A program made the position numbers and the translations under genes. Positions 1-64,000 of a stretch of 64,000 nt of DNA are shown piece after piece. Source of the DNA: Pseudoroseicyclus aestuarii. GTDB lineage: Bacteria > Pseudomonadota > Alphaproteobacteria > Rhodobacterales > Rhodobacteraceae. Every line of letters begins with the position of its first letter. Within the stretch, counting starts at the first letter, position 1. The notes beneath the pieces are model-generated. The model made no database searches. It had not been told where the DNA came from and was given only the letters and a program-made list of their open reading frames with translations. The stretch spans positions 620,001-684,000 of the forward strand of contig NZ_QJTE01000002.1 in the NCBI RefSeq assembly GCF_003217255.1, in the 5' to 3' direction.

Positions 1-545
1 TCGCGGCTGCGCTCGGCCTGGCGCATGGCGGTTTGCGCCCGCTCGTAGGACCGCGCCAGCCCCGGCTCGATGGCGGACCAGCCCTTCGGCTTGATGTGCC
101 AGTGCGCGGCACTGTCGTGGATGTCCTGAAGGGCGCCGCGGAAGCGGTCGATCCGCTCCTCGATATCGGCGGTGCCATCTGCGGCCTCGCGATCCTCGGT
201 CAGCTGCCGGCGCAGGGGCGTCAACCTACGGCGGTCCAGCCGGTCGGCATGGGCCGCCGAGACACGCTCGAAGGTTTCGAGCAGGACGGCGCGGTCGCGC
301 TGGCTGGACAGCAGGCGTCCTGCCTCGCGCAGATGGTCGTTCTGCGCCTTGTAGTCCGAAAAGCCTCCGCGGATCAGGCGCAGCAGACCCCGCGTCTTCT
401 TCACCGCTTTGCGCGCCTCGTGCACCGCGGCATGGGGATCAGTCGGCGCCTCCAGCCCCGCGACGGCTGCGGACAGCTCTTCGCGGGCGATGCGGCGGGC
501 ACCCTCGGCGAGGCTGGGGTCGGTCGGGGCGAAGCGGTAACTCAT
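1..545 (-). CDS. CHAD domain protein, N-terminal part (cut by window edge)
   Basis: The reverse strand reads from an ATG at 545 through the window edge without a stop, giving about 181 residues. Near residues 40-55 it has HEARKAVKKTRGLLRLIR, the basic helix with a conserved histidine that opens a CHAD (conserved histidine alpha-helical) domain. The rest is helical and rich in Arg, Glu and His, as in this family. CHAD proteins are thought to bind polyphosphate or other phosphorylated anions. The start is not certain: a strong AGGAGG directly abuts this ATG with no spacer, although the N-terminus MSYRF fits family members. The gene is divergent from ychF, with 94 bases between the two starts. 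The C-terminus lies outside the window. Confidence 0.8.
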   Translation of the reverse strand, partial: MSYRFAPTDPSLAEGARRIAREELSAAVAGLEAPTDPHAAVHEARKAVKKTRGLLRLIRGGFSDYKAQNDHLREAGRLLSSQRDRAVLLETFERVSAAHADRLDRRRLTPLRRQLTEDREAADGTADIEERIDRFRGALQDIHDSAAHWHIKPKGWSAIEPGLARSYERAQTAMRQAERSR

Positions 546-639
546 CCTCCTCAACCGGCTGCGGCGCGGCGGGGTTCCCGCAAGGCTTGCGCCGGGGCAG
601 GGGCGGGGATAGGACGCAGCGGCTTTTCAGGAGGGCGCT

Positions 640-1737
640 ATGGGCTTTCGCATGGGAATCGTCGGGCTGCCGAATGTCGGCAAATCGACGCTGTTCAACG
701 CGCTGACGAAGACGGCGGCCGCGCAGGCCGCGAATTTTCCGTTCTGCACGATCGAGCCGAACGTCGGCGATGTCGCGGTGCCGGACAGCCGGCTGGACGC
801 GCTGGCGAAGATCGCCGGATCGAAGCAGATCATCCCGACGCGGATGACCTTCGTCGATATCGCGGGCCTCGTGAAGGGCGCGAGCCGGGGCGAGGGCCTT
901 GGCAACCAGTTCCTCGCGAACATCCGCGAGACCGATGCCATCGCCCATGTGCTGCGCTGTTTCGAGGACGGCGACGTGACCCATGTCGAGGGGCGCGTGG
1001 ACCCGGTCGAGGATGCCCAGACCGTCGAGACGGAGCTGATGCTGGCTGACCTCGAGTCGGTGGAAAAACGCATCGCCGGCCTGTCCCGCAAGATCCGCGG
1101 CGGCGACAAGGAGGCGGTCGATCAGGACCGCCTGCTGCGCGCGGCGCAGGAGGCGCTCTCCGACGGACGCCCGGCCCGCACGGTCGAGATCTCCGAGGAC
1201 GACCGCAAGACCTGGCGCGGCCTGCAGCTGCTGACCTCCAAGCCCGTCCTCTACGTCTGCAACGTCGAGGAGGCCGCGGCCGAGTCCGGCAACAGCCAGT
1301 CCGCCCGCGTGGCCGAGATGGCCGCCGCCGAGGGCAATGCCCATGTCGTGATCTCGGCCCAGATCGAGGAAGAGATCGCCCAGCTCGACCCTGAAGAGCA
1401 GGCGATGTTCCTGTCCGAGATGGGGCTGGAGGAGCCGGGCCTCGACCGGCTGATCCGCGCTGGCTACGCGCTGCTGCACCTCGAGACCTACTTCACCGTG
1501 GGTCCCAAGGAGGCGCGCGCCTGGACGATCCCGGCGGGCACGATGGCGCCGCAGGCCGCCGGCGTGATCCACGGCGATTTCGAGAAGGGCTTCATCCGCG
1601 CCGAGACCATCGCCTACGGTGATTTCGTCACCCTGGGCGGCGAGGGGCCGGCGAAAGAGGCCGGCAAGATGCGCTCCGAAGGGAAGGGCTATACCGTCAA
1701 GGACGGCGACGTGATGCACTTCCTCTTCAACACCTGA
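640..1737 (+). CDS. ychF: YchF/Obg-like redox-responsive ATPase
   Basis: A full-length 365-residue YchF, a universally conserved P-loop protein of the Obg family that prefers ATP over GTP and binds ribosomes. The P-loop GLPNVGKS is at residues 9-16. In place of the GTPase NKxD motif it has NVEE (within CNVEEAA, near residue 207), the NxxE signature linked to ATP use. The C-terminal TGS domain is seen as the YFTVGPKEARAWT region and the IHGDFEKGFIRAE motif. CAGGAGGG lies 6 bases upstream of the chosen ATG and supports it over the internal Met5. It is a single gene, divergent from the CHAD gene. Confidence 0.97.
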   Translation: MGFRMGIVGLPNVGKSTLFNALTKTAAAQAANFPFCTIEPNVGDVAVPDSRLDALAKIAGSKQIIPTRMTFVDIAGLVKGASRGEGLGNQFLANIRETDAIAHVLRCFEDGDVTHVEGRVDPVEDAQTVETELMLADLESVEKRIAGLSRKIRGGDKEAVDQDRLLRAAQEALSDGRPARTVEISEDDRKTWRGLQLLTSKPVLYVCNVEEAAAESGNSQSARVAEMAAAEGNAHVVISAQIEEEIAQLDPEEQAMFLSEMGLEEPGLDRLIRAGYALLHLETYFTVGPKEARAWTIPAGTMAPQAAGVIHGDFEKGFIRAETIAYGDFVTLGGEGPAKEAGKMRSEGKGYTVKDGDVMHFLFNT

Positions 1738-1795
1738 GGGCGGTTGCGGCGCGGTCGGGCCTGTTGCAGTCATGGCGGGGAAGGGAGCCCCGCCG

Positions 1796-2254
1796 ATGAC
1801 CGACCTCAGCCTGCGCCGCAACCGGGAGCGTGACCTTGCGCCGCTGTCCCGCCTTCTGACCGACGAGGCGGAGCTGCGGCTGGTCAATCCCAGCGCCAAG
1901 TTCCCCTTCGATCCGCTCGAATGGCAGGAGAAGTGGCTGGGCGATCTGGACGACGAGTCCTTCTACCTGCTGGACGCGCAGGGGCAGGAGGTCGGCTTCT
2001 TCGCCCTGCGCCCCGGCATCGGCCCCGAGCAGCGCCACCTGGCCTATGTCTTCGTCGCCGAAGAGGCGCGCGGCGGCGCGGGCGAGCAGGTCGCCGCCCT
2101 GGTCGAAGAGGCCGCGCGCGCCCTGCGCGCCCTGACCGTGACCCTGAAGGTCGAGGCCGACAACCTGCCCGCCCATGCCGCCTATGTCTCGGCCGGCTAC
2201 GAGGAGATGTCGCGCAGCGGCGACATGGTGACGATGCGGCTGGACCTCGATTAA
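1796..2254 (+). CDS. GNAT-family N-acetyltransferase
   Basis: About 152 residues beginning MTDLSLRRNRERDLAPLS, the usual opening of a GNAT N-acetyltransferase with beta-1 and the first helix. The acetyl-CoA-binding turn is near EEARGGAGEQVAALVEEA and the C-terminal NLPAHAAYVSAGYEEM matches the GNAT N-x(5)-A-x(2)-x-Y-x(2)-x-G-F/Y pattern. The acceptor cannot be predicted. I chose ATG 1796 over the in-frame ATG at 1772 because GGGGAAGGGAG ends about 9 bases before 1796. Its TAA overlaps the stop of the convergent LysR gene inside the palindrome TTAA. Confidence 0.85.
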   Translation: MTDLSLRRNRERDLAPLSRLLTDEAELRLVNPSAKFPFDPLEWQEKWLGDLDDESFYLLDAQGQEVGFFALRPGIGPEQRHLAYVFVAEEARGGAGEQVAALVEEAARALRALTVTLKVEADNLPAHAAYVSAGYEEMSRSGDMVTMRLDLD

Positions 2255-3144
2255 CCCGGCGCCGCGGGGCGCATCGCCTCGATCACCGCGCTGAGGGCGC
2301 GGCCGGGCTGGCGCTGGCCATGCCGCAGCATGGTGAAGGCGCGCGGCGGCAGCGGCAGGTCGACGCGGCGCAGCGCGCCGGTGGCGATCAGCGGCCCGGC
2401 GACACTGCTTGAAAGGGCCGCGGCAGCCGGCCCCTGCACCGCGTTGAGCACCGCCTCGTTCGAGGGCAGCACCAGCCCGATCCGCAGATCGCGCGGCGCG
2501 ACCCCAAGAGCCGCGAGGGCGGCCTCGAATTCCGACCGCGTGCCGGAGCCTTCCTCGCGCATGATCCAGGCCGCGCCCTGCGCAAGATCGGCCAGCTTCG
2601 GCGGCGTCCCGGCCCAGGGGTGATCCGGCGCGACGAGGACCACCAGCTCGTCCGTCGCGATCACCTCGGCCAGAAGGGCGGGGGCCGCGACGAGACCCTC
2701 GATGAAGCCCAGCTCTGCCCGGCCCTCGCGCACCGCCTGCGTCACCTGCGCCGTGTTGCCGAGGGTCAGCCGCAGGTCCAGCCCCGGCTGCGCGGCATGC
2801 AGCCGCATCAGCCGCGGCGGCAGCCAGTGGTTGGCGATGGTCTGGCTGGCGTGGATCTCGACCGTGCCGCGCAGCGCCCCGCCGGCGCCATGCTCGGCCA
2901 GCGCGGCCTCGGCGTGGTGGGCCGCCGCCAGCACGGCGCGGGCCTCGGGCAGAAAGGCGCGGCCGGCGCGCGTCAACTCGATCCCGCGGCCGACGCGATC
3001 GAAGAGGCGGGCGTTCGAGCGATCTTCGAACGCGCGGATCGCGGCGCTGGCAGCCGAGGGCGTCATGTTCAGCACCTGCGCGGCGCGGGTCAGGTGCTGC
3101 CGCTCCGCCACGGCGACGAAGATGCGAAGCTGGTCGAGGGTCAT
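2251..3144 (-). CDS. LysR-family transcriptional regulator (YeiE-like by context)
   Basis: A 297-residue LysR-type regulator. The N-terminal winged helix-turn-helix (residues 1-60) includes FVAVAERQHLTRAAQVLNMT and SAASAAIRAFE. It is followed by a linker helix and a two-lobed effector-binding domain beginning near LRGTVEIHASQTIANHWLPP. It is divergently transcribed from a YeiH-type membrane protein 103 bases away. In E. coli the LysR regulator YeiE lies next to yeiH, so it probably controls the neighbouring transporter; that is inference from arrangement. The effector is unknown. Its stop codon shares the TTAA palindrome with the convergent GNAT gene. Confidence 0.9.
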   Translation of the reverse strand: MTLDQLRIFVAVAERQHLTRAAQVLNMTPSAASAAIRAFEDRSNARLFDRVGRGIELTRAGRAFLPEARAVLAAAHHAEAALAEHGAGGALRGTVEIHASQTIANHWLPPRLMRLHAAQPGLDLRLTLGNTAQVTQAVREGRAELGFIEGLVAAPALLAEVIATDELVVLVAPDHPWAGTPPKLADLAQGAAWIMREEGSGTRSEFEAALAALGVAPRDLRIGLVLPSNEAVLNAVQGPAAAALSSSVAGPLIATGALRRVDLPLPPRAFTMLRHGQRQPGRALSAVIEAMRPAAPG

Positions 3145-3164
3145 GACAGACCGTTCATCTTAGC

Positions 3165-3189
3165 CGAACGATATGTCAAGAACTATTCG
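3165..3189. promoter_or_regulatory. Candidate LysR operator in the lysR-yeiH divergent region
   Basis: The 102-base gap between the two divergent starts is AT-rich compared with its surroundings. It contains an outer dyad CGAA-N17-TTCG, with an imperfect inner dyad ATA-N10-TAT. The size and position fit a LysR-type recognition and activation site, but the canonical T-N11-A spacing is not exact, so this is only a candidate. Confidence 0.35.
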
Positions 3190-3246
3190 ATTTACCTTCA
3201 AGGCCCATAGGCGCATGGTCTCCGGCAGCCGAAAGGATCCCTGTCC

Positions 3247-4260
3247 ATGCCCGCCCCGCTCGCCCGCATCCTGCCGGGCCTTGCCCTGTCGCTGCTGATC
3301 GCCCTTGCTGCCCTCGCGCTCGAGCGGGCGGAGCTGGCGCTGTTCGGCGGCGCCTGGATCGAGGGGCTGGTGCTGGCGATCCTGCTGGGCACCGCGCTGC
3401 ATACCGCCATGGGTCTGCCCGAACGGGTGGAGGCGGGCGTGGATTTCGCCGCCAAGCCGGTGCTCGAGGTGGCGATCGTGCTGCTGGGCGCCTCGGTCAG
3501 CCTCTCGGCCATCGCGGCGGCGGGCTGGGCGCTGCCGCTGACGGTGGTGGCGATCACCTGCGCCGCGCTGGGCCTCGGCTATGGCATCGGGCGGGCGCTG
3601 GGCCTTGCGCCGCGGCTGGCGATCCTCGTGGCCTGCGGCAATGCGATCTGCGGCAATTCCGCCATCGTCGCTGCCGCCCCCGCCATCGGCGCCGAGGCGG
3701 ACGATGTCGCTGCCTCCATCGCCTTTACCGCCGCGCTGGGGGTTGTGGTGGTCGTGGCGCTGCCGCTGGTCGCGGCGCTGGTGGGGCTGAGCCAGGCGCA
3801 GACGGGGGTGCTGGCGGGGCTGACGGTCTATGCAGTGCCGCAGGTGCTGGCCGCGGCGGCGCCGGCGGGCGCGCTGGCGGTGCAGACAGGCACGCTGGTC
3901 AAGCTGATGCGCGTGCTGATGCTCGGCCCCGTCATCCTGCTGCTGGGCCTGACCGCCGGGCGGCTGCGCGGAGAGGCAGAGCCGGCGCGCCTGCCGATCA
4001 CGCAGCTGGTGCCGCCCTTCGTGCTTGGGTTCCTCGCGCTGATGGGCCTGCGCTCGCTCGGCCTGCTGCCCGAGGGGCTGGTCGCCCTCAGCGCCCGCGC
4101 GTCGGAGGCGCTGACACTTGTCGCCATGGCGGCGCTGGGCCTGTCGGTGAACCTGCGCAGCGTGCTGTCGTCCGGGCTGCGCGTGCTGGGGGCGGGGGCG
4201 CTGGCGCTGACGGGGATCGCGGCGATGGCGGCTGTGGCCGCGATGCTGCTGCCGCTCTAG
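3247..4260 (+). CDS. YeiH/UPF0324 family putative sulfate exporter
   Basis: A 337-residue integral membrane protein with about ten hydrophobic helices spread along its length, typical of the YeiH (Cons_hypoth698) family. The conserved segment ACGNAICGNSAIVAAAPAIGAEADD (residues about 129-153), with paired Cys-Gly-Asn turns, is the family signature. Members are annotated as putative sulfate exporters, with weak experimental support. The gene is divergent from its likely LysR regulator. Its TAG overlaps the TAG of the convergent UdgX gene inside CTAG. Confidence 0.88.
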   Translation: MPAPLARILPGLALSLLIALAALALERAELALFGGAWIEGLVLAILLGTALHTAMGLPERVEAGVDFAAKPVLEVAIVLLGASVSLSAIAAAGWALPLTVVAITCAALGLGYGIGRALGLAPRLAILVACGNAICGNSAIVAAAPAIGAEADDVAASIAFTAALGVVVVVALPLVAALVGLSQAQTGVLAGLTVYAVPQVLAAAAPAGALAVQTGTLVKLMRVLMLGPVILLLGLTAGRLRGEAEPARLPITQLVPPFVLGFLALMGLRSLGLLPEGLVALSARASEALTLVAMAALGLSVNLRSVLSSGLRVLGAGALALTGIAAMAAVAAMLLPL

Positions 4261-5693
4261 GCCGCGAGGCTGTCCAGATAGGCACGCGCCGCGGCGAGGT
4301 CGGCGCGGAAGGCCTCCGTCCCCTCTTCCTGCGCCTTGGCATCGGGCAGGCGCAGCAGGTAGGAGGGGTGGACCGTCAGGAAGACCGGAACGCCGTCGCG
4401 CCCCTCTTCGACATGGCCGCGCCGCTTGAGGATGCCGGCGCGCTTGCCGGTCAGCGTCTCTGCCGCGGTGCCGCCCATCGACAGGATCATCGCCGGGCGC
4501 AGCAGCCGGATCTCCTGGTCCAGCCACCAGCGCGCATGCTCGATATCGCCGGTGGAGGGCGTCTGGTGCAGCCGCCGCTTGCCGCGCTGCACGAACTTGA
4601 AGCGCTTCACGGCATTGGTGACATAGGCGGCAGAGCGGTCGAGCCCGGCCTCGGCGGCGATGCGGTCGAACATCTGGCCCGCCGGGCCGACGAAGGGGCG
4701 GCCCTGCTGGTCCTCCACGTCGCCCGGCTGCTCGCCCACGACCATCAGCCGCGCGTCATGCGGGCCCTCGCCCAGCACGAGGCGGCCGTAGCCTTCGCGC
4801 CCGTCGCGGCTTTCCTCCTCGGCCTTCTGCCGCAGCGCGTCCCAATCCATCGCGGTGTCTCCGCCCTTTCCATGCAGCCGGTCGAGGATTTTCTGAGAAC
4901 GCAGGGGCGGCAGCGTCGGCGCGGCCTCCTGCATCGCGCGGGCGCGGGCCGGGGCGCCGGCGATCATCTCGGGGATATGCTTCGCCTCGGGCAGGTTGGC
5001 CCAGTACTTCTTCGGCATCTCGGAGGTCATGGCCGAGACCTTGAGCCGGGCCGGGTTGAAGATGTTGCGGAAATAGGTGCCCCAGAGCTCTTCCGCCGCG
5101 TCCTCTGGCAGGTCGGGGCGCGGGAGTCCGTCCGACAGGGACAGGCTGCCATCCTCGAAGCTCGCGGTCAGGTCCGGCGTCGCGATCATCCAGTCCATGT
5201 CGGCAAAGCGCCGCGCGAAGAAGGGGGCCGAGGCCTCGAGCGAGTAATGCTCGGGCTCGAACCAGGCGCCGAAGCGGCGGCGGGGTCCGTTCGTCGGCAC
5301 CTCGCGGAAGCGGACGAAGGCATGGGTCTTGTGCACGTCGCGGCGGATCGCCTTCTCCATCTCGCGCAGCTTGGCGAGGGCCGGGTCGCCGCGATCCTCG
5401 ATCAGCCCCTTGTTGTCCTTCAGCCGCCAGAGAAAGGTATAGAGCCGGGCGAAGCGTTCGGGATCGGAATGCCAGACGACCTTGTTCGCCAGCGCCACGA
5501 AATCGCGTGGCACGGTCAGCGGGCTGGCGGCGGCGGGCGCCTCGGCCGGGGCGCCGTCGAAGAGGCCGGGCATCGCCTCTTCGCCCCGGCTCCAGCTGAC
5601 CCGCTCGGGCGGCTCCTGCGCCGCAATCAGCCCGCGCGCGGCGTCGCGCCAGGCCGTGTCGGTGCCGATCTTGGGGAGGGAGACATGGGGCAT
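4257..5693 (-). CDS. udgX: UdgX-type uracil-DNA binding protein fused to DUF4130 domain
   Basis: A 478-residue two-domain protein. Residues about 60-245 match the DUF4130 (TIGR03915) DNA-metabolism domain, for example FARLYTFLWR and YWANLPEAKHIPEM. Residues about 300-478 are a family-4-like uracil-DNA glycosylase with GEQPGDVED (320-328) and HPSYLLR (442-448). The insertion loop KRRLH at 372-376 is the UdgX hallmark: in Mycobacterium smegmatis UdgX the KRRIH-loop histidine bonds covalently to the abasic sugar after uracil excision. H376 is the equivalent residue here. The gene lies 36 bases downstream of a radical-SAM gene on the same strand, which is the usual pairing for this fusion, so the two probably form a repair operon. 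Confidence 0.93.
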   Translation of the reverse strand: MPHVSLPKIGTDTAWRDAARGLIAAQEPPERVSWSRGEEAMPGLFDGAPAEAPAAASPLTVPRDFVALANKVVWHSDPERFARLYTFLWRLKDNKGLIEDRGDPALAKLREMEKAIRRDVHKTHAFVRFREVPTNGPRRRFGAWFEPEHYSLEASAPFFARRFADMDWMIATPDLTASFEDGSLSLSDGLPRPDLPEDAAEELWGTYFRNIFNPARLKVSAMTSEMPKKYWANLPEAKHIPEMIAGAPARARAMQEAAPTLPPLRSQKILDRLHGKGGDTAMDWDALRQKAEEESRDGREGYGRLVLGEGPHDARLMVVGEQPGDVEDQQGRPFVGPAGQMFDRIAAEAGLDRSAAYVTNAVKRFKFVQRGKRRLHQTPSTGDIEHARWWLDQEIRLLRPAMILSMGGTAAETLTGKRAGILKRRGHVEEGRDGVPVFLTVHPSYLLRLPDAKAQEEGTEAFRADLAAARAYLDSLAA

Positions 5694-5729
5694 GGCCGCT
5701 GAACGCGCCTGCGCGCGCGCCCGTTCCCG

Positions 5730-6956
5730 CTACAGCAGCTGAAGCTGCTGCGGCTGCGGCGCGAAGCGGGCGCGCAGGCCGGCGCTGTCCGTCAGGCCGC
5801 CGGGGCTGTAATCGAGGCAGGTGATGAAGGGCTTCGCCGTCTTCATCGTCGCGCCGATCCGCACCAGATCGTCCCAGCGCAGTCGGCGATGCCGCCGCGT
5901 GGCGATGATCCGCCCCACCGTCTTGGTGCCGAAGCCGGGGACGCGCAGCAGCACCTCGCGCTCGGCGCGGTTCACGTCGACGGGAAAGCGGTCGCGGTGG
6001 CGCAGGGCCCAGGCGAGTTTCGGATCGACCTCGAGGTCGAGGTTCGCCTCTGTCCCGGTGATCTCGCCGGCCTCGAAGCCGTAGAAGCGCATCAGCCAGT
6101 CCGCCTGATACAGGCGATGCTCGCGCAGCAGCGGCGGCTGGACCAGCGGCAGCTTGGCGCTGCTGTCCGGGATCGGCGAGAAGGCGGAGTAGTAGACCCG
6201 CCGCAGCCCGTAGTCGTCGTAGAGCCGCGTCGACTGGTTCAGAATCACCGCGTCCGTGGAATCATCCGCGCCGACGATCATCTGCGTCGACTGGCCGGCG
6301 GGCGCGAATTTCGGCGGGCGCTTGCCCGTATGGCTCCGCTCCTTCGCGGCGGCGCGGCCCTGCCGCACCTGCCCCATGGTGCCGCGGATGCTCTCGGGTT
6401 TCTTCTCGGGGGCATAGGCGGCGACGGCGGCGTCAGTCGGAAGCTCCACGTTGATCGACAGGCGGTCGGCGTAGAGGCCGGCCTCGGCGATCAGCTCGGG
6501 CGAGGCGTCGGGGATCGTCTTGAGGTGGATGTAGCCGCGGAAATTCTCGCGCGTGCGCAGGGTGCGGGCGATGCGCACCATCTCTTCCATCGTCGCATCG
6601 GGCGAGCGGATGATGCCGGAGGAGAGGAACAGCCCCTCGATGTAGTTGCGGCGGTAGAACTCCAGCGTGAGGGAGACGACCTCCTCGACGGTGAAGCGGG
6701 CGCGCTGCGTGTTCGAGGAGACGCGGTTCACGCAATAGGCGCAGTCGAAGATGCAGAAGTTCGTCAGCAGGATCTTGAGAAGGCTGATGCAGCGCCCGTC
6801 CGGCGCATAGGCGTGGCAGATCCCCATGCCTTCGGTGGAGCCGAGGCCCTTCCCGTCTTTGGAATCGCGCTTCGACGTCCCCGACGAGGCGCAGGAGGCG
6901 TCGTAGCGGGCGGCGTCCGAGAGGATCGCGAGCTTTGTGTTCAGGTCCAGCGGCAT
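5730..6956 (-). CDS. Putative DNA modification/repair radical SAM protein
   Basis: A 408-residue radical SAM enzyme of the TIGR03916 type. The cluster motif CxxxCxxC is C68-C72-C75 in NFCIFDCAYCVNR. Other cysteines (C22, C47) lie in the N-terminal part. Near residues 330-352 a helix-hairpin-helix motif (VLLRVPGFGTKTVGRII) points to DNA binding. The reaction is not established for the family; genome neighbourhoods always link it to the DUF4130/UDG protein, which follows immediately downstream here. It is divergent from eryH, sharing a 186-base intergenic region. Confidence 0.9.
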   Translation of the reverse strand: MPLDLNTKLAILSDAARYDASCASSGTSKRDSKDGKGLGSTEGMGICHAYAPDGRCISLLKILLTNFCIFDCAYCVNRVSSNTQRARFTVEEVVSLTLEFYRRNYIEGLFLSSGIIRSPDATMEEMVRIARTLRTRENFRGYIHLKTIPDASPELIAEAGLYADRLSINVELPTDAAVAAYAPEKKPESIRGTMGQVRQGRAAAKERSHTGKRPPKFAPAGQSTQMIVGADDSTDAVILNQSTRLYDDYGLRRVYYSAFSPIPDSSAKLPLVQPPLLREHRLYQADWLMRFYGFEAGEITGTEANLDLEVDPKLAWALRHRDRFPVDVNRAEREVLLRVPGFGTKTVGRIIATRRHRRLRWDDLVRIGATMKTAKPFITCLDYSPGGLTDSAGLRARFAPQPQQLQLL

Positions 6957-7063
6957 GGTTCACCATATGTTCCGTCGGCACCGAAGGGCAATGGCCTGCG
7001 AATGACGATCACGCGCTGGTGAGTCAGTCCCGGTCCGGGCGGTGGTATCGCGCGCGGAGATTC

Positions 7064-7113
7064 TATCACTTTTATGATTGAAGTCGGCCTATCATAGCTT
7101 AGACTTATCATAA
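7064..7113 (+). promoter_or_regulatory. Repeated TATCA motifs upstream of eryHI
   Basis: This AT-rich stretch just upstream of eryH contains TATCAC (7064), its partner TGAT (7075-7078, making ATCA-N6-TGAT), TATCAT (7090) and TTATCATAA (7105-7113). DeoR-type repressors often bind such repeated half-sites, and eryR lies directly beyond eryI. CTATCAC recurs on the reverse strand at 13886-13892, upstream of the erythritol transporter operon. The assignment to EryR is inference. Confidence 0.45.
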
Positions 7114-7142
7114 CATCGAAAGGGCAGGGGCTGAGGGAAGGC

Positions 7143-7928
7143 ATGGAAAGCACGCGGCGGCAGGTCTGGATCGGGACTAGCTGGAAGATGAACAAGACCC
7201 TCGCCGAGGCGCTGCGCTTTGCCGACAGGCTGAAGGCAGAGCCGACGCCCGCGGGCATCCAGCGCTTTGTCGTGCCGCCCTTCACCACCGCGCGCGAGGT
7301 GGCGGCGCGGCTGGACGGCAGCGACACCCTCGTCGGGGCGCAGAACATGCACTGGGCCGCGGCGGGCGCCTGGACCGGAGAGATCTCGGCTTCGATGCTG
7401 GTCGATTGCGGGCTGGATCTCGTCGAGCTGGGCCATTCCGAGCGGCGGCACCACTTCGGCGAGACCGACGAGACCGTGGGCCTCAAGGTCGCGGCCGCCG
7501 TCGCGGAGGGGCTGACGCCGCTGATCTGCATCGGCGAGACGGCAGAGGAAAAGGACGCGGGCGAGGCCGACGCGGTGCTGCGCCGACAGGTCGAGAGCGC
7601 GCTGGCGCTGCTGGACGAAGACCAGCGCGGCGCGCGGATCCTGCTGGCCTACGAGCCGGTCTGGGCGATCGGCGATGCCGGTGTGCCCGCCGATCCGGGC
7701 TATGCCGCCGCGCGCCACGAGGCCATCGCCGAGGTGGCGCGGCAGGCCCTGGGACACAAGGTGCCCTGCCTCTACGGCGGCAGCGTCAACGCCGGCAATT
7801 GCACCGATCTCATCACCCGCCCGTCCATCGACGGGCTTTTCATCGGCCGCGCGGCCTGGGCGGTCGAGGGCTACCTCGACATCCTCTCGCGCTGCGCGGC
7901 GGCCTTGCAGGAGGAGACGACATCATGA
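7143..7928 (+). CDS. eryH: L-erythrulose-1-phosphate isomerase (TpiA2/EryH type)
   Basis: A 261-residue triosephosphate-isomerase-fold protein. It has the TIM catalytic set: NK in SWKMNKT, His in ELGHSERR, Glu in YEPVWAIG, and the phosphate loop YGGSVN. In Brucella, EryH (TpiA2) interconverts L-erythrulose-1-phosphate and D-erythrulose-4-phosphate rather than serving glycolysis. The same role is likely here because the gene overlaps an RpiB-type gene and lies in an ery locus. GAGGGAAGG ends a few bases before the ATG. The stop overlaps the eryI start in ATGA. It is probably repressed by EryR through the upstream TATCA repeats. Confidence 0.92.
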
Positions 7929-8383
7929 AACTCGCCATCGCGGGAGACAGCGCCGGCAAGGGGCTGGCACAGGCTCTGGCCGAGCATCTGGGGGGCCGAG
8001 AGGGGCTGGAGGTCAGCGACCTCTCGCTGCCGCCCGAGGGCCAGTCCGAGCTTTACGCCAACCTCGCCGACCGGGTCTGCCAGGGCATCCTGGACGGCAG
8101 CTATGACCGGGCGATCCTGTGCTGCGGCACCGGCATCGGCGTCGCGCTCTCGGCCAACAAGGTGCCGGGCATCCGCGCCGCGCAGACGCATGATACCTAT
8201 TCGGCAGAGCGCGCGGCCCTGTCGAACAACGCGCAGGTCATCACCATGGGCGCGCGGGTGATCGGCAGCGAGCTGGCCAAATCCGTGGCCGAGGCCTTTC
8301 TGGCGCAGGAGTTCGACCCCGAGGGACGCTCCGCCGGCAATGTCGCCGCCATCGACGCGCTGGACGAGAAGTACACGGCCTGA
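7925..8383 (+). CDS. eryI: D-erythrulose-4-phosphate isomerase (RpiB/EryI type)
   Basis: A 152-residue RpiB-family sugar phosphate isomerase starting [13 protein letters not shown]. The active-site cysteine loop [14 protein letters not shown] and the basic/histidine segment [13 protein letters not shown] match RpiB. In the Brucella pathway EryI converts D-erythrulose-4-phosphate to D-erythrose-4-phosphate, which enters the pentose phosphate pathway. The start overlaps the eryH stop by four bases, indicating translational coupling. The gene ends 18 bases before the convergent eryR stop. Confidence 0.92.
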
Positions 8384-8401
8384 GACCGGGCCGGGCGACC
8401 G

Positions 8402-9262
8402 TCAGCGCGCTGCCATGGCGGCGGCGACGGGCGCCACATCCACCGCGATCCCTTTGCCGCGCAGCCGCTCTAGGTGCTCGGGGTCGATGCCGTCGTCGAC
8501 GATGACGCGGTCGAATTCCAGCAGCGGGGCGAAGCCGTGCAGGGCGCGCCGCTCGAACTTGGTGTGATCGATCAGCAGGATGCGCCGGGCGGCGCTGTCG
8601 AACATCGCGCGCTTGGTCTCGACCATCTCGGGCGACTGGTGAAAGACGATGTCGTCGGTCACCGCCGCCATCGACAGGAACAGCGTGTCGGCGCGCAGCC
8701 GCGCGATCTCGGCGGTGGTCATCCGGCCCATGAAGGCATTAGCCCAGGCATGGTACTGCCCGCCAAGGCCCAGCAGCGACAGCTCGGGCAAGCCGCGCAG
8801 CTGCGTCATCAGGGTCAGCGAATTGGTGATGACCGTCAGCGGCGCCTTGTCCTGCAGGTGCGGCGCCATGGCCAGCACGGTGGTGGAATCGTCGAAGAAG
8901 ATCGCCTGCCCGGGTTCGACATAGGCCATGGCGGCCAGGGCGATGGCGCGCTTCTCGGCCTCTTGCCGGCTGGAGCGGTAGACGTCGCTCGATTCGATCA
9001 GGCTGGTCGCGGCGGCAGAGACGACGCCGCGCGTCTTGCGCAGAAGCCCGCGTCCGACAAGCTCGTCGAGGTCGCGGTGCACGGTCATCAGGCTGATCCC
9101 GAAGCGGTCGGTCAGATCCTCGATCCGCATCGCGCCCTCGGTCATCACCGTCTCGGCGATCATCTGGCGGCGGCTGAGCTGACGCGCCTGGCGGCTGTCC
9201 GCCGGCACCTCTTCGGTCATCAGGCGCTGGACGGCGGCGGGCATGGCGGTGGGCTGTTTCAT
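8402..9262 (-). CDS. eryR: DeoR-family transcriptional regulator of the erythritol locus
   Basis: About 286 residues. The N-terminal DeoR helix-turn-helix lies near RRQMIAETVMTEGAMRIEDL and RFGISLMTVHRDLDEL. A C-terminal sugar-phosphate-binding DeoRC domain follows (FDDSTTVLAMAPHL, LSLLGLGGQYH). In rhizobial and Brucella ery loci a DeoR-type regulator next to the tpi-rpi isomerase pair responds to a phosphorylated intermediate. The gene is last in the rightward-to-left run DUF2291-eryE-eryF-eryG-eryR and converges on eryHI. I chose the start MKQPTAMPAA; a longer frame is open to 9340, but its added residues are low-complexity and there is no clear ribosome site, so the start is uncertain. Confidence 0.85.
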   Translation of the reverse strand: MKQPTAMPAAVQRLMTEEVPADSRQARQLSRRQMIAETVMTEGAMRIEDLTDRFGISLMTVHRDLDELVGRGLLRKTRGVVSAAATSLIESSDVYRSSRQEAEKRAIALAAMAYVEPGQAIFFDDSTTVLAMAPHLQDKAPLTVITNSLTLMTQLRGLPELSLLGLGGQYHAWANAFMGRMTTAEIARLRADTLFLSMAAVTDDIVFHQSPEMVETKRAMFDSAARRILLIDHTKFERRALHGFAPLLEFDRVIVDDGIDPEHLERLRGKGIAVDVAPVAAAMAAR

Positions 9263-9350
9263 GGCATCGGTTCTTGCTGCGGGCGCGCCATTGTGGCCCG
9301 GACAGGCGGCGATGGCAAAGCCCGTGATGCGGCGGGCCATGCCGGCGGAG

Positions 9351-9383
9351 GCGCCGGCGCAGGGTCAAGCCCCGCGCCGGCGC
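9351..9383 (-). terminator. GC-rich stem-loop after eryG
   Basis: GCGCCGGCGC occurs twice (9351-9360 and 9374-9383) and is self-complementary. It can form a 10-bp stem with an inner GGG/CCC pairing, 10 bases after the eryG stop and before eryR. There is no T-tract, so it could be an attenuator or a 3'-end-protecting hairpin rather than an intrinsic terminator. Confidence 0.45.
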
Positions 9384-9393
9384 GGTTGCGCCC

Positions 9394-10347
9394 TTACTGC
9401 GACAGGGTGAAGGCGGCGGTGTACTGATCGACGTTGTCGGCAGTGATCAGCAGGCAGTCGAAGAGCTGCTTTTCCGCGTCGACGCCGGTCTCGCCGGTGC
9501 GGATCACGCTGTCGGCCTGGCGCACGGCCTCTTCTGCGAAGATGGCGACCGGCTGCAGCACGGTATAGGCCATCTCGCCGGCCCGCACCGAGTCCACCGC
9601 GTCGGACGAGCCGTCGAAGCCGCCGACGACGACGCCGTCGAGCTGGCCGGCTTCCTTCAGCGCGGCGATGGCGCCGAGGGCCATCTCGTCATTGCCGGAG
9701 ATCACGCCCGAGATGTCGGGGTTGGCCTGCAGCATGGACTGCATCTTGTTGTAGCCCTGCGTGCGGTCCCAGTTGGCAACCTCTTCGGCGACCTTCTCGA
9801 ACTGCGGATACTGGCTGAGCACCGTCTCGTAGCCGTTGGAACGGGTCTGCGCGTTGTTGTCCGACGGCGCGCCGAAGAGCTCGACGTACTGGCCGCCGTC
9901 GCCCATCTCCTGCGTCCACTGCACGGCGCCGAGGGCGGCGCCCTGCGCGTTGTTCGAGACGAGCTGCGCCTGCGCGAGGCCGCTTTCGTTGATCTCGGCA
10001 TTGACGATGATCACCGGGATGCCCGCGTCCACGGCCTTGCGCACCGCGCCGATGGAGCCGTCGGCATTCGCCGGATCGAGGATGATCGCCGCCGACTGGT
10101 TGGTGATCGCGGTGTCGATCAGATTGCTCTCGGTATTGGTGTCGCCGGTATGGGCGCCGACGGTGGCGGTATAGCCCATCTCTTCGGCGGTGGTGCGGGC
10201 GACCTCGCCTTCGGTGAACCAGTAGGGGTTCGAGGGATCGTTGACGATGATGCTGATCAGCCCGCCGTCCTGCGCCATGGCGGCGCCGGCAAAGAGCGGG
10301 GCTGCGGCGATACCGGCCAGCAGGGCGCGTCTCGTGGTCTTGAACAT
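9394..10347 (-). CDS. eryG: Erythritol ABC transporter, periplasmic substrate-binding protein
   Basis: A 317-residue ribose-type (Peripla_BP_4) binding protein. A signal peptide spans residues 1 to about 25 (twin Arg in MFKTTRRALL, hydrophobic core, AMA-Q cleavage). The mature part begins with the class signature IIVNDPSNPYWFTEGEVA and carries SGNDEMALGAIAALKEAG and VVGGFDGSSDAVDSV. It delivers a polyol to the EryF/EryE membrane complex. The true start is ATG 10347, with GGGAGGAG just upstream; an in-frame TTG further upstream lies within that ribosome site. Erythritol is assigned from context. Confidence 0.92.
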   Translation of the reverse strand: MFKTTRRALLAGIAAAPLFAGAAMAQDGGLISIIVNDPSNPYWFTEGEVARTTAEEMGYTATVGAHTGDTNTESNLIDTAITNQSAAIILDPANADGSIGAVRKAVDAGIPVIIVNAEINESGLAQAQLVSNNAQGAALGAVQWTQEMGDGGQYVELFGAPSDNNAQTRSNGYETVLSQYPQFEKVAEEVANWDRTQGYNKMQSMLQANPDISGVISGNDEMALGAIAALKEAGQLDGVVVGGFDGSSDAVDSVRAGEMAYTVLQPVAIFAEEAVRQADSVIRTGETGVDAEKQLFDCLLITADNVDQYTAAFTLSQ

Positions 10348-10411
10348 GGTGTCTCCTCCCAATGTTTCGTGGTCTGCCGACGATGCGGCGGGGGTCTCCG
10401 CGCCTTGGGCC

Positions 10412-11488
10412 TCAGGCGGCCTTCGGCGGGGAAGCTTTGCGCGGCGCGCGGCTGCCGCGGCCGCCGTACTGGATCGAGTTCAGCAGCACGGCGAGGACGA
10501 TGACGGCGCCGGTGAAGACGGTCTGCCAGTAGGAGCTGACGCCGATGATCACGAGGCCGTCCGACAAAAAGCCGATGACGAAGGCGCCCAGCATCGTGCC
10601 GCGCACGTTGCCGCGCCCGCCGGTCAGGGCGGCGCCGCCGATCACCACGGCGGCAATCGCCGTCAGCTCGTAGGTGGTGCCGGCGGTCGGCCCGGCCGAG
10701 GTCAGCTGCGAGGACAGGACAAGCCCGGCGATGGCGGCGCAGACGCCCGAGGCCATGTAGACTGCGATGGTCGTCAGCTTGACCGGCACGCCCGACAGCT
10801 CTGCCGCGCGGGCATTGCCGCCGGTGGAATACACCCAGCGCCCGAAGGCAGTGCGCGTCAGCACCAGCGAGCAGAGGATGGCGACGGCGGCCAGCACCAG
10901 AACGCCGATCGGCACGCCCCAGAGGCGGTTGAAGCCAAGCCAGGCGAAGCCGGTATTGCCCAGCTCCTCGCGGCCGCCGAGGTTGTTGTAGGTCAGCCCG
11001 TTGGTCATCAACAGCGCGATGCCGCGCGCGACGTAAAGCAGGCCGAGCGTGGCGACGAAGGCGGGCACCTTGAAGATCGCGATCAGCACGCCGTTGACCA
11101 GCCCGACCAGCGCGCCGAGGCCCAGCGTCAGCACCACCACGACCCAGACCGAGGGATAGAGCGTCAGGCCCATCGCCTGGATCTCGACCCCCTGCATGAG
11201 CGCGCCGGCGACCACACCGGCCAGCCCGAGGGTCGAGCCGACGGAGAGGTCGATGCCGCCCGTCAGGATCACCAGCAGCATCCCCAGCGCCAGCAGGCCG
11301 AAGATGGCGACATGGCTGGACATGATCAGCAGGTTGCCGGTCGTGAAGTAGTAGGGCGACTGGTAGCTGAAGAAGAGGATGATCGCGATCAGCGCGAAGA
11401 AGGCGCGCCCTTCCAGCAGCAGTCGGCCCAGATCGAAGCCGCCCGAGAACAGGCCCTTGCGGGCGGGGGCGGTGCTTTGGTCGCTCAT
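10412..11488 (-). CDS. eryF: Erythritol ABC transporter permease
   Basis: A 358-residue inner-membrane permease of the ribose/xylose (BPD_transp_2) class with about eight to ten hydrophobic helices. The hallmarks LTGGIDLSVGSTLGLAGVVAG and VIGGAALTGGRGNVRGTMLGAF are both present, the latter being the cytoplasmic loop that contacts the ATPase. It lies between eryE and eryG in one direction, 25 bases after eryE. It presumably forms a homodimer, as such transporters encode a single permease. Confidence 0.92.
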   Translation of the reverse strand: MSDQSTAPARKGLFSGGFDLGRLLLEGRAFFALIAIILFFSYQSPYYFTTGNLLIMSSHVAIFGLLALGMLLVILTGGIDLSVGSTLGLAGVVAGALMQGVEIQAMGLTLYPSVWVVVVLTLGLGALVGLVNGVLIAIFKVPAFVATLGLLYVARGIALLMTNGLTYNNLGGREELGNTGFAWLGFNRLWGVPIGVLVLAAVAILCSLVLTRTAFGRWVYSTGGNARAAELSGVPVKLTTIAVYMASGVCAAIAGLVLSSQLTSAGPTAGTTYELTAIAAVVIGGAALTGGRGNVRGTMLGAFVIGFLSDGLVIIGVSSYWQTVFTGAVIVLAVLLNSIQYGGRGSRAPRKASPPKAA

Positions 11489-11513
11489 TGGGGTGCTCCG
11501 CTTGTTGTATGGG

Positions 11514-13049
11514 TCATGCCGCTACCTGCTCGCCCGAGGCGGCCATGATCTCTTCCTTGGTGACGTCGGCGCCGAACTCTGCGGCGATCCGGCCGCGCCG
11601 CATCACCACGATGCGGTGCGCGATCGACAGGCATTCGCCGACCTCCGAGGTGGAGTAGATGACGCCGATGCCGGCCTTCGCGCGCTCTGCCAGCAGGCGG
11701 AAAACCTCGGCCTTGGCGCCGATGTCGATGCCGCGGCTGGGCTCGTCCAGCAGGACCACGCGCGGGTGGGTGGCCAGCATCTTGCCGATCACCACCTTCT
11801 GCTGGTTGCCGCCCGAGAGCGATCCGATGGCCGCGCCGCCGCCGTCCGTCTTGATCGTCACGTCGCGAATGGAGGCGTCGACCAGCCCGCGCTCCGTCCG
11901 GCGCGAGGTGAAGAGACCGCGGGTGAAAGCGCCGATGGAGGCGAGCGAGAGGTTCTGCCCGACGCTCATCGTCTGCACGAGGCCGTCGCGCTGCCGGTCC
12001 TCGGGCACGAGGACGAGGCCGCGGGCGATCCGCTCGGCGATGGAGAGGCGGCGCATGTCCTCGCCCTCGAAGACGATGGCGCCGGACTGCGGGGCGGTGC
12101 GCCCCGCGACGCATTCCAGAAGCTCGGTTCGCCCCGCGCCCATCAGCCCGTAGATGCAGACGATCTCGCCGGCCCGAAGGTCCAGCGACAGATCCTCGAC
12201 CGCCAGCCGCGTGCCATTGGCCGACGGCACCGAGAGCCCGCGCAGGCTGAGGGCGGCGTCGCCCATCTCGTAGCCGGTGGGCGGGGAGCCGAGGTCGAAG
12301 TTCTCGCCCACCATGTTGCGCACGATCCAGTCGAGGTCGATCTCCTCGCGCGGGGCGCTGGCGGTCATCGCGCCGTCGCGCAGGACCACGGCGTGATCGG
12401 TGATCGTCAGCGCCTCTTCGAGGTGGTGCGAGATATAGACGATGGCGACGCCGCGCGCGGTCAGGTCGCGGATCACCTTGAACAGCACCTCCACCTCAGA
12501 GGCCGAGAGGGCCGAGGTCGGCTCGTCCATGATCAGGATGCGGCTGTTGACCGAGAGGGCGCGCGCGATCTCGACGATCTGCTGCTGGCCGAGGCGCAGA
12601 TCCTCGACCGGGGTGGCGGGGTCGATGTCCTCTTCCAGCTCTTCCATCAGGGCGCGGGTCTGGCGCGCCTCTTCGGCGTAGTCGACGGCGCCGCCGCGGG
12701 TGATCTCGCGCCCCATGAAGACGTTGTCGCGCACCGACATGTTCGGCGCGAGGCTCAGCTCCTGATGGATGATCGAGATGCCGCGCGCCGTCGCCTCCTT
12801 GGCCGAGGCGAAGCGGAGGGTCTGCCCGTCCAGCACGATCTCGCCCGAGGAGGGAGAGATGACGCCCGAGAGGATCTTCATCAGCGTGGACTTGCCCGCC
12901 CCGTTCTCGCCGAAGAGCGTCGTCACCTGCCCGCGGCGAATGTCGAAGTTCACGCCTTTCAGCGCCTGGATCTGGCCGTAGGACTTGCCGACGTTGCGGG
13001 CCGAAAGGACGACCTCGCCCCTGCCGGTCTCTTGCGAAGGGGCAGTCAT
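11514..13049 (-). CDS. eryE: Erythritol ABC transporter, double ATP-binding protein
   Basis: A 511-residue sugar-type ATPase with two tandem nucleotide-binding halves. Half one has Walker A GENGAGKSTLMK, signature LRLGQQQIVEIA and Walker B ILIMDEPTSAL. Half two has a degenerate Walker A (GLMGAGRTELLE), signature LSGGNQQKVVIGK and Walker B VVLLDEPSRGID. This asymmetry is usual for RbsA/MglA-type proteins. Its start overlaps the DUF2291 stop in ATGA. Confidence 0.94.
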   Translation of the reverse strand: MTAPSQETGRGEVVLSARNVGKSYGQIQALKGVNFDIRRGQVTTLFGENGAGKSTLMKILSGVISPSSGEIVLDGQTLRFASAKEATARGISIIHQELSLAPNMSVRDNVFMGREITRGGAVDYAEEARQTRALMEELEEDIDPATPVEDLRLGQQQIVEIARALSVNSRILIMDEPTSALSASEVEVLFKVIRDLTARGVAIVYISHHLEEALTITDHAVVLRDGAMTASAPREEIDLDWIVRNMVGENFDLGSPPTGYEMGDAALSLRGLSVPSANGTRLAVEDLSLDLRAGEIVCIYGLMGAGRTELLECVAGRTAPQSGAIVFEGEDMRRLSIAERIARGLVLVPEDRQRDGLVQTMSVGQNLSLASIGAFTRGLFTSRRTERGLVDASIRDVTIKTDGGGAAIGSLSGGNQQKVVIGKMLATHPRVVLLDEPSRGIDIGAKAEVFRLLAERAKAGIGVIYSTSEVGECLSIAHRIVVMRRGRIAAEFGADVTKEEIMAASGEQVAA

Positions 13050-13702
13050 TGCACGGCCATCTCGACCGGCGTGACCAGCCAGTTCGCGGGATTGATCATC
13101 TTGAACACGCCAGTGACCGCGATGGTGCTGCCGGTCAGGTCCGAGGTGTCGAGCGGGGCGAGCACCTGCTCCTTCATCGCGTCGTTGATCGCGGCGCCGG
13201 CGTCCTGGTACTCGATCTGGTTGGTGAACTGGCCGAAGGTGATCTCGCCGGTGCTGTCGCGCAGGTCGGTGCCGTTGATCGCGGGGCCGGTCTGGACGCG
13301 GATCGTCACGTCATCGGGCACGCCATCGACCGCGACCGCGTAGATGCCCGCGCTGCCTTCGAGCACGGTGCCGGTGAAGCTGACGGGGAAGACCGGGCCG
13401 ATGCCGCCGGGCACGCCGTACTCCTCGCCGGCGGCGGCCTTGTCGGTCGCGATCGCCTCGGCCAGGGTCGGCGCCTCGACCGCGCGCTCCTGCACGCTGG
13501 CCTGGATCACAGGAAAGGTCTCGGCCCCGTAGGCCTCGGGCGAGAAGCCCTGCGCCTGCAGGTCCAGATCGGAGCCGTCGCGGACCACGGTGGTGTCAAG
13601 GGCCATGGCGGCCAGAAGCGCGATCAGCGCCACGGCACCGATGCCGATGCGCAGGCCGGAACGCGCGGGCCGGGCGGTGGGGATATCGGCGTGCTGGGTC
13701 AT
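13046..13702 (-). CDS. DUF2291 family periplasmic/membrane-anchored protein of polyol transporter
   Basis: A 218-residue protein with an N-terminal signal-anchor (SGLRIGIGAVALIALLAAMA, residues about 17-36) and an extracytoplasmic domain. The pattern RDGSDLDLQAQGFSPEAY...V...FTGTVLEG...R.QTGPAINGTDLRD.TG.I.F..F.NQIEYQDAG.A.N matches DUF2291. Proteins of this family accompany ribitol/erythritol-type ABC importers; their role is unknown. The gene is first in the eryEFG operon and overlaps eryE. It has no lipobox cysteine near the start. Confidence 0.85.
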   Translation of the reverse strand: MTQHADIPTARPARSGLRIGIGAVALIALLAAMALDTTVVRDGSDLDLQAQGFSPEAYGAETFPVIQASVQERAVEAPTLAEAIATDKAAAGEEYGVPGGIGPVFPVSFTGTVLEGSAGIYAVAVDGVPDDVTIRVQTGPAINGTDLRDSTGEITFGQFTNQIEYQDAGAAINDAMKEQVLAPLDTSDLTGSTIAVTGVFKMINPANWLVTPVEMAVQ

Positions 13703-13715
13703 TCGGTCGGGCCTT

Positions 13716-13796
13716 TCAGCGAAGGGGCTGCGCCGGGCAGGCAGGCCGGCTGTGCGGCCTTGCGACGGGGCGAGCCCGGAGGGGGCGCTGTGTCAT
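13716..13796 (-). CDS. Possible 26-residue leader peptide upstream of the erythritol transporter operon
   Basis: ATG at 13796 is preceded by GGGAGGA with about 7 bases spacing, one of the best ribosome sites in this locus. The frame runs 26 codons to TGA at 13716 and ends 14 bases before the DUF2291 start. The peptide begins MTQRP and is almost entirely Arg, Pro and Ala, with one Cys and one His. It could be a translational leader that couples to or attenuates the operon. Its first codons resemble those of DUF2291 (MTQHA), so a small duplication is another explanation. Confidence 0.4.
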   Translation of the reverse strand: MTQRPLRARPVARPHSRPACPAQPLR

Positions 13797-13885
13797 GACG
13801 ATATCCTCCCACTGCACCGGTGCGACGATCTCCCCCCGTCACGGCCGATGCCTGCATCCGCTGTCACATCCCTTGTGCTAGGACT

Positions 13886-13916
13886 GTGATAGCAACTTAC
13901 CAAGTCATGTTACCAA
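13886..13916 (-). promoter_or_regulatory. Candidate operator for the erythritol transporter operon
   Basis: On the forward strand this reads GTGATAG (reverse of CTATCAC, also found upstream of eryH), followed by TTACCAA at 13897 and again at 13910, 13 bases apart. The tandem half-sites on one helical face suggest a regulator-binding region for EryD or EryR. No confident -10/-35 pair could be assigned to the reverse strand. Confidence 0.35.
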
Positions 13917-14072
13917 AGCGCCGGCCTGTCAATCGCCCTCTTTGTCGAAAATGACGGCCTAACCCCGCCATACCTTGCCGGATCGCCTTGTAATATAGAT
14001 GACGAGAGCAAGATTCTCTCGGCGCCTCCTCGGGCGAGGGTCAGCAGTGTCCGGGATACTCATGTGATCTTG

Positions 14073-14118
14073 TTGACTTCTTCCGGCTGACGATGAAAGA
14101 TATTTCTGATATCGAAAT
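14073..14118 (+). promoter_or_regulatory. Candidate promoter and EryD autoregulatory dyad before eryD
   Basis: TTGACT (14073-14078), a 17-base spacer and AAAGAT (14096-14101) form a weak sigma-70-like promoter. Immediately downstream ATTTC-N7-GAAAT (14102-14118) is a perfect 5-bp dyad in a locally AT-rich stretch. EryD represses its own locus in Brucella, so this is a natural place for its operator. Both assignments are inference. Confidence 0.4.
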
Positions 14119-14144
14119 TTACTTCACCAATGCGGGGCGGGATC

Positions 14145-15110
14145 ATGTCACCGACGGCAGTGCCGCAGCAGCCCGACGATAGCCTCGCCATCCGCGCGGC
14201 CTGGTTGCATTACGCCGGCGGGCTGACGCAGGCCCAGGTCGCGCAGCGGCTGGGCGTGTCCAGCGTCAAGGCGCATCGCCTCGTGGCGCGGGCCAACCAG
14301 AGCGGCGCGGTCAAGGTGCGGATCGACGGCGCCGTGGCCGAATGCGCCGCGCTCGAGGCGCGGCTGTCCGAGATTTTCGCGCTGGCGCAGGTCGAGGTGG
14401 TCCCCGACCTCAGCGAAGAGGGGCTGCCGCTGCGGGCGCTGGGCACCGCCGGCGCTGCCTTCCTGCAGCGCGAGATCGGCGCCGGGGGGGCGGGGCCGAT
14501 CGGCGTCGGCCATGGCCGCACGCTGTCCGCCGCGATCCGCGCGCTGCCGCGCCTCGCGGCGCCCGAGGCGCGCTTCGTCTCGCTCATGGGCGGGCTGACG
14601 CGGAACTACGCCGCCAATCCGCATGATGTGATGCACCGGCTGGCCGAGAAGACCGGCGCCGAGGCGCATGTCATCCCTGTCCCCTTCTTCGCCAATTCGC
14701 CCGCCGATCGCGACGTGCTGCTGGCGCAGCGCGGCGTGGCCGAGGTGATGCGCATGGCCGCGGAGGCGCCGCTGATGGTGGTGGGCATCGGCACCGCCCA
14801 GCCCGACGCGCAGCTCGTCGCCTCGCGGATGATCGACCTCGAGGAGATCGCCGAGGTGCGGCGGCTGGGCGGCGTCGGCGAGGTGCTGGGCCATTTCTTC
14901 GACGAGGCCGGGCGCGTGGTCGACAGCGCGCTGAGCGCGCGCACCGTCTCGCCGCCGGTCGGCAGCCTGGGCGGCCGCCGCCTCGTCGCCATCGCGGGCG
15001 GAATCGAGAAGCTGCGCGGCATCCGCTCGGTCCTGCGCAGCGGGCTGGTGACCGGGCTGATCATAGACGAGCGCACGGCGCAGGCGCTGGCCGAGGATCA
15101 CGCCGGCTGA
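14145..15110 (+). CDS. eryD: EryD, SorC/DeoR-type regulator of erythritol catabolism
   Basis: About 321 residues. An N-terminal helix-turn-helix (AAWLHYAGGLTQAQVAQRLGV, VSSVKAHRLVARA) is followed by the SorC sugar-phosphate-binding domain with GVGHGRTLSAAIRALP, GGLTRNYAANPHDVM and GVGEVLGHFFDEAGR. This matches EryD, which represses the ery genes in Brucella and rhizobia and is relieved by erythritol. It is divergent from the transporter operon and 41 bases upstream of eryA. An in-frame ATG at 14130 adds five residues; I favour 14145 because of the G-rich segment before it, but neither start has a strong ribosome site. Confidence 0.9.
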   Translation: MSPTAVPQQPDDSLAIRAAWLHYAGGLTQAQVAQRLGVSSVKAHRLVARANQSGAVKVRIDGAVAECAALEARLSEIFALAQVEVVPDLSEEGLPLRALGTAGAAFLQREIGAGGAGPIGVGHGRTLSAAIRALPRLAAPEARFVSLMGGLTRNYAANPHDVMHRLAEKTGAEAHVIPVPFFANSPADRDVLLAQRGVAEVMRMAAEAPLMVVGIGTAQPDAQLVASRMIDLEEIAEVRRLGGVGEVLGHFFDEAGRVVDSALSARTVSPPVGSLGGRRLVAIAGGIEKLRGIRSVLRSGLVTGLIIDERTAQALAEDHAG

Positions 15111-15151
15111 CCCGCGCCCGACAGGGTGCGCGGCTTGGGGAGGAGCCGAGG

Positions 15152-16765
15152 ATGGACAACACGATGCAAGAGGCGGCGGAGGCCGGGGGCGAGATCCTGA
15201 TCGGGATCGACGCCGGCACCTCGGTCGTGAAGGCGGTGGCCTTCGACCTGCGCGGCAGGCAGCTGGCCGAGTCCGCCGTGCCGAACAGCTACGACAGCGG
15301 GCCGGGCGGCAGCGTCACCCAATCCATGGACCGCACCTGGGCCGATTGCGCCGAGGCGCTGCGTCGGCTGGGCGGCAAGCTGCCCCGGCTTGCCGCGCGC
15401 TGCGCTGCCGTCGCAGTGACGGGGCAGGGCGACGGGACCTGGCTTGTGGGGGCGCAGGATCGCCCGGTGGGCGAGGCCTGGATCTGGCTCGATGCGCGGG
15501 CGGCGCCGACGGTGCGCCGCCTTGCCGCCGGCGCGGGTGAGACGTCGCGCTTCGCCGCCACCGGCACCGGGCTGAACACCTGCCAGCAGGGCGCGCAGCT
15601 GGCCCATATGGCCGAGGTGGCGCCCCAGATGCTGGACCGGGCCGAGGCCGCGCTGCACTGCAAGGACTGGCTCTATCTCAAGCTGACCGGTCAGCGCGCG
15701 ACCGATCCGTCCGAGGCCAGCTTCACCTTCGGTGATTTCCGAAAGCGCGCCTACGACGATGCGGTGATCGCGGCGCTGGGGCTGGAGCGCTACCGCCACC
15801 TGCTGCCGCAAATCGTCGAGGGCACGGAAGAGACCCATCCGCTGACCGAGGCCGCCGCCGAGGAGACCGGCCTGCGCGCCGGAACGCCCGTCTGCCTGGG
15901 CTATGTCGACATGGTGATGACGGCGCTCGGCGCCGGCGTTCATACCGGCGAGGCGGGCATCGCCTGCTCGACCATCGGCTCGACCGGGGTGCACATGCGC
16001 GCCGTGCGGGCCGAGGACGTGGTGCTGAACGATGCGGGGACGGGCTACGTCATCGCGCTGCCGGTGCCGGGCGTGGTTACGCAGGTGCAGACCAACATGG
16101 CCGCGACGCTGAACATCGACTGGGCGCTGGCGCTGGCGGGCGACCTGCTGGCCAGCTTCGGGCAGGAGGTGCCGCGCGCCGAGCTGGTCGCGCGGATCGA
16201 CGGCTGGCTGGCCGAGACCGCGCCGGGGCAGCTGCTTTATCATCCCTACATCTCGCAGGCCGGCGAGCGCGGGCCCTTCACCGATGCCGAGGCGCGGGCC
16301 GGGGTGATCGGGCTTGAGGCGCAGCACCGTTATCCCGACCTGCTGCGCGCCGTGGCCGAGGGGCTGGGCCTTGCCACCCGCGATTGCTACGCCGCGATGG
16401 GCCCGCTGCCGGAGGAATTGCGGCTGACCGGCGGTGCCGCCCGCTCGCGCGCGCTGCGCGGCGTCATCGCCGCCGCCACCGGCGCGCAGGTCCGCGTCTC
16501 GTCCCGGGAAGAGGCCGGCGCGGCGGGCGCGGCGATGATGGCCGCCGTCGCGATCGGCGCCTATCCCGACATGCAGGCCTGCATCGACGACTGGGTCGCC
16601 CCGCTTCTCGGCGCGCCCGAGCCGCCGGACACGGCGCTGCAGGACACCTACACCCGCCTATTCGAACCCTACCGCACCGCGCGGCAGGCGCTGACCCCGG
16701 TCTGGCACGACCTTGCGGAGCATCGCCGCCAGACGCCCGCCCCGGCACAGCAGCAGGAGAGCTGA
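15152..16765 (+). CDS. eryA: Erythritol kinase
   Basis: A 537-residue FGGY-family carbohydrate kinase. The N-terminal phosphate-binding motif ILIGIDAGTSVVKAVAFDL is at residues about 14-32. WIWLDARAA and CKDWLYLKLTG are conserved FGGY segments, and the C-terminal ATP-binding LRLTGGAARSRALRGVIAAATG is intact. It phosphorylates erythritol to L-erythritol-4-phosphate in the cytoplasm. GGGAGGAGCCGAGG precedes the ATG. It heads eryA-eryB-eryC-dak: eryB starts two bases after its stop. Confidence 0.93.
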   Translation: MDNTMQEAAEAGGEILIGIDAGTSVVKAVAFDLRGRQLAESAVPNSYDSGPGGSVTQSMDRTWADCAEALRRLGGKLPRLAARCAAVAVTGQGDGTWLVGAQDRPVGEAWIWLDARAAPTVRRLAAGAGETSRFAATGTGLNTCQQGAQLAHMAEVAPQMLDRAEAALHCKDWLYLKLTGQRATDPSEASFTFGDFRKRAYDDAVIAALGLERYRHLLPQIVEGTEETHPLTEAAAEETGLRAGTPVCLGYVDMVMTALGAGVHTGEAGIACSTIGSTGVHMRAVRAEDVVLNDAGTGYVIALPVPGVVTQVQTNMAATLNIDWALALAGDLLASFGQEVPRAELVARIDGWLAETAPGQLLYHPYISQAGERGPFTDAEARAGVIGLEAQHRYPDLLRAVAEGLGLATRDCYAAMGPLPEELRLTGGAARSRALRGVIAAATGAQVRVSSREEAGAAGAAMMAAVAIGAYPDMQACIDDWVAPLLGAPEPPDTALQDTYTRLFEPYRTARQALTPVWHDLAEHRRQTPAPAQQQES

Positions 16766-16766
16766 C

Positions 16767-18293
16767 ATGAGCGACACCGACCTTGATCTTTTCGTGATCG
16801 GCGGCGGCATCAACGGCGCCGGCATCGCCCGCGACGCCGCGGGCCGCGGCCTCTCGGTCGTCCTGTGCGAAAAGGACGATCTGGCCGAGGGGACCTCCTC
16901 GCGCTCGGGCAAGCTGGTCCATGGCGGGTTGCGCTACCTCGAATACTACGAGTTCCGACTTGTCCGCGAGGCGCTGATCGAGCGCGAGGTGCTGATGAAC
17001 AACGCGCCGCACATCATCTGGCCGATGCGCTTCGTGCTGCCGCACAGCCCGCAGGACCGGCCCGCCTGGCTCGTCCGGCTGGGGCTGTTCCTCTACGACA
17101 ATCTCGGGGGCCGGAAGCAGCTGCCGGGCACCCGCACGCTGGACCTGCGGCGGGCACCCGAGGGCGCGCCGCTGAAGGACAGCTATCGCCGGGGCTTCGA
17201 ATATTCGGACTGCTGGGTCGATGACGCGCGGCTCGTGGTGCTGAACGCGCTGGGCGCCGCCGAGAAGGGCGCCGAGGTGCTCACCCGCACCGAATGCGTC
17301 AGCGCCCGGCGCGAGGACGGCGCCTGGACCGTGATAACCCGCAACAGCATCACCGGCAAAGAGCGGCGCTTTCGCGCGCGCTGCATCGCCAATGCCGCCG
17401 GCCCCTGGGTCAGCCAGGTCATCACCAATGTCGCGGGCGGCAATTCCGCGCGCAACATCCGCCTCGTGAAGGGCAGCCATATCGTCGTGCCGAAGTTCTG
17501 GGAGGGTCAGCAGGCCTACCTCGTGCAGAACCACGACAAGCGGGTGATCTTCATCAACCCCTACGAGGGCGACAAGGCGCTGATCGGCACCACCGACACC
17601 CCCTACGAAGGCCGCGCCGAAGAGGTGCAGCCCGACCAGGGCGAGATCGACTACCTGCTGGCCGCCGTGAACCGCTACTTCAAGGAGCAGCTGACACAGG
17701 ACGACGTGCTGACCAGCTTTGCCGGGGTGCGACCGCTCTTCGACGACGGGCAGGGCAACCCCTCGGCCGTGACGCGCGACTATGTCTTCGACCTCGACGA
17801 GACGGGCGGGGCGCCCTTGCTGAACGTCTTTGGCGGCAAGATCACCACCTACCGCGAGCTGGCCGAGCGGGGGATGCACAAGCTCAAGGGCGTCTTCCCG
17901 CAGATGGGCCCGGACTGGACCGAGAAGGCCCCGCTGCCGGGCGGCGAGATCGAGAACGCCGATTACACCGCCTTCTTCCAGGAGATGCGCGAAGCATATC
18001 CCTGGATGACGCGCGAGCTGCGGCGGCACTATGGCCGCCTTTACGGGGCGCGGGTCCATGCCATCGCCGGGGAGGCCGGATCGCTCGAGGGGCTGGGCCG
18101 GCACTTCGGCGGCACCCTCTACGAGGCCGAGGTGCGCTATCTCGTGGCGCATGAATGGGCGCAGCGCCCGGAGGATGTGCTCTGGCGCCGGTCCAAGCAC
18201 CGTCTGCACATGACCGAGGCCGAGCAGGAGGCATTCGCCCGCTGGTTCGAGGCCGAGTTTCCGCAGCCCGCGCCCGCGCGGGGGGCCGCCTGA
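16767..18293 (+). CDS. eryB: L-erythritol-4-phosphate dehydrogenase (FAD, GlpD-like)
   Basis: A 508-residue GlpD-family flavoprotein. The FAD dinucleotide fold is FVIGGGINGAGIARDAAGRG (residues about 8-27), followed by EGTSSRSGKLVHGGLRYLE, the DAO-type conserved block. The C-terminal DAO_C domain ends near the DVLWRRSKHRLHMTEAEQ segment. EryB oxidises L-erythritol-4-phosphate to L-erythrulose-1-phosphate (older literature: D-erythrulose-1-phosphate), passing electrons to the respiratory chain. Placement between eryA and eryC distinguishes it from true GlpD. Its TGA overlaps the eryC ATG by one base (TGATG). Confidence 0.92.
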   Translation: MSDTDLDLFVIGGGINGAGIARDAAGRGLSVVLCEKDDLAEGTSSRSGKLVHGGLRYLEYYEFRLVREALIEREVLMNNAPHIIWPMRFVLPHSPQDRPAWLVRLGLFLYDNLGGRKQLPGTRTLDLRRAPEGAPLKDSYRRGFEYSDCWVDDARLVVLNALGAAEKGAEVLTRTECVSARREDGAWTVITRNSITGKERRFRARCIANAAGPWVSQVITNVAGGNSARNIRLVKGSHIVVPKFWEGQQAYLVQNHDKRVIFINPYEGDKALIGTTDTPYEGRAEEVQPDQGEIDYLLAAVNRYFKEQLTQDDVLTSFAGVRPLFDDGQGNPSAVTRDYVFDLDETGGAPLLNVFGGKITTYRELAERGMHKLKGVFPQMGPDWTEKAPLPGGEIENADYTAFFQEMREAYPWMTRELRRHYGRLYGARVHAIAGEAGSLEGLGRHFGGTLYEAEVRYLVAHEWAQRPEDVLWRRSKHRLHMTEAEQEAFARWFEAEFPQPAPARGAA

Positions 18294-19225
18294 TGGCCCT
18301 GACCCTGTCGCTGAACACCAACCCGCTGGTGAACCGCTTCGCCGATCCGGGCGAGCTGATCGAGACCGTCGCCCGCGAGGTGCGCATCCGCGACCTGCAG
18401 CTGACGCATGAGTTCATCAACCCCTCCTGGCCAGCGCCGGTGATCCGCCGGCTGACGCGGCAGATGGGCCGGGCGCAGGCCCGGACCGGGGTGCGCGTGA
18501 CCTCCGGCATGACGGGGCCCTACGGGCGGCTCAACCACTTCGGCCACCCGGACCGGGACGTGCGGCGCTACTACGTGGATTGGTTCAAGACCTTTGCCGA
18601 TATCACCGCCGATCTCGGCGGCACCTCGGTCGGGACGCAATTCGCGATCCTGACCTACGCCGATTACGACGATCCCGCCCGGCGCGAGGAGCGGATCGAC
18701 TGCGCCATCGACTGCTGGGCCGAGGTTGCAGAGCATGCGAAGGCCGCCGGCCTGACTTCGGTCTTCTGGGAGCCGATGAGTGTCGGGCGCGAGTTCGGCG
18801 AGACGATCGAGGCGGCGATGGCCCTGCAAGAGCGGCTGACGGCGGCCGAGATGGCGGTGCCGATGTGGATGATGGCCGATATCGACCACGGCGACGTCAC
18901 CAGCCCGAACCCGAGTGACACCGACCCCTATGCCTGGGCGCGCGCGGTGCCCAAGGTCTCTCCCATCATCCACATCAAGCAGTCGATGATGGACAAGTCC
19001 GGGCATCGTCCCTTCACGGCTGACTACAACGCCAAGGGCGCGATCCAGCCTGATCCGCTGCTGGCGGCGCTGGCCGACGGCGGCGCGGGGGACAACGAGA
19101 TCTGCCTCGAGCTGTCGTTCAAGGAGCGGGAGCCGAACGATCGACAGGTGATCGCGCAGATCGCCGAAAGCGTCGCCTTCTGGGCGCCGCATATCGACAG
19201 CGGCGCCTCGGACCTGAAAGTCTGA
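18293..19225 (+). CDS. eryC: EryC, erythrulose-phosphate isomerase/epimerase
   Basis: A 310-residue TIM-barrel protein of the xylose-isomerase-like/AP-endonuclease-2 family. It opens with MALTLSLNTNPLVNRFADP and contains LTHEFINPSW, RVTSGMTGPYGRLNHFG, SVFWEPMSVGREFGETIEA, MMADIDHGDVTSPN and IHIKQSMMDKSGHRPF. These Glu, Asp and His residues likely bind a divalent metal. Brucella EryC was once called a dehydrogenase but was shown to be one of three isomerases of the pathway. Translation is probably coupled to eryB. Confidence 0.92.
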   Translation: MALTLSLNTNPLVNRFADPGELIETVAREVRIRDLQLTHEFINPSWPAPVIRRLTRQMGRAQARTGVRVTSGMTGPYGRLNHFGHPDRDVRRYYVDWFKTFADITADLGGTSVGTQFAILTYADYDDPARREERIDCAIDCWAEVAEHAKAAGLTSVFWEPMSVGREFGETIEAAMALQERLTAAEMAVPMWMMADIDHGDVTSPNPSDTDPYAWARAVPKVSPIIHIKQSMMDKSGHRPFTADYNAKGAIQPDPLLAALADGGAGDNEICLELSFKEREPNDRQVIAQIAESVAFWAPHIDSGASDLKV

Positions 19226-19256
19226 GGCAGGCCGCGGCGGCAGGGGAGGGCCAGCC

Positions 19257-21011
19257 ATGACCGAAGAGACACGCACCAAGAAGCTGATCAACGCGCCCGA
19301 GGCGGTGATCGACGAGATGATCGAGGGGCTGCTCGCCGCCCATCCCGACCTTCTGCGCCGGGACGGAGAGACCCTGCGCGCCGTCGCGGCGGTGGACGGC
19401 CCGCGCGAGGGCAAGGTCGGCATCGTCGTCGGCGGCGGCTCGGGCCACGAGCCGGCCTTCGTCGGCTACGTCGGGCGCGGCCTCGCCGATGCGGCGGCAA
19501 TCGGCAATGTCTTCGCCTCGCCCAGTCCCGCGCAGGTGGCCGATGCGGTGCGGGCCGCCGATGGCGGCGCCGGGGTGCTGATGCTCTACGGCAATTACTC
19601 GGGCGACGTGATGAACTTCGGCATGGCCGCCGAGATGCTCGAGGAGGAGGGGATCGCGGCGCGCAGCCTGCTGGTCACCGACGACGCCGCCTCGGCCCCC
19701 ATCGGGCGCGAGGGTGAGCGGCGCGGCATCGCGGGCGGTTTCTTCGTGTTCAAGGCGGCTGGGGCCGCCGCCGATCTGGGCCATGACCTCGATGAGGTCG
19801 CGCGCCTCGCCGCCCATGCCAATGCCCGCACCCGCTCGATGGGCGTCGCGCTGGGCGCCTGCTCCCTGCCGCAGACGCGGCGGCCGAATTTCACCATCGG
19901 CGCGGACGAGATGGAGATCGGCATGGGCATCCATGGCGAGCCGGGGATCGAGCGGACGCAGCTCGAGACGGCCGATGCCGTGGCCGAGAGACTGCTGGCG
20001 CCGATCATTCAGGAGCTGGCCTTGGGGCAGGGCGACCGCGTCGCGGTGCTGGTCAACGGCCTCGGCTCCACCAGCCTGATGGAGCTTTACATCCTGCACC
20101 GCCATGTTGCCGGGCGGCTGGAGGCGCTGGGCGTGGCGCAGGCCTGCTGCTGGGTGGGCAACTACGTCACCGCGCTGGAGATGGCCGGCGCATCTCTCTC
20201 GGTCCTGAAACTGGACGATGAACTCGAGCCGCTGATCGCCCATCCCTGCCGCACGCCCGCGCTTCAGGTCGGCCTGCCCGCGGCCCCCACCTCCGCGCCC
20301 GCCGCGCGGCCCGTTCGGCAGCGGCCCGAGATGCGATCCGAGGCGCCCCAGGGGCCGCTTGAGACCGGCGGAGAGATCTCCGCCGCCCTCTTCCGCACCA
20401 TGCTTCTGGCCGCCGGAGAGCGGGTCATCGCCGAGGCCGACGTGCTGTCGGCGCTCGACGGGGCACTGGGCGACGGCGATCACGGCGTGACGATGGAGAC
20501 GGGCTTTCGTGCCGTGGCGCGGGCGCTCGATGCGCTGCCGCAGGACGCTGCGCCGAACGTGCTTTGCGACGCCGCGGCGCAGGCCTTCCTCGATGCCGTC
20601 GGCGCCTCGGCCGGGCCGCTCTATGCCACCGGCCTGCGCCACGCCGGGCGCGCCGTCGCCCATCGCGGCGATCTGGACGCGGCTTCGCTCACCGCCTGGA
20701 TCCGCGCCATGGCCGAGGGCATCGCCGAGCGCGGCGGCGCCCGTCCCGGCGACAAGACGATGCTCGACGCCTGGGCGCCCGCCGCCGAAGCCGCGGAGGA
20801 CGCGCTGCGGGACGGGGGCGGCGCCGAGGCTTGCCTCGCCGCCGCGGCACAGGCCGCTCAGGCGGGCCGCGACGCGACCGAGGCGATGTGGGCCAGACGC
20901 GGCCGCGCGGCCAAGCTGGGCGACCGCGCCCTCGGCCACATAGACCCCGGCGCCGCCTCCGCCGCGCTGATCCTGGCGGCGATGAGCGCCGCGCAGGGGC
21001 GGGACATCTAG
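19257..21011 (+). CDS. Dak-type ketose kinase (DhaK-DhaL fusion), possible erythrulose kinase
   Basis: A 584-residue ATP-dependent kinase. Residues 1 to about 335 are a Dak1/DhaK domain with GGGSGHEPAFVGYVG and the covalent substrate-binding histidine H226 in EIGMGIHGEPG. Residues about 365-584 are a Dak2/DhaL domain with the metal-ADP motif GALGDGDHG. A linker of about 40 residues rich in Ala and Pro joins them. The family phosphorylates dihydroxyacetone, and members in mycobacteria phosphorylate D- or L-erythrulose. At the end of eryABC, an erythrulose kinase is attractive, but dihydroxyacetone cannot be excluded. GGGGAGGG precedes the ATG, 31 bases after eryC. Confidence 0.88.
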   Translation: MTEETRTKKLINAPEAVIDEMIEGLLAAHPDLLRRDGETLRAVAAVDGPREGKVGIVVGGGSGHEPAFVGYVGRGLADAAAIGNVFASPSPAQVADAVRAADGGAGVLMLYGNYSGDVMNFGMAAEMLEEEGIAARSLLVTDDAASAPIGREGERRGIAGGFFVFKAAGAAADLGHDLDEVARLAAHANARTRSMGVALGACSLPQTRRPNFTIGADEMEIGMGIHGEPGIERTQLETADAVAERLLAPIIQELALGQGDRVAVLVNGLGSTSLMELYILHRHVAGRLEALGVAQACCWVGNYVTALEMAGASLSVLKLDDELEPLIAHPCRTPALQVGLPAAPTSAPAARPVRQRPEMRSEAPQGPLETGGEISAALFRTMLLAAGERVIAEADVLSALDGALGDGDHGVTMETGFRAVARALDALPQDAAPNVLCDAAAQAFLDAVGASAGPLYATGLRHAGRAVAHRGDLDAASLTAWIRAMAEGIAERGGARPGDKTMLDAWAPAAEAAEDALRDGGGAEACLAAAAQAAQAGRDATEAMWARRGRAAKLGDRALGHIDPGAASAALILAAMSAAQGRDI

Positions 21012-21027
21012 CGCGGCACGCGACCAG

Positions 21028-21050
21028 CTTCGGCACCCCCGGTTCCGAAG
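21028..21050 (+). terminator. Stem-loop after the eryABC-dak operon
   Basis: CTTCGG (21028-21033) and CCGAAG (21045-21050) form a perfect 6-bp stem 17 bases after the kinase stop, with an 11-base C-rich loop. There is no U-tract, so it is only a candidate 3' end. The remainder of the gap to the tRNA shows nothing else recognisable. Confidence 0.35.
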
Positions 21051-21242
21051 TCCCGCCGCCTCCGCGCCTGCATTTGTTCGGTGGTTTCGCTCACTGCCGG
21101 TGCTCCCAGGGCGCCGGCCGTTCCCGCTCGCCCTGCCATCTCGGTGCGCCCCTTGCGCCGCTCGTCAGGCAGGCGCGACGTAACGACGACGCGCAGGATT
21201 TTGGCCTTGTTTCTCTGGGACCACCTCTCTAGACGGGTCGGC

Positions 21243-21332
21243 GGAGACGTGGCCGAGTGGTCGAAGGCGCTCCCCTGCTAAGGGAGTAGGCGGGAAACCG
21301 TCTCGAGGGTTCGAATCCCTTCGTCTCCGCCA
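21243..21332 (+). tRNA. tRNA-Ser (anticodon GCU)
   Basis: A 90-base class II tRNA. The acceptor stem GGAGACG pairs with CGTCTCC (21322-21328), followed by discriminator G and an encoded CCA. The anticodon stem CTCCC/GGGAG encloses the loop CTGCTAA with anticodon GCT at 21277-21279, reading AGC/AGU serine codons. A long variable arm (GCGGGAAACCGTC) and T-loop GGTTCGAATCC are present. No integrase or duplicated 3' end was found downstream, so it does not look like a used integration site. Confidence 0.98.
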
Positions 21333-21510
21333 CAAGGCCTTTTGCGACGCCCCCTGACCCGGCTGCGTCCGGAGGTCATCCTTTCACCGCTCTTTGATTG
21401 CTCGACCGGCGCGCTGGCTCCTGTCGCGCAGGGCAGCCCCTCGCGCGACATCCGTAAGCACGGAAGCCATGGCGCGGCCTGCCCCCGCACAGCCTGCGAG
21501 CAGCGTGCGC

Positions 21511-22524
21511 CTAGAGGCGCAGTGCCATCGGGACGATGAGGAGAAGCGCGAAGATGCGTGCGAAATGGTGCACGGCCACGAAGGCGGGATCGAAGCCGAG
21601 GGACAGGCCGATCGCGGCCATGGCCTCCACCCCGCCGGGCGCATAGGCGATCCAGACCTGCGAGAGGGGCAGGCCCGTGACAGCCTGCGCGACGAGCGCG
21701 GCGGCGAGCGAGATCACGAGCGAGGTCGCGACCACGCAGACCCCGGCAAGGGCGTAGCGCCTTGCCTGCGCCATGGTCACGCGGCTCATCCGGGCGCCGA
21801 GGACGGCCCCCGTCACGGCGAAGGCGCCGGCGATGGCCCAGCCCGGGGCGAGGCCATGGACCAGCCCGGTCGCATGGCCGCTCGCGCTCAGGATCATCCC
21901 GGCAAGCAGGCTCGCGGCGGGGATGCCGGCGCGGCCGCCGAGCAGGCCCAGCACCGTCGCGAGGGCGAGGAGCAGGGCGAAGGGGACCAGCGCCATGGCA
22001 GGAGCCGCCGTCCCGCCCGCTGTGGCCGATCCGTCGAGCACGACGGCCAGCGGCGGAATGGCGAGGACGAGGAACAGCAGGCGCATCAGCTGCAGGAACA
22101 TCACCGCGGTCGGATCGCCGCGGCCCTCGCTGGCGATGGCGATGGCATTGGACATCGTGCCCGGAGAGCTGGCGAGGACCGCGGTCTCGCGATCGAGGCC
22201 GAACCAGCGGGTCAGCAGGACGCGGCCCGTAAGGATCGTGGCGACGAGCGAGGCCGTCAGGATCACGAGGCTGACGGCCCATGTGCCGAGCTGGCCGAAG
22301 AGCCCCTCGTCCACGCCCGAGCCGAGGGAGACGCCGATGGTCGCGAAGGCGACGTCCCGAAGCCGTGTCGGCAGGCCGACGGCGGGGCCCGCCGCGGCGA
22401 GGGCGGCGACGGCCAGCGTGCTGCCGATCAGCGCGCCGGCCGGAACGCCGAGGAGGGCGGCCAGAGCCGCCCCCGCAAGGGCCGCGGCCAGCGTGGCCGC
22501 GTATCGGGTCAGGTCCCGGGCCAT
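21511..22524 (-). CDS. AbrB-family (PF05145) integral membrane protein
   Basis: A 337-residue protein with about ten hydrophobic helices arranged as two repeats. Each repeat has an AbrB-type segment: GVPAGALIGSTLAVAALAA in the first and AGIPAASLLAGMILSASG in the second. WIAYAPGGVEAMAAIGLSLG near the C-terminus is the family signature. The Pfam name (putative ammonia monooxygenase/AbrB) has no functional support. These proteins are often encoded beside tripartite carboxylate transporters; here it follows tctA by three bases on the same strand, so an accessory transport role is plausible but unproven. Confidence 0.88.
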   Translation of the reverse strand: MARDLTRYAATLAAALAGAALAALLGVPAGALIGSTLAVAALAAAGPAVGLPTRLRDVAFATIGVSLGSGVDEGLFGQLGTWAVSLVILTASLVATILTGRVLLTRWFGLDRETAVLASSPGTMSNAIAIASEGRGDPTAVMFLQLMRLLFLVLAIPPLAVVLDGSATAGGTAAPAMALVPFALLLALATVLGLLGGRAGIPAASLLAGMILSASGHATGLVHGLAPGWAIAGAFAVTGAVLGARMSRVTMAQARRYALAGVCVVATSLVISLAAALVAQAVTGLPLSQVWIAYAPGGVEAMAAIGLSLGFDPAFVAVHHFARIFALLLIVPMALRL

Positions 22525-22527
22525 GGG

Positions 22528-24045
22528 TCAGCCCCTGGGGTCCGCATCGCCTTCCATGGCGCGCGCCCGGCGGGAGAGCCAGATCGGCGCCACCACGACG
22601 ATCAGCGCGAGGGCGTAGAGCACGATGCTCTTGTAGTCCTGCAGCAGGATGCCCCAGTCCCCGCCCGAGATCGACAGCGCCCGGCGCAGGTTGTTCTCGA
22701 ACAGGCTGCCAAGCACGAAGCCGAGGATCACCGGCGCGAGGCTGAAGTCCAGCTTGCGCAGGATCCATCCGAAGACGCCCAGGCCGGTGATCAGCAGCAG
22801 GTCGAAGGGATTGCCGACGATCGTGTAGATCCCGATGAAGGCGAGGATCGCGATCAGCGGCGTCAGGTAGTGCTGCGGGATCGTCAGCATCCGGGCGAAG
22901 AGGCCCACCAGCGGCAGGTTGATGACCAGCAGCGCGACGTTGCCGATGTACATCGAGGCGATCAGGCCCCAGGCCACGTCGGGCCGCTGGGTGAACATCA
23001 TCGGACCGGGCTGGATGTTGAACATCAGCAGCGCGCCCAGAAGGATCGCCGTGGTGCCCGAGCCGGGGATGCCCAGCGTCAGCATCGGCACCATCGCACC
23101 GCCGGCGGCGGCGTTGTTGGCGGCCTCGGGCGCGGCAAGGCCGCGCACGTCGCCGGTGCCGAAGGTCTTCTCGGAGTCCGAGATCCGCTTTTCCGTGCCA
23201 TAGGCCACGGCCGAGGCGACGGAGGCGCCGGTGCCGGGCAGGATGCCGATGAAGAAGCCGAGGATCGAGGAGCGCACGATGGTCCACTTGCACTTGGCGA
23301 GATCGGCCATGCGCACGAAGCTCTTGTCGACGGGCAGGGACTTGAGCTTGCCCGAGACCTGATGCTCGACCAGCGTCAGAAGCTCGGCCATGCCGAAGAG
23401 GCCGACGACGACGATCAGGAAGTCGATGCCCGCGAGGATGTCGGGAATCCCGAAGGTGAAGCGCGGCACGCCGGTATTGGCGTCGATGCCGATGGTCGCC
23501 AGCATCAGGCCGATCACGGCGCCCAGCAGCGTCTTCACCGTGCTCTTGCCCACGAGCGAGGCGAGCGAGGCGAAGGCGAAGACCATCAGCGCGACGTAGT
23601 TCGCGGGCGAGAAGGTGACCGCGAAACTGGCCAGCAGCGGCGCGAAGAGCGACATCAGGATCACCGCGAAGGTGCCGCCGACGAAGGAGGCCACCGCCGA
23701 GAGCGAGAGGGCGCGCCCCGCCTCGCCCTTCCGGGCCATGGGGTTGCCGTCGAGCGTGGTCATCACCGCTCCCGCGTCTCCCGGCACGTTCAGCAGGATC
23801 GAGGAGATGCGCCCGCCGTATTCGGCGCCGTAGTAGATGCCCGCCAGCAGGATCAGCGCGGATTCGGGGCCGAAGCCCAGCCCGTAGGCGATAGGCAGCA
23901 GGATCGCGACGCCGTTGATCGGCCCGAGGCCGGGCAGGGCGCCGATCAGCGTGCCGGCGAAGCAGCCCGCCAGAACGAGGAACAGGTTGAACGGGTCGAG
24001 GGCGACACCAAAGCCGGTCGCAAGGCCGGTGAAGACGGCATCCAT
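22528..24045 (-). CDS. tctA: Tripartite tricarboxylate transporter, large permease TctA
   Basis: A 505-residue protein with about 12 transmembrane helices. It carries the family segments GALPGLGPINGVAILLPIAYG, ILLAGIYYGAEYGGRISSIL and VPMLTLGIPGSGTTAILLGAL. It is the main translocation subunit of a TTT system and works with TctB and the periplasmic TctC. Start and tctB stop overlap by one base (TGATG). The substrate, probably a di- or tricarboxylate, cannot be read from the sequence. Confidence 0.94.
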   Translation of the reverse strand: MDAVFTGLATGFGVALDPFNLFLVLAGCFAGTLIGALPGLGPINGVAILLPIAYGLGFGPESALILLAGIYYGAEYGGRISSILLNVPGDAGAVMTTLDGNPMARKGEAGRALSLSAVASFVGGTFAVILMSLFAPLLASFAVTFSPANYVALMVFAFASLASLVGKSTVKTLLGAVIGLMLATIGIDANTGVPRFTFGIPDILAGIDFLIVVVGLFGMAELLTLVEHQVSGKLKSLPVDKSFVRMADLAKCKWTIVRSSILGFFIGILPGTGASVASAVAYGTEKRISDSEKTFGTGDVRGLAAPEAANNAAAGGAMVPMLTLGIPGSGTTAILLGALLMFNIQPGPMMFTQRPDVAWGLIASMYIGNVALLVINLPLVGLFARMLTIPQHYLTPLIAILAFIGIYTIVGNPFDLLLITGLGVFGWILRKLDFSLAPVILGFVLGSLFENNLRRALSISGGDWGILLQDYKSIVLYALALIVVVAPIWLSRRARAMEGDADPRG

Positions 24046-24515
24046 CAGGAGGCTCCTTCCTGGGCGGTGGCATCCATGATCGCTTCGATCAACTCACCCT
24101 CGGGCAGGTTCAGATCGAGCAGCGTCACGCACAGCAGGTAGCCGCCGATACCGGCGGCGAATCCGAAGACGATGGACCGGACAAGGCCCGCCCCGAGCAT
24201 GGCGCAGAGCGCGGTGCCGAAGAGGATCGTCGCCAGCACGAAGCCCAGCGGCTCGTAAAGCTCGGAATAGGCGCAGAGCATGAGGACCGTGGCGCCCAGG
24301 CGGAACCAGGTCTTGCACGCCACGCCCATCTCCGTCGCGTCGGGCCTCCACAGGATCACGAGAAGGCAGGCCATGGCGACCAGCGACAGGATCTGCGGCC
24401 AGCTTTCCGGGCCGAGCGGATCGTATTGGAAGGGGGCTTTGATGGCGGTGAATGCGATGACCGCGTAGGCCAGCGTCACGATCAGAAGCACCCCGGCAAA
24501 AATGCGATCGACCAT
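24045..24515 (-). CDS. tctB: Tripartite tricarboxylate transporter, small subunit TctB
   Basis: A 156-residue membrane protein with four hydrophobic helices, beginning MVDRIFAGVLLIVTLAYAVIA, as usual for TctB. I chose this start because GAGGAGAC lies 5 bases upstream; a longer frame running to 24761 enters tctC antisense-free sequence with no family similarity. It lies between tctC, after an intervening terminator-like hairpin, and tctA. Confidence 0.9.
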   Translation of the reverse strand: MVDRIFAGVLLIVTLAYAVIAFTAIKAPFQYDPLGPESWPQILSLVAMACLLVILWRPDATEMGVACKTWFRLGATVLMLCAYSELYEPLGFVLATILFGTALCAMLGAGLVRSIVFGFAAGIGGYLLCVTLLDLNLPEGELIEAIMDATAQEGAS

Positions 24516-24547
24516 GAGCGGTCTCCTCGTATCGATGGGGTGGGACG

Positions 24548-24587
24548 AAAAAAGGCCCGGCCGCCTCTGCGAAAGAGGGGCCGGGCC
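24548..24587 (-). terminator. Intrinsic terminator/attenuator between tctC and tctB
   Basis: On the reverse strand GGCCCGGCC(C)CTCTT, a short loop and AGAGG(C)GGCCGGGCC form a roughly 14-bp stem followed directly by six T residues. This is a textbook rho-independent structure, 10 bases after the tctC stop. Partial readthrough would give more binding protein than permease. Confidence 0.85.
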
Positions 24588-24597
24588 AGGCGTGCTA

Positions 24598-25575
24598 TCA
24601 GTTGGAGAGCAGGCCGACCTCGGTCGCGATCTCGCGCAGGTTCTGCACGCGCTCCTCGATGGAGGCCTGAAGCTCGTCGCCCGCCATGTTGAGCGGCAGC
24701 AGGCCACGCTCGGCCTGAACGGCGGCGAACTCCTCGGTGGCATAGGCCGCCTCGAAGGCATCGACCCAGGCCTGGTAGTCCGCGTCCGAAACCTCGCCGC
24801 CCATGTAGAAGCCGCGCAGGATCGTCCATTCGACGTCGTAGCCCTGCTCCATCGCGGTCGGGATCTCGGCGAAGGGCGCCTCGAGACGCTCGGGCGACAT
24901 CACGCCAAGGATGCGCATCTGGCCGGACTCGAGGTGCGGGACCATCTCGCCGACATCGCCCATGTAGACCTCGATGGAGCCGCCGAGCAGCGCCGCGATG
25001 GCATCGCCGCCGCCGTCGAAGGCGACGTAGCGCATGTCCATCGGCGAGGCGTCGGCCTCGCGCAGGAGCAGCGCGCCCTTCATCCAGTCCTGCGAGCCGA
25101 CAGAGCCGCCGGCGCCCACGACGACCGAAGACGGGTCGGACGAGAAATCGTCCATCAGCTGGCTCAGATCCTCGTACTCGCTGTCGGCGCGCACGACGAT
25201 GGCGCCGAAATCGGCGCCGGCGGTGCCGACCCAGCGCACGTCGGTCTCGTCGAAGGCGCCGTACTTGCCGGTGACGATGTTCAGAAGCGAGCCGGTCGAG
25301 AAGGCGACGATGGCCGAGCCGTCGTCGGTGCGGGTGGTGTTGAACAGGTTATAGGCCACGGCGCCGATGCCGCCGGGCATGAAGGTCACCTGGATCGGCT
25401 CGCTCACATGCGGCTCGAGCCCGGTCTGCACCACGCGGCAGGTCAGGTCGAAGCCGCCGCCGGGGTTGGCCGGGGCGACGCATTCGGGAGAGTCGATCTC
25501 GCTCTGCGCGAAGGCAGGCATGGCGAAGGCGGTAGCGGCAACGAGGGTGGTCGCGCCGAGACGTGCGAATGACAT
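24598..25575 (-). CDS. tctC: Tripartite tricarboxylate transporter, binding protein TctC
   Basis: A 325-residue Bug-family periplasmic receptor. Signal peptide 1 to about 24 (MSFARLGATTLVAATAFAMPAFAQ). The mature protein opens with a cysteine-bearing ligand loop (ECVAPANPGGGFDLTCR), where canonical Bug proteins have the PAGGGTD-type loop. Later blocks include VGTAGADFGAIVVRADS and VVVGAGGSVGSQDW. GGGAGGA precedes ATG 25575; the frame extends upstream without a better start. It is divergent from the TctD-like regulator, whose control presumably acts in the 164-base gap between them. Confidence 0.92.
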   Translation of the reverse strand: MSFARLGATTLVAATAFAMPAFAQSEIDSPECVAPANPGGGFDLTCRVVQTGLEPHVSEPIQVTFMPGGIGAVAYNLFNTTRTDDGSAIVAFSTGSLLNIVTGKYGAFDETDVRWVGTAGADFGAIVVRADSEYEDLSQLMDDFSSDPSSVVVGAGGSVGSQDWMKGALLLREADASPMDMRYVAFDGGGDAIAALLGGSIEVYMGDVGEMVPHLESGQMRILGVMSPERLEAPFAEIPTAMEQGYDVEWTILRGFYMGGEVSDADYQAWVDAFEAAYATEEFAAVQAERGLLPLNMAGDELQASIEERVQNLREIATEVGLLSN

Positions 25576-25739
25576 GGATGTCCTCCCAATATGTCGAGAC
25601 CGGGTCCTCCACCCGGCTGGCGCCTGTATCACCACGCAGGCTGAGCGGACCCTGACGCGAAACTGACACGACGCTGACACGGCCTTGTCGCGGAATGCCG
25701 TCGCTTCCCGGAGAAGGGCGGGGCTGCTAGATCTTGGCC

Positions 25740-26414
25740 ATGCGGATGCTGCTCGTGGAAGACAACGACGACCTGGCGGAGACGATCATCGATCGGCTGC
25801 GGGCCGAGGGACATTCCGTTGACCGCGAACGCGACGGCAACGAGGCGAACGAGCTTCTGCGTCACTTCAAGTTCGACATCGTCCTGCTGGACGTGAACCT
25901 GCCGGGGCGCAGCGGCTACGAGGTGCTGCGCAGCCTGCGCAACCGCCTCGACGAGACGCCGGTCATCATCCTGACCGCGCGCAGCCAGATCGACGACCGG
26001 GTGATCGGCCTCGATGCCGGGGCCGACGACTACATGATCAAGCCCGTCGATTTCCGCGAGTTGTCGGCCCGCTGCCGCGTGCTGGCCCGCCGCCGCGCGG
26101 GCAACGCCAGCAATGTCTTCACCGCCGGGCCGCTGGTCTTCGACCGCGCCGCCAAGCAGGCCAAGATCCATGGACGCGACACCGGGATGCGCGCGCGGGA
26201 GATCCAGCTGCTGGAGATCATGATCGACAACATGGGCCGGATGCTGACCAAGGAGGATGTCGCCGACAGGCTTTATACCTTCGAGGACGCGCCCAGCCTC
26301 AATGCCGTCGAGCAGCTGGTGACGCGGCTCAGGCGCAAGCTCGAGGGCACGCCGCTGGTGATCAAGACGGCGCGCGGCCTGGGCTACATCGCCTATCTGG
26401 CCGAAGATGACTGA
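25740..26414 (+). CDS. tctD: OmpR/PhoB-type response regulator, TctD-like
   Basis: About 224 residues. The receiver domain has acidic residues in LLVEDNDD, phosphoacceptor Asp in IVLLDVNLPG (near residue 50) and Lys in YMIKPVDFRE. The C-terminal winged helix (residues about 125-220) ends in VEQLVTRLRRKLEGT and IKTARGLGYIAY. Position opposite tctCBA and beside the TctE-type kinase indicates carboxylate-dependent control of the transporter. A TTG at 25734 is also open; ATG 25740 or 25746 is more likely, and no strong ribosome site distinguishes them. It overlaps the next gene by eight bases. Confidence 0.9.
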   Translation: MRMLLVEDNDDLAETIIDRLRAEGHSVDRERDGNEANELLRHFKFDIVLLDVNLPGRSGYEVLRSLRNRLDETPVIILTARSQIDDRVIGLDAGADDYMIKPVDFRELSARCRVLARRRAGNASNVFTAGPLVFDRAAKQAKIHGRDTGMRAREIQLLEIMIDNMGRMLTKEDVADRLYTFEDAPSLNAVEQLVTRLRRKLEGTPLVIKTARGLGYIAYLAEDD

Positions 26415-28809
26415 GGGCGGCGGCCATTCGCTCCAGCGCCGGCTGCTGGTGACGATGGCCACGGGATTCGCGATCCTGCTGCTGCTGATCTCGGCCCTTT
26501 TGTGGACCTACGCGCGGGCCGCCGCGAACCGGCCGCAGGACCTGCTTCTGGCGGGCACGGCGCTGTCGATCCTCGAACGCATCTCCGCCGGCCCCGAGGG
26601 GGCGACGGTCGATCTGCCGAACTCGGCGATGGAGATCCTGTCGCTCAACCCCATCGACCGGGTGCAGTACCGGGTCTTCCTGCCGGGCGGGCCGACCCTG
26701 ACCGGTACGGAGGGGCTTCCCGTGCCTCCGGGCCTCGCCCCCTCCGGCGCCCCCGTCTTCTTCGAACAGGCCTTTTCCGGCACGGTCTTCCGCTTCGTGC
26801 TGCAGGCGCGGCAGCTCACCACCGCGGAGGGGCGGCAATGGGTGGCGGTGCAGGTCGGCCAGACCGTCGAGGCGCGCGACGCGGAGCAGCGCTCCTTCTT
26901 CGTGGCCGGGCTGATCGGGCTGGCGGGGCTGTCTCTCATCGGGCTGGGCTTCGTCTGGGTCGCGATCCGCACCTCTCTGGCGCCGCTGCGGCAGGTGGCT
27001 GCCGATCTCGCGCAGCGAGAGCCGGCCGACCTCGGCGCGGTCGGGGGGGCGCCGCCGCGCGAGATCCGGGGCCTGTTCGATGCGATCAACGGCTTCATCG
27101 CCCGCCTCAGCCGCAGCCGCGCGCTGACCGAAACCTTCATCGCCGACGTGGCCCACCAGACGCGCACCTCGCTCTCGGCGCTGCAGGGGCACCTGTCGCT
27201 GGCCGTCGATGCGGAAACGCCCGAGCAGATGCGCAGCCGGCTGGTCAAGGCGGACCGTCAGGCGACGCGCACGGTGCGGCTGACGAACCAGCTTCTGGCC
27301 AATGCCATGGTCATCCACCGCTCCGACAGGTCGAGCCTGCAGCCGCTGGCCCTGAAGCCGCTGGTGCGCGACACCCTTGCCCAGACGCTGCGCGACAGCC
27401 GCATGCGGCATATCTCGCTCTCCTTCGTCGACGAGGGGATCGAGCCGGGCGGGGACATTGTCCTCGGCGACGCGGTCTCGATCCGCGAGGCGCTGCGCAA
27501 CCTGATCGAGAATGCCGTTCGCCACGGCCCGCCAGACAACACGATAACGATCTCGCTCGTCGCATCGAACGAGGCGCTGGTGCTGAGCGTCGAGGACGCC
27601 GGTCCCGGCATCGCGGAGGCGGACCTGCCGCGGGCGACCGAGCGGTTCACCTCCCTGTCCCAGAACTCCACCGGCTCGGGCCTCGGGCTGTCGATCGTGA
27701 AGGCGGTGACGGATGGCCACGGGGCAGAGCTGCGGCTCGGGCGTTCCCCCTTGGGAGGACTCTGCGTGACACTGATCTTCAAGCGGCTTCTGGCCGTTCT
27801 CCTGCTGGCGCTCTGGCCGCTGGTCTCCGGCGGCGGCGCGGCGCGGGCGGAGGCGCTGGTGATCCACAGCGCGACCGATACCGCGGCGATGCGCCCCCTG
27901 ATCGAGGCCTTCGAGGCCCGCACCCCCGGCGTCGAGGTCGACTACGTAGAATACCAGACCCTCGATCTTTACCGCGCGATGCTGCGGGAGGCAGAGGGGC
28001 CGGGGCCGGACCTCGTCATTTCCTCGGCCATGGATCTGCAGGTCGATCTGGTCAATCGCGGTCTCGCCCGGCGCCTCCAGCTGCCGTTCCAGACCGAGTC
28101 CCCCTCCTGGGCCGTCTGGCGGTCCGAGCTTTTCGGCTTCACCTTCGAGCCGGCGGTGATCGTCTACGACACCCGCGCGATCTCGCGAGAGGAGCTGCCC
28201 GCGTCCCACCGCGATCTCGCGACCTTCGTCCGCGAGAACGAGGACCGCTTCCGCGGCCGCATCGGGACCTACGACATCGCGCAATCCGGCATCGGCTACC
28301 TCTTCGCCTCGCAGGACGGCCTTCAGGGTCCGCAGATGCTGCGCCTCTTCGAGGTTCTCGGCCGCGCCGACCTCAAGACCTACTGCTGCACCTCGCAGAT
28401 GGTCGAGGCGACGGCGCGGGGGGAACTGGCCTTCGCCTTCAATACCATCGGCTCCTACGCGGCGGCGCAGATCGAGGCAGAGCCGCATCTCGGCCTGCAT
28501 TTCTTCGACGACTACAACCTCGTGATGACGCGGACCGCCTTCGTCCCCGCGGCCGCGCGCCAGCCAGAGGTGGCGGCGCTCTTCATCGCCTTCCTGCTCT
28601 CGCGCGAAGGGCAGGGCATCATCGCGGAGCAGACGCCGCTCATTCCCCTCAGCCCGGAGCAGGCGATCCCGCCGCCCATCGGCCCCGAGATGCGGGCCCG
28701 CAGCGGAACCTTCCTGCCGATCAGGCTGACACCCGGTCTGCTGACCTACCTAGACGCGCTGAAGCAGCGCGACTTCCTCTCGGCCTGGGAGGCGTCGCTG
28801 GGGCGGTGA
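26407..28809 (+). CDS. Histidine kinase fused in frame to a periplasmic binding protein (TctE/PgtB-PgtC-like)
   Basis: One uninterrupted 800-codon frame. Residues 1-453 are a TctE-type sensor kinase: TM1 (about 13-34), periplasmic sensor (35-160), TM2 (about 163-187), HisKA with H250 in ADVAHQTRTSL, N-box NLIENAVRHG (365-374), DAGPG (397-401) and GSGLGLSIV (423-431). The usual Pro after the H-box Arg-Thr is Ser. Residues 454-481 look like a signal peptide (FKR, hydrophobic core, ARA-E cleavage site). Residues 482-800 form a family-1/iron-type binding protein resembling PgtC, the periplasmic partner of the PgtB sensor. As a third TM, the joint would place the C-terminus in the periplasm, giving a consistent topology. 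It overlaps the response regulator gene. Confidence 0.85.
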   Translation: MTEGGGHSLQRRLLVTMATGFAILLLLISALLWTYARAAANRPQDLLLAGTALSILERISAGPEGATVDLPNSAMEILSLNPIDRVQYRVFLPGGPTLTGTEGLPVPPGLAPSGAPVFFEQAFSGTVFRFVLQARQLTTAEGRQWVAVQVGQTVEARDAEQRSFFVAGLIGLAGLSLIGLGFVWVAIRTSLAPLRQVAADLAQREPADLGAVGGAPPREIRGLFDAINGFIARLSRSRALTETFIADVAHQTRTSLSALQGHLSLAVDAETPEQMRSRLVKADRQATRTVRLTNQLLANAMVIHRSDRSSLQPLALKPLVRDTLAQTLRDSRMRHISLSFVDEGIEPGGDIVLGDAVSIREALRNLIENAVRHGPPDNTITISLVASNEALVLSVEDAGPGIAEADLPRATERFTSLSQNSTGSGLGLSIVKAVTDGHGAELRLGRSPLGGLCVTLIFKRLLAVLLLALWPLVSGGGAARAEALVIHSATDTAAMRPLIEAFEARTPGVEVDYVEYQTLDLYRAMLREAEGPGPDLVISSAMDLQVDLVNRGLARRLQLPFQTESPSWAVWRSELFGFTFEPAVIVYDTRAISREELPASHRDLATFVRENEDRFRGRIGTYDIAQSGIGYLFASQDGLQGPQMLRLFEVLGRADLKTYCCTSQMVEATARGELAFAFNTIGSYAAAQIEAEPHLGLHFFDDYNLVMTRTAFVPAAARQPEVAALFIAFLLSREGQGIIAEQTPLIPLSPEQAIPPPIGPEMRARSGTFLPIRLTPGLLTYLDALKQRDFLSAWEASLGR
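27753..27768 (+). promoter_or_regulatory. Internal ribosome binding site and in-frame GTG start at the kinase/binding-protein joint
   Basis: GGGAGGA at 27753-27759 lies 6-7 bases before GTG 27766-27768, which is codon 454 of the fusion frame. Initiation here would give MTLIFKRLLAVLLLAL..., a standard signal peptide followed by the binding protein (about 347 codons). It is better placed than the ribosome sites of several full genes in this window. Confidence 0.65.
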
Positions 28810-28888
28810 GCGCCCGGCCTTGGCTATCGCCCTGCGCCGGGCGTCGCCCTACCATCGCGGGTCACATGCACCCGGGCCGGAGACCGCC

Positions 28889-29302
28889 ATGCAGTCGCTC
28901 TTTCACCTTGCCATCCATGTCACCGATCTCGACGAGGCGTGCGCCTTCTACGGCGGCGTTCTGGGCTGCCGCGAGGGCCGCTCTGCCGAGACATGGGTCG
29001 ATTTCGACTTCTTCTCGCACCAGCTCTCGCTGCACCTCGGCACGCCCTTCGCGACGACGCGGACGGGGAAGGTGGGCGATCACATGGTGATGATGCCGCA
29101 TATCGGCGCCGTCCTGCGGCTGGAGGACTGGCTTGCGCTGGCAGACCGGCTGCAGGAGGCGGGCGTGGCCTTCGACATCCCGCCGGTCGTCCGCTTCGAG
29201 GGAGAGCCGGGGGAGCAGCGGACGATGTTCTTCTTCGACCCTTCGGGTAATCCGATCGAGATCAAGGGTTTTCGGGACTTCGACGGCCTCTTCGCCGCCT
29301 AG
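28889..29302 (+). CDS. VOC-family (glyoxalase/bleomycin-resistance fold) protein
   Basis: A 137-residue single-repeat pair of the vicinal oxygen chelate superfamily, beginning MQSLFHLAIHVTDLDEACAFY. Candidate metal ligands are His in FHLAIHV, His in SLHLGTPF and Glu in GNPIEIKGF; the motif FFDPSGNPIEIKG is typical. The substrate is unknown. CCGGAGA precedes the chosen ATG; an upstream in-frame start at 28820 would add non-conserved residues. It is a monocistron, convergent with the betaine-type binding protein across a strong hairpin. Confidence 0.85.
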   Translation: MQSLFHLAIHVTDLDEACAFYGGVLGCREGRSAETWVDFDFFSHQLSLHLGTPFATTRTGKVGDHMVMMPHIGAVLRLEDWLALADRLQEAGVAFDIPPVVRFEGEPGEQRTMFFFDPSGNPIEIKGFRDFDGLFAA

Positions 29303-29324
29303 CCGGGCAACCCTTCGATATGCC

Positions 29325-29350
29325 GCGACCGGCCGCAGGGGGCCGGTCGC
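29325..29350. terminator. Perfect 10-bp hairpin between convergent genes
   Basis: GCGACCGGCC (29325-29334), a six-base loop and GGCCGGTCGC (29341-29350) lie between the VOC gene and the convergent binding-protein gene. The stem is symmetric and could serve both strands; there is no T-tract. Confidence 0.6.
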
Positions 29351-29394
29351 GGGTCGTGTCGTCAAGGTCCGGGCACCTACGGCGCCCCGGCGGC

Positions 29395-30366
29395 TTACTG
29401 GCCCAGAACGGCGGCCAGACGGGTGCGCGCATCCTCGTTCAGCCACTGCGACCAGGTGTCGGTGTTGGTCGTCAGGAAGTGCACCGCGGCCTCTTCGGTG
29501 GTCGCGTTGTTCTCGTCGCGCCAGGCGAGCAGGGCGCTCATCTCGTCGGTGCCGAAGCTGACGTTGCCGATCATCTCGGCGACCTCGGGGTTCGCTTCGA
29601 CGAACTCGGTGGTCGCGACGGTATAGACCAGGCTCGGGGGATAGGCGCTGGGCTGCGGGTCGGCGACATTCTCGTCGAGGTTGCCCTCATGCGCCTCGAG
29701 ATCGACCCCGCCGATATCGACCATGGTCATGTCGAGGCGGCCCATCAGAGCGGTCGGCTCCCAGTAGTAGCCGAACCAGGGCTCCTCGTTCTCGTAGGCG
29801 GCGGCCAGCGAGGCGGCCAGCGTCTCGCCGCTGCCGTGATCGAAGACCTCGATCCCGGCCTCTTCAAGGCCGTAGGCGCGCGCGATGTTGCGGTTGATGG
29901 TCGAGCAGACCCAGCCGCCCGAGGGGCAGTTGTTGAAGCGGTTGCCGACCAGATCCGGGTTGTCGATGATCCCCTGGATCGTCGTCAGCTCGGGGTGCTC
30001 TTCGGCGAGGTAGGTCGGGATCCACCAGGCTTCGATGCCGCCCGGCTCGAGCACCTCGGCGAGATCGGTGATCACGCCGTCGGCCTTCAGCCGGTCGTAG
30101 ACGGCCCCGGCGGAGTTCACCCAAAGCTCGGTGACGATGTCCGGATCGCCGTTCTCGGACAGCGAGGTCAGGGCCGGGATCGTGTCCGAGGGCACCCGCG
30201 TGACCTCGCAGCCGTAGCCGTTCTGCATGAGGAACGACGCGATCTCCGTCGTGATGATGGCGGAGGAGAAGCTCATCTCGGTGATGCTGACTTCACCGCA
30301 CTCTGCGGCAGCGACGCTGGGCGCAGCGGCCGCCAGGACCGCGACGGAAAGGGCTCGTTTCATCAT
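29395..30366 (-). CDS. Glycine betaine/choline-type ABC substrate-binding protein (OpuAC family), orphan
   Basis: About 323 residues: signal peptide MMKRALSVAVLAAAAPSVAAA, then an OpuAC domain with VSITEMSFSSAIITTEIASFL, the aromatic-cage-type segments ELWVNSAG and WFGYYWEPTALMGRLDM, and a Cys pair (NNCPSGGWVCST) as in choline/betaine receptors. No matching permease or ATPase is nearby. It lies 106 bases downstream of the FAD oxidoreductase on the same strand and may be last in that operon, although it has its own promoter-like sequence. A quaternary ammonium ligand is likely from family, not proven. Confidence 0.88.
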   Translation of the reverse strand: MMKRALSVAVLAAAAPSVAAAECGEVSITEMSFSSAIITTEIASFLMQNGYGCEVTRVPSDTIPALTSLSENGDPDIVTELWVNSAGAVYDRLKADGVITDLAEVLEPGGIEAWWIPTYLAEEHPELTTIQGIIDNPDLVGNRFNNCPSGGWVCSTINRNIARAYGLEEAGIEVFDHGSGETLAASLAAAYENEEPWFGYYWEPTALMGRLDMTMVDIGGVDLEAHEGNLDENVADPQPSAYPPSLVYTVATTEFVEANPEVAEMIGNVSFGTDEMSALLAWRDENNATTEEAAVHFLTTNTDTWSQWLNEDARTRLAAVLGQ

Positions 30367-30397
30367 TGGCAAGGCTCTCTGTTGTTTCAATCGCGAC

Positions 30398-30427
30398 CCT
30401 ATAGCGCATTGGAACGACAAAGACCAA
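30398..30427 (-). promoter_or_regulatory. Candidate promoter for the betaine-type binding protein
   Basis: On the reverse strand TTGGTC (-35-like), an 18-base spacer and TATAGG (-10-like) lie 32 bases upstream of the coding start in a locally AT-rich patch. This would allow the binding protein to be expressed separately from the upstream oxidoreductase. Confidence 0.4.
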
Positions 30428-30472
30428 TGCGGCGGGCATGCGCTGCCGCCACGCCCGCCGCAGCCCGGGGGG

Positions 30473-31816
30473 CTAGAGCGCCGGGCCGGGCCGGATCGGG
30501 CTGCCGTCGGTGAAGCGCGAGAAGCGGAAGCGCGACAGATCGTGACCCGGCGGGTCCCCTGCGACGAGGTCCGCCAGCACCCGCCCGAAGCCCGGCCCGA
30601 TGCCGAAGCCATGCGCCGACATGCCCGTGCCGATGGTCAGCCCCTCCAGCGCCTCGCAGCGCGAGGCGATGGGCACCACGTCGGGCATCGCGTCGATCAT
30701 CCCGGCCCAGGCCGCGCGCAGCGTGATCGGGCCAAGCTGCGGGAAGAGCGCGGCGAAGTTGCGCTGCATCGCCGCCGCGGCGCGGGCGTTCGGCGCCGGG
30801 TTCAGCACGCGCATCCGCTCGAAGGGTGTGACCTCGTCGGGGCCGAAGCGGCGCGGGGTGCGCCAGGCGTCGGGGAACCCGGCGGGGGCCGCAAGGCGAG
30901 GCCGCGTGCCGAAGGGATCGGTCCGCCAGGTGGCGAGGTAGGCGCGCATGTGGCGCAGCAGGTCGCGGCCCATGTAGGCCTCGTGAAAGCCCGCGGGGCC
31001 TAGCGTGTAGCCGCCGTCCTGCCGGCGGCGAAAGGCGATGCGGGCATCCGTGGCGGCACCGGCGTGGATCTCGGGCAGCGGCCCGGTCGCCGCGACGGTG
31101 CCGCGCACGGCCAGCTGCGGGATGCGGATGCCGGCCTGCCGCAGCAGCAGCGAGGACCAGGCGCCGCCGGCCACCAGCACCTGCGGCGCGCGCAGGCGCC
31201 CGGCCTCTGTCGCGACGCCGGCGATGCGCCCGGCCTCGACCTCGAGGCCCCGCACCGCGCAGCCCTCGCGGATCAGCACGCCTTCGCGGGCGGCAAGGCG
31301 GGCGAGGGCGGGCACGGCCTTCCATGGCTCGCCGCGCATGTCCGAGGGGGTGCGCATCGCGCCCAGCGGCTTGCCCGTCATGCCGGGGATCAGCGCCTCG
31401 GTCTCGGCGGCACTCAGCATGGTGGTATCCACGCCCTGCGCCTTGGCATGGGGCAGCCAGTCCTCGAACTCTGCCAGCTCGGCCTGGCTATGGGCGATGT
31501 AGGTCGTCCCGCCGGGCGCGAGGCCGATATCCTCGCCGCACTCCGCGGAGAGCTGTTTCCACAGCGCGATCGCCTCGGTCGAGATCGGCAGCTCGTCCGG
31601 GTCGCGGCCCTGCTGCCGGATCCAGCCCCAGTTGCGCGAGGATTGCTCGCCCGCGATGCGGCCCTTTTCCAGCAGGGTGACGCGCAGCCCCTTGCGGCGC
31701 AGGAAGAGCGCGGCGGTCACGCCGATCACCCCGCCGCCGACCACGACGACATCGCATTCCGCCGGCAGGGCGGCGGCATGCTCGATCGGCTGGGCCTCCG
31801 AAATCGGAAAACTCAT
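30473..31816 (-). CDS. FAD-dependent oxidoreductase (DadA/DAO family)
   Basis: A 447-residue amine/amino-acid oxidoreductase. The FAD fold DVVVVGGGVIGVTAALFLRRKG is at residues about 21-42, RNWGWIRQQGRDPDEL follows, and the C-terminal FAD segment is GTGMSAHGFGIGPGFGRVLA. The family oxidises D-amino acids, sarcosine, opines or related secondary amines. Its ATG overlaps the stop of the upstream aminotransferase (ATGA), so the two are translationally coupled and probably act on the same substrate. Exact chemistry is unknown. Confidence 0.9.
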   Translation of the reverse strand: MSFPISEAQPIEHAAALPAECDVVVVGGGVIGVTAALFLRRKGLRVTLLEKGRIAGEQSSRNWGWIRQQGRDPDELPISTEAIALWKQLSAECGEDIGLAPGGTTYIAHSQAELAEFEDWLPHAKAQGVDTTMLSAAETEALIPGMTGKPLGAMRTPSDMRGEPWKAVPALARLAAREGVLIREGCAVRGLEVEAGRIAGVATEAGRLRAPQVLVAGGAWSSLLLRQAGIRIPQLAVRGTVAATGPLPEIHAGAATDARIAFRRRQDGGYTLGPAGFHEAYMGRDLLRHMRAYLATWRTDPFGTRPRLAAPAGFPDAWRTPRRFGPDEVTPFERMRVLNPAPNARAAAAMQRNFAALFPQLGPITLRAAWAGMIDAMPDVVPIASRCEALEGLTIGTGMSAHGFGIGPGFGRVLADLVAGDPPGHDLSRFRFSRFTDGSPIRPGPAL

Positions 31817-33006
31817 CACGCGGCTCCCGTTTCTGTGGGCGCTGCGGCCCGCGACAGGATCGCCATGCTCTCGACCGCCTCGAGCAGCACATCGTCCGGC
31901 ACGGTCAACGCCACCCGGATCAGGCTGCCGCCGCCCTCGCCGAAGGCGCTGCCGGGCATGACGGCGATGCCGTGCTCTTCCAGCAGGCGCCAGGCGAAGG
32001 CCTCGCCGTCCATCCCGGTCTGCGCCACGTCGATCATCGTGAACATGCCGCCCGCCGGCATCGCCGAGGACAGCGCCGGGATCGCCTGCACCCGCTCGTG
32101 CACCAGCCGCGCACGGCGGCCCAGCGCCTCTCGCAGGAGGGCCGAGGTCGGGTAGGCCCCGCGCAGCGCCGCCTCGGTCATGTCGGCGATGAAGGGCTGG
32201 TTGCCGAAGAGCATCACCTCCGAGATGGGCAGCAGCCGGCGCGAAAACGCCGCCGGGCCGATCGACCAGCCGCTGCGGAAGCCGGTGGCGGCATGGCTTT
32301 TGGAGATCGAGGAGACGACGACCGTGCGTTCGCGCAGGCGCGCGATCTCGAGGGGGGAGGCAAAGCTGCCCTCGAAGATCAGCGCCTCGTAGACCTCGTC
32401 GCAGACGATCCAGAGGTCGTTCTCGATGCAGATGTCGCCCAGCGCCTCGAGCGTCTCGCGGCGCAGCACCGCGCCGGTGGGATTGTGCGGCGTGTTCAGC
32501 AGCAAGACGCGGCTGTCCGGGGTGACGGCGGCGCGCAGATCCTCGGGCCGCATCTCGAAGCCGGCCTCGATCCGCAGCGGCACCGGCTGGACGTGGGCGC
32601 CGGTGGCCTGCACCACGCCCTCGTAGGTGGCGTAATAGGGATCGCCGATCAGCACGCCGTCGCCGGACCCGGTCAGCGCGGTGAAGACGGCATAAAGGGC
32701 CGTCTGCGTGCCGGGAAAACACAGCACGTTGTCCGCCGTGATCTCCGGGTGGCGCGGGCGGTAGCGCTCGACCAGCGCATCGACCAGCCCCGGCTCTCCC
32801 TGACCGTTGGAATATCGGGTGCGCCCGGCGCGCAGTGCGGTGATGCAGGTCTCGACCAGCGCGGGATCGGGCGTGATGTCCGGCTCTCCGATGGTCAGGT
32901 CGGTGACGGTCTCGCCGGCCTCGGTGCGGGCGCGGGCGGCGTTGTGAACGGCCCATTTGTCGCCGCCAAGGTCGTAAAGACGGTCGGTGATCGCGGCATA
33001 GCGCAT
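31816..33006 (-). CDS. Class I/II PLP-dependent aminotransferase
   Basis: A 396-residue fold-type I aminotransferase. Key blocks: TDLTIGEPDITP (N-terminal arm), NTPHNPTGAVLRRE, IVCDEVYEALIFEG and the PLP lysine motif SSISKSHAATGFRSGW; the carboxylate-binding arginine lies in LIRVALTVPD. It presumably interconverts an amino acid and its 2-oxo acid. The gene starts 22 bases after the TetR-type regulator stop and overlaps the FAD gene. A partner 2-oxo acid reductase lies in the second half of the inferred regulon. Confidence 0.92.
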   Translation of the reverse strand: MRYAAITDRLYDLGGDKWAVHNAARARTEAGETVTDLTIGEPDITPDPALVETCITALRAGRTRYSNGQGEPGLVDALVERYRPRHPEITADNVLCFPGTQTALYAVFTALTGSGDGVLIGDPYYATYEGVVQATGAHVQPVPLRIEAGFEMRPEDLRAAVTPDSRVLLLNTPHNPTGAVLRRETLEALGDICIENDLWIVCDEVYEALIFEGSFASPLEIARLRERTVVVSSISKSHAATGFRSGWSIGPAAFSRRLLPISEVMLFGNQPFIADMTEAALRGAYPTSALLREALGRRARLVHERVQAIPALSSAMPAGGMFTMIDVAQTGMDGEAFAWRLLEEHGIAVMPGSAFGEGGGSLIRVALTVPDDVLLEAVESMAILSRAAAPTETGAA

Positions 33007-33028
33007 GGCGGGTCCTTTCTGGGGTCGG

Positions 33029-33754
33029 TCAGTCCTGCGGCGGCAGGTCGGTCAGGTGGCGCAGCAGGGCGGTGTCGGGCAGCCGCAGCAGCCCCTCGGC
33101 GGCGCTGAGGGCGATGCCCGGCAGGCGGTGCGGGTCGTAAAGGCCGTGGTCGAGCGATCCTTCCAGCCAGAGCCCGTCGATCAGCCCGTTCAGGGCGATG
33201 GCGAGGCTGCGGCAGGCCTCGGGGCTGCTCGGGCGGCCGTGCTTGACGAGGACTGGGTGGATCAGCCGCGTCAGCACCTCGAGGAACTCGCGGTAGCTGT
33301 CGCGGTGGATGACGGAATAGCCCGCCTCCCCGTCGACCCGTCCGATGAAGGTCGCCCAGAGCGACACCTTCCGGGGCGAGAGGTTCGGCTGCATCACGTT
33401 GGCCGCGACAAAGCGGGCGAGGGCCGCCTCTGGGCTGTCGCCGCCGGCCCGTGCGGCCTCTGCCGCCTCGGAGGTGAGCTGCGTCATCAGGTGGGCGTAG
33501 GCCTGGCGCACCATCTCGTCCATGGAGCCGAAGTGGTGACGGATCAGCCCGGCGGTCACGCCGGCACGCTCGGCGATGCGGCGCGCGCTGGCGCCGCTTG
33601 CCCCGGCCTCGCCGATGCAGTCCAGCGTCGCCTCCAGAAGCGCGCGGCGCCGGTCGGCATCCGCGAGGCGCTGAAAGCTCTTGCGCGTCGGCGTGACGGC
33701 CTTTGGGCTGTGCAGTTGCTCATTCTGGGGGCGCTGTGCCGGTTTATTGACCAT
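33029..33754 (-). CDS. BetI/TetR-family repressor of the 29-41 kb catabolic island
   Basis: A 241-residue TetR-type regulator. The helix-turn-helix is GASGASARRIAERAGVTAGLIRHHFGSMDEMVRQAY (residues about 53-88 of the chosen frame). The C-terminal segment AGYSVIHRDSYREFLEVLTRLI resembles BetI (TetR_C_6). I chose the start MVNKPAQRP because AGGAGAG lies upstream. It is the first gene of a leftward operon and is divergent from the ABC importer. The 16-bp dyad at 33822-33837, repeated at 38906-38921, is its likely operator. Confidence 0.9.
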   Translation of the reverse strand: MVNKPAQRPQNEQLHSPKAVTPTRKSFQRLADADRRRALLEATLDCIGEAGASGASARRIAERAGVTAGLIRHHFGSMDEMVRQAYAHLMTQLTSEAAEAARAGGDSPEAALARFVAANVMQPNLSPRKVSLWATFIGRVDGEAGYSVIHRDSYREFLEVLTRLIHPVLVKHGRPSSPEACRSLAIALNGLIDGLWLEGSLDHGLYDPHRLPGIALSAAEGLLRLPDTALLRHLTDLPPQD

Positions 33755-33821
33755 CGCGCTTTTCTCTCCTGGGGCGGACGGGTAGATATTCCCGGCTGAT
33801 TTGCTTTGTCGGCCTCGTTCT

Positions 33822-33837
33822 TTATACAGTCGTATAA
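33822..33837. promoter_or_regulatory. 16-bp dyad operator, site A (TTATAC-AGTC-GTATAA)
   Basis: A perfect 6-bp inverted repeat with a 4-base spacer lies in the gap between the TetR-type gene and the ABC importer. Size and symmetry fit a TetR dimer. The same architecture recurs at 38906-38921 (5 of 6 half-site bases symmetric), with the following CA also conserved. Confidence 0.75.
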
Positions 33838-33896
33838 CAGACGAAAAAAAACAAGAGGCGCGCCGCTTGGACGGTGCGACTGCTGCGGGAGAGGCA

Positions 33897-34664
33897 ATGA
33901 CCGACCAGCCAGCCATCCAGGTGGAGGATCTTCACAAGCGCTTCGGCACCGTCGAGGTGCTCAAGGGGGTCTCCCTGACCGCCCGGCCCGGCGATGTCGT
34001 GGCGGTGATCGGCGGCTCCGGCTCCGGCAAGTCGACGATGCTGCGCTGCATCAACCTGCTCGAGACGCCGAGCGCCGGGCGCATCAGCATCAAGGGCGAG
34101 GCCTACGAGATGCGCTCCGTCCGCGGCGAGATGGAGCCCGCGAACCGCAAGCAGGTGCAGCGCATCCGCGCGCACCTCGGCATGGTGTTCCAGTCCTTCA
34201 ACCTCTGGCCGCACCGCACCGTTCTGGGCAACGTGACAGAGGTGCCGATCCACGTCCTGGGCGTGAAGCGCGCCGAGGCCGAGGCCCGCGCCATCGCCGT
34301 GCTCGAGCGTGTGGGCCTTGGCGACAAGCGCGACGCCTGGCCGGCGCAGCTGTCTGGCGGGCAGCAGCAGCGCTGCGCCATCGCCCGCGTCCTCGCGGTG
34401 GAGCCGACCGCGATGCTTTTCGACGAGCCAACCTCCGCCCTCGATCCCGAGCTGGTGAACGAGGTGCTCTCGGTGATCCGCGACCTCGCCAGCGAGAAGC
34501 GGACGATGATCCTCGTGACCCACGAGATGGCCTTCGCCCGCGACGTCGCAACCCACGTGATCTTCCTGCGCGACGGCCGGATCGAGGAGGAGGGCCCGCC
34601 CGAGCAGATCTTCGGCGCCCCCCGCTCGCCCCACCTGCAACAGTTCATCCGCTCGGTCGCCTGA
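33897..34664 (+). CDS. Polar amino acid-type ABC transporter ATP-binding protein
   Basis: A 255-residue ATPase of the HisP/GlnQ class: Walker A GGSGSGKSTMLRCINLLE, Q-loop VFQSFNLWPHRTVL, signature LSGGQQQRCAIAR, Walker B AMLFDEPTSALDPE and H-loop VTHEMAFARDV. GGGAGAGG precedes the ATG. It heads a rightward operon with a binding protein and two permeases. The promoter overlaps TetR operator site A. Confidence 0.94.
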   Translation: MTDQPAIQVEDLHKRFGTVEVLKGVSLTARPGDVVAVIGGSGSGKSTMLRCINLLETPSAGRISIKGEAYEMRSVRGEMEPANRKQVQRIRAHLGMVFQSFNLWPHRTVLGNVTEVPIHVLGVKRAEAEARAIAVLERVGLGDKRDAWPAQLSGGQQQRCAIARVLAVEPTAMLFDEPTSALDPELVNEVLSVIRDLASEKRTMILVTHEMAFARDVATHVIFLRDGRIEEEGPPEQIFGAPRSPHLQQFIRSVA

Positions 34665-34723
34665 CGGCTTTTGCCGCCCGGCGCCCCTGCGACCGCATCC
34701 CTCACCACGGAGAAGGAGACTTC

Positions 34724-35500
34724 ATGATCAAGACCCTCGCCCTCTCGCTGACCGCCGCCGCCGCGCTGGCCGGTCCCGCCATGGCCCAGACCTACAACGT
34801 CGGCATCTCGGCTGAGCCCTATCCGCCCTTCTACGCCCCCGATGCCTCGGGCGCCTGGAGCGGCTGGGAGATCGACTTCATGAACGCGGTCTGCGACCGG
34901 ATCGGCGCCGAATGCGTCGTCACCCCCGTCGCCTGGGAGGGGATCATCCCGGCCCTGAACACCGGCAAGATCGACATGATCATCGGCTCCATGGGCATCA
35001 CGCCCGAGCGGGCCGAGCAGATCGCCTTCTCGGACAAGTACTACGACACCCCCACCGGCGTCGTCGCGCTGGCCTCGACCGACGTGCAGCCGACGCCCGA
35101 GGGCGTCACGGGCGCCTATCTCGGCGCGCAGTCCGGCTCCATCCAGGAGAACTACGTCGCGCAGTACTTCGCCGAGACGGCCGCCGACGTGCGCATCTAC
35201 CAGACCCTTGACGAAGAGCTTCAGGATCTGGCCGCCGGGCGCATCGACGCCGTCGTCGGCGACACGCTGGCGATGCAGCCCTTCATCGACAGCGAGGCCG
35301 GTCAGGCCTGCTGCGAGTATCGCGGCGCGGTCGAGAACGACCCCGACGTGCTGGGCCGCGGCGTCGGCATCGGCCTGCGCAAGGACGACACCGAGCTTCT
35401 CGAGACGGTGAACGCCGCCATCGCCGAGATCCGCTCCGACGGGACCTACGAAGAGATCAGCGCGCCCTACTTCGGCGACCTCGACATCTACGGCGAATGA
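34724..35500 (+). CDS. Polar/basic amino acid-type ABC substrate-binding protein
   Basis: A 258-residue family-3 binding protein: signal peptide MIKTLALSLTAAAALAGPAMA, then YNVGISAEPYPPFYAPDASGAW, GWEIDFMNAVCDRIGAEC, WEGIIPALNTGKIDMIIGSM and TPERAEQIAFSDKYYDTP. It most resembles the LAO/histidine/opine-binding (ArgT, NocT, OccT) group. The ligand could be a basic amino acid or an N-substituted derivative; this is inference. AGAAGGAGAC precedes the ATG. A 10-bp hairpin separates it from the permeases. Confidence 0.92.
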   Translation: MIKTLALSLTAAAALAGPAMAQTYNVGISAEPYPPFYAPDASGAWSGWEIDFMNAVCDRIGAECVVTPVAWEGIIPALNTGKIDMIIGSMGITPERAEQIAFSDKYYDTPTGVVALASTDVQPTPEGVTGAYLGAQSGSIQENYVAQYFAETAADVRIYQTLDEELQDLAAGRIDAVVGDTLAMQPFIDSEAGQACCEYRGAVENDPDVLGRGVGIGLRKDDTELLETVNAAIAEIRSDGTYEEISAPYFGDLDIYGE

Positions 35501-35507
35501 TCCGTCT

Positions 35508-35533
35508 GCCGGGCCCCCTGACCGGGGCCCGGC
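35508..35533 (+). terminator. 10-bp hairpin between binding protein and permease genes
   Basis: GCCGGGCCCC (35508-35517), loop CTGACC and GGGGCCCGGC (35524-35533) form a perfect stem 8 bases after the binding-protein stop. There is no T-tract. It probably stabilises the upstream message or attenuates the permease genes. Confidence 0.6.
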
Positions 35534-35560
35534 CCTTCGTCCCACGGCAATGAGGTTTCG

Positions 35561-36280
35561 ATGCTCGACGGCATAGATTTCAGCCTGCTCGCCCTCGACT
35601 CCCCGGGCTGGGGCGGCGCGCTTCTGGAGGGGTTCCTCGTCTCGATCCAGCTTGCCGCGGGCGGCTACCTGCTGGGGCTGGCCATCGGGATTTGCGGCGC
35701 GGTCGCCAAGCTTTACGGCGGGCGGGTGACGCGCGACCTAGCCGAGATCTACACCATCGTTATCCGCGCCGTCCCCGAACTGGTGCTGATGCTGCTGTTC
35801 TACTACGTCGGCACCGACCTCGCGAACCGGGCGATGCAGGCGATGGGCTATTCCGGCTTCGACATCGACGGGCTGACCGCGGGCATCCTGGTGATCGGCC
35901 TCGTTCAAGGCGGCTACGCGACCGAGGTGATCCGCGGCGCGATCCGCGCCGTGCCGCATGGCCAGATCGAGGCGGCGCAGGCCTTCGGCATGGCGCCGCT
36001 CAAGGTGCTGCGCCGCGTGACGCTGCCGGCGGCGACGCCGCATGCGATCCCGGGCATGGCGAACCTGTGGATGATCGCGACCAAGGACACCGCCCTCCTC
36101 GCTGTCATCGGCTTTTCGGAGCTGACGCTGGTGACGCGGCAGGCGGCCTCGGCCACGCGGGCCTATTTCCTGTTCTTCCTCGCCGCCGGCGCGCTTTACC
36201 TGCTGCTGACGCTGGTCTCGAACCTCGGGCTGCGCCTGTTCGAGAAACGGGCCCGGCGCGGCCTCGCGGAGGTGCGCTGA
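35561..36280 (+). CDS. Polar amino acid-type ABC transporter permease (HisQ-like)
   Basis: A 239-residue inner-membrane protein with five hydrophobic helices. The HEEM-family signature IYTIVIRAVPELVLMLLFYY is present, as are the EAA loop GQIEAAQAFGMAPLKVLRRVTLPAATP and SFSELTLV-type terminal segment (IGFSELTLVTRQAAS). It pairs with the next permease as a heterodimer. The following gene starts two bases after its stop. Confidence 0.92.
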   Translation: MLDGIDFSLLALDSPGWGGALLEGFLVSIQLAAGGYLLGLAIGICGAVAKLYGGRVTRDLAEIYTIVIRAVPELVLMLLFYYVGTDLANRAMQAMGYSGFDIDGLTAGILVIGLVQGGYATEVIRGAIRAVPHGQIEAAQAFGMAPLKVLRRVTLPAATPHAIPGMANLWMIATKDTALLAVIGFSELTLVTRQAASATRAYFLFFLAAGALYLLLTLVSNLGLRLFEKRARRGLAEVR

Positions 36281-36282
36281 TC

Positions 36283-37116
36283 ATGCCCGATATCGACATC
36301 CCCGCACGGCCCACCCCCGCCTCGCCCGCCCGCATCCTTGCCCGCGGTGTCCGCGGCCTGATGATGCCGCACCGCATCGCCATGGCGCTTGTCGCCCTTG
36401 CCGGTCTCGTCGCGATGGTCCTGATGATGGACTGGAGCTGGCTGCCGGCCTACCTGCCGCGGCTCTGGGCCGGGCTGGGCATGACGCTGGCGATGCTGGG
36501 CGCCAGCGTCGTCTTCGGCTTCCTGATCGCGCTGCCTCTGGGGGTGGCGCAGGTCATCGGCCCGCGCCCCCTGCGCTGGCTGGCGCTGGGCTTCTGCACG
36601 GTGATCCGCGGCACGCCGCTGCTGCTTCAGCTCTGGCTGATCTACTTCGGCCTCGGGTCCCTCTTCGCGCAGTTCCCCGAACTGCGGGAGACATGGCTCT
36701 GGCCCTACCTGCGGCAGGCCTGGCCCTATGGCCTCTTCGCGCTCACGATCTCCTTCGCCGCTTACCAGGGCGAGGTGATGCGCGGCGCCTTCGCGGGCGT
36801 CCCCTATGGCGAGCTCGAGGCCGCGCGTGCCTTCGGCATGTCGCGCGGCAAGGTCTTCCGCCGGGTCTGGTTCCCGCGCGCGCTGTACCGGGCGCTGCCG
36901 ACGCTGTCGGGCGAGATTATCCTGCAACTGAAGTCGACGCCGCTGCTCGCGACGATCACGGTGACCGACCTTTACGCCGTCATCACCCGGGTCCGGCAGG
37001 CGACCTTCCTGACCTACGAGCCGCTGCTCTTCCTCGTCGCGGTCTACCTGTGCCTGAGCGCGGTGCTGATCGGCGTCCTGCGCTGGATGGAGACGCGGGT
37101 TCCGCAGCACGGCTGA
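36283..37116 (+). CDS. Polar amino acid-type ABC transporter permease (HisM-like)
   Basis: A 277-residue permease beginning MPDIDIPARP, with about five helices. It contains CTVIRGTPLLLQLWLIYFG and the EAA loop YGELEAARAFGMSRGKVFRRVWFPRA. The N-terminal 45 residues before the first helix are longer than usual. It completes the importer and ends at a bidirectional terminator shared with the convergent aldolase gene. Confidence 0.92.
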   Translation: MPDIDIPARPTPASPARILARGVRGLMMPHRIAMALVALAGLVAMVLMMDWSWLPAYLPRLWAGLGMTLAMLGASVVFGFLIALPLGVAQVIGPRPLRWLALGFCTVIRGTPLLLQLWLIYFGLGSLFAQFPELRETWLWPYLRQAWPYGLFALTISFAAYQGEVMRGAFAGVPYGELEAARAFGMSRGKVFRRVWFPRALYRALPTLSGEIILQLKSTPLLATITVTDLYAVITRVRQATFLTYEPLLFLVAVYLCLSAVLIGVLRWMETRVPQHG

Positions 37117-37120
37117 AACT

Positions 37121-37149
37121 CGGGGCCGCCGGATGCTCCGGCGGCCCCG
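37121..37149. terminator. 13-bp perfect hairpin, bidirectional terminator
   Basis: CGGGGCCGCCGGA, a three-base loop TGC and TCCGGCGGCCCCG lie between the convergent permease and aldolase genes. This is the longest perfect stem seen in the window. Confidence 0.7.
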
Positions 37150-37157
37150 GGACCGGA

Positions 37158-37898
37158 TCAGGCTCTGTAGTCCGGGTGCAGGTCCTCGAGCAGGCGCAGA
37201 TGCGCGGCCCATTCCAGCGCCACGTCGTCATCCTCGCCCATGCTGCCCTTGTACTGGTCGGCGACGTGCCGGGCGAGGTCCTCGGGCACCTGTCGCAGCG
37301 GCTGTCCCATCGAGAGGGTCGCGACCTGAATCTCGCAGGCCCGCTCGAGGTAGAACATCGTGTTGAACATCGCCGCCGCCGTCGGCCCGGTGGCCAGCAG
37401 CCCGTGGTTGCGCAGCACCAGTGCCGGGTTGCCGCCGAGGCTGGCGACCAGCCGGTCCCGCTCGCTCAGGTCGAGGGCGATGCCCTCGTAGTCGTGGTAG
37501 GAGATCTGGCCGTAGAACTGCAGCGCGATCTGGTTGAGCGGCAGCAGCCCCTCCTCCAGCGTCGAGACGGCGACGCCGGCCCGCGAATGGGTGTGCATGA
37601 TCCAGGCTGCCTCGTGGCTGGCGCGGTGGATCGCCGAATGGATGGTGAAACCGGCGGGGTTCACGCCATGCGGGCTGTCCTCGACCTTGTTGCCGTCCAC
37701 GTCGATCTTGACCAGCGAGGAGGCGGTGATCTCTTCCCAGCGCAGGCCGTAGGGGTTGATCAGGAAATGCCCCTCCTCGCCCGGCACTCGGGCGGTGATA
37801 TGGGTATAGATCAGGTCGGTCAGCCGGAAATGCGCGGCCAGCCGGTAGCAGGCTGCAAGGTCTTCGCGCGTTTTGCGTTCCGCATCGCTCATCGGCAT
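37158..37898 (-). CDS. Class II aldolase/adducin family protein
   Basis: A 246-residue zinc-type class II aldolase/adducin protein. The metal site is IYTHIT, the pair in IMHTHSRAG, and LRNHGLLATG. Members include fuculose-phosphate aldolase and various decarboxylases and dehydratases, so the reaction is open. AAGGAGAGA lies 8 bases before ATG 37898. It is second after the D-2-hydroxyacid dehydrogenase, 22 bases apart, in the leftward arm controlled by operator site B. Confidence 0.88.
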   Translation of the reverse strand: MPMSDAERKTREDLAACYRLAAHFRLTDLIYTHITARVPGEEGHFLINPYGLRWEEITASSLVKIDVDGNKVEDSPHGVNPAGFTIHSAIHRASHEAAWIMHTHSRAGVAVSTLEEGLLPLNQIALQFYGQISYHDYEGIALDLSERDRLVASLGGNPALVLRNHGLLATGPTAAAMFNTMFYLERACEIQVATLSMGQPLRQVPEDLARHVADQYKGSMGEDDDVALEWAAHLRLLEDLHPDYRA

Positions 37899-37920
37899 GG
37901 GGTCTCTCCTTCTTTTTGGG

Positions 37921-38874
37921 TCAGTAGCCGCGGGCGGGGTCCACGGCATAGGTCAGGGGGGTGCCGTCGCGCAGCGCGCGGGCGGTCTCGATCGCCTGCG
38001 CCACGACGATCTCGGGGATCGAGTCGCTGGCCACATGCGGCGTGATGCGCAGCCGGTCGTCTTGCCAGAAGGGGTGATCCTTCGGAAGCGGCTCCTCGCG
38101 GAAGACGTCGAGCGTCGCGCCGGCCAGCTGCCCGCCGTCCAGCGCCGCGGTCAGGTCGGCCTCGACGAGGTGCTCGCCCCGGCCGATCTGGATCAGCCGC
38201 GCGCCGGGCGCGAGGCGGGCGAAGAGACCCGCGTTCAGCACGTCCCGCGTGGCCTCGGTCAGCGGCAGCACGTTGATCAGGTAATCGGCGCCCTCGGCCG
38301 CCTCGGCGATGCCCGCATCGCCGGCGCAGTAGGTGACGCCCTCCATCGGCTCGTCCGGGATGCTGCGGCAGGCGATCCGCACGTCGAAGCCGAGCGCGGC
38401 GCAGCCGCGCGCGACGGCCCGGCCCATCGTCCCGTTGCCAAGGACCGCGACGGTCGCGGCCTCGGGGGCGCGCATCGGCTCTGGCCGCCATTCGGCGCGG
38501 CGGGCGCAATCGGCCATGCGGCCGAAGCCGCGCTCGTCATGCAGCACCTCGTGCACCGCGAAGCCCGCCATCAGGTCGGCCTGATGCGGATCGCGCACGC
38601 GGGCCACCCGCATGCCATCGCGCAGGCCGGGGTGGGCCAGCAGCGCATCGACGCCGGCGCCGATGGACATGGCGACCTTGAGGTTCGGGTAGGGATCGAA
38701 GGCCGCCGCGCCGGGCAGCCAGCACAGCGCGAAGGAGATCGCCTCGGGGTCCGTCACCTCTTCGGGGCGCAGCACCGTGATGTCGGGCGCCTGCGCGCGC
38801 AGCAGATCGCCGTAAAGGCCGTCGAGGTCGAGAGTCTCGCTAAGGTAGACCCCGGTGATCGTAGAGTGGTCCAT
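37921..38874 (-). CDS. D-2-hydroxyacid dehydrogenase, GhrA-like
   Basis: A 317-residue NAD(P)-dependent reductase. The Rossmann motif is AVLGNGTMGRAVARGCAALG (residues about 140-160). The catalytic triad is Arg in IQIGRGEHL, Glu in FREEPLPKDH and His in ITPHVASDS, as in glyoxylate/hydroxypyruvate reductase A. It likely reduces a 2-oxo acid, which could be the aminotransferase product. The start MDHSTI has GGAGCC upstream; the open frame continues further but loses similarity. It is divergent from the M20 gene across operator site B. Confidence 0.9.
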   Translation of the reverse strand: MDHSTITGVYLSETLDLDGLYGDLLRAQAPDITVLRPEEVTDPEAISFALCWLPGAAAFDPYPNLKVAMSIGAGVDALLAHPGLRDGMRVARVRDPHQADLMAGFAVHEVLHDERGFGRMADCARRAEWRPEPMRAPEAATVAVLGNGTMGRAVARGCAALGFDVRIACRSIPDEPMEGVTYCAGDAGIAEAAEGADYLINVLPLTEATRDVLNAGLFARLAPGARLIQIGRGEHLVEADLTAALDGGQLAGATLDVFREEPLPKDHPFWQDDRLRITPHVASDSIPEIVVAQAIETARALRDGTPLTYAVDPARGY

Positions 38875-38905
38875 GCAGGCTCCATCCGATGCGTCTTCAC
38901 AGTAG

Positions 38906-38921
38906 TTGTACGAGTGTATAA
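38906..38921. promoter_or_regulatory. 16-bp dyad operator, site B (TTGTAC-GAGT-GTATAA)
   Basis: The same half-sites and spacing as site A at 33822-33837, with one asymmetric base, in the 88-base divergent gap between the dehydrogenase and M20 genes. The flanking CA is also shared. The gap is AT-rich (TTGTACGAGTGTATAACAAAT), so the dyad could overlap promoter elements of both genes. Confidence 0.75.
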
Positions 38922-38962
38922 CAAATGCACAGCCGATTGCACGACACCAAAGGTGACAGCCG

Positions 38963-40210
38963 ATGACCGACGATTCGTCCCGCATGCCCGCTGCCAACGA
39001 CCCCTCGCGGGTGATCGAGCAGGTGATCGAGGCCGCGACGCCGCGGCTGGTCGCCCTGCGCCGCGACCTGCATGCCCACCCCGAGACCGGCTTCGACACG
39101 CATCGTACCGCCGGGGTCGTCGCGCAGGGCCTCGAGGCGCTGGGCCTTTCGGTGCAGTCCGGCGTGGGGCGAACCGGCGTCGTCGCCGAGATCGAGGGCG
39201 GCGCGCCGGGTCCCTGCCTGATCCTGCGGGCCGACATGGACGCGCTGCCGATCGAGGAGCGGACCGGGCTGGACTATGCCTCGACCACGCCGGGGCAGAT
39301 GCATGCCTGCGGCCACGACATCCACACATCGGCCCTTCTCGGCGCGGCCGAGGCCCTCGTTCGTATCGCGCCGCATCTGGCGGGGCGGGTGCGCCTCGTC
39401 TTCCAGCCCGCCGAGGAGACGCTGGACAGCGGGGCCGCCGCGATGATCGCCGATGGCGTGGCGCAGGGCGCGGACATGGCCGTGTCGTTCCACAACCAGC
39501 CGGACCTCGCGGCCGGAGAGCTGCGGCTGGTCCGTGGATCGGGCACCGCCTCGAGCGATGAGTTCAGCGTGACCGTCACCGGCAAGTCGGGGCATGCCGC
39601 CCGGCCTGACCAGGCCGCCGACCCGATCGTCGGCGCCGCCTACATGATCACGCAGCTTCAGACGATCGTCTCGCGCCGGATGAGGCCGGCCGATCCGCTG
39701 GTGCTGACCGTCGGGCAGATCTCTGGCGGTTTCACCGAGAACATCATCCCCGATACCTGCAGCTTCATCGGCACTGTCCGCTGCCGCACGGCGGCGACGC
39801 GCGACATGGCCGAGGCGGCCTTCCGCGAGATCTGCGGCAGCGTTGCGCGGGCACAGGGCCTCGAGGCGCAGGTGAGCTACGTGCGGGGCGTGCCGCCGCT
39901 GGTGAACGATGGGGGGCTGCTGGCGCAGGCCGAGCGCAGCTTTGCCGCTCAGTTCAGCGCCCCGCCGCATATCGTGCCGGGCGAGGACTTCGGGTCCGAG
40001 GATTTCGCCTGGTTCTCCGAAATCCTGCCGACCCTGCAGTTCCACGTCGGCTCGGGCCAGCCGGGCCGAGACGACCGCCTGCACAATTCAGACTACCAGC
40101 CGGACGAGAGATCGATCCCCACCGGCGCCACGGCCATGGCCCGGCTTGCGCTTGACCTTCTCGCCCCGGACCGCGATGACCGCGCGCCAAGCCAAACGGA
40201 GGCATCATGA
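38963..40210 (+). CDS. M20D-family amidohydrolase/deacylase
   Basis: A 415-residue zinc-dependent hydrolase of the hippuricase/IAA-amino-acid-hydrolase group. Metal ligands are in HACGHDIHTSALLGAAEAL, catalytic Glu in FQPAEETLDSGAA, and further ligands in SFHNQPDLAAGEL and VPGEDFGSEDFAWF; the dimerisation domain begins near FSVTVTGKSGHAARPDQAAD. It hydrolyses an N-acyl or amide bond, probably of an imported conjugate. The stop overlaps the methyltransferase start (ATGA). Confidence 0.92.
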   Translation: MTDDSSRMPAANDPSRVIEQVIEAATPRLVALRRDLHAHPETGFDTHRTAGVVAQGLEALGLSVQSGVGRTGVVAEIEGGAPGPCLILRADMDALPIEERTGLDYASTTPGQMHACGHDIHTSALLGAAEALVRIAPHLAGRVRLVFQPAEETLDSGAAAMIADGVAQGADMAVSFHNQPDLAAGELRLVRGSGTASSDEFSVTVTGKSGHAARPDQAADPIVGAAYMITQLQTIVSRRMRPADPLVLTVGQISGGFTENIIPDTCSFIGTVRCRTAATRDMAEAAFREICGSVARAQGLEAQVSYVRGVPPLVNDGGLLAQAERSFAAQFSAPPHIVPGEDFGSEDFAWFSEILPTLQFHVGSGQPGRDDRLHNSDYQPDERSIPTGATAMARLALDLLAPDRDDRAPSQTEAS

Positions 40211-41106
40211 CCCGCATCACCCTTCTCGACGGCGGCATGAGCCGCGAGCTGCAGCGCTGCGGCGCGGTGCTGCGCCAGCCCGAATGGTCCGCGCTCGCGC
40301 TGATCGAGGCGCCCGAGGCGGTCGACGCCGCGCATCGCGCCTTCCTCGAAGCCGGGGCGCAGGTGATCACCACCAACAGCTACGCCGTCGTGCCCTTCCA
40401 CCTGGGCGAGGCGCGCTTCGCCGCCGAGGGGCAGGCCCTTGCCGCCCGCGCCGCGCAGCTGGCCAAGGCCGCCGCGGCCGATCATCCCGGCGCCCGCGTC
40501 GCCGGCTGCCTGCCGCCGGTCTGCGGCTCCTACCAGCCGGAGAACTTCTCGCGGGAGGTCGCCGCACCGATCCTCCAGACGCTGGTGAGCTCCATGGCAG
40601 CGGACGTCGACCTCTGGCTGGGCGAGACGCTCAGCTCGCTGGACGAGGCGCGCACCATCGCCGAGGCGACCGCCGGCACCGGCAAGCCGCTGTGGCTGTC
40701 CTTCACGCTCAAGGACGGCGTGGGCGCCGAGAACCGCGCCCCCGTCCTGCGCTCGGGCGAAAGCGTGGAAGAGGCCGCGGTGCTGGCCCGCGAGCTTGGC
40801 GTCGAGGGCCTGCTCTTCAACTGCTCCATGCCCGAGGTGATGGAGCCCGCGATCCTCGCGGCCCGGGCGGCGCTGGGCGATGCGCCCGTGCCGATCGGCG
40901 TCTATGCCAATGCCCTCGTCTCGCAGGACGAGGACGGGGCGGCGAACGAGGTGCTATCCAAGGTGCGGGACGATCTGACGCCGACCGGCTACCTCGACTG
41001 GGCGGATCGCTGGGTCGCGGCGGGGGCAAGCCTGATCGGCGGATGCTGCGGCATTAACTCGCCGCATATCGCCGAGCTGTCCGCCCACTTCGCGCCCGCC
41101 TCCTGA
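40207..41106 (+). CDS. Homocysteine S-methyltransferase family protein (MmuM/BHMT-like)
   Basis: A 299-residue TIM-barrel methyltransferase. It begins ITLLDGGMSRELQRCG. The three zinc cysteines are in FNCSMPE and the C-terminal GGCCG motif. Length fits S-methylmethionine:homocysteine methyltransferase (about 310) better than betaine:homocysteine methyltransferase (about 400), but the family has both. It moves a methyl group from a sulfonium or betaine donor to homocysteine. Coupling to the M20 gene suggests the donor arises from the imported compound. Confidence 0.88.
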   Translation: MTRITLLDGGMSRELQRCGAVLRQPEWSALALIEAPEAVDAAHRAFLEAGAQVITTNSYAVVPFHLGEARFAAEGQALAARAAQLAKAAAADHPGARVAGCLPPVCGSYQPENFSREVAAPILQTLVSSMAADVDLWLGETLSSLDEARTIAEATAGTGKPLWLSFTLKDGVGAENRAPVLRSGESVEEAAVLARELGVEGLLFNCSMPEVMEPAILAARAALGDAPVPIGVYANALVSQDEDGAANEVLSKVRDDLTPTGYLDWADRWVAAGASLIGGCCGINSPHIAELSAHFAPAS

Positions 41107-41278
41107 GGGGGCGCGCCACGGGGCGCCTTCCGGGGCGTCTCGGGGCGCTCCTTTGAATCCTGCCCTGTCGCTCTATCATGCCATTGATGGAGCATCGCCG
41201 CGCAGACCCGCTATCCTGCCGTCCCGCCCCTGCGGCCTGTCTGCGCCGCGGTGGGCGCCGGGCCGCGGTGTGGGCGGC

Positions 41279-41998
41279 ATGAGGGCGCTGCCGACCGCAC
41301 GCGCGGGGCAGGGGGCGGCGCACCGGTTGATCGGCCTCGGCCTGTGCCTCGCCATCCCGACGCTCGTGCTGGCCTGGACGATCTCCCCCGCCGGGATGCC
41401 GGCTTCCCTTGCGGTGCTGGCCCTCGGGCTGGGGCTGGCGGTTCCCGGCCTCGCGCGGGGCCACCGCCACGAGAGGCTCGGCGGGGCCAATGCGGTCACG
41501 ACGCTGCGCCTCGCGCTGGTCGCCGCCATCGCCGCGAGCGCTTTTGTCCCCGCGCCGCAAACCGGATGGGCGGGCTGGGCGCCCACGGCGCTCGCCGCGC
41601 TGGCCCTCTCTCTCGATGCGGTCGACGGCTGGCTGGCGCGGCGGCAGGGCCTGAGCTCGGCCTTCGGGGCGCGCTACGACATGGAGGTCGACTCCGCCCT
41701 CGCGGCGATCCTCGCGATGGTGCTCCTGCTGCGCGGCGTGGCGGGGGCCGAGCTTCTGGTGCTGGGCGGGGCGCGCTATGCCTTCGTCGCCGCCGCCTGG
41801 CGCTGGCCCTGGCTCGGCCAGCCGCTGCCCGAGAGCCTGCGCCGCAAGACCGTCTGCGTCGTGCAGATCGCCGCGCTGCTGGCCCTTGCCGCGCCGGTCT
41901 TTCCGGCAGGCCTCGCGGGCCTCGTCGCGCCCGTGGCGGCGCTGCTGGTGGCCTGGTCCTTTGGCGTCGATATCCGCTGGCTGGCGCGCCGCGCATGA
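41279..41998 (+). CDS. CDP-alcohol phosphatidyltransferase family protein
   Basis: About 239 residues with six or so transmembrane helices. The catalytic motif DG-x2-AR-x8-G-x3-D-x3-D is complete in DAVDGWLARRQGLSSAFG and the following RYDMEVD. The enzyme class transfers a phospho-alcohol group from a CDP-linked donor at the membrane. It heads a six-gene operon and overlaps the next gene by four bases. The start is uncertain: an in-frame TTG at 41153 would add 42 residues, and neither start has a clear ribosome site. Confidence 0.85.
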   Translation: MRALPTARAGQGAAHRLIGLGLCLAIPTLVLAWTISPAGMPASLAVLALGLGLAVPGLARGHRHERLGGANAVTTLRLALVAAIAASAFVPAPQTGWAGWAPTALAALALSLDAVDGWLARRQGLSSAFGARYDMEVDSALAAILAMVLLLRGVAGAELLVLGGARYAFVAAAWRWPWLGQPLPESLRRKTVCVVQIAALLALAAPVFPAGLAGLVAPVAALLVAWSFGVDIRWLARRA

Positions 41999-42909
41999 GG
42001 GCCGCGATCAAGCCCCTTGTCGCCCTCGTGCTTCTGGTGCTGCTGCTCGTCGCCTTCGGCAGCGCCGATGTCGGGGCGCGGCTCGCCGCCGCCGAGCCGG
42101 TCTGGATCGGGGTCGCGGTCGCCGCGCTTCTGGCCCAGACGGTGCTGATGGCCCTGCGCTGGCGCCTTGTGGCGGGATCGCTGGGGATCGCCTTCTCGGC
42201 CCGGTGGGCGCTGGCCGAATACCTCGTCGCGCAGCTCGTGAACCTGACGGTGCCGGGCGGCGTGGTGGGGGACGGCGCCCGCGCGGTGCGGTCCCGCGCG
42301 GGCGAGGAGGGGCTGAAGCGTGCGGCCCAGGCGGTGGTGCTTGAGCGGGCGGCCGGGCAGCTTGGCCTCCTCGCCGTCGGCCTCGCTGGGCTGGGCTGGG
42401 CCGCGCTTGCGCCCGGCGCGCTCGACTGGCCGCCGGGGCTGGTGCGCGGCCTCGCGCTTGCGGGGCTTGCCGGGGCGGGCGGTGCGGCGCTGGCGGTGCT
42501 GCTGCTGCGGGGCGGGCGGATCGCGGCGCTGATCGCGCGCTGCCTGCCGGACGCGCGGCTGCGCGCGGCCCATGCCGGCCTGTCGATCGTCGCGGCGCTT
42601 CTGAACGTCATCGCCTTCGCGGCCTGCGCCCGCGCCGTGGGCGTGCCGCTCTCGCCGCTGGCGGCGCTGGTGCTGGTGCCGCTGATCCTGACCGCCATGG
42701 TCATCCCCCTCGGCATCGCCGGCTGGGGCTGGCGCGAGGGGGCGGCGGCGGCGCTGTTTCCCGTGGCCGGGGCAAGCGCGAGCGCCGGCATCGCCGCGGG
42801 CATCACCTTCGGCATCGCGATGATGATCGCCGCCGCGCCGGGCCTGCCGCTGCTGCTGCGGCAGGCGCCGCCGCCCCGGCGGCGCGCGGACGGCCGGAGG
42901 CCGGGGTGA
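41995..42909 (+). CDS. YbhN/lysylphosphatidylglycerol-synthase-TM family membrane protein
   Basis: A 304-residue integral membrane protein with eight or so helices. It includes RWALAEYLVAQLVNLTVPGGVVGDGARAVR, a typical block of the PF03706 (YbhN/AglD/MprF flippase-domain) family, and GIAGWGWREGAAAALF near the C-terminus. The family is linked to lipid or lipid-linked sugar flipping. It is coupled to a phosphatidyltransferase upstream and a sulfatase-fold protein downstream (GTGA overlap). Confidence 0.82.
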   Translation: MRAAIKPLVALVLLVLLLVAFGSADVGARLAAAEPVWIGVAVAALLAQTVLMALRWRLVAGSLGIAFSARWALAEYLVAQLVNLTVPGGVVGDGARAVRSRAGEEGLKRAAQAVVLERAAGQLGLLAVGLAGLGWAALAPGALDWPPGLVRGLALAGLAGAGGAALAVLLLRGGRIAALIARCLPDARLRAAHAGLSIVAALLNVIAFAACARAVGVPLSPLAALVLVPLILTAMVIPLGIAGWGWREGAAAALFPVAGASASAGIAAGITFGIAMMIAAAPGLPLLLRQAPPPRRRADGRRPG

Positions 42910-44474
42910 CGGGCCGGGGCGTCCGCCGGGCGGCGCTGCTGGCGCTGGGCGTGATGCTGCTGCACCTCGTCATCGTCATGCCCTCCCACCCCGCCGGCCT
43001 GACGCTCGGGCGGTTCCTGCGCCCGACATGGGAGCTGCCGGTGGTGCTGCTGGCGCTGGCCCTCGCGCCGGGGCGCTGGCTGCGGGCGCTGGCGGTGGCG
43101 CTGGCCCTCGCGCTGGTCCTGCTGCGGGTGTCCAACCTCGGCACCTATGCGGCCTTCAGTCGGCCGTTCAATCCGCTTCTCGACATGCACCTGCTGGTCT
43201 CTGGCTGGGCGCTTCTGGCCTCGAGCGTTGGGCGGGGCGAGGCGCTGGCCGCCATCGGCGCGACCCTGCTGGCGCTGGCGGCCCTCGGCGCGCTTCTCTG
43301 GGCCTGCCTCGCGCCGTTGCGGCGGCTCGGGCCGGGCGGGCGCGGCGGGGTGCTGGCGATGCCCGCCCTCGCGCTGGCGGCTGCGGCGATCCTGCCGGGC
43401 TGGCGCCCCTTCGCCGCTACGCCCGTGGTCCTGTCCCAGATCGAGGGCATGACCCGCGGCGTCGCCGACCTCGAGGCCTTTACCGAGGCTTTGCGGGAGG
43501 AGCCGGTCCCGGCGCCCCGCTTCGCCGCGCTGGGCGAGCGCGACGTGATCCTCGCCTTCGTGGAATCCTACGGCCGGTCCTGGCTGGACGATCCGGACTT
43601 CGCCCGGACCTCCATCCCGCGGCTTGAGGCGGTAGAGAATGGGCTGGCCGGGGCCGGCTGGCACGTCAGCAGCGCATGGATGGCGGCGCCGACGCGGGGC
43701 GGGCAAAGCTGGCTGAGCCATGGCACGCTGCTTTCCGGTCTCTGGGTGGACAGCCAGATCCGCTACGACCGGCTGATGACCTCGGACCGCGCCTCGCTGA
43801 ACAGGCTCTTCGGCCGCGCGGGCTGGCGCACGGGGGCGGCGATGCCGGCCATCACCCTCGACTGGCCCGAGGCGGGCTGGTTCGGCTACGACACCACGCT
43901 CGATGCCGCGGGGCTGGGCTATCGCGGGCAGCCCTTCGACTGGGTGACGATGCCCGACCAGTACACCTGGACCGCGATGGACCGGCTCCTGCGCGCGCCG
44001 GGGCCGGACATGGTGGAGATGGCGCTGCTGACCTCGCACGCGCCCTGGACGCCGCTGCCGCGCCTCGTCCCCTGGGAGGCGATCGGCGAGGGGCGCATCT
44101 TCGACGGCACGCAGCGCGACGGCGGCACCCCGCGCGAGGTCTGGTCCGACCCCGAGACGATCCGCGCGCAGTATTCCGCATCGCTCGACTACGCGCTCGA
44201 GGTGGCCGGGCAATACATCGCCCGGCAGGATGAGGACGCGCTCTTCATCCTGCTGGGCGATCACCAGCCCGCGCCGCTGCTGACCGGGCAGGGCGCGCCG
44301 CCAGACGTCCCGGTCCACATCATCACGCGGGACGCGTCCCTGCTGACCCGCTTGACGGGCGGATATTTCCGGCCCGGTATGATCCCCGAGGCCGCGTCCC
44401 CCGTACTTCCCATGCAGGCGTTCCGCGCGATGATGACGAGCGTTTTCGAGATCCCGACAGGAGAGAGCCGATGA
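42906..44474 (+). CDS. Membrane-anchored sulfatase-fold protein (phosphoglycerol transferase-like)
   Basis: A 522-residue protein starting with GTG. Four to five hydrophobic segments lie in residues 1-160. A periplasmic alkaline-phosphatase/sulfatase-fold domain follows (about 195-520), with FVESYGRSWLDD, the likely nucleophile region RGGQSWLSHGTLLSG, LTSHAPWTPLP and the metal motif LLGDHQPAPLL. The layout resembles LtaS/OpgB/EptA-type enzymes that move phosphoglycerol or phosphoethanolamine. No canonical Cys/Ser-x-Pro-x-Arg sulfatase motif is present. GTGA and ATGA overlaps tie it to both neighbours. Confidence 0.82.
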   Translation: MTGRGVRRAALLALGVMLLHLVIVMPSHPAGLTLGRFLRPTWELPVVLLALALAPGRWLRALAVALALALVLLRVSNLGTYAAFSRPFNPLLDMHLLVSGWALLASSVGRGEALAAIGATLLALAALGALLWACLAPLRRLGPGGRGGVLAMPALALAAAAILPGWRPFAATPVVLSQIEGMTRGVADLEAFTEALREEPVPAPRFAALGERDVILAFVESYGRSWLDDPDFARTSIPRLEAVENGLAGAGWHVSSAWMAAPTRGGQSWLSHGTLLSGLWVDSQIRYDRLMTSDRASLNRLFGRAGWRTGAAMPAITLDWPEAGWFGYDTTLDAAGLGYRGQPFDWVTMPDQYTWTAMDRLLRAPGPDMVEMALLTSHAPWTPLPRLVPWEAIGEGRIFDGTQRDGGTPREVWSDPETIRAQYSASLDYALEVAGQYIARQDEDALFILLGDHQPAPLLTGQGAPPDVPVHIITRDASLLTRLTGGYFRPGMIPEAASPVLPMQAFRAMMTSVFEIPTGESR

Positions 44475-45769
44475 AACCGACCCTTCTCATGGCCGCGCTG
44501 GCCGCCGCCCCCGCCCTTGTGCCCCTGCCCGCGGCGGCGCAGGATCTGGTCACGCGCAACCGCGTCGGGCTGGCGGATGCGCCCAATACGCTGACCTTCC
44601 GGCTGACGGCCTACGACCTCTATTCCTCGGACCCGGCAACCAGCGAGGCTTTCGAGGATCTCTTCTCGGACTTCATCGAGGCGCGGCCTGACTGGAAGAT
44701 CGAGACCCAGCTTCAGACCGGCAACATCGGGCAGGAGCAGGCGCGCCTGCTGCAGCAGACGCAGGCCGGGCGCGGCCCCGATTGCGCGATGATCGATTCC
44801 AGCCGGCTCGCCCTCTTCAAGGACACGGGCGTGCTGCAGCCGATGGACATGGTCTTTTCCGAAGACGACGTCGCCGATCTCTTTCCCTACGTGCGCGAGG
44901 CGGTGACGAACGAGGCGGGCGAGGTGCTGGCCTGGTGGTGGTTCACCGACCTGCGCGTCCTCTACCGCGACACCTCCGTCGTGCCCGAGGCGCCGCAGAC
45001 CTGGGCGGAGGCGCAGGAGGCCGGGCTTGCGGCGGTCGAGGCCGGGCGCGAGGGGCTGCTCTTCAACGGCGGCCGCTGGGAGGGGACCGCCTTCGACTGG
45101 CTCGCGAATTTCTGGGCGCAGGGCGGGGAGCTTGTGGACGCCGACGGCGCGCCGGTCTTCGCCGAGGGCGAGAACCGCGAAAAGATGCTCGCGGCCATCG
45201 CCTACTACCAGAATCTGGTCGAAAGCGGCGCCTCGCCCCGGCGGGTGACGGCGATCGACGATTACGACGCCTTCACCGCCGCCGCTGCCGCCGGCACGGC
45301 CTCCATGTTCGTCGGCGGCAATTGGCAGTACGGCCAGCTGCGCGCCACGCTGCCCGAAGAGCAGTTCGCCAATTGGGCGGTCTCGGAGCTGCCCGGCCCG
45401 GCGCCCGATCAGCGCGCCACCGGCACCGGCGGCTGGACCATCGCCGCCCTCTCCGAGGATGAGGAAAAGCGCAGGCTTTGCGGTGAGATCGTCAAGGAGA
45501 TCTACGCCGGTCCCGGCAATGCGGCGCAGGGGCTGCTGCCCACCTCTGCCGCGATCTATGACCAGTACGACGCCTACGACGGCGCCGAATACGACCTCTT
45601 CGCCGAGGCGCTGGAGAACGGCGTGGCCCGGCCCGGGGCGGCGATCTACCCCGAGATCTCGAACCAGATCCAGATCATGCTGGGCAATGTCCTCTCGGGC
45701 ACCGCCGAGCCCGAAGAGGCGCTCGATGCCGCCGCCGCGGCGGTTCAGGCCGCCTACGACCGCCAGTGA
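44471..45769 (+). CDS. Sugar-type ABC transporter substrate-binding protein (family 1)
   Basis: A 432-residue periplasmic receptor: signal peptide 1 to about 24 (MKPTLLMAALAAAPALVPLPAAAQ). The mature part has FEDLFSDFIEARPDWKIETQLQ, ARLLQQTQAGRGPDCAMIDSS, AGTASMFVGGNWQYGQLRA and TGTGGWTIAALSEDEEKR, typical of family-1 sugar or polyol-phosphate receptors. It overlaps the sulfatase-fold gene and the following permease by four bases each, which is unusual for a receptor gene that normally needs excess expression. Confidence 0.9.
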   Translation: MKPTLLMAALAAAPALVPLPAAAQDLVTRNRVGLADAPNTLTFRLTAYDLYSSDPATSEAFEDLFSDFIEARPDWKIETQLQTGNIGQEQARLLQQTQAGRGPDCAMIDSSRLALFKDTGVLQPMDMVFSEDDVADLFPYVREAVTNEAGEVLAWWWFTDLRVLYRDTSVVPEAPQTWAEAQEAGLAAVEAGREGLLFNGGRWEGTAFDWLANFWAQGGELVDADGAPVFAEGENREKMLAAIAYYQNLVESGASPRRVTAIDDYDAFTAAAAAGTASMFVGGNWQYGQLRATLPEEQFANWAVSELPGPAPDQRATGTGGWTIAALSEDEEKRRLCGEIVKEIYAGPGNAAQGLLPTSAAIYDQYDAYDGAEYDLFAEALENGVARPGAAIYPEISNQIQIMLGNVLSGTAEPEEALDAAAAAVQAAYDRQ

Positions 45770-46659
45770 GGCCCGCGCCCGACCGCGGGCCGGGGGCCGC
45801 GCATCCCGCGCCCTGGCTCCTGCCCGCGGTCCTCGTGCTGGCCGCCTTCTACGCCGTGCCGGTGCTCGACGTGGCGCGGCTGGCGGTCAGCGACGCGACG
45901 CTGGTGCGCCCAGCCTCGGGCTTTTCCACACAGGCGCTGCGCGCGATCCTGACCGACCCGGCGCTGCCGCAGGTCCTTGGCACGACGCTGCTTTTCGTCG
46001 CGGTGAACGTGGTGGCGTTGCAACTTCTGGGCCTGCTGATCGCCCTGACCATCGCCCGCGGAGAGCGGCGGGGCCTGCATGGCATGGCGGCCTTCCGGAC
46101 GCTGGTGCTGGCGGCCTGGGTGGTGCCGGGCATCGCCAACGGGCTGATCTGGTCGATGCTCTTCGACGAGGCGCCCTACGGAACACTCAACAGCCTGCTG
46201 GCCTATGTCGGCGCCGGGCCGGTGGCCTGGCTGTCGGACCCGCGCATGGCGCTGGTCTCTGCCGTGATCGCCAACCTCTGGCAGGGCACGGCCTTTTCGA
46301 TGATCGTCTTCTACGCGGCGCGGCGGGGGATCGACCCGACCCTTTACGAGGTGGCCGCGCTGGACGGCGCCGGGCCATGGCGCGTCTTCACCGCGATCAC
46401 GCTTCCGCTCCTGCGCCGGGCCATCGCGGTGAACACGGTGCTCGTGTCGGTGCAGACGCTCAACACCTTTGATTCCATCCTCGCGCTGACCGGGGGTGGG
46501 CCGGGCCGCGCGACGGAGGTGCTGTCGCTCTTCACCTTCAACACGGTGTTCTACAACCTCGACCTTGCCGGCGGGGCGGTGCTGGCGCTGCTGCTTTTCG
46601 TGATCGGCATGGGGATGACGCTGGCGGTCCTCGCGGCTGGCGGGCGGGGCGAGGCATGA
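45766..46659 (+). CDS. Sugar-type ABC transporter permease (MalF/UgpA-like)
   Basis: A 297-residue permease with six helices. The EAA loop is YEVAALDGAGPWRVFTAITLP, followed by NTFDSILALTGGGPGRATEVLS, a signature of CUT1-type permeases. The start overlaps the binding-protein stop, and its stop overlaps the next permease. No ATPase gene lies within the operon. Confidence 0.92.
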   Translation: MRPAPDRGPGAAHPAPWLLPAVLVLAAFYAVPVLDVARLAVSDATLVRPASGFSTQALRAILTDPALPQVLGTTLLFVAVNVVALQLLGLLIALTIARGERRGLHGMAAFRTLVLAAWVVPGIANGLIWSMLFDEAPYGTLNSLLAYVGAGPVAWLSDPRMALVSAVIANLWQGTAFSMIVFYAARRGIDPTLYEVAALDGAGPWRVFTAITLPLLRRAIAVNTVLVSVQTLNTFDSILALTGGGPGRATEVLSLFTFNTVFYNLDLAGGAVLALLLFVIGMGMTLAVLAAGGRGEA

Positions 46660-47489
46660 GCCGCGCGCGCCTTGGCGATCTGGCTAGCTACCTGCTGCTG
46701 GGGGTGCTGGCAGTCTTCTTCGCCGTGCCCTTCGCCTGGCTGGTCAGCCTCGCGATCCGCACCCCGGCCGAGGTTTACCGCGGCGCCGCCCGCTTCATCC
46801 CCGAGGCGCCGACGCTGGACAATTTCCGCACGATCCTCTCGGACCCGGCCTTCCTGATCTACCTCTGGAACGGGCTGAAGCTCTCGACCGCGGGGGCGGC
46901 GCTGGCCGTCGCTCTGGCGATCCCTGCCGCCTACGCCTGTTCCCGCATCGACTTCCGCGGCAAGGCGGCGGTGCTGCTGGGCCTGCTCGCGGTACAGATG
47001 ATCTCGCCGCTGGTGCTGCTGGTGCCGCTTTACCGCTGGATGTCGGCGCTGGGCCTGCTGAACCGCGACCTCTCGGTGATCGCGGTCTACGGCGCGCTGG
47101 GGATGCCGCTGGCCGTCTGGCTGCTGAAGATCGCCTTCGACGCCATCCCGAAGGAGCTGGAGGAGGCCGCGAGCATGGACGGCGCCTCGCGCCCCCGGAC
47201 GCTGGCGCTGATCACGCTGCCGCTGGCGCGGTCGGGCATCGCCTCGGCCTTCATCCTTGCGATGGTGATGAACTGGTCGCAGTTCCTGATCCCCTTCATC
47301 CTGCTTGAGCGGGACGCCGACTGGCCGATCTCGGTCGCGATCTTCAACTTCGCCGGCTCGATCAGCGCCTCGACCACGCAGCTCCTGGCGGCGGCCTGCC
47401 TGATCGCGGTCCTCCCCGCCGTCGCGGTCTTCGTGGCGCTGCAGCGGATGATCGTCACGGCGCTGATCGCGGGGGCGGTGAAGGGGTAG
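46656..47489 (+). CDS. Sugar-type ABC transporter permease (MalG/UgpE-like)
   Basis: A 277-residue permease with six helices: LAVFFAVPFAWLVSLAIRTPAEVY at the N-terminus and the EAA loop KELEEAASMDGASRPRTLALITLPLARSG. It is the last gene of the six-gene operon. The transporter lacks its own ATPase, so a shared MsmX/UgpC-type ATPase elsewhere in the genome must energise it if it is functional. Confidence 0.92.
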   Translation: MSRARLGDLASYLLLGVLAVFFAVPFAWLVSLAIRTPAEVYRGAARFIPEAPTLDNFRTILSDPAFLIYLWNGLKLSTAGAALAVALAIPAAYACSRIDFRGKAAVLLGLLAVQMISPLVLLVPLYRWMSALGLLNRDLSVIAVYGALGMPLAVWLLKIAFDAIPKELEEAASMDGASRPRTLALITLPLARSGIASAFILAMVMNWSQFLIPFILLERDADWPISVAIFNFAGSISASTTQLLAAACLIAVLPAVAVFVALQRMIVTALIAGAVKG

Positions 47490-47574
47490 GGGGGGCGTTG
47501 GCCGCTCGGGCGATTGGCGTAGAGATCGGATTTTCGGGCAAAGCGCCTTTTCGCTGCGTTTGCGCCAATGTCGG

Positions 47575-48084
47575 CTATCCTTTTTTTGGGTCCTTCCGAT
47601 ATAGTTCGTCTAGGAATGGGGCCTTGCCTGCTAGGTATTCAGCAATGCCGGTACTGTTTTCTTTCTCAAGGCGTAGTTTGAGTTCTGCATATGCCCGGCT
47701 ATCACCAGAATTGCTACGCAAATGGTCGCGTATCCCAAGCATTCTAGTAATCTGTGAATGGCCCGAAACGCAGACGTGAAGCTTGTGGGTTCTTATCCCA
47801 CCAACATCGCGTTTGAAGAAATGATGGCCCTCCATCAGGTCGTTACCGCGCCTATAGCCCAGGCCAGTCAGCTCAGCCTGCCAATTATCCAAACTGCAGG
47901 CGTTGGAAACCACCACTAGAATATCGATTTCAGGTTTAGCAGCCAAACCCTCAACCGCAGTGCTGCCGACATGATGGATGTTGATACACGCATCGCCAAA
48001 TACCGACCGCAACCGTCCTGCCTCTTCCGAAAAGAGACGTGGCCAACTCTGGTCATAATCAGTAATTTAGCTCGTAAGCTTCAT
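47575..48084 (-). pseudogene. GrpB-family (UPF0157) nucleotidyltransferase-fold gene with an early in-frame stop
   Basis: From ATG 48084 the frame reads MKLTS, then TAA (48067-48069), then ITDYDQSWPRLFSEEAGRLR and on through HHVGSTAVEGLAAKPEIDILV and HHFFKRD to TGA/TAG near 47575. The part after the stop contains the GrpB N-terminal YD-x-W-P block, which any start downstream (for example TTG 48012) would delete. So the gene is probably inactivated by a single nonsense change, unless a rare ATT start is used. The region is clearly AT-richer than the rest of the window, which suggests recent acquisition. Function of GrpB proteins is poorly defined. Confidence 0.75.
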
Positions 48085-48247
48085 TCTGCGCTTCTAGTCT
48101 AAAGCCGCCATTCGCTACAACGCAAAAAGATGTATGTCTGGGCTCAGATTCAACCTTCCCCACGCACTGCCTGAACGGCAGCATCAGCCCACTGGCGAGA
48201 ACGGCCGGCCCCGAGGGTCAGACGTGGCACCTCCCCCCCCCAGGCGC

Positions 48248-49036
48248 TCACCGCGACAACCGCCGCTCCCCCGCCTCGATGCGAGTGAACAGCAGATTCT
48301 CGCGCGGGGGCAGGGGGCAGAGGGCGTGGGGGGTGAAGGCGGAGGGCGGGTTGATGGCGCGGTTGAAGTCGATGACGACGCTGCCGTCCGTCACCTCCTC
48401 GCCGAAGACGAAGCGCATCGGGGCATAGGTGTCGTCCTTCGAGGTCAGGTCGCGGAACACGAACTGCGGCCTTTCCGCGGTGCCATGGGTCGCCAGCAGC
48501 GCGAGGCTTTCGCCCTGCAGCTCCAACCGCGCGACATGGGTCGCCTGAACCCGTATCGGCAGGCCCACGACGGTGTCCTGCGTCAGGGCCAGGGCCTGCG
48601 GCAGCGCCTCCCAGCTTGCGGTGATGCGCAGCGCGGGGTCGAGCGGGAAGTGGGGGATCGGGGCCAGCGCCTCGGCGGCGGCCGAGTGCCTGTCGCGCAC
48701 GCGCAGGGCGCGCCAGTCGTTCAGCGCCGCGATCTCCAGCGCGAAGCGGCCCGCCTGCCATGAGGTCCGGCCCGAGGCGCGGTCGATCGGGATCTCCGCC
48801 CCCTCTGCCGAAAGGAAGCTGCCGCTGTCGGGCGTCTCCAGCACCAGCCGGCCCAGCAGCTCCGGCCCCTCGGGCAGGCGGATGTCGCTGCCCGGCGCGC
48901 TGCCGATGGTCCAGGTGCCGGGCGTGACCCACCAGCGGCCCAGCAGGTTCAGCCAGCCGGTCTCGGCGGTCAGCTTCTCCATGCGGGCCTCGCGCCAGTC
49001 TGCGTGGGCCTGTCGAAAGGTCTCGGCTGCGGGCAT
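48248..49036 (-). CDS. DUF1684 domain-containing protein
   Basis: A 262-residue cytoplasmic protein. The N-terminal FRQAHADWREARMEKLTAETGWLNL and C-terminal KDDTYAPMRFVFGEE, DFNRAINPPSAFTPHALCPLPPREN and GERR are the DUF1684 hallmarks. In most members the C-terminal motif is NPPCAFTPYATCPLPP; here the first Cys is Ser. AGGAGAC lies upstream of the chosen ATG. Function is unknown. A nine-C homopolymer lies just beyond its 3' end (48233-48241). Confidence 0.88.
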   Translation of the reverse strand: MPAAETFRQAHADWREARMEKLTAETGWLNLLGRWWVTPGTWTIGSAPGSDIRLPEGPELLGRLVLETPDSGSFLSAEGAEIPIDRASGRTSWQAGRFALEIAALNDWRALRVRDRHSAAAEALAPIPHFPLDPALRITASWEALPQALALTQDTVVGLPIRVQATHVARLELQGESLALLATHGTAERPQFVFRDLTSKDDTYAPMRFVFGEEVTDGSVVIDFNRAINPPSAFTPHALCPLPPRENLLFTRIEAGERRLSR

Positions 49037-49208
49037 GGCGTCGTCTCCTGTCAGGGTCTCCGGCACCCGGGGGGATACTGGAGAGCGGGCCCTGCGTACA
49101 GCCGTGCGGCGGCCCGCACAGGCTGCCGGGAGGGGGCGAGGCAAAACGCCCCAGGCGGCACCCCGCGCCTTCCCAGCGCGCGGCGGGCAGGATAGGACTG
49201 CGGTCAGG

Positions 49209-49631
49209 ATGAGGGCCGGGATGCATATCCGCCGCGGGCGTCAGGGCGCCGGTGGGCAAGATGCGGGGCGGGCGCTGGCCTGGCTCCTGCTGCTTCCGTT
49301 CCTTCTGCTGTCGCTGCTGCCCCTTGGGACCATGGCGACGGCAGGGCCGAACGGCCCCTCCATCGTCCTGTGCACCGGCGAGGGACCGCTGGAGGTTGTG
49401 CAGGCGCCCGATGGCAGCCTGAGGCCGGCGCCGCCGCATCGGCACGAAAGCCACCCCTGCGCCTGGGCCGTGCATGCCCAGGCGGCGGATCAGCCCGCGC
49501 CGGTCCAGCTTCCGCTGCCCGCGCCGGTCCATCACGCCGCCTATCTCTCGCCCGGGGACGAGGCTGCGCCGCGCGCCGCCGGGCCGCGCGCGCCATCGGC
49601 CCGCGATCCGCCGGCTGCCGCATTTCGCTGA
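49209..49631 (+). CDS. DUF2946-like small membrane/periplasmic protein of the copper operon
   Basis: About 140 residues. A hydrophobic segment (ALAWLLLLPFLLLSLLPLG) is followed by GPNGPSIVLCTGEGPLEVV and a His/Cys segment APPHRHESHPCAWAVHA. The spacing of LCTG and the CPFA-like motif resembles DUF2946 proteins that accompany PCuAC and Sco genes. His and Cys residues suggest copper contact. An in-frame ATG at 49221 is a possible alternative start. It precedes the YcnI-PCuAC gene by 96 bases. Confidence 0.7.
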   Translation: MRAGMHIRRGRQGAGGQDAGRALAWLLLLPFLLLSLLPLGTMATAGPNGPSIVLCTGEGPLEVVQAPDGSLRPAPPHRHESHPCAWAVHAQAADQPAPVQLPLPAPVHHAAYLSPGDEAAPRAAGPRAPSARDPPAAAFR

Positions 49632-49646
49632 TCCCGCACGGGATCA
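49629..49646 (+). promoter_or_regulatory. TGATCCCG-CA-CGGGATCA inverted repeat overlapping a stop codon
   Basis: An 8-bp perfect inverted repeat begins at the TGA stop of the DUF2946-like gene, 81 bases before the YcnI-PCuAC start. It could be a small hairpin (seven pairs, four-base loop) or a protein-binding dyad for the downstream copper genes. Confidence 0.35.
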
Positions 49647-49727
49647 CCTCCACCGAAATGCAGGCCGAGTGCGACCCCGCCCGCCCAAGGGAGGGCGCGC
49701 CGGCGACTCCTTCGCAAGAGACAGACC

Positions 49728-50819
49728 ATGACCCTCAAGACCCTTCTTCGCGGCAGCGCCCTCGGCGCCGCCCTCCTGACCGCCGGCAGTGCCGGGGCCC
49801 ATGTCACCCTGACGCAGGCCGAGACCGCCGCCAGCGGCAGCTACGTCGCGACCTTCCGCGTGCCGCATGGCTGCGAGGGCGCGGCCACCGACACGGTGCG
49901 CGTGACCCTGCCCGAGGGCTTCTATGCCGCCAAGCCGATGCCCAAGCCCGGCTGGGACCTGGAGATCGAGACCGGCCCCTATGCCGAGCCCTACGACAAC
50001 CACGGCACCACGATGACCGAGGGCCCGCGCGAGATCACATGGTCCGGCGGCAGCCTCGAGGATGCCTGGTACGACGAGTTCAGCATCCGCGGCAGCTTCG
50101 CCGGCACCCACGAGGTCGGTGAGGTGGTCTACTTCCCCGTCGTGCAGTTCTGCGACGAGGCGACCGAGGCCTGGACCGCCACCGGCGGCGAGGCGGAGGG
50201 GGGCGAAGGCTCGGCGCCCAAGGTGACGCTGACTCAGGCCGAGGCGCAGGACGGACATCACCACGACCACGGCGGGCACGGCGACCACGGCGATCACGGC
50301 GCAGAGGCCGGCCACCACGATCACCACGACGCCGGAGACGCGCAGGAGGCCGCGGTCCAGGTCGGCGATCTGACCATCGCCGCGCCCTTCGCCCGCGCCA
50401 CCCTGCCGAACCAGCCCGTCGGCGGCGGCTACCTGACGATCACCAACGACGGCGAGGCGGACGATCGCCTGACCGCCGTCACCTCGGATGCCAGCGACCG
50501 CGCCGAGGTCCACGAGATGTCGATGGACGGCGACGTGATGACCATGCGCGCGCTGGACGACGGCCTCGTGATCCCGGCGGGCGAGACGGTGGAGCTTCGC
50601 CCCGGCGGCTACCACCTGATGTTCATGGACCTCGAGGCGCCGGTCGAGGAAGGCGCGACGCTGAACGTCACCCTGACCTTCGAGCAGGCTGGCGAGGTGA
50701 GCATCGAGATGCCGGTGCGCGCGCCCAATGCCGGCTCCGGCGGCATGGATCACGGCGATCACGGCGACCACTCGGGCCATGCCGATCACTCGGACCACAT
50801 GGACCATTCGGACCACTGA
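49728..50819 (+). CDS. YcnI (DUF1775) - PCu(A)C copper chaperone fusion with His-rich linker and tail
   Basis: A 363-residue periplasmic protein. The signal peptide ends at AGSAGA so the mature N-terminus is His (HVTLTQAET), the copper(II) ligand of YcnI proteins; WSGG near residue 105 holds the family Trp. DUF1775 spans about 25-165. A linker (about 178-205) has at least a dozen His in HHHDHGGHGDHGDHG-type repeats. A PCuAC domain follows (about 210-340) with the HEM...MTMR...GGYHLMFM pattern of the H(M)-x-M-x-HxM copper site. The tail repeats DHGDHGDHSGH to the end. It presumably passes copper to the Sco protein encoded next and on to cytochrome oxidase. Confidence 0.92.
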   Translation: MTLKTLLRGSALGAALLTAGSAGAHVTLTQAETAASGSYVATFRVPHGCEGAATDTVRVTLPEGFYAAKPMPKPGWDLEIETGPYAEPYDNHGTTMTEGPREITWSGGSLEDAWYDEFSIRGSFAGTHEVGEVVYFPVVQFCDEATEAWTATGGEAEGGEGSAPKVTLTQAEAQDGHHHDHGGHGDHGDHGAEAGHHDHHDAGDAQEAAVQVGDLTIAAPFARATLPNQPVGGGYLTITNDGEADDRLTAVTSDASDRAEVHEMSMDGDVMTMRALDDGLVIPAGETVELRPGGYHLMFMDLEAPVEEGATLNVTLTFEQAGEVSIEMPVRAPNAGSGGMDHGDHGDHSGHADHSDHMDHSDH

Positions 50820-50827
50820 CGCGGGCG

Positions 50828-50854
50828 GGCGCCGCGGGATCAGCCCGCGGCGCC
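50828..50854 (+). terminator. 11-bp hairpin between the copper chaperone and sco genes
   Basis: GGCGCCGCGGG (50828-50838), loop ATCAG and CCCGCGGCGCC (50844-50854) form a perfect stem just after the chaperone stop and 22 bases before the sco start. There is no T-tract; it may tune relative expression. Confidence 0.5.
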
Positions 50855-50876
50855 TCATCATCAGCAGGAGACCACC

Positions 50877-51479
50877 ATGACCAGAAGCACCATGCGCCTT
50901 GTCGGGATCGCGCTCTGGACCCTCGTCGCCCTCGCGGTGGCCGGGGTTCTCTGGCTGCAGTTCGGATCGGGCCGCGGCACCAGCGCGCAGCTTGGCGCGC
51001 CGCTGGGGCAGGGGGACTACAGCCTCGTCACCACCGAGGGAGAGCCCTTCACCCAAGCGACGCTGGAGGGGCAGCCCACGGCTGTCTTCTTCGGCTTCAC
51101 CCACTGCCCCGAGGTCTGCCCGACCACGCTGGGCGATATCGCCGCCTGGCAGGAGGACGTCTCGGACCTCGACCAGGACCTGCGGGTCTTCTTCGTGTCG
51201 ATCGATCCCGACCGCGACACGCCCGAGGTGCTGGAGGACTACGTCTCCTGGGCGCCGGGCGTGACCGGCGTCACCGGCACGCAGGAAGAGGTCGACGCCG
51301 CGGCGAAGGCCTTCCGCATCTATGCCCGCAAGGTCCCGCTCGAGGGCGGGGACTACACGATGGACCACTCGGCCCTCGTGCTGCTCTTCGACGAGGAGGG
51401 GCGCTTCGTCGAGCCGATCCAGTACCAGGAGGATTACGCGGTCGCCGAGGGCAAGATCCGCACCCTTCTCGAAGGCTGA
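50877..51479 (+). CDS. sco: SCO1/SenC/PrrC-family copper assembly protein
   Basis: A 200-residue membrane-anchored thioredoxin-fold protein. The N-terminal anchor is GIALWTLVALAVAGVLWLQF. The copper site is CPEVCP (in FGFTHCPEVCPTTLG) with the distant His in YTMDHSALVLL. It delivers copper to the CuA site of cytochrome c oxidase; in Rhodobacter PrrC also relates to redox signalling. AGCAGGAGACCACC precedes the ATG. The upstream chaperone gene supports the copper role. Confidence 0.94.
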   Translation: MTRSTMRLVGIALWTLVALAVAGVLWLQFGSGRGTSAQLGAPLGQGDYSLVTTEGEPFTQATLEGQPTAVFFGFTHCPEVCPTTLGDIAAWQEDVSDLDQDLRVFFVSIDPDRDTPEVLEDYVSWAPGVTGVTGTQEEVDAAAKAFRIYARKVPLEGGDYTMDHSALVLLFDEEGRFVEPIQYQEDYAVAEGKIRTLLEG

Positions 51480-51489
51480 TTCCGCTAGG

Positions 51490-51516
51490 CGCGCCCTCGG
51501 CCGGACCGGGGGCGCG
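51490..51516 (+). terminator. Hairpin after sco
   Basis: CGCGCCC (51490-51496) and GGGCGCG (51510-51516), with a further GG/CC pairing inside, form a GC-rich stem 11 bases after the sco stop. No T-tract follows. Confidence 0.45.
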
Positions 51517-51533
51517 TGGTCCGGGGCGGAAAC

Positions 51534-51562
51534 TTGACGCTTTTGGTCGGGAAGGGTATCGC
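51534..51562 (+). promoter_or_regulatory. Candidate promoter of the exbB-exbD-tonB operon
   Basis: TTGACG (51534-51539), exactly 17 bases, then TATCGC (51557-51562), 40 bases before the first coding start. It lies after the sco hairpin, so the TonB operon is probably transcribed separately from the copper genes. Confidence 0.5.
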
Positions 51563-51601
51563 GGTCTGGCGCGGCTGCGACCGCTCGCCCAAGGAGACGC
51601 C

Positions 51602-52063
51602 ATGACCGTTACCCGCCCCGGCCGCTTCCGGCTGGCCGCCAGCCTTCTGGCCGCCCTCGCGACGGCCCTCGCCCTTCCCGCCGCCGCGCAGGACACCGAG
51701 GATGCCGCGCCCGAGCCCGCCCTCTCGGTCGAGCTGAATGCCGCCGACGCGGTCGAGGGCAGCTGCCGCCTGACGTTCCTTGTACGCAACGATCTTGGCG
51801 CCGATCTGTCCTCCCTCGCGCTCGAGACGGTGGTGCTGACCGGCGACGGCGCGGTCGAGCGTCTCACGCTCTTCGATTTCCGCGAGCTGCCGCAGGATCG
51901 TCCGCGGGTGCGTCAGTTCGACCTTGCCGGTCTCGATTGCGCCGATGCCGGGCAGGTGCTGATCAACGGCGTGTCGTCCTGCGACGGCGCGGGGCTCGAG
52001 CCGGGCGCCTGCATGGCGGGCCTCGCCCTGTCCAGCCGCACCGAGATCGGGCTGATCGGCTGA
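51602..52063 (+). CDS. Secreted hypothetical protein preceding exbB
   Basis: A 153-residue exported protein. The signal peptide is RFRLAASLLAALATALALPAAAQ; the mature part is about 125 residues. It contains four cysteines (SCRLTF, GLDCADAG, SSCDG, GACMAG) likely forming two disulfides in an all-beta fold. I do not recognise a named family. AAGGAGAC precedes the ATG. Its stop overlaps the exbB ATG (TGATG), so it is part of the TonB operon. Confidence 0.8.
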   Translation: MTVTRPGRFRLAASLLAALATALALPAAAQDTEDAAPEPALSVELNAADAVEGSCRLTFLVRNDLGADLSSLALETVVLTGDGAVERLTLFDFRELPQDRPRVRQFDLAGLDCADAGQVLINGVSSCDGAGLEPGACMAGLALSSRTEIGLIG

Positions 52064-52734
52064 TGCCGGGCGCGGTGATGGAGCGGCTGCAAGGCCTGTA
52101 TGACCTCGGCGGCCCGGTGGTCGCGATCCTCGTGCTGATGTCGGTGCTGACGCTGGCCGTCACGCTGTTCAAGCTGTGGCAGTTCCGCAGCCTGCGCGTC
52201 GGCCGTCACCGCCACCTGCAGGAGGCCCTCGCCGCATGGGACGGCGGGGACCGCGCCGGCGCGACCCGCGCGCTCTCGGGCAGCAGCAGCCACCTGCGCC
52301 CGGTCGTCCAGGGCGGGATGACGGCGCTTGAGGGCGGCGCCGATGCCGCCGCCCTTGCGCCGCGTCTCTATGCCGAGGCCTCCGCAAGGCTGACCCGGCT
52401 GGAGGGCGGCTTTCGCGTTCTCGACGTCATCGCGCAGCTCGCGCCGCTGCTGGGCCTTTTCGGGACCGTTCTGGGCATGATCGACGCCTTCCAGGCGCTG
52501 CAAGGCGCGGGCGCCAGCGTCGATCCCTCGATCCTGGCGGGCGGCATCTGGGTCGCGCTGATGACCACGGCGGTGGGTCTTGCCGTCGCGATGCCGACCA
52601 GCGTCATCCTGTCCTGGCTCGAGGCGCGGGTCGCGGGCGAGCGGGCGCTGGCCGACCGCGCACTGCAGACGGTGCTGCGCCCCGGCCTGCCGATGCGGGA
52701 CAGCACCACGGACGTGCAGGCCCGTGCAGCCTGA
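52063..52734 (+). CDS. exbB: ExbB/TolQ/MotA-family proton channel protein
   Basis: A 223-residue inner-membrane protein with three helices: VVAILVLMSVLTLAVTLFKLW, then IAQLAPLLGLFGTVLGMIDAF and ILAGGIWVALMTTAVGLAVAMPTSVI. The last two carry the family Thr/Pro pore motifs. It forms the stator pentamer that harvests proton motive force for TonB. It overlaps exbD by 11 bases. Confidence 0.93.
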   Translation: MPGAVMERLQGLYDLGGPVVAILVLMSVLTLAVTLFKLWQFRSLRVGRHRHLQEALAAWDGGDRAGATRALSGSSSHLRPVVQGGMTALEGGADAAALAPRLYAEASARLTRLEGGFRVLDVIAQLAPLLGLFGTVLGMIDAFQALQGAGASVDPSILAGGIWVALMTTAVGLAVAMPTSVILSWLEARVAGERALADRALQTVLRPGLPMRDSTTDVQARAA

Positions 52735-53104
52735 CGTCTACGGCCTTGCCCTGCCGCGCAGGCGGCGGCGGCTTTCGGTCACCTCGCTGATCGACGTGAT
52801 CTTCCTTCTGCTGCTCTTTTTCATGCTGTCATCGACCTTCTCCCGCTATGCCGAGATCGACCTGACCGCCGCGACGGGCGGCGGCGGGACGCGCGCCGGC
52901 ACCGCGCCGCTTTTCGTGCAGCTGGGCGGCGAGGACCTCGTCCTGAACGGCCAGCCGGTCGCGCTGGAGGCGCTGCCGGGGCGGCTCGGGGGCGATGCGC
53001 CGGTGATCGTCTCGCTGCGGGGCGGCACCTCTGCGCAGCGGCTGGCCGACCTGCTGGTCGTGCTGCGCCGGGTGCCGGACCTTGCCGTGACGGTGCTGCA
53101 ATGA
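52724..53104 (+). CDS. exbD: ExbD/TolR-family protein, first copy
   Basis: A 126-residue protein with GTG start inside the exbB end. The single N-terminal helix VTSLIDVIFLLLLFFMLSSTF contains the proton-carrying Asp (LIDVIF). A short periplasmic domain follows. It overlaps a second ExbD gene in ATGA. The start is chosen because the basic cytoplasmic segment RRRRRLS should be retained. Confidence 0.9.
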   Translation: MQPDVYGLALPRRRRRLSVTSLIDVIFLLLLFFMLSSTFSRYAEIDLTAATGGGGTRAGTAPLFVQLGGEDLVLNGQPVALEALPGRLGGDAPVIVSLRGGTSAQRLADLLVVLRRVPDLAVTVLQ

Positions 53105-53499
53105 CCGGGGCCGGGCTGGCCCCCGCAAGGCCGCGGCGCGAGTCCGATCCGACCATCGCGCTGATCAACATCGTCTTCCTGATGCTGATCTTCTTCCTGA
53201 TTGCCGGGCAGCTGGCGCCGCCGCTCGATCCCGAACTGACGCTGGTCGATACCAGCGACATGGAGTCGGCGCCGCCGCCCGATGCGCTGGTGCTCGATGC
53301 CGCGGGCGCGCTGAGCTATCGCGGTGCGCCGGTCACGGTCGAGGGCTATGTCGCCGAGAGGACGGAGGCCGATCTGGCGCGGGTCAGGCTGGTGCCGGAT
53401 GCCGATGTGCCGGCGCAGCGGCTGGTCGAGGTCGCCGCCGCGCTGCGCGAAGCAGGGGCCGGCACCGTGGCGCTGGTCACGCGGCAGGCGCTGGAATGA
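53101..53499 (+). CDS. ExbD/TolR-family protein, second copy with Asn at the channel position
   Basis: A 132-residue ExbD-like protein. Its helix reads TIALINIVFLMLIFFLIAGQL. Aligned to the first copy, the proton-binding Asp (LIDVIF) is replaced by Asn (LINIVF). ExbD forms a dimer inside the ExbB pentamer, so the two genes may make a heterodimer with a single protonatable site. The gene overlaps both neighbours. Confidence 0.88.
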   Translation: MTGAGLAPARPRRESDPTIALINIVFLMLIFFLIAGQLAPPLDPELTLVDTSDMESAPPPDALVLDAAGALSYRGAPVTVEGYVAERTEADLARVRLVPDADVPAQRLVEVAAALREAGAGTVALVTRQALE

Positions 53500-54563
53500 C
53501 CCGAACCGGCAAGGCCCGCCTCGTCGCAGGCACGGCGCTGGTGCTGTCGCTGGCGGTGCATGGCGGCGCGCTCGCGCTGGCGCCCTGGGAAGAGCCGGTG
53601 CAGATGCAGGGCGGCGGAGAGCCGGGGGCCATCGCGCTGGGCAACAGCTTTGACGACCTGACCGCCGGCACCGAAAGCCCGGTGGACGCCGCGGAGGTCT
53701 CCGACAGCCCGCAGCCGGAAGAGACGCGCGAGGCGCCCGCCGAACCTGCCGAGACGCCGCCCGCCGAGGTGCCCGAGGTCCCGCCCGCCAAGACGGCGGA
53801 GGCGCTAGAGCCCGAGGTCCCCGCCCCGGCCGAGCCGGTGACGCCCCAAGAGGCCGCGCCGACCAGCGCCGTCCCCCGCGCCGAGAGTGTCGCCACCGCC
53901 GCGCCAGTCGCCGCCAGTCCCGCGCCCGACCTCGCCGAGACGCCGGTCGAGGCCGCGCCGGAACCGGAGCCCGCCGAAACGCCGCTCGCTGCCCCGGAGC
54001 CTGCGCCGCAACATGCCGCCGCCCCCGTGGTGCCCGAGCGCATCGAGGCGCAGCCGGAGGAGGAGCCTGCGACGCTGGTGCGCGCCGCCCCGCGCCCGCC
54101 GGAACGCCCGCAGGACCTCGCCCCCGAGCCTGCGCCGGAGCCAGAGCCGCAGCCCGTGCGGCAGGCCGCGACCGCGCCGGCCCAATCTGAACCGTCGCAC
54201 CAGGGCAATGCGCAAAGCGATGCGCGGCGCGGACAGCAAAGCGGGCAGGACGCGGGGCAAGCCGCCGCCAGCGGGGCCTCTTCCGCCGGGGCGGAGGGCA
54301 ATGCCGCCGCCTCGAACTATCCCGGGATCGTGCAGCGGCAGCTGGCCCGCGCGCCGCGCGGGCGGGTCTCGGCGCGGGGGACGGCGGTGATCACCTTCAC
54401 CATCGCCGCGAACGGGGCTGTCTCCAGCCTCGGGATCGCCCGCAGCTCGGGCTCGGCGCAGCTGGACCGGGCGGGCCTGCAGATGGTGCAAAGGGCCCAG
54501 CCCTTCCCGCCGCCGCCGCCCGGCGCGCAGCGCACCTTCAACCTGCCGTTCCAGGGCCAGTGA
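53496..54563 (+). CDS. tonB: TonB-family energy transducer with long Pro/Glu/Ala linker
   Basis: A 355-residue protein. The N-terminal anchor is LVAGTALVLSLAVHGGALAL with the conserved His of the TonB helix (SxxxH-type). Residues about 60-240 are low-complexity Pro-Glu-Ala, able to span the periplasm. The C-terminal TonB domain (about 270-355) has NYPGIVQRQLARAPR, AVITFTIAANGAVSSLGIARSSG and QMVQRAQPFPPPP. No TonB-dependent receptor is encoded nearby. It converges on the efflux operon with 10 bases between stops. Confidence 0.92.
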   Translation: MTRTGKARLVAGTALVLSLAVHGGALALAPWEEPVQMQGGGEPGAIALGNSFDDLTAGTESPVDAAEVSDSPQPEETREAPAEPAETPPAEVPEVPPAKTAEALEPEVPAPAEPVTPQEAAPTSAVPRAESVATAAPVAASPAPDLAETPVEAAPEPEPAETPLAAPEPAPQHAAAPVVPERIEAQPEEEPATLVRAAPRPPERPQDLAPEPAPEPEPQPVRQAATAPAQSEPSHQGNAQSDARRGQQSGQDAGQAAASGASSAGAEGNAAASNYPGIVQRQLARAPRGRVSARGTAVITFTIAANGAVSSLGIARSSGSAQLDRAGLQMVQRAQPFPPPPPGAQRTFNLPFQGQ

Positions 54564-54573
54564 GGCCGGGCGC

Positions 54574-55692
54574 TTAGTCCGCTTCGGGCTCCGGGCCGGC
54601 CTCGGCCAGGGTCTCTTCCGTGACCGGCTGCGGCGCGGGCTGCCAGTCCGGGTCGGGCGCCTGGGCGGTGTCGGTGTGCACGACGACCGAGAGGCCCGGC
54701 GCCAGCGCCTCGGCCTCGGGCTGGCCGGGGTCGATGGCGATGCGCACCGGCAGGCGCTGCGCGATCTTGGTGAAGTTGCCCGAGGCGCTGCTGCCGAGCG
54801 CGCTGAACTCCGAGGCCGTGGCGGGCGAGAAGCCGGAGATATGGCCGGTGAAGACCTGCCCGTCCATTGCGTCGACGCTGAAGGTGACGCGCTGGCCCGG
54901 CTGCATGCCGTGAAGCTGCGTCTCCTTGTAGTTCGCGACGACCCAGACGTCGTGCGGCACCAGCGCCATGAGGCTGCTGCCGGGGGTGACGTATTGCCCG
55001 GCCTGCACGCCGACCTGTCCCAGCTGCCCCGCCTGCGGCGCGCGGATGGTGGCGTTGTCCAGCGCGATGCGCGCCAGCTCCACCGCCGCCTCGGCGGCCT
55101 GCACCTGCGCGGCGAGGCTCTCGCGGTTGCTGCCGACGGATTTCAGGTCCTGCTCGGCCACCTCGAGCTGGCTTTGCGCCTGCGCGACGCCCGCATTGGC
55201 CTGGTCCAGCGCCAGCTGCGACTGGTCTAGGCTGCTGGTCGAGACGATGCCCCGGCCCTGCAGCTCGGTCGCGCGATCGGCGCTGGTCTGCGCCGTCTGC
55301 AGCGCCGCCTGCGCCGAGGTCAGCGCCGCCTGCCGCGCCCTGAGCGCCGCCTCGCCCGAGGCCTGGCTCTGGTCGGCGTTCTCCTGCGCGGCGCGGGCGG
55401 CGTCGAGCTGGCTTTGCGCCTGCGCCAGTTGCTGGCGCAGGCTGCGGTCGTCGATCCGCGCCAGCACCTCGCCGGCCTCGACCCGTTGGAAGTCCCGCAC
55501 CGTGACCTCGGTCACATGCCCTGCCACCTGCGGCGAGAGGGTGACGACATGGCCGCGCACATAGGCGTTGGTCGTCGTCTCGACCGAGGAGGTGAAGGGC
55601 GGCAGCCCGAAGGCCAGAAGGGTGGCGGCGATGCCGATCAGCCCGAGGATCACGGCGGCGAGGGCGGGAATATGCTTTTTCATGACGGTCAC
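54574..55692 (-). CDS. HlyD/EmrA-family periplasmic adaptor
   Basis: A 372-residue membrane-fusion protein: N-terminal helix ALAAVILGLIGIAATLLAFG, first lipoyl half AYVRGHVVTLSPQVAGHVTEV, a long coiled-coil hairpin (about 85-200, rich in Ala, Gln and Glu), second lipoyl half ATIRAPQAGQLGQVGVQ and a beta-barrel with WVVANYKETQLHGMQPGQ. It bridges the DHA2 pump to an outer-membrane channel not encoded here. GTG 55692 overlaps the pump stop; the in-frame ATG 55683 (MKKHIPA) is an equally likely start. Confidence 0.92.
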   Translation of the reverse strand: MTVMKKHIPALAAVILGLIGIAATLLAFGLPPFTSSVETTTNAYVRGHVVTLSPQVAGHVTEVTVRDFQRVEAGEVLARIDDRSLRQQLAQAQSQLDAARAAQENADQSQASGEAALRARQAALTSAQAALQTAQTSADRATELQGRGIVSTSSLDQSQLALDQANAGVAQAQSQLEVAEQDLKSVGSNRESLAAQVQAAEAAVELARIALDNATIRAPQAGQLGQVGVQAGQYVTPGSSLMALVPHDVWVVANYKETQLHGMQPGQRVTFSVDAMDGQVFTGHISGFSPATASEFSALGSSASGNFTKIAQRLPVRIAIDPGQPEAEALAPGLSVVVHTDTAQAPDPDWQPAPQPVTEETLAEAGPEPEAD

Positions 55693-57323
55693 GCGGATTC
55701 AGGCGCTGCGGCGGCGGCCCCACGGGCCCGCACCGCCTTCAGCGCGACTTGCAAAAAGAGGATGAGGAAGGCGGCGGCAGCGGCCACCGCGATGGCGCGA
55801 AAGGCGTCGTTGTAGGCCGCGACCCAGGCCTGCGAGGCCAGGCTGCGGGCGAGGTCGGCAGCGGCCTGCCCCTGCCGCAGCGCCGGATCGGCGATCTGCC
55901 CGGCATAGCCCGCCGCGCGGCCCGCAAGGGTCTGCCCCACCAGCGGATTGGCGGCGTCGAGGCCGTCCCTCAGCCAGGCCAGATGCGCCTGCTCGCGCAG
56001 CGTGACAAAGCTGCGGAACAGGGCCGAGCCGGCGACACCGCCGAGGCTTTGCGTGGTCAGGAAGACCACGATGAAGCTCAGGATGTAGCTCGGACCGCGG
56101 GCCAGAGCAGACATCAGCCCCGCCATCATCGCCGGCGGCAGGAACAGCGCCGAGGCGAAGGCGATGGTGCCCTGCGTCAGGAACATCTGCTCGGGCCGGG
56201 TCAGGACGCTGGCGTGGCTGTCGGCCCAGGCCGCCCAGGCGATCAGCGCCAGCGCCACGAGGTGGATCGGCCCCTCGCGCCCCGGCGCGATCACCAGCGC
56301 GCAGGCCGCCCCGCCGGCCAGCGTGGCGGCGCAGATCACGATGAAGAGCGGCTGCAACTGCTCGGTCCCGAGGCCAAGCTGCAGGAACAGCCCCGGCGCG
56401 CCGGCGCTTTGCTCGGCCAGAAGGATGCGGAACAGCAACAGCGCCGCGGCAAGGTGCAGGATGGCGGGCGAGGCGATCCAGCGCACGTCGATGAGCGGCG
56501 CCTCGCGCTGCAGCTCGATCACAACGGCGATGGCCAGCGCGGCGATGGAGACGGCGGTGAGCACGCCGATCCAGGGCGCCTCGGCCCACCAGTAGCCGGT
56601 GCCGGTGACGAAGACGACGGTCAGCCCGCCGAGGCCGAGGGCGAGGAAGGCGTAGCTGATGAGGTCGGTCAGGCTGATCACCTTGGCGCGCGGCATCGGG
56701 TTCAGCGGCAGGCGGGTGACGAAGGCGGTGCAAAGCAGCGCCAGCCCGAGGTTCAGCAGCGTGAAGACATGCGGATTGCCGGCCGTCTCCAGCCAGGGCG
56801 AGATCATCCGCGCCAGCGGCGTGCCGATGGTGATCAGCGTCAGCACCAGCGGCAGCGCGACCTTCATCTTCAGCGCCGGGGGAAAGGCCTCGAGCGTGTA
56901 GAGAAAGGCGAGCGAGGACATCGGCGCGGCGGCGATGCCGGCCAAAAACTGCAGCGCGATGGCCGAGGGCAGGTCCGTCATCCAGAAGCTGGCGAGCAGC
57001 GCCGCGACATAGGCCACCACGCTGACCTCGGCGAAGCGGCGCAGCCCGAACTGGGTGCGCAGCTTGATCAGCAGCAGCGCGAGCGAGGCGCGCGGCGCCA
57101 TGAAGGCCGCGATCAGCCATGTCGTCTCGATCGAGGTCGTGTGCAGCGCGCCGCCCAGAACCTGGGTGTTGGTCAGGATCAGCCCGCTTCCCAGTGCCTG
57201 CGCCAGCGCGATCAGCACGCCGGCCGCGACATAGAGGGCGGCGCGCGGCAGCGGCGGCGGCGCAGGTGGCGCGGGCGGAGCGGCGGCAGGGCCCGTGGCA
57301 GGGGCTTCGGGCGGCGGCGTCAT
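55689..57323 (-). CDS. MFS drug efflux pump, DHA2/EmrB-like
   Basis: A 544-residue major facilitator with about 14 hydrophobic helices after a Pro/Ala-rich N-terminus of some 27 residues. It lacks a clear EmrB motif C. It forms an inner-membrane pump with the adjacent adaptor; substrates are unknown. It overlaps marR and the adaptor gene by four bases at each end, so the three genes are one operon. Confidence 0.88.
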   Translation of the reverse strand: MTPPPEAPATGPAAAPPAPPAPPPLPRAALYVAAGVLIALAQALGSGLILTNTQVLGGALHTTSIETTWLIAAFMAPRASLALLLIKLRTQFGLRRFAEVSVVAYVAALLASFWMTDLPSAIALQFLAGIAAAPMSSLAFLYTLEAFPPALKMKVALPLVLTLITIGTPLARMISPWLETAGNPHVFTLLNLGLALLCTAFVTRLPLNPMPRAKVISLTDLISYAFLALGLGGLTVVFVTGTGYWWAEAPWIGVLTAVSIAALAIAVVIELQREAPLIDVRWIASPAILHLAAALLLFRILLAEQSAGAPGLFLQLGLGTEQLQPLFIVICAATLAGGAACALVIAPGREGPIHLVALALIAWAAWADSHASVLTRPEQMFLTQGTIAFASALFLPPAMMAGLMSALARGPSYILSFIVVFLTTQSLGGVAGSALFRSFVTLREQAHLAWLRDGLDAANPLVGQTLAGRAAGYAGQIADPALRQGQAAADLARSLASQAWVAAYNDAFRAIAVAAAAAFLILFLQVALKAVRARGAAAAAPESA

Positions 57324-57769
57324 TCCGAGAACCGCGTCAGGACATGGTCGAAGAGGCGCTGCGCGGCGGCGATGTCCGCGGGATCGGCATCGGCCAGCAG
57401 CTCTTCCGACAGGGTGTTGATGAAGCCGAGGAGCCCGGCGAACTGCTCTTCGGCGCGGGGCGTCAGGAAGACGCCATTGGCACGGCGATTGCCCTCGACC
57501 GGGCAGCGGGTGACGAAGCCGCTCTGCTCCAGCCCGTCGAGAAGCCGCTTCATCGAGGGCGGCTCGATCTCCATCTGCCGCGCAAGCTCGGTCTGGGTAG
57601 AGCCGGGCAGGCGGCCCACCAGTGACAGCGCGCGGGCCCGCGAAAAGGTCAGCCCGTTCGCCCGCGCTTCGCGGTCGAAGTGCTGCCGCAGGGCACGGCT
57701 GAGCCGCATCACCGAGATGAAGAGGGCCGGCTGCGGCTGGGTATGTGTTAGCTTGCTCATAATTAGCAT
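57320..57769 (-). CDS. MarR-family repressor of the efflux operon
   Basis: A 149-residue MarR-type regulator. The winged helix includes LPGSTQTELARQMEIEPPSMKRLLDGLEQ and the wing GFVTRCPVEGNRRANGVFLT. It is the first gene of the marR-emrB-emrA-like operon. ATG 57769 lies at the centre of a perfect 18-bp palindrome, so autorepression is likely. ATG 57760 is an alternative start three codons in. Confidence 0.92.
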   Translation of the reverse strand: MLIMSKLTHTQPQPALFISVMRLSRALRQHFDREARANGLTFSRARALSLVGRLPGSTQTELARQMEIEPPSMKRLLDGLEQSGFVTRCPVEGNRRANGVFLTPRAEEQFAGLLGFINTLSEELLADADPADIAAAQRLFDHVLTRFSE

Positions 57770-57777
57770 GCTAATTA
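57760..57777. promoter_or_regulatory. Perfect 18-bp palindrome at the marR start codon (TAATTAGCATGCTAATTA)
   Basis: The sequence equals its own reverse complement across all 18 bases, and its central CATG includes the marR start codon. It is strikingly AT-rich in a GC-rich region. MarR dimers typically bind 16-20 bp palindromes, and a site here would block transcription or early translation. Confidence 0.85.
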
Positions 57778-57851
57778 GGAAGCCGCGGCCCGCCTGTCCA
57801 GAGGCGCTGCGGCTGACCCCGCGATCTTCAGGCGCGGGGCCGGATGCTCGG

Positions 57852-58406
57852 TCAGCTGCCCGGGATCAGGGTCCGGCAGGTCCAGCGGTCCTCGTCCTTG
57901 ATCCAGTGCCGGACCTCGGTGTTCAGCGGGCGGTCGAAATCGCCGCCCGTCAGCTCGCCCTGGATCACGCGGGATGTGCCGGCATGGGCGACGATCAGCA
58001 CCGGATGCGGCCCCTCGACCTGTCCCAGCCCGCGCAGGGTGCGGGTGCGGAAATCCTCGGGGCTCTCGCCGCCGGGCGGGGTCGCGTCACGGTCCAGATC
58101 GGCGCGGTCCGTGCCGTCCAGCTTGCCCCAGTCCCGCTCCATCAGGTCGGGCACTTCGCGGATCTCGAGGTTCAGCACGGCCGCGGCCGCCTCGGCGGTG
58201 GCGCGGGCCCGCTTGAGCGGAGAGCACCAGATGGCGGCGATGGGGTAATCCATCAGCCGTGCGGCGCTGCGCGTGGCCTGGGCACGGCCCTCCTCGTCCA
58301 GCGGCAGGTCGAGCTGGCCGCAGACGATGTCGCGCGCATTGGCATCGGTCCGGCCGTGGCGCATGAAGTAGAAGGAGTGTTCGAATAGCGGGATCACCGG
58401 CGGCAC
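57852..58406 (-). CDS. Histidine phosphatase superfamily protein
   Basis: A 184-residue phosphoglycerate-mutase-like protein. The catalytic MRHGRTDANARD motif is at residues about 15-26, WCSPLKRARATAEAAA follows, the acid Glu is in LMERDWGKLDG, and the second His is in LIVAHAGTSRVI. It probably dephosphorylates a small metabolite. The MPPVIPLFEH N-terminus and lack of a strong ribosome site leave the start slightly uncertain. It lies 59 bases downstream of the tyrosine-phosphatase gene on the same strand, so it may belong to that operon. Confidence 0.88.
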   Translation of the reverse strand: MPPVIPLFEHSFYFMRHGRTDANARDIVCGQLDLPLDEEGRAQATRSAARLMDYPIAAIWCSPLKRARATAEAAAAVLNLEIREVPDLMERDWGKLDGTDRADLDRDATPPGGESPEDFRTRTLRGLGQVEGPHPVLIVAHAGTSRVIQGELTGGDFDRPLNTEVRHWIKDEDRWTCRTLIPGS

Positions 58407-58465
58407 CTCTCATCGCGGGGTCAGGGCGGAGCACCTAGCGCGCGATCCGCCCCTGTCCCGGTCGA

Positions 58466-59227
58466 TCAGGAGGACGAGGGCACGAGGCGCGCGCGCAGGC
58501 CCGCGCGTTCGGCGCCGGTCAGGCCGATCGAGGAGAGATAGGCCTCGGCCCCGCCGAACTCCTCGCGTAGGGCGGCAAGAAAGCGGCGCATCGTCTCGGG
58601 GCGGCTTTCCAGCAGCGGCGCATGGGCCTCGGGCGCGCGCCCCCTCGCGCGGATGCGGTCGAGGATCTCGGCCACCAGCGGCGCGATCAGCGGGGCGGTG
58701 GCGCTGTAATCGGCCACGATCTCCTCCTCCGGTGCGCCGGCCAGCGCCAGCAGCAGCGCGGCGACGACGCCGGTGCGGTCCTTGCCGGCGGTGCAATGGA
58801 ACAGCACCGCGCCTTCGGGCGGCGCCTCGGCGATCAGGCGCAGCACCTCTGCCAGCGCCTCCTGTCGGTCCGTCAGGACGTGCAGGTACAGCGACAGCAG
58901 CACGTCGTCCGAGGCGGCGCCGCCCCAGCTTGCCGGGTCGAGCGCGGCCAGAAGCGGCACGTTGTGCCAGCCGGCGCCAAGCGCATCGCGCAGCGGGCCG
59001 GGCGCCTCGGCGGCCTCCTCCGCGCCGCGCAGGTCGATGACGCAGGCGAGGGTGAGCGCCTCGACCGCCGCGAGGTCGCCTTCCGTCATCCGGTGCGGCG
59101 CATCGGCGCGGAAGACGCGGCCCCGCGCGGTCTGCCCGCCGCCCTGCAGGGGGATGCCGCCGAGGTCGCGGAAGTTCATCATGCCGCCCAGCGGGACGAG
59201 GCGCGGATGCGCGGCCGCGCCGGTCAT
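58466..59227 (-). CDS. Tyrosine-protein phosphatase-like protein (PF13350 type)
   Basis: A 253-residue protein beginning MTGAAAHPRLVPLGGMMNFRDLGG; NFRDLGG is a family signature. The P-loop is HCTAGKDRTG near residue 135 (Cys nucleophile, Arg). Such phosphatases act on phosphotyrosine or phosphoinositides in pathogens, but in free-living bacteria substrates are mostly unknown. Its ATG overlaps the metallophosphoesterase stop (ATGA). Together the two genes extend an ABC importer operon. Confidence 0.9.
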   Translation of the reverse strand: MTGAAAHPRLVPLGGMMNFRDLGGIPLQGGGQTARGRVFRADAPHRMTEGDLAAVEALTLACVIDLRGAEEAAEAPGPLRDALGAGWHNVPLLAALDPASWGGAASDDVLLSLYLHVLTDRQEALAEVLRLIAEAPPEGAVLFHCTAGKDRTGVVAALLLALAGAPEEEIVADYSATAPLIAPLVAEILDRIRARGRAPEAHAPLLESRPETMRRFLAALREEFGGAEAYLSSIGLTGAERAGLRARLVPSSS

Positions 59228-60027
59228 CGCAGGGCCTGCAAACGCTCGCGCGGGATCAGGCGCATCGTCTCGGCCGGGTGCAGGGGGATATAGGTGACCG
59301 ACAGGCCGTGCGGCAGCAGATCGCAGAGGGCAAGGCCGGTGCCGGGCACGATGCGCAGGGCCTCCCGCTCCAGCGGGTCGATGGTGGCGTGCTGGCCCAT
59401 GGTGATGACCACGGGGATGCCATGCCACAGCGCCACGCGGTTGGCATGGACATGCCCCGAGAGGATCGCCGTGACCTCGTGCGGGGCCAGCAGGGCCGCC
59501 AGCCGGTCCGAGGTCGCGGCATCGAGAGAGGTCCAGTCCGCCGGGCGGCGCGGATCGAGCTTCGGCATGTGGTGCAGCACCAGCAGCTTCGGCAGCTCGG
59601 GGTGGCGGGCAAGCGTGGCCTCCAACCCCTCGAGCTGGGCGTCCTCCAGCGTGCCGCCCGTGCGCCCCGGCTCCGAGGTGTCGAGCGTGATGACATGGTG
59701 CCCCGCCAGCACCATGTCGTAGTCCAGCGGATCCTCGCCGCCGCCGGGATAGCCAGTGAAGACCGCGCGGAAGGCCGGCCGCTTGTCGTGGTTGCCAAGG
59801 GCGAGGATCAGCGGCACGCCGATCCCCTCCAGCCTCTCGGCCAGCAGGGCATAGCTGCCCTCGTCCCCGCGGTTGGTCAGATCGCCGCTGAGCACGGCGA
59901 AATCCGGCGCCGGGTCGATCCGGCGCATCGCTTCGAGCGCGCGGTCCATGCTCGCCCCGGTATCGGCATCGAGGCCGGGGTCGTCCCCTGCGGAGAGGTG
60001 CAGGTCGGTCAGGTGCAGAACCCTCAT
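59224..60027 (-). CDS. Metallophosphoesterase (CpdA/GpdQ-like)
   Basis: A 267-residue calcineurin-type phosphoesterase with all five metal motifs: LTDLHL, LSGDLTNRGD, LGNHDKR, LVLHHMPK and ILSGHVHANRV. The class III cyclic nucleotide/glycerophosphodiester group fits best. It is cytoplasmic, with no signal peptide. It overlaps the upstream transporter ATPase and the downstream phosphatase by four bases, pointing to action on the imported compound, for example a phosphodiester. Confidence 0.92.
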   Translation of the reverse strand: MRVLHLTDLHLSAGDDPGLDADTGASMDRALEAMRRIDPAPDFAVLSGDLTNRGDEGSYALLAERLEGIGVPLILALGNHDKRPAFRAVFTGYPGGGEDPLDYDMVLAGHHVITLDTSEPGRTGGTLEDAQLEGLEATLARHPELPKLLVLHHMPKLDPRRPADWTSLDAATSDRLAALLAPHEVTAILSGHVHANRVALWHGIPVVITMGQHATIDPLEREALRIVPGTGLALCDLLPHGLSVTYIPLHPAETMRLIPRERLQALR

Positions 60028-60836
60028 GGGGCGGCTCCTCGTGTCAGTGTCTCGCCGCGCGCGGCGTCCATCAGCGCGCGGGTATAGGGGTGCGCGGGCG
60101 CGGTGATCAGCCGCGCCGTCGGCCCGGCCTCGACCACGCGCCCCTCCTGCATCACGAGGATGCTGTCGCAGAGCGCGGCGATGACCGCCATGTCGTGGCC
60201 GATGAACAGCAGGCCCAGTCCCATCGCCTCCTGCAGGTCCATCAGCAGGTTCAGGATCTGCGCCCGGACCGAAACGTCGAGCGCGCTGACAGCCTCGTCC
60301 GCGACGAGAAGGGCGGGGCGGGTGACCACGGCGCGGGCGATGGCGATGCGCTGGCGCTGACCGCCCGAGAACTCGTGCGGGTAGCGGGCGGCATCAGCGG
60401 CCGAAAGGCCGACCTGCTCCAGCGCCTCGGCCACGCGGTCGCGCAGGGAAGTCCGCCCGGTGATACCGGCGGCGCGCAGCGGCTCTGCGATGGACCAGCC
60501 GACCTGACGGCGCGGGTCGAGAGAGCCGTAGGGGTCCTGAAAGATCATCTGGAAGCGCGGCCGCAGGCGCTGCAGCGCGCGCGGCGGCAGGGCATGGATG
60601 TCCTGCCCATCGAGGCGGACGCAACCCGCATCGGGCCGTTCGAAGCCCATGACCAGCCGCGCCAGCGTCGTCTTGCCCGACCCGCTTTCGCCGACGATGC
60701 CCAGCGTCTCGCCCGGCGCGATGGCGAAGCTGGCGTCCTCAAGCGCGACCAGCGGCGGCTCGGCCCGCAGCAGGCGGCGGCGCGGGCGGGGGTAGGTCTT
60801 GCGCAGACCTTCCGCGATCAGCAGCGGCGCGGTCAT
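60024..60836 (-). CDS. Peptide/nickel-type ABC transporter ATP-binding protein (DppF-like)
   Basis: A 270-residue ATPase: Walker A GESGSGKTTLAR, signature FSGGQRQRIAIAR, Walker B LLVADEAVSALD and H-loop FIGHDMAVI. It lacks the C-terminal oligopeptide_HPY extension seen in its partner. It overlaps the DppD-like gene and the metallophosphoesterase gene by four bases. Confidence 0.93.
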   Translation of the reverse strand: MTAPLLIAEGLRKTYPRPRRRLLRAEPPLVALEDASFAIAPGETLGIVGESGSGKTTLARLVMGFERPDAGCVRLDGQDIHALPPRALQRLRPRFQMIFQDPYGSLDPRRQVGWSIAEPLRAAGITGRTSLRDRVAEALEQVGLSAADAARYPHEFSGGQRQRIAIARAVVTRPALLVADEAVSALDVSVRAQILNLLMDLQEAMGLGLLFIGHDMAVIAALCDSILVMQEGRVVEAGPTARLITAPAHPYTRALMDAARGETLTRGAAP

Positions 60837-61783
60837 GGCGCGGGCTCCAGCAGGTGGCAGGCGGCCTGCCCGCTGGCGGTGGGCCATGGCGCGGGGCGCG
60901 TTCCGGCGCAGCGCGGCAGCTCGGCGGCGCAGCGCCCGGCAAAGCGGCAGCCGCGCGGCAGGTCACCCAGCGTGGGCACGGTGCCGGGGATCACCGGCAG
61001 CCGCTTGCGGATCATCGCGGGATCGGGGCGCGGGCGCGCCGCGATCAGCCCCTGCGTATAGGGGTGGCGCGGATTTGCCAGCACCTCGGCCGTGGCGCCG
61101 GTCTCGACCAGATCGCCGCCGTACATCACCGCCAGCCGCTCTGTCGCGCGGGCGACGGCGGCGAGATCATGGCTGATGAAGATCAGCGCCATGCCGCGAT
61201 CGCGCGAGAGCCGCACGAGAAGATCGGTGATCCGCAGCGCGATCTGCGCGTCGAGCGCGGTTGTCGGCTCATCCGCGATCAGCACCCCCGGATCGCAGGC
61301 CAGCGCCAGCGCGATCAGCACCCGCTGGCGCTGCCCGCCCGAAAGCTGGTGGGGATACTGCCGCATCTTCGCCTCGGGCTCGGTCAGGCCGGTCTCGGCC
61401 AGCAGGTCAAGCGCCCGGGCACGGGCATCGCGGCGGCGCATCTTCAGGTGCAGGATCAGCGGCTCCATCACCGTCTCGCCGATGCGGACGAGCGGATCGA
61501 GCGCGGTCATCGGCTCTTGGAAGATCATCGCCACCTTGCGCGCGCGCAGGGGCTGCCAGGCGGCCTCGGTCGCGCCCGTCATATCCTGCCCGTCCAGCGC
61601 GATCCGCCCGGAGAGCTGCGCCGCATCCGGCACCATGCCCATCAGCGCGAGGCCCAGCATCGACTTGCCGCTGCCGCTTTCCCCGACGAGGCCCAGCCGC
61701 TCGCCCCGCGCCACCGACAGGCTTACGTCGCGCAGGGCCTGGCCCTGCGGCAGGGCGGCGCTGAGACCCTCGACCCGGATCAT
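60833..61783 (-). CDS. Peptide/nickel-type ABC transporter ATP-binding protein (DppD-like)
   Basis: A 316-residue ATPase: Walker A GESGSGKSMLGL, signature LSGGQRQRVLIA, Walker B VLIADEPTTALD. The C-terminal oligo_HPY domain has CRFAGRCAAELPRC with the cysteines typical of the iron-sulfur-binding tail. Overlaps with both neighbours indicate a single polycistronic message. Confidence 0.93.
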   Translation of the reverse strand: MIRVEGLSAALPQGQALRDVSLSVARGERLGLVGESGSGKSMLGLALMGMVPDAAQLSGRIALDGQDMTGATEAAWQPLRARKVAMIFQEPMTALDPLVRIGETVMEPLILHLKMRRRDARARALDLLAETGLTEPEAKMRQYPHQLSGGQRQRVLIALALACDPGVLIADEPTTALDAQIALRITDLLVRLSRDRGMALIFISHDLAAVARATERLAVMYGGDLVETGATAEVLANPRHPYTQGLIAARPRPDPAMIRKRLPVIPGTVPTLGDLPRGCRFAGRCAAELPRCAGTRPAPWPTASGQAACHLLEPAP

Positions 61784-62598
61784 GCCTGCCGCCTGACAAG
61801 CCGCGGGTCGGCCCAGTCGCGCAGCCCGTCGCCCAAAAGGCCGAAGCCGAGGACGGCGGCGGTGATGCACAGCCCCGGCCAGACCGCCTGCATCGGCGCC
61901 ACCCAGAGCAGCGTCTGCGCCTCGGCCAGCATCCGCCCCCAGGAGGCGGCGGGGGGCTGCGCCCCGAGGCCAAGGTAGCTGAGCGCCGCCTCGGCGAGGA
62001 TCGCGGTCGCGATCTCGATGGTGGCCTGCACGATCAGCGGGGCCGCGATGTTCGGCACGATGTGATCGCGGCTGATCGCGGCGCGCCCGCGCCCCGCGGC
62101 CCGCCCGGCGAGGACGAAGTCGCGCACCCAGACCTGGTTTGCCGCGCCGCGCGCGACGCGGGCGAAGATGGGCACGTTTATGAAAGCGATGGCGAGGCCG
62201 GTGTTGAGAAGCGAGGGGCCGAAGGCCGCCGCCAGCATGATCGCGAAGAGCAGGGCAGGGAAGGCGAAGCTGAGATCGCAGAGCCGCATCAACGCCTCTT
62301 CGACGCGGCCGCCCCAGGCACTGGCCAGCAGCCCGAGCCCCGTGCCGATCCCCCCGCCCAGCAGCACGGCGCCCGCGGCGACGGAGAGCGAATTGGCCGC
62401 CCCCGCCATCAGCCGCGACAGCAGGTCGCGCCCCAGCCCGTCGGTGCCCAGCGGATGCGCCGCGCTCGGGGCGGCCAGCTTGTTCAGCACGTCGATCTCG
62501 GCCAGCGGCCAGGGCGTCCAGGCCAGTGAGACAAGGCCCGCCGCTGCCATCAGCCCCACCAGCACCGCGCCGAGGATTAGGCTCGCGCGGTGCCTCAT
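61780..62598 (-). CDS. Peptide/nickel-type ABC transporter permease (DppC-like)
   Basis: A 272-residue permease with six helices. HPLGTDGLGRDLLSRLMAGA is the DppC N-terminal signature, and AALSYLGLGAQPPAASWGRML lies near the C-terminus. The EAA loop region is AAISRDHIVPNIAAPL. It pairs with the DppB-like permease encoded upstream. Confidence 0.93.
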   Translation of the reverse strand: MRHRASLILGAVLVGLMAAAGLVSLAWTPWPLAEIDVLNKLAAPSAAHPLGTDGLGRDLLSRLMAGAANSLSVAAGAVLLGGGIGTGLGLLASAWGGRVEEALMRLCDLSFAFPALLFAIMLAAAFGPSLLNTGLAIAFINVPIFARVARGAANQVWVRDFVLAGRAAGRGRAAISRDHIVPNIAAPLIVQATIEIATAILAEAALSYLGLGAQPPAASWGRMLAEAQTLLWVAPMQAVWPGLCITAAVLGFGLLGDGLRDWADPRLVRRQA

Positions 62599-63542
62599 GA
62601 CTGCCGCCCCGTAAGGCGCGGATCGATGGCGACATAGGCCAGGTCGACGAGGAAATTCGCCGTCACCACGATGGCGGCAAACAGCAGGACCAGCGCCTGC
62701 ACGGTGATCAGGTCGCGGTTGGCGATGGATTGCAGCAGCAGCCGCCCGAGGCCCGGCAGCGAGAAGACGCTCTCGATCACCACGGTGCCGGTGACGATGG
62801 CGGCGAACTGCATGCCGATGATCGTCACGATCGGGATCAGCGCATTGGGCAGCACGTGGCGCCAGAGGATGCGCCGGCGCGGCAGGCCCGTGGCGCGCGC
62901 CGTGCGCACGAAATCGAGGCGCATCACCTCGAGCGCCGCGGACCGCGTGACCCGCGCCAGCACCGCCGATTGCACCAGCGCCAGCGCGATCACCGGCAGC
63001 ACCAGCGCGCGCAGCGCCGCCAGCGGCTGATCCCAGCCCGGAAACCCGCCCGAGGGCAGCCAGCCCAGCCGCACCGCGAAAAGCAGGATCAGCAGGATCG
63101 ACATCCAGAATGCCGGCACCGCGATGCCGATCTGGCTGAGCACCATGACCGCCCAATCGCCCGGCCCGCCGTGACGGGCTGCGGCTGCCATGCCGAGGCC
63201 GGGCGCCAGCACCAGCGTCACCGCCATGGCCCCCAGCGCCAGCGACAGCGTCAGCGGCAGCCGCTCGGCGATCAGCCCGCCGACGGGGACGCGAAAGGCG
63301 TAGCTGGTGCCGAAGTCGCCCTTCAGCGCGCCGAGGGCCCAGGCGGCGTAGCGCGCGGGCGCGGGCGCATCGAGGCCCAGCTGGCTGCGCATCGCCGCCA
63401 GCGCTTCGGGCGAGGCCTCGATCCCGAGGATGCTCAGCGCCGGATCGCCCGGCAGCATCGACATCACCGCGAAGACGACGACGGAGACGGCCAGGAGCGT
63501 CAGCACGAAACCGGCGGCGCGGCGGATCAGGAAGCGGGTCAT
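62595..63542 (-). CDS. Peptide/nickel-type ABC transporter permease (DppB-like)
   Basis: A 315-residue permease: RFLIRRAAGFVLTLLAVSVVVF at the N-terminus, MLPGDPA loop, EAA loop DFVRTARATGLPRRRILWRHVLPNA and ESVFSLPGLGRLLLQSI, all DppB hallmarks. It is the first membrane component after the binding-protein gene, separated by a hairpin. Confidence 0.93.
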   Translation of the reverse strand: MTRFLIRRAAGFVLTLLAVSVVVFAVMSMLPGDPALSILGIEASPEALAAMRSQLGLDAPAPARYAAWALGALKGDFGTSYAFRVPVGGLIAERLPLTLSLALGAMAVTLVLAPGLGMAAAARHGGPGDWAVMVLSQIGIAVPAFWMSILLILLFAVRLGWLPSGGFPGWDQPLAALRALVLPVIALALVQSAVLARVTRSAALEVMRLDFVRTARATGLPRRRILWRHVLPNALIPIVTIIGMQFAAIVTGTVVIESVFSLPGLGRLLLQSIANRDLITVQALVLLFAAIVVTANFLVDLAYVAIDPRLTGRQS

Positions 63543-63563
63543 CGAGAGCTTTCGAAGGCCGGT

Positions 63564-63594
63564 GCAGGCGCGGCGGGTGCAGCCCCGCGCCTGC
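63564..63594 (-). terminator. 10-bp hairpin between binding-protein and permease genes
   Basis: GCAGGCGCGG (63564-63573) and CCGCGCCTGC (63585-63594) with an 11-base loop lie after the binding-protein stop on the reverse strand. There is no T-tract; probably an attenuator or message-stabilising structure. Confidence 0.5.
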
Positions 63595-63624
63595 GACCGA
63601 TGCTCTTGGCATCAGGTGCGGGCG

Positions 63625-64000
63625 TCATTCCGCCCAGTGCACCTCCTTGAGCGGCTGGTACAGCACCGGCGCCGCCGTCCAGAACCCCTCGAGGTCGCTG
63701 CGCTGCACCGCAAGCTCGGGCAGCTGGAACAGGAAGGCCATGACCGCATTCTCGGCCAGGTAGCGCTGGCCCTCCTCAAGCAGGGCATTGCGCGCCTCGG
63801 CATCGGTCTCGGCCGAGATCCGGTCCCACAGCGCGTCGAACTCGTCGCTCTGGAAGCCGTAGAAATACTCCGGCCCGCGGGCGAAGTTGCCCATGTCGTT
63901 CGGGCTGGTATGGGCGATGATCGTCATGTCGTAGTTGCGGTTGGAATAGACCTCTTCCAGCCAGTAGCCCCATTCGACGGTCTCGACCGAAACCGCGACG
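63625..64000 (-). CDS. Peptide-type ABC substrate-binding protein, C-terminal part (cut by window edge)
   Basis: The last 124 codons of a family-5 binding protein. EWGYWLEEVYSNRNYDMTI, EYFYGFQSDEFDALWDRIS and AENAVMAFLFQLPELAVQRSDLEGF are typical of its C-terminal lobe. The N-terminus and signal peptide lie beyond the window. It heads the leftward operon of transporter and phosphatases. The ligand is unknown. Confidence 0.9.
   Translation of the reverse strand, partial: VAVSVETVEWGYWLEEVYSNRNYDMTIIAHTSPNDMGNFARGPEYFYGFQSDEFDALWDRISAETDAEARNALLEEGQRYLAENAVMAFLFQLPELAVQRSDLEGFWTAAPVLYQPLKEVHWAE

Follow-up and report, generated by a model that had tools for sequence, protein, structure and literature searches.

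Described systems and the layout of the locus

The locus reported here shares components with several described systems. The Novosphingobium sp. BW1-type mmtN cluster: this serves DMSP synthesis by the methylation pathway and, in the available part of the source, covers a portion of the present gene set, the correspondence being by type of gene only (PMC9135737). A preliminary description of the locus, which knew of no named pathway with this exact set, has to be narrowed to that extent; a literature search by gene-family names returned no relevant paper. Strain BW1 itself (L069 in our survey) has, in one stretch and with the same operator, homologues of the TetR-type regulator (TetR), aminotransferase (AT), D-2-hydroxyacid dehydrogenase (HADH) and class II aldolase-fold protein (ALD) of our locus. 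It differs in possessing MmtN, the methionine S-methyltransferase of DMSP synthesis, and in lacking such an importer, whereas our locus has an importer, a homocysteine S-methyltransferase (HMT), an M20 protein, a DAO oxidoreductase and an OpuAC receptor, with no MmtN match in its own genome.

The E. coli MmuP/MmuM system: this salvages S-methylmethionine (SMM) by uptake and a homocysteine S-methyltransferase, both of which have counterparts here; however, its uptake is by the MmuP permease rather than an ABC importer, and our HMT falls outside the MmuM equivalog and is accompanied by an AT-HADH-ALD branch and TetR control. The TetR-AT-AruI-ABC modules: in parallel with our cassette these combine a related TetR, operator and AT, and in several loci an ABC importer, with a homologue of the 2-ketoarginine decarboxylase, AruH/AruI being the arginine transaminase pathway. 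In our locus HADH and ALD occupy the place of the ThDP decarboxylase, and no AruI-type enzyme is found among its 12 genes. The yxe operon of S-(2-succino)cysteine salvage: in the PDB, our M20 protein matches YxeP best (1ysj, E 5e-68) and likewise stands with an amino-acid ABC importer, but the monooxygenase/acetyltransferase pair is absent from the 12 genes. The NovR/CloR and TqaM oxygenases: these share with ALD the fold, significant sequence similarity and aligned histidines, but are only 25-28% identical to it in fold alignments, and the use of iron and O2 by ALD, like its substrate, is putative.

The window, a 64,000-nucleotide stretch of Pseudoroseicyclus aestuarii DNA, contains a cassette of 12 genes, delineated from open reading frames and Pfam/NCBIfam profiles, in 11.7 kb with two divergent promoters:

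29395-30366, minus strand: OpuAC/ProX-type betaine receptor, downstream of the oxidoreductase (PF04069, 180 bits)
30473-31816, minus strand: FAD-dependent DAO-family oxidoreductase (PF01266, 232 bits)
31816-33006, minus strand: class I/II aminotransferase, AT (PF00155, 181 bits), proposed S-methylmethionine transaminase
33029-33754, minus strand: TetR repressor with BetI-type C-domain (PF00440, PF13977), first ~20 residues uncertain
33819-33840: predicted operator 1, core 33822-33837 TTATACAGTCGTATAA, between the TetR-AT-DAO-receptor genes and the ABC importer
33897-34664, plus strand: HisP-type ABC ATPase (NCBIfam HisP, 335 bits, below the equivalog cut-off of 466)
34724-35500, plus strand: lysine/arginine/ornithine-type substrate-binding protein (TIGR01096, 216 bits, cut-off 256; top PDB match the LAO-binding protein 5owf, E 6e-47)
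35561-36280, plus strand: HisQ-like permease (PF00528; NCBIfam HisQ, 177 bits, cut-off 319)
36283-37116, plus strand: second permease, HisM-like by position (PF00528, 52 bits)
37158-37898, minus strand: class II aldolase-fold protein, ALD (PF00596), proposed D-2-hydroxyacid oxidative decarboxylase
37921-38874, minus strand: D-2-hydroxyacid dehydrogenase, GhrA-like, HADH (PF02826, 132 bits; GhrA, 171 bits, cut-off 403)
38903-38924: predicted operator 2, core 38906-38921 TTGTACGAGTGTATAA, between HADH-ALD and M20-HMT
38963-40210, plus strand: M20 amidohydrolase of the N-acyl amino acid deacylase type (TIGR01891, 341 bits, cut-off 154)
40207-41106, plus strand: homocysteine S-methyltransferase, HMT, of a subfamily distinct from MmuM (PF02574, 197 bits)

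The start of the DAO gene overlaps the stop of AT. The profiles bore out the earlier gene calls (OpuAC, DAO, aminotransferase, TetR with BetI C-domain, HisP/ArgT-type importer, class II aldolase, D-2-hydroxyacid dehydrogenase, M20 peptidase and PF02574), and both dyads lie where they had been placed. Our reading of the whole, to which we give a probability of about 0.48, is that a BetI-like TetR and a palindrome of about 22 bp govern SMM import, methyl transfer and conversion to DMSP. What has been computed is the gene content, the operator with its conservation, ALD's family membership, and the linkage to MmtN, HMT and MmuM; from these we infer binding of the palindrome by the TetR protein, SMM as substrate and inducer, the order of the steps, and DMSP as product.

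Probable linkage of the cassette to S-methylmethionine

Related loci were collected with the TetR protein as query, which yielded 111 relatives; the best 80 were kept, and the survey is hence blind to cassettes without TetR. Matches below 36% identity (ATPase, substrate-binding protein and permease) or 45% (AT) were uncounted, which excluded ATPase matches at 29-34% from L059, L062 and L063, all of them MmtN loci. All locus counts that follow are among these best 80 of 111. HADH and AT accompany TetR in 38 of the 80, with ALD in 34 of these 38; the other 42 are without HADH, and a Thioclava plasmid has the importer, TetR and AT only. The linkage of the two gene blocks in relatives is thus mixed: it holds for HADH, AT and TetR in 38 loci and fails in 42, and the M20-HMT block is less constant: M20 is present in 7, and HMT or MmuM in 6, of the 18 HADH loci without MmtN. 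The DAO oxidoreductase recurs in four of the 80, all with the importer, and the OpuAC receptor in none of the 80.

The remaining 20 of the 38 HADH loci, a quarter of the 80, have MmtN 0.9 to 2.5 kb from ALD (E 6e-120 for its product against PDB 7vvv). None of these 20 has an importer of this kind, which is present in 16 of the 18 HADH loci without MmtN (Fisher 7e-9, uncorrected for kinship); in three of these 16 (L035, L036, L038) the importer belongs to a different amino-acid type, its permeases being 37-38% identical. As a background for this linkage, a search of 385 genomes sampled from the class found no MmtN, while the same query recovered four of four expected genomes as a positive control. 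The AT/HADH/ALD trios form two sister clades, one MmtN-linked and one importer-linked, separated by a single split; hence the 20 loci with MmtN do not count as independent cases, and the importer clade may have changed substrate. MmtN does not need the trio either, since two plasmid MmtN genes, 51-64% identical to the query, stand with no homologue of AT, HADH or ALD within about 9 kb.

Within the importer clade, six of the 16 importer-bearing HADH loci also have a homocysteine S-methyltransferase, and these belong to two different subfamilies. One is canonical MmuM, seen in L042 (NF007020, 394 bits, cut-off 215; E 5e-94 to 5dml) and of the same type in L046 and L047; the other is HMT, present in the window, L034, L037 and L049. 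Neither occurs in 12 of the 18 HADH loci without MmtN, within the stretch examined. The window HMT falls below the MmuM cut-off (118 against 215 bits) and passes that of PF02574 (197 against 22); its FNC and GGCC segments, which we take to hold the zinc-ligand cysteines, align with those of MmuM-type proteins (the L049 row being left out of this alignment). It could use a donor other than SMM. Elsewhere the genome has two weak relatives of HMT, 31% and 27% identical.

As one form of the trio carries MmtN and the other an importer, with a homocysteine S-methyltransferase in six loci as well, the substrate is probably SMM, which the former would make and the latter import. The earlier proposal of an N-acylated or N-/S-methylated amino acid can accordingly be narrowed, and the linkage to MmtN and canonical MmuM allows SMM to be named with fair confidence. 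Alternatively, under the same regulon, the importer clade may use another cationic or N-acylated amino acid, such as an arginine analogue, which the paralogous TetR-AT-AruI modules seem to use, with HMT dealing with a by-product. Paralogous modules with the same operator indeed possess a 5-guanidino-2-oxopentanoate decarboxylase (757 bits, cut-off 500, in L081) and a dimethylargininase-like gene (85 bits, cut-off 340), the substrate-binding protein is closest to arginine/lysine/ornithine-binding proteins, and the cassette includes an M20 deacylase; nevertheless, AruI and DDAH homologues are absent from all 38 HADH loci, and the two methyltransferase subfamilies in the importer clade and MmtN in its sister clade make this alternative unlikely.

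Candidate reactions of the trio

In the reading centred on SMM, the lysine/arginine-type ABC importer would take up SMM, a cationic sulfonium amino acid, and HMT would transfer one of its methyl groups to homocysteine, yielding two methionines. In a second branch, AT would turn SMM into 4-dimethylsulfonio-2-oxobutyrate (DMSOB), a labile compound; HADH would reduce this to the D-2-hydroxy acid DMSHB, the configuration of algal DMSHB; and ALD, as a non-heme-iron oxygenase of the NovR/TqaM kind, would convert DMSHB to DMSP by oxidative decarboxylation. The sister MmtN cassettes would make their own SMM, without such an importer. Of the pathway first put forward, the importer, methyl transfer to homocysteine, transamination and reduction are retained, while a retro-aldolase now appears less likely than an oxidative decarboxylase as the role of the aldolase. 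The M20 deacylase, the DAO oxidoreductase and the OpuAC receptor have no place in this scheme.

The residues of AT that we take to be catalytic (Asn175, Asp203, Tyr206, Lys236 and Arg364) are invariant in nine aligned sequences, and HADH is closest to glyoxylate/hydroxypyruvate reductases. ALD has both the homology and the 3-His site of the NovR/CloR/TqaM-type fold: it matches NovR with E 1.2e-21, and its His104, His106 and His167, invariant across 24 aligned ALD sequences, align with the NovR histidines and, judged from the fold, would correspond to the iron ligands. Such a site is necessary, not sufficient, for an oxygenase, as aldolases of the class II fold also bind a metal at three histidines. 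NovR and CloR perform oxidative decarboxylation of 2-oxo and 2-hydroxy acids with a 3-His iron, according to the part of the source available (PMC13111500). Among the fold neighbours of our ALD model (built from the window and 23 of the 34 ALD sequences; mean pLDDT 80, with the five models uneven, from 80 to 34) are NovR, pyruvic oxime dioxygenase and TqaM, the last with D-3-phenyllactate bound in one entry, and all three rank above E. coli-type fuculose aldolases. Hence a plain sugar aldolase acting by retro-aldol cleavage is set aside, though not fully rejected, because the Glaciozyma protein 4xxf (E 5e-30), titled a fuculose-1-phosphate aldolase, is closer to ALD than NovR by sequence and fold, as are the uncharacterised 3ocr and adducins. 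The catalytic Glu73 of fuculose aldolase, in FucA numbering, is seemingly absent in ALD. No Pfam family matched the small ORF that separates mmtN from ALD in L069.

With regulon and substrate unchanged, the trio might instead degrade SMM: AT would form DMSOB, loss of DMS (spontaneous or by a metal-enolate elimination on ALD) would give 2-oxo-3-butenoate, and HADH would detoxify it, the products being DMS and a C4 hydroxy acid rather than DMSP. The SMM linkage through MmtN, HMT and MmuM fits this too; an importer with HMT suggests catabolism, the reductases nearest to HADH are enzymes for small 2-oxo acids, and the ALD fold also performs eliminations, with a weak match to MtnB, the methylthioribulose-1-phosphate dehydratase (34 bits, cut-off 137). 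We nonetheless regard breakdown as quite unlikely: oxidative decarboxylases are found among the fold neighbours of ALD, and the trio adjoins MmtN in BW1-type Novosphingobium, tested strains of which make DMSP as far as the available part of the source goes (PMC9135737). The cupin DMSP lyase (PF16867) is absent from the P. aestuarii genome, which is weak evidence because the family passes its cut-off in none of 14 control genomes either.

Conversion to DMSP admits a further extension, which we consider doubtful: bacteria without mmtN would import SMM and make DMSP via AT, HADH and an Fe/O2-dependent ALD, the latter being the missing DMSHB oxidative decarboxylase of the BW1 type, and cassette, regulator and operator would derive from an arginine-transaminase module in which HADH and ALD replaced the ThDP decarboxylase.

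The palindrome, its probable repressor and their meaning

Allowing two mismatches, TTRTAC-N4-GTATAA has four matches in the window, namely both places on each strand, against 0.10 expected (100 shuffles). A search of the 3.44-Mb assembly, which the preliminary description had proposed, found it with up to one mismatch at the two divergent promoters only; as a backward control pattern is similarly frequent (2 forward, 3 reverse), this count alone is not above chance, and more telling is the location of both places, at the two divergent promoters of a single 11.7-kb stretch. Ten other genomes contain 50 places with up to one mismatch, 20 of them in the cassette, and 8 exact places, 7 of them in the cassette; the control is about as frequent, and hence the one-mismatch pattern is not specific genome-wide.

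Among the best 80 loci, in contrast, the operator stands in cassette promoters of 71, against a mean of 1.3 and a maximum of 13 for 59 permuted half-sites, and 101 sites lie inside promoters (5.7% of bases) against 9 outside. All 38 HADH loci have it, 29 with at least two sites; the nine loci without an above-threshold site are all among the 42 lacking HADH. Of the TetR loci in the organism's own family, 17 of the 18 that adjoin a close AT homologue have it, and none of the 11 others fetched does. These 11 include L023, with a distant AT (36%) and a piece of AruI, and L022, with permease homologues. The palindrome and the cassette are both kept across five bacterial orders. Thus the view that the palindrome arose by chance or is some generic element of promoters, with the genes mere neighbours, though consistent with the genome-wide counts matching their controls, is rejected as very improbable by the permuted half-sites, the contrast within the family and the conservation across orders.

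Across 44 sites, conservation extends three bases past each half-site. Picking these sites by their match inflates the information of the half-sites but leaves that of the adjoining bases unaffected; one site, L050@4697, is away from any cassette promoter. The operator first described as 16 bp thus measures about 22 bp; it is, as proposed, common to both promoters. The palindrome very probably serves a BetI-like subfamily of TetR proteins as their operator. A sigma-70 promoter scan of both intergenic regions found none.

The regulator passes the PF00440 and PF13977 cut-offs and so shares the TetR N-domain and BetI-type C-domain with BetI, the choline-responsive repressor; it is not BetI itself, scoring 87.8 bits against the TIGR03384 equivalog cut-off of 201.3, and the genes controlled are others. 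In the HTH region, a V-x-x-G-L-x-R segment is unchanged across the 21 aligned TetR proteins, and the window sequence with 20 of the 80 served as input for a structure model. The repressor would bind the palindrome at both divergent promoters and control SMM import and use, with SMM as inducer; the regulon first proposed agrees with this in its single TetR-type gene and one operator at both promoters, and the dozen genes are probably switched by this one repressor.

DMSP is one of the sea's main organosulfur compounds. In the available parts of the sources, its bacterial makers are counted by S-methyltransferase markers such as dsyB and mmtN (PMC11306096, PMC13360808), and DsyGD is described as the sole known DMSHB decarboxylase, the enzymes of other producers being described as unidentified (PMC11306096). 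The operator provides a searchable signature of the system. Its dozen genes seem to import SMM and may convert it to DMSP; if so, this route would yield DMSP in bacteria overlooked by marker-gene counts, and ALD is a concrete candidate for the step of DMSP synthesis still missing in most bacteria.

The operator in the window and in related loci

The preliminary description had placed a shared palindrome in two divergent promoters of a catabolic cassette: both copies are present at those positions, and all the gene identities that it named proved real by profile search. The features are:

29395-41106: the cassette, with genes for an OpuAC receptor, FAD oxidoreductase (DAO), aminotransferase (AT) and TetR regulator (minus strand), then the ATPase, binding protein (SBP) and two permeases of an ABC importer (plus), a 'class II aldolase' (ALD) and D-2-hydroxyacid dehydrogenase (HADH) (minus), and an M20 deacylase and homocysteine S-methyltransferase (HMT) (plus)
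33822-33837 and 38906-38921: cores of the two palindromes
29395-30366, minus: the OpuAC-type receptor gene, which has no ATPase or permease of its own alongside and occurs with the cassette only in the window
26407-28809, plus: a single open frame that, by eye, seemingly fuses a sensor histidine kinase with a C-terminal part resembling periplasmic binding proteins

With up to two mismatches, TTRTAC-N4-GTATAA occurs in the 64-kb window at these two places only (4 matches over both strands, 0.10 expected from shuffling). It is confined to the cassette promoters across the 3.44-Mb assembly too, where up to one mismatch returned the same two places and no other. A backward control pattern gives a similar number of matches there (2 and 3), so it is the placement that is unusual: both genomic matches coincide with divergent promoters in a single 11.7-kb stretch.

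Using the TetR protein as a query against GTDB contigs, we kept the best 80 of 111 relatives, together with flanks of at most 10 kb per side, and mapping the 12 window proteins onto these loci uncovered a recurring cassette around TetR and AT, the latter in 66/80. When a site is defined as at least 10/12 matches to TTATAC-N4-GTATAA, 101 sites fall in cassette-gene promoters, which account for 5.7% of the sequence, and 9 lie outside them. Such promoter sites are found in 71 of the 80 loci, while 59 permuted half-sites of the same composition reach a mean of 1.3 and a maximum of 13 loci. A site is present in all 38 loci with HADH, and 29 of these have at least two, usually with one at TetR and another between HADH and its divergent neighbour; 33 of the 42 loci without HADH have one too. 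Across 44 sites, taken from 25 representative loci and the window, information content is 1.15 to 2.0 bits in the half-sites, which were selected by match, about 0.2 bit per position in the flanks and 0.55 to 1.0 in the three bases outside each half-site; the operator thus approximates TTG-TTATAC-N4-GTATAA-CAA.

Site-bearing loci span Rhodobacterales, Hyphomicrobiales, Rhodospirillales (Thalassospira), Sphingomonadales (Novosphingobium) and Oceanospirillales (Salinicola). Within the organism's own family, the site is present in 17/18 TetR loci whose neighbouring AT is at least 50% identical, and in none of the 11 other TetR loci fetched. In 10 further genomes 7/8 exact places are in the cassette, but only 20/50 at up to one mismatch. 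Very probably, then, a TetR subfamily uses this palindrome as its operator, and its footprint and co-occurrence with the gene suggest that the TetR protein binds it; we give the regulon and its operator a probability of about 0.9.

The cassette is sporadic: a TetR match above 200 bits occurs in only 2/149 family genomes, including the present one. On a Thioclava plasmid, the importer, TetR and AT genes stand with no homologue of HADH, ALD, M20 or HMT within ~10 kb. A shorter version (L072-type loci) has M20 and an EamA-type transporter (cluster c7, 23/80 loci) near TetR, with AT in some; an operator lies between M20 and TetR in some (L071-L080, L088-L090), and none exceeds the threshold in others (e.g. 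L083, L094). On an Alloyangia pacifica plasmid (L129:354-5383) the cassette stands beside an operon for carnitine 3-dehydrogenase, 3-keto-5-aminohexanoate cleavage (BKACE) and carnitinyl-CoA dehydratase; carnitine or a sulfonium analogue (gonyol, for example) might be the substrate there. The ALD homologue adjoins this operon, and the ALD-HADH distance is the same in L041, L043 and L048.

S-methylmethionine as the candidate substrate

In 20/80 loci, among them Novosphingobium sp. BW1 (L069), ALD has a methyltransferase gene 0.9 to 2.5 kb away. The copy in one locus, L050, matches PDB 7vvv at E 6e-120, an entry given in PMC9135737 as MmtN of Roseovarius indicus, maker of S-methylmethionine (SMM). 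MmtN is rare: at E 1e-40 it was found in 0/385 genomes sampled from the class, while as a positive control the query recovered 4/4 expected genomes; among 8 importer-type genomes it matched none. The 20 HADH loci with MmtN have no ABC importer of the window kind, HMT, MmuM (SMM:homocysteine S-methyltransferase) or M20, and ATPase matches of 29-34% in three of them are unrelated; among the 18 without MmtN, an amino-acid importer is present in 16 (like that of the window in 13, of a different kind in 3), HMT in 3, MmuM in 3, M20 in 7 and DAO in 4. In the HADH and AT tree the two kinds are sister clades (support 0.9 to 1.0). The contrast therefore goes back to a single split in evolution rather than to 38 independent cases, and a Fisher value of 7e-9 overstates it.

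The homocysteine methyltransferases of the importer clade fall into two subfamilies that share about 32% identity. One is the window type (window, L034, L037, L049), the other canonical MmuM in Halomonadaceae (L042: 394 bits, cut-off 215, E 5e-94 to 5dml), with copies in L046 and L047 64-71% identical to that of L042. SMM is described as the known methyl donor of MmuM in PMC12366255; together with the SMM-making sister clade, this points to SMM as the substrate. The SBP belongs to the lysine/arginine/ornithine type, consistent with a cationic amino acid. On balance we favour SMM as the substrate of the cassette.

Two plasmid copies of mmtN stand without an AT, HADH or ALD homologue within ~9 kb, one of them adjoining diaminopimelate decarboxylase and polyketide synthase genes. 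About 4 kb from such an mmtN on a Rhizobium lusitanum plasmid (L127:3700-4869) is an M20 aminoacylase-family gene 33% identical to that of the window, so that M20 is associated with SMM-making genes a second time. A small conserved protein is encoded between mmtN and ALD on the minus strand (L069:7205-7609, L059:7013-7366); its CxGLxxAPTVLRIKQAL segment resembles TusA-family proteins, and the L069 frame has no Pfam match.

A possible route to DMSP

AT, HADH and ALD may act in series, converting SMM to 4-dimethylsulfonio-2-oxobutyrate (DMSOB), then to its D-2-hydroxy acid (DMSHB) and to DMSP, the order of steps being our reading. DMSOB appears in pathway legends of PMC9135737 and PMC13360808. 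Residues usual for aminotransferases are conserved in AT across an alignment of 9 sequences, and HADH is GhrA-like. ALD has a class II aldolase fold (predicted model, pLDDT 80; alignment); its nearest solved relatives are 3ocr (uncharacterised), adducins and 4xxf (Glaciozyma, titled fuculose-1-phosphate aldolase), followed by TqaM, pyruvic oxime dioxygenase and NovR, with E. coli-type fuculose aldolases lower. By sequence ALD matches NovR at E 1.2e-21, the NovR histidines aligning with invariant His104, His106 and His167. NovR and CloR, as described in PMC13111500, carry a three-histidine iron and oxidatively decarboxylate a 2-oxo, then a 2-hydroxy acid; one TqaM PDB entry contains, by its title, the D-2-hydroxy acid D-3-phenyllactate. 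According to PMC11306096, DsyGD alone is known to decarboxylate DMSHB, the enzymes of other producers being unidentified.

The trio-less mmtN genes and the rank of 4xxf slightly lowered our confidence in the full route, which we regard as tentative, and in the best explanation overall. The DAO, M20 and OpuAC genes have no place in the scheme and are unexplained; the OpuAC receptor is found in 0/80 loci. For DMSP degradation, the organism's own genome was searched for cupin DMSP lyases, with 0 matches.

Arginine-type modules and the origin of the cassette

Paralogous TetR-AT modules with a homologue of 5-guanidino-2-oxopentanoate (2-ketoarginine) decarboxylase stand under the same operator (L005-L021, L081, L085, L098, L108), often with an ABC importer. 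In L005-L021, further AT-linked TetR loci of the family with 1.5-kb flanks, a piece of this homologue lies beside AT in 15/17, and several also have an importer of the window kind; Rhizobium members of these modules add a dimethylargininase-like gene and M20. They are a probable (methyl)arginine transaminase regulon.

Of the 80 loci, 6 have this decarboxylase and 10 a dimethylargininase-like gene; HADH accompanies neither. We interpret the SMM cassette as a variant arginine-type module, HADH and ALD having replaced the ThDP decarboxylase: either way, a cationic amino acid would lose one carbon. Such an origin also feeds the main alternative, in which the same regulon handles an arginine-like compound in the importer clade; the MmuM genes and the SMM-making sister clade point to SMM.

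According to PMC9135737, Group I mmtN clusters with genes resembling the BW1 or S. mobaraensis set, which likely encode downstream DMSP enzymes, so part of this gene set is already in print as a neighbourhood. New to this partly described DMSP neighbourhood are the import form, the operator and the candidate decarboxylase.
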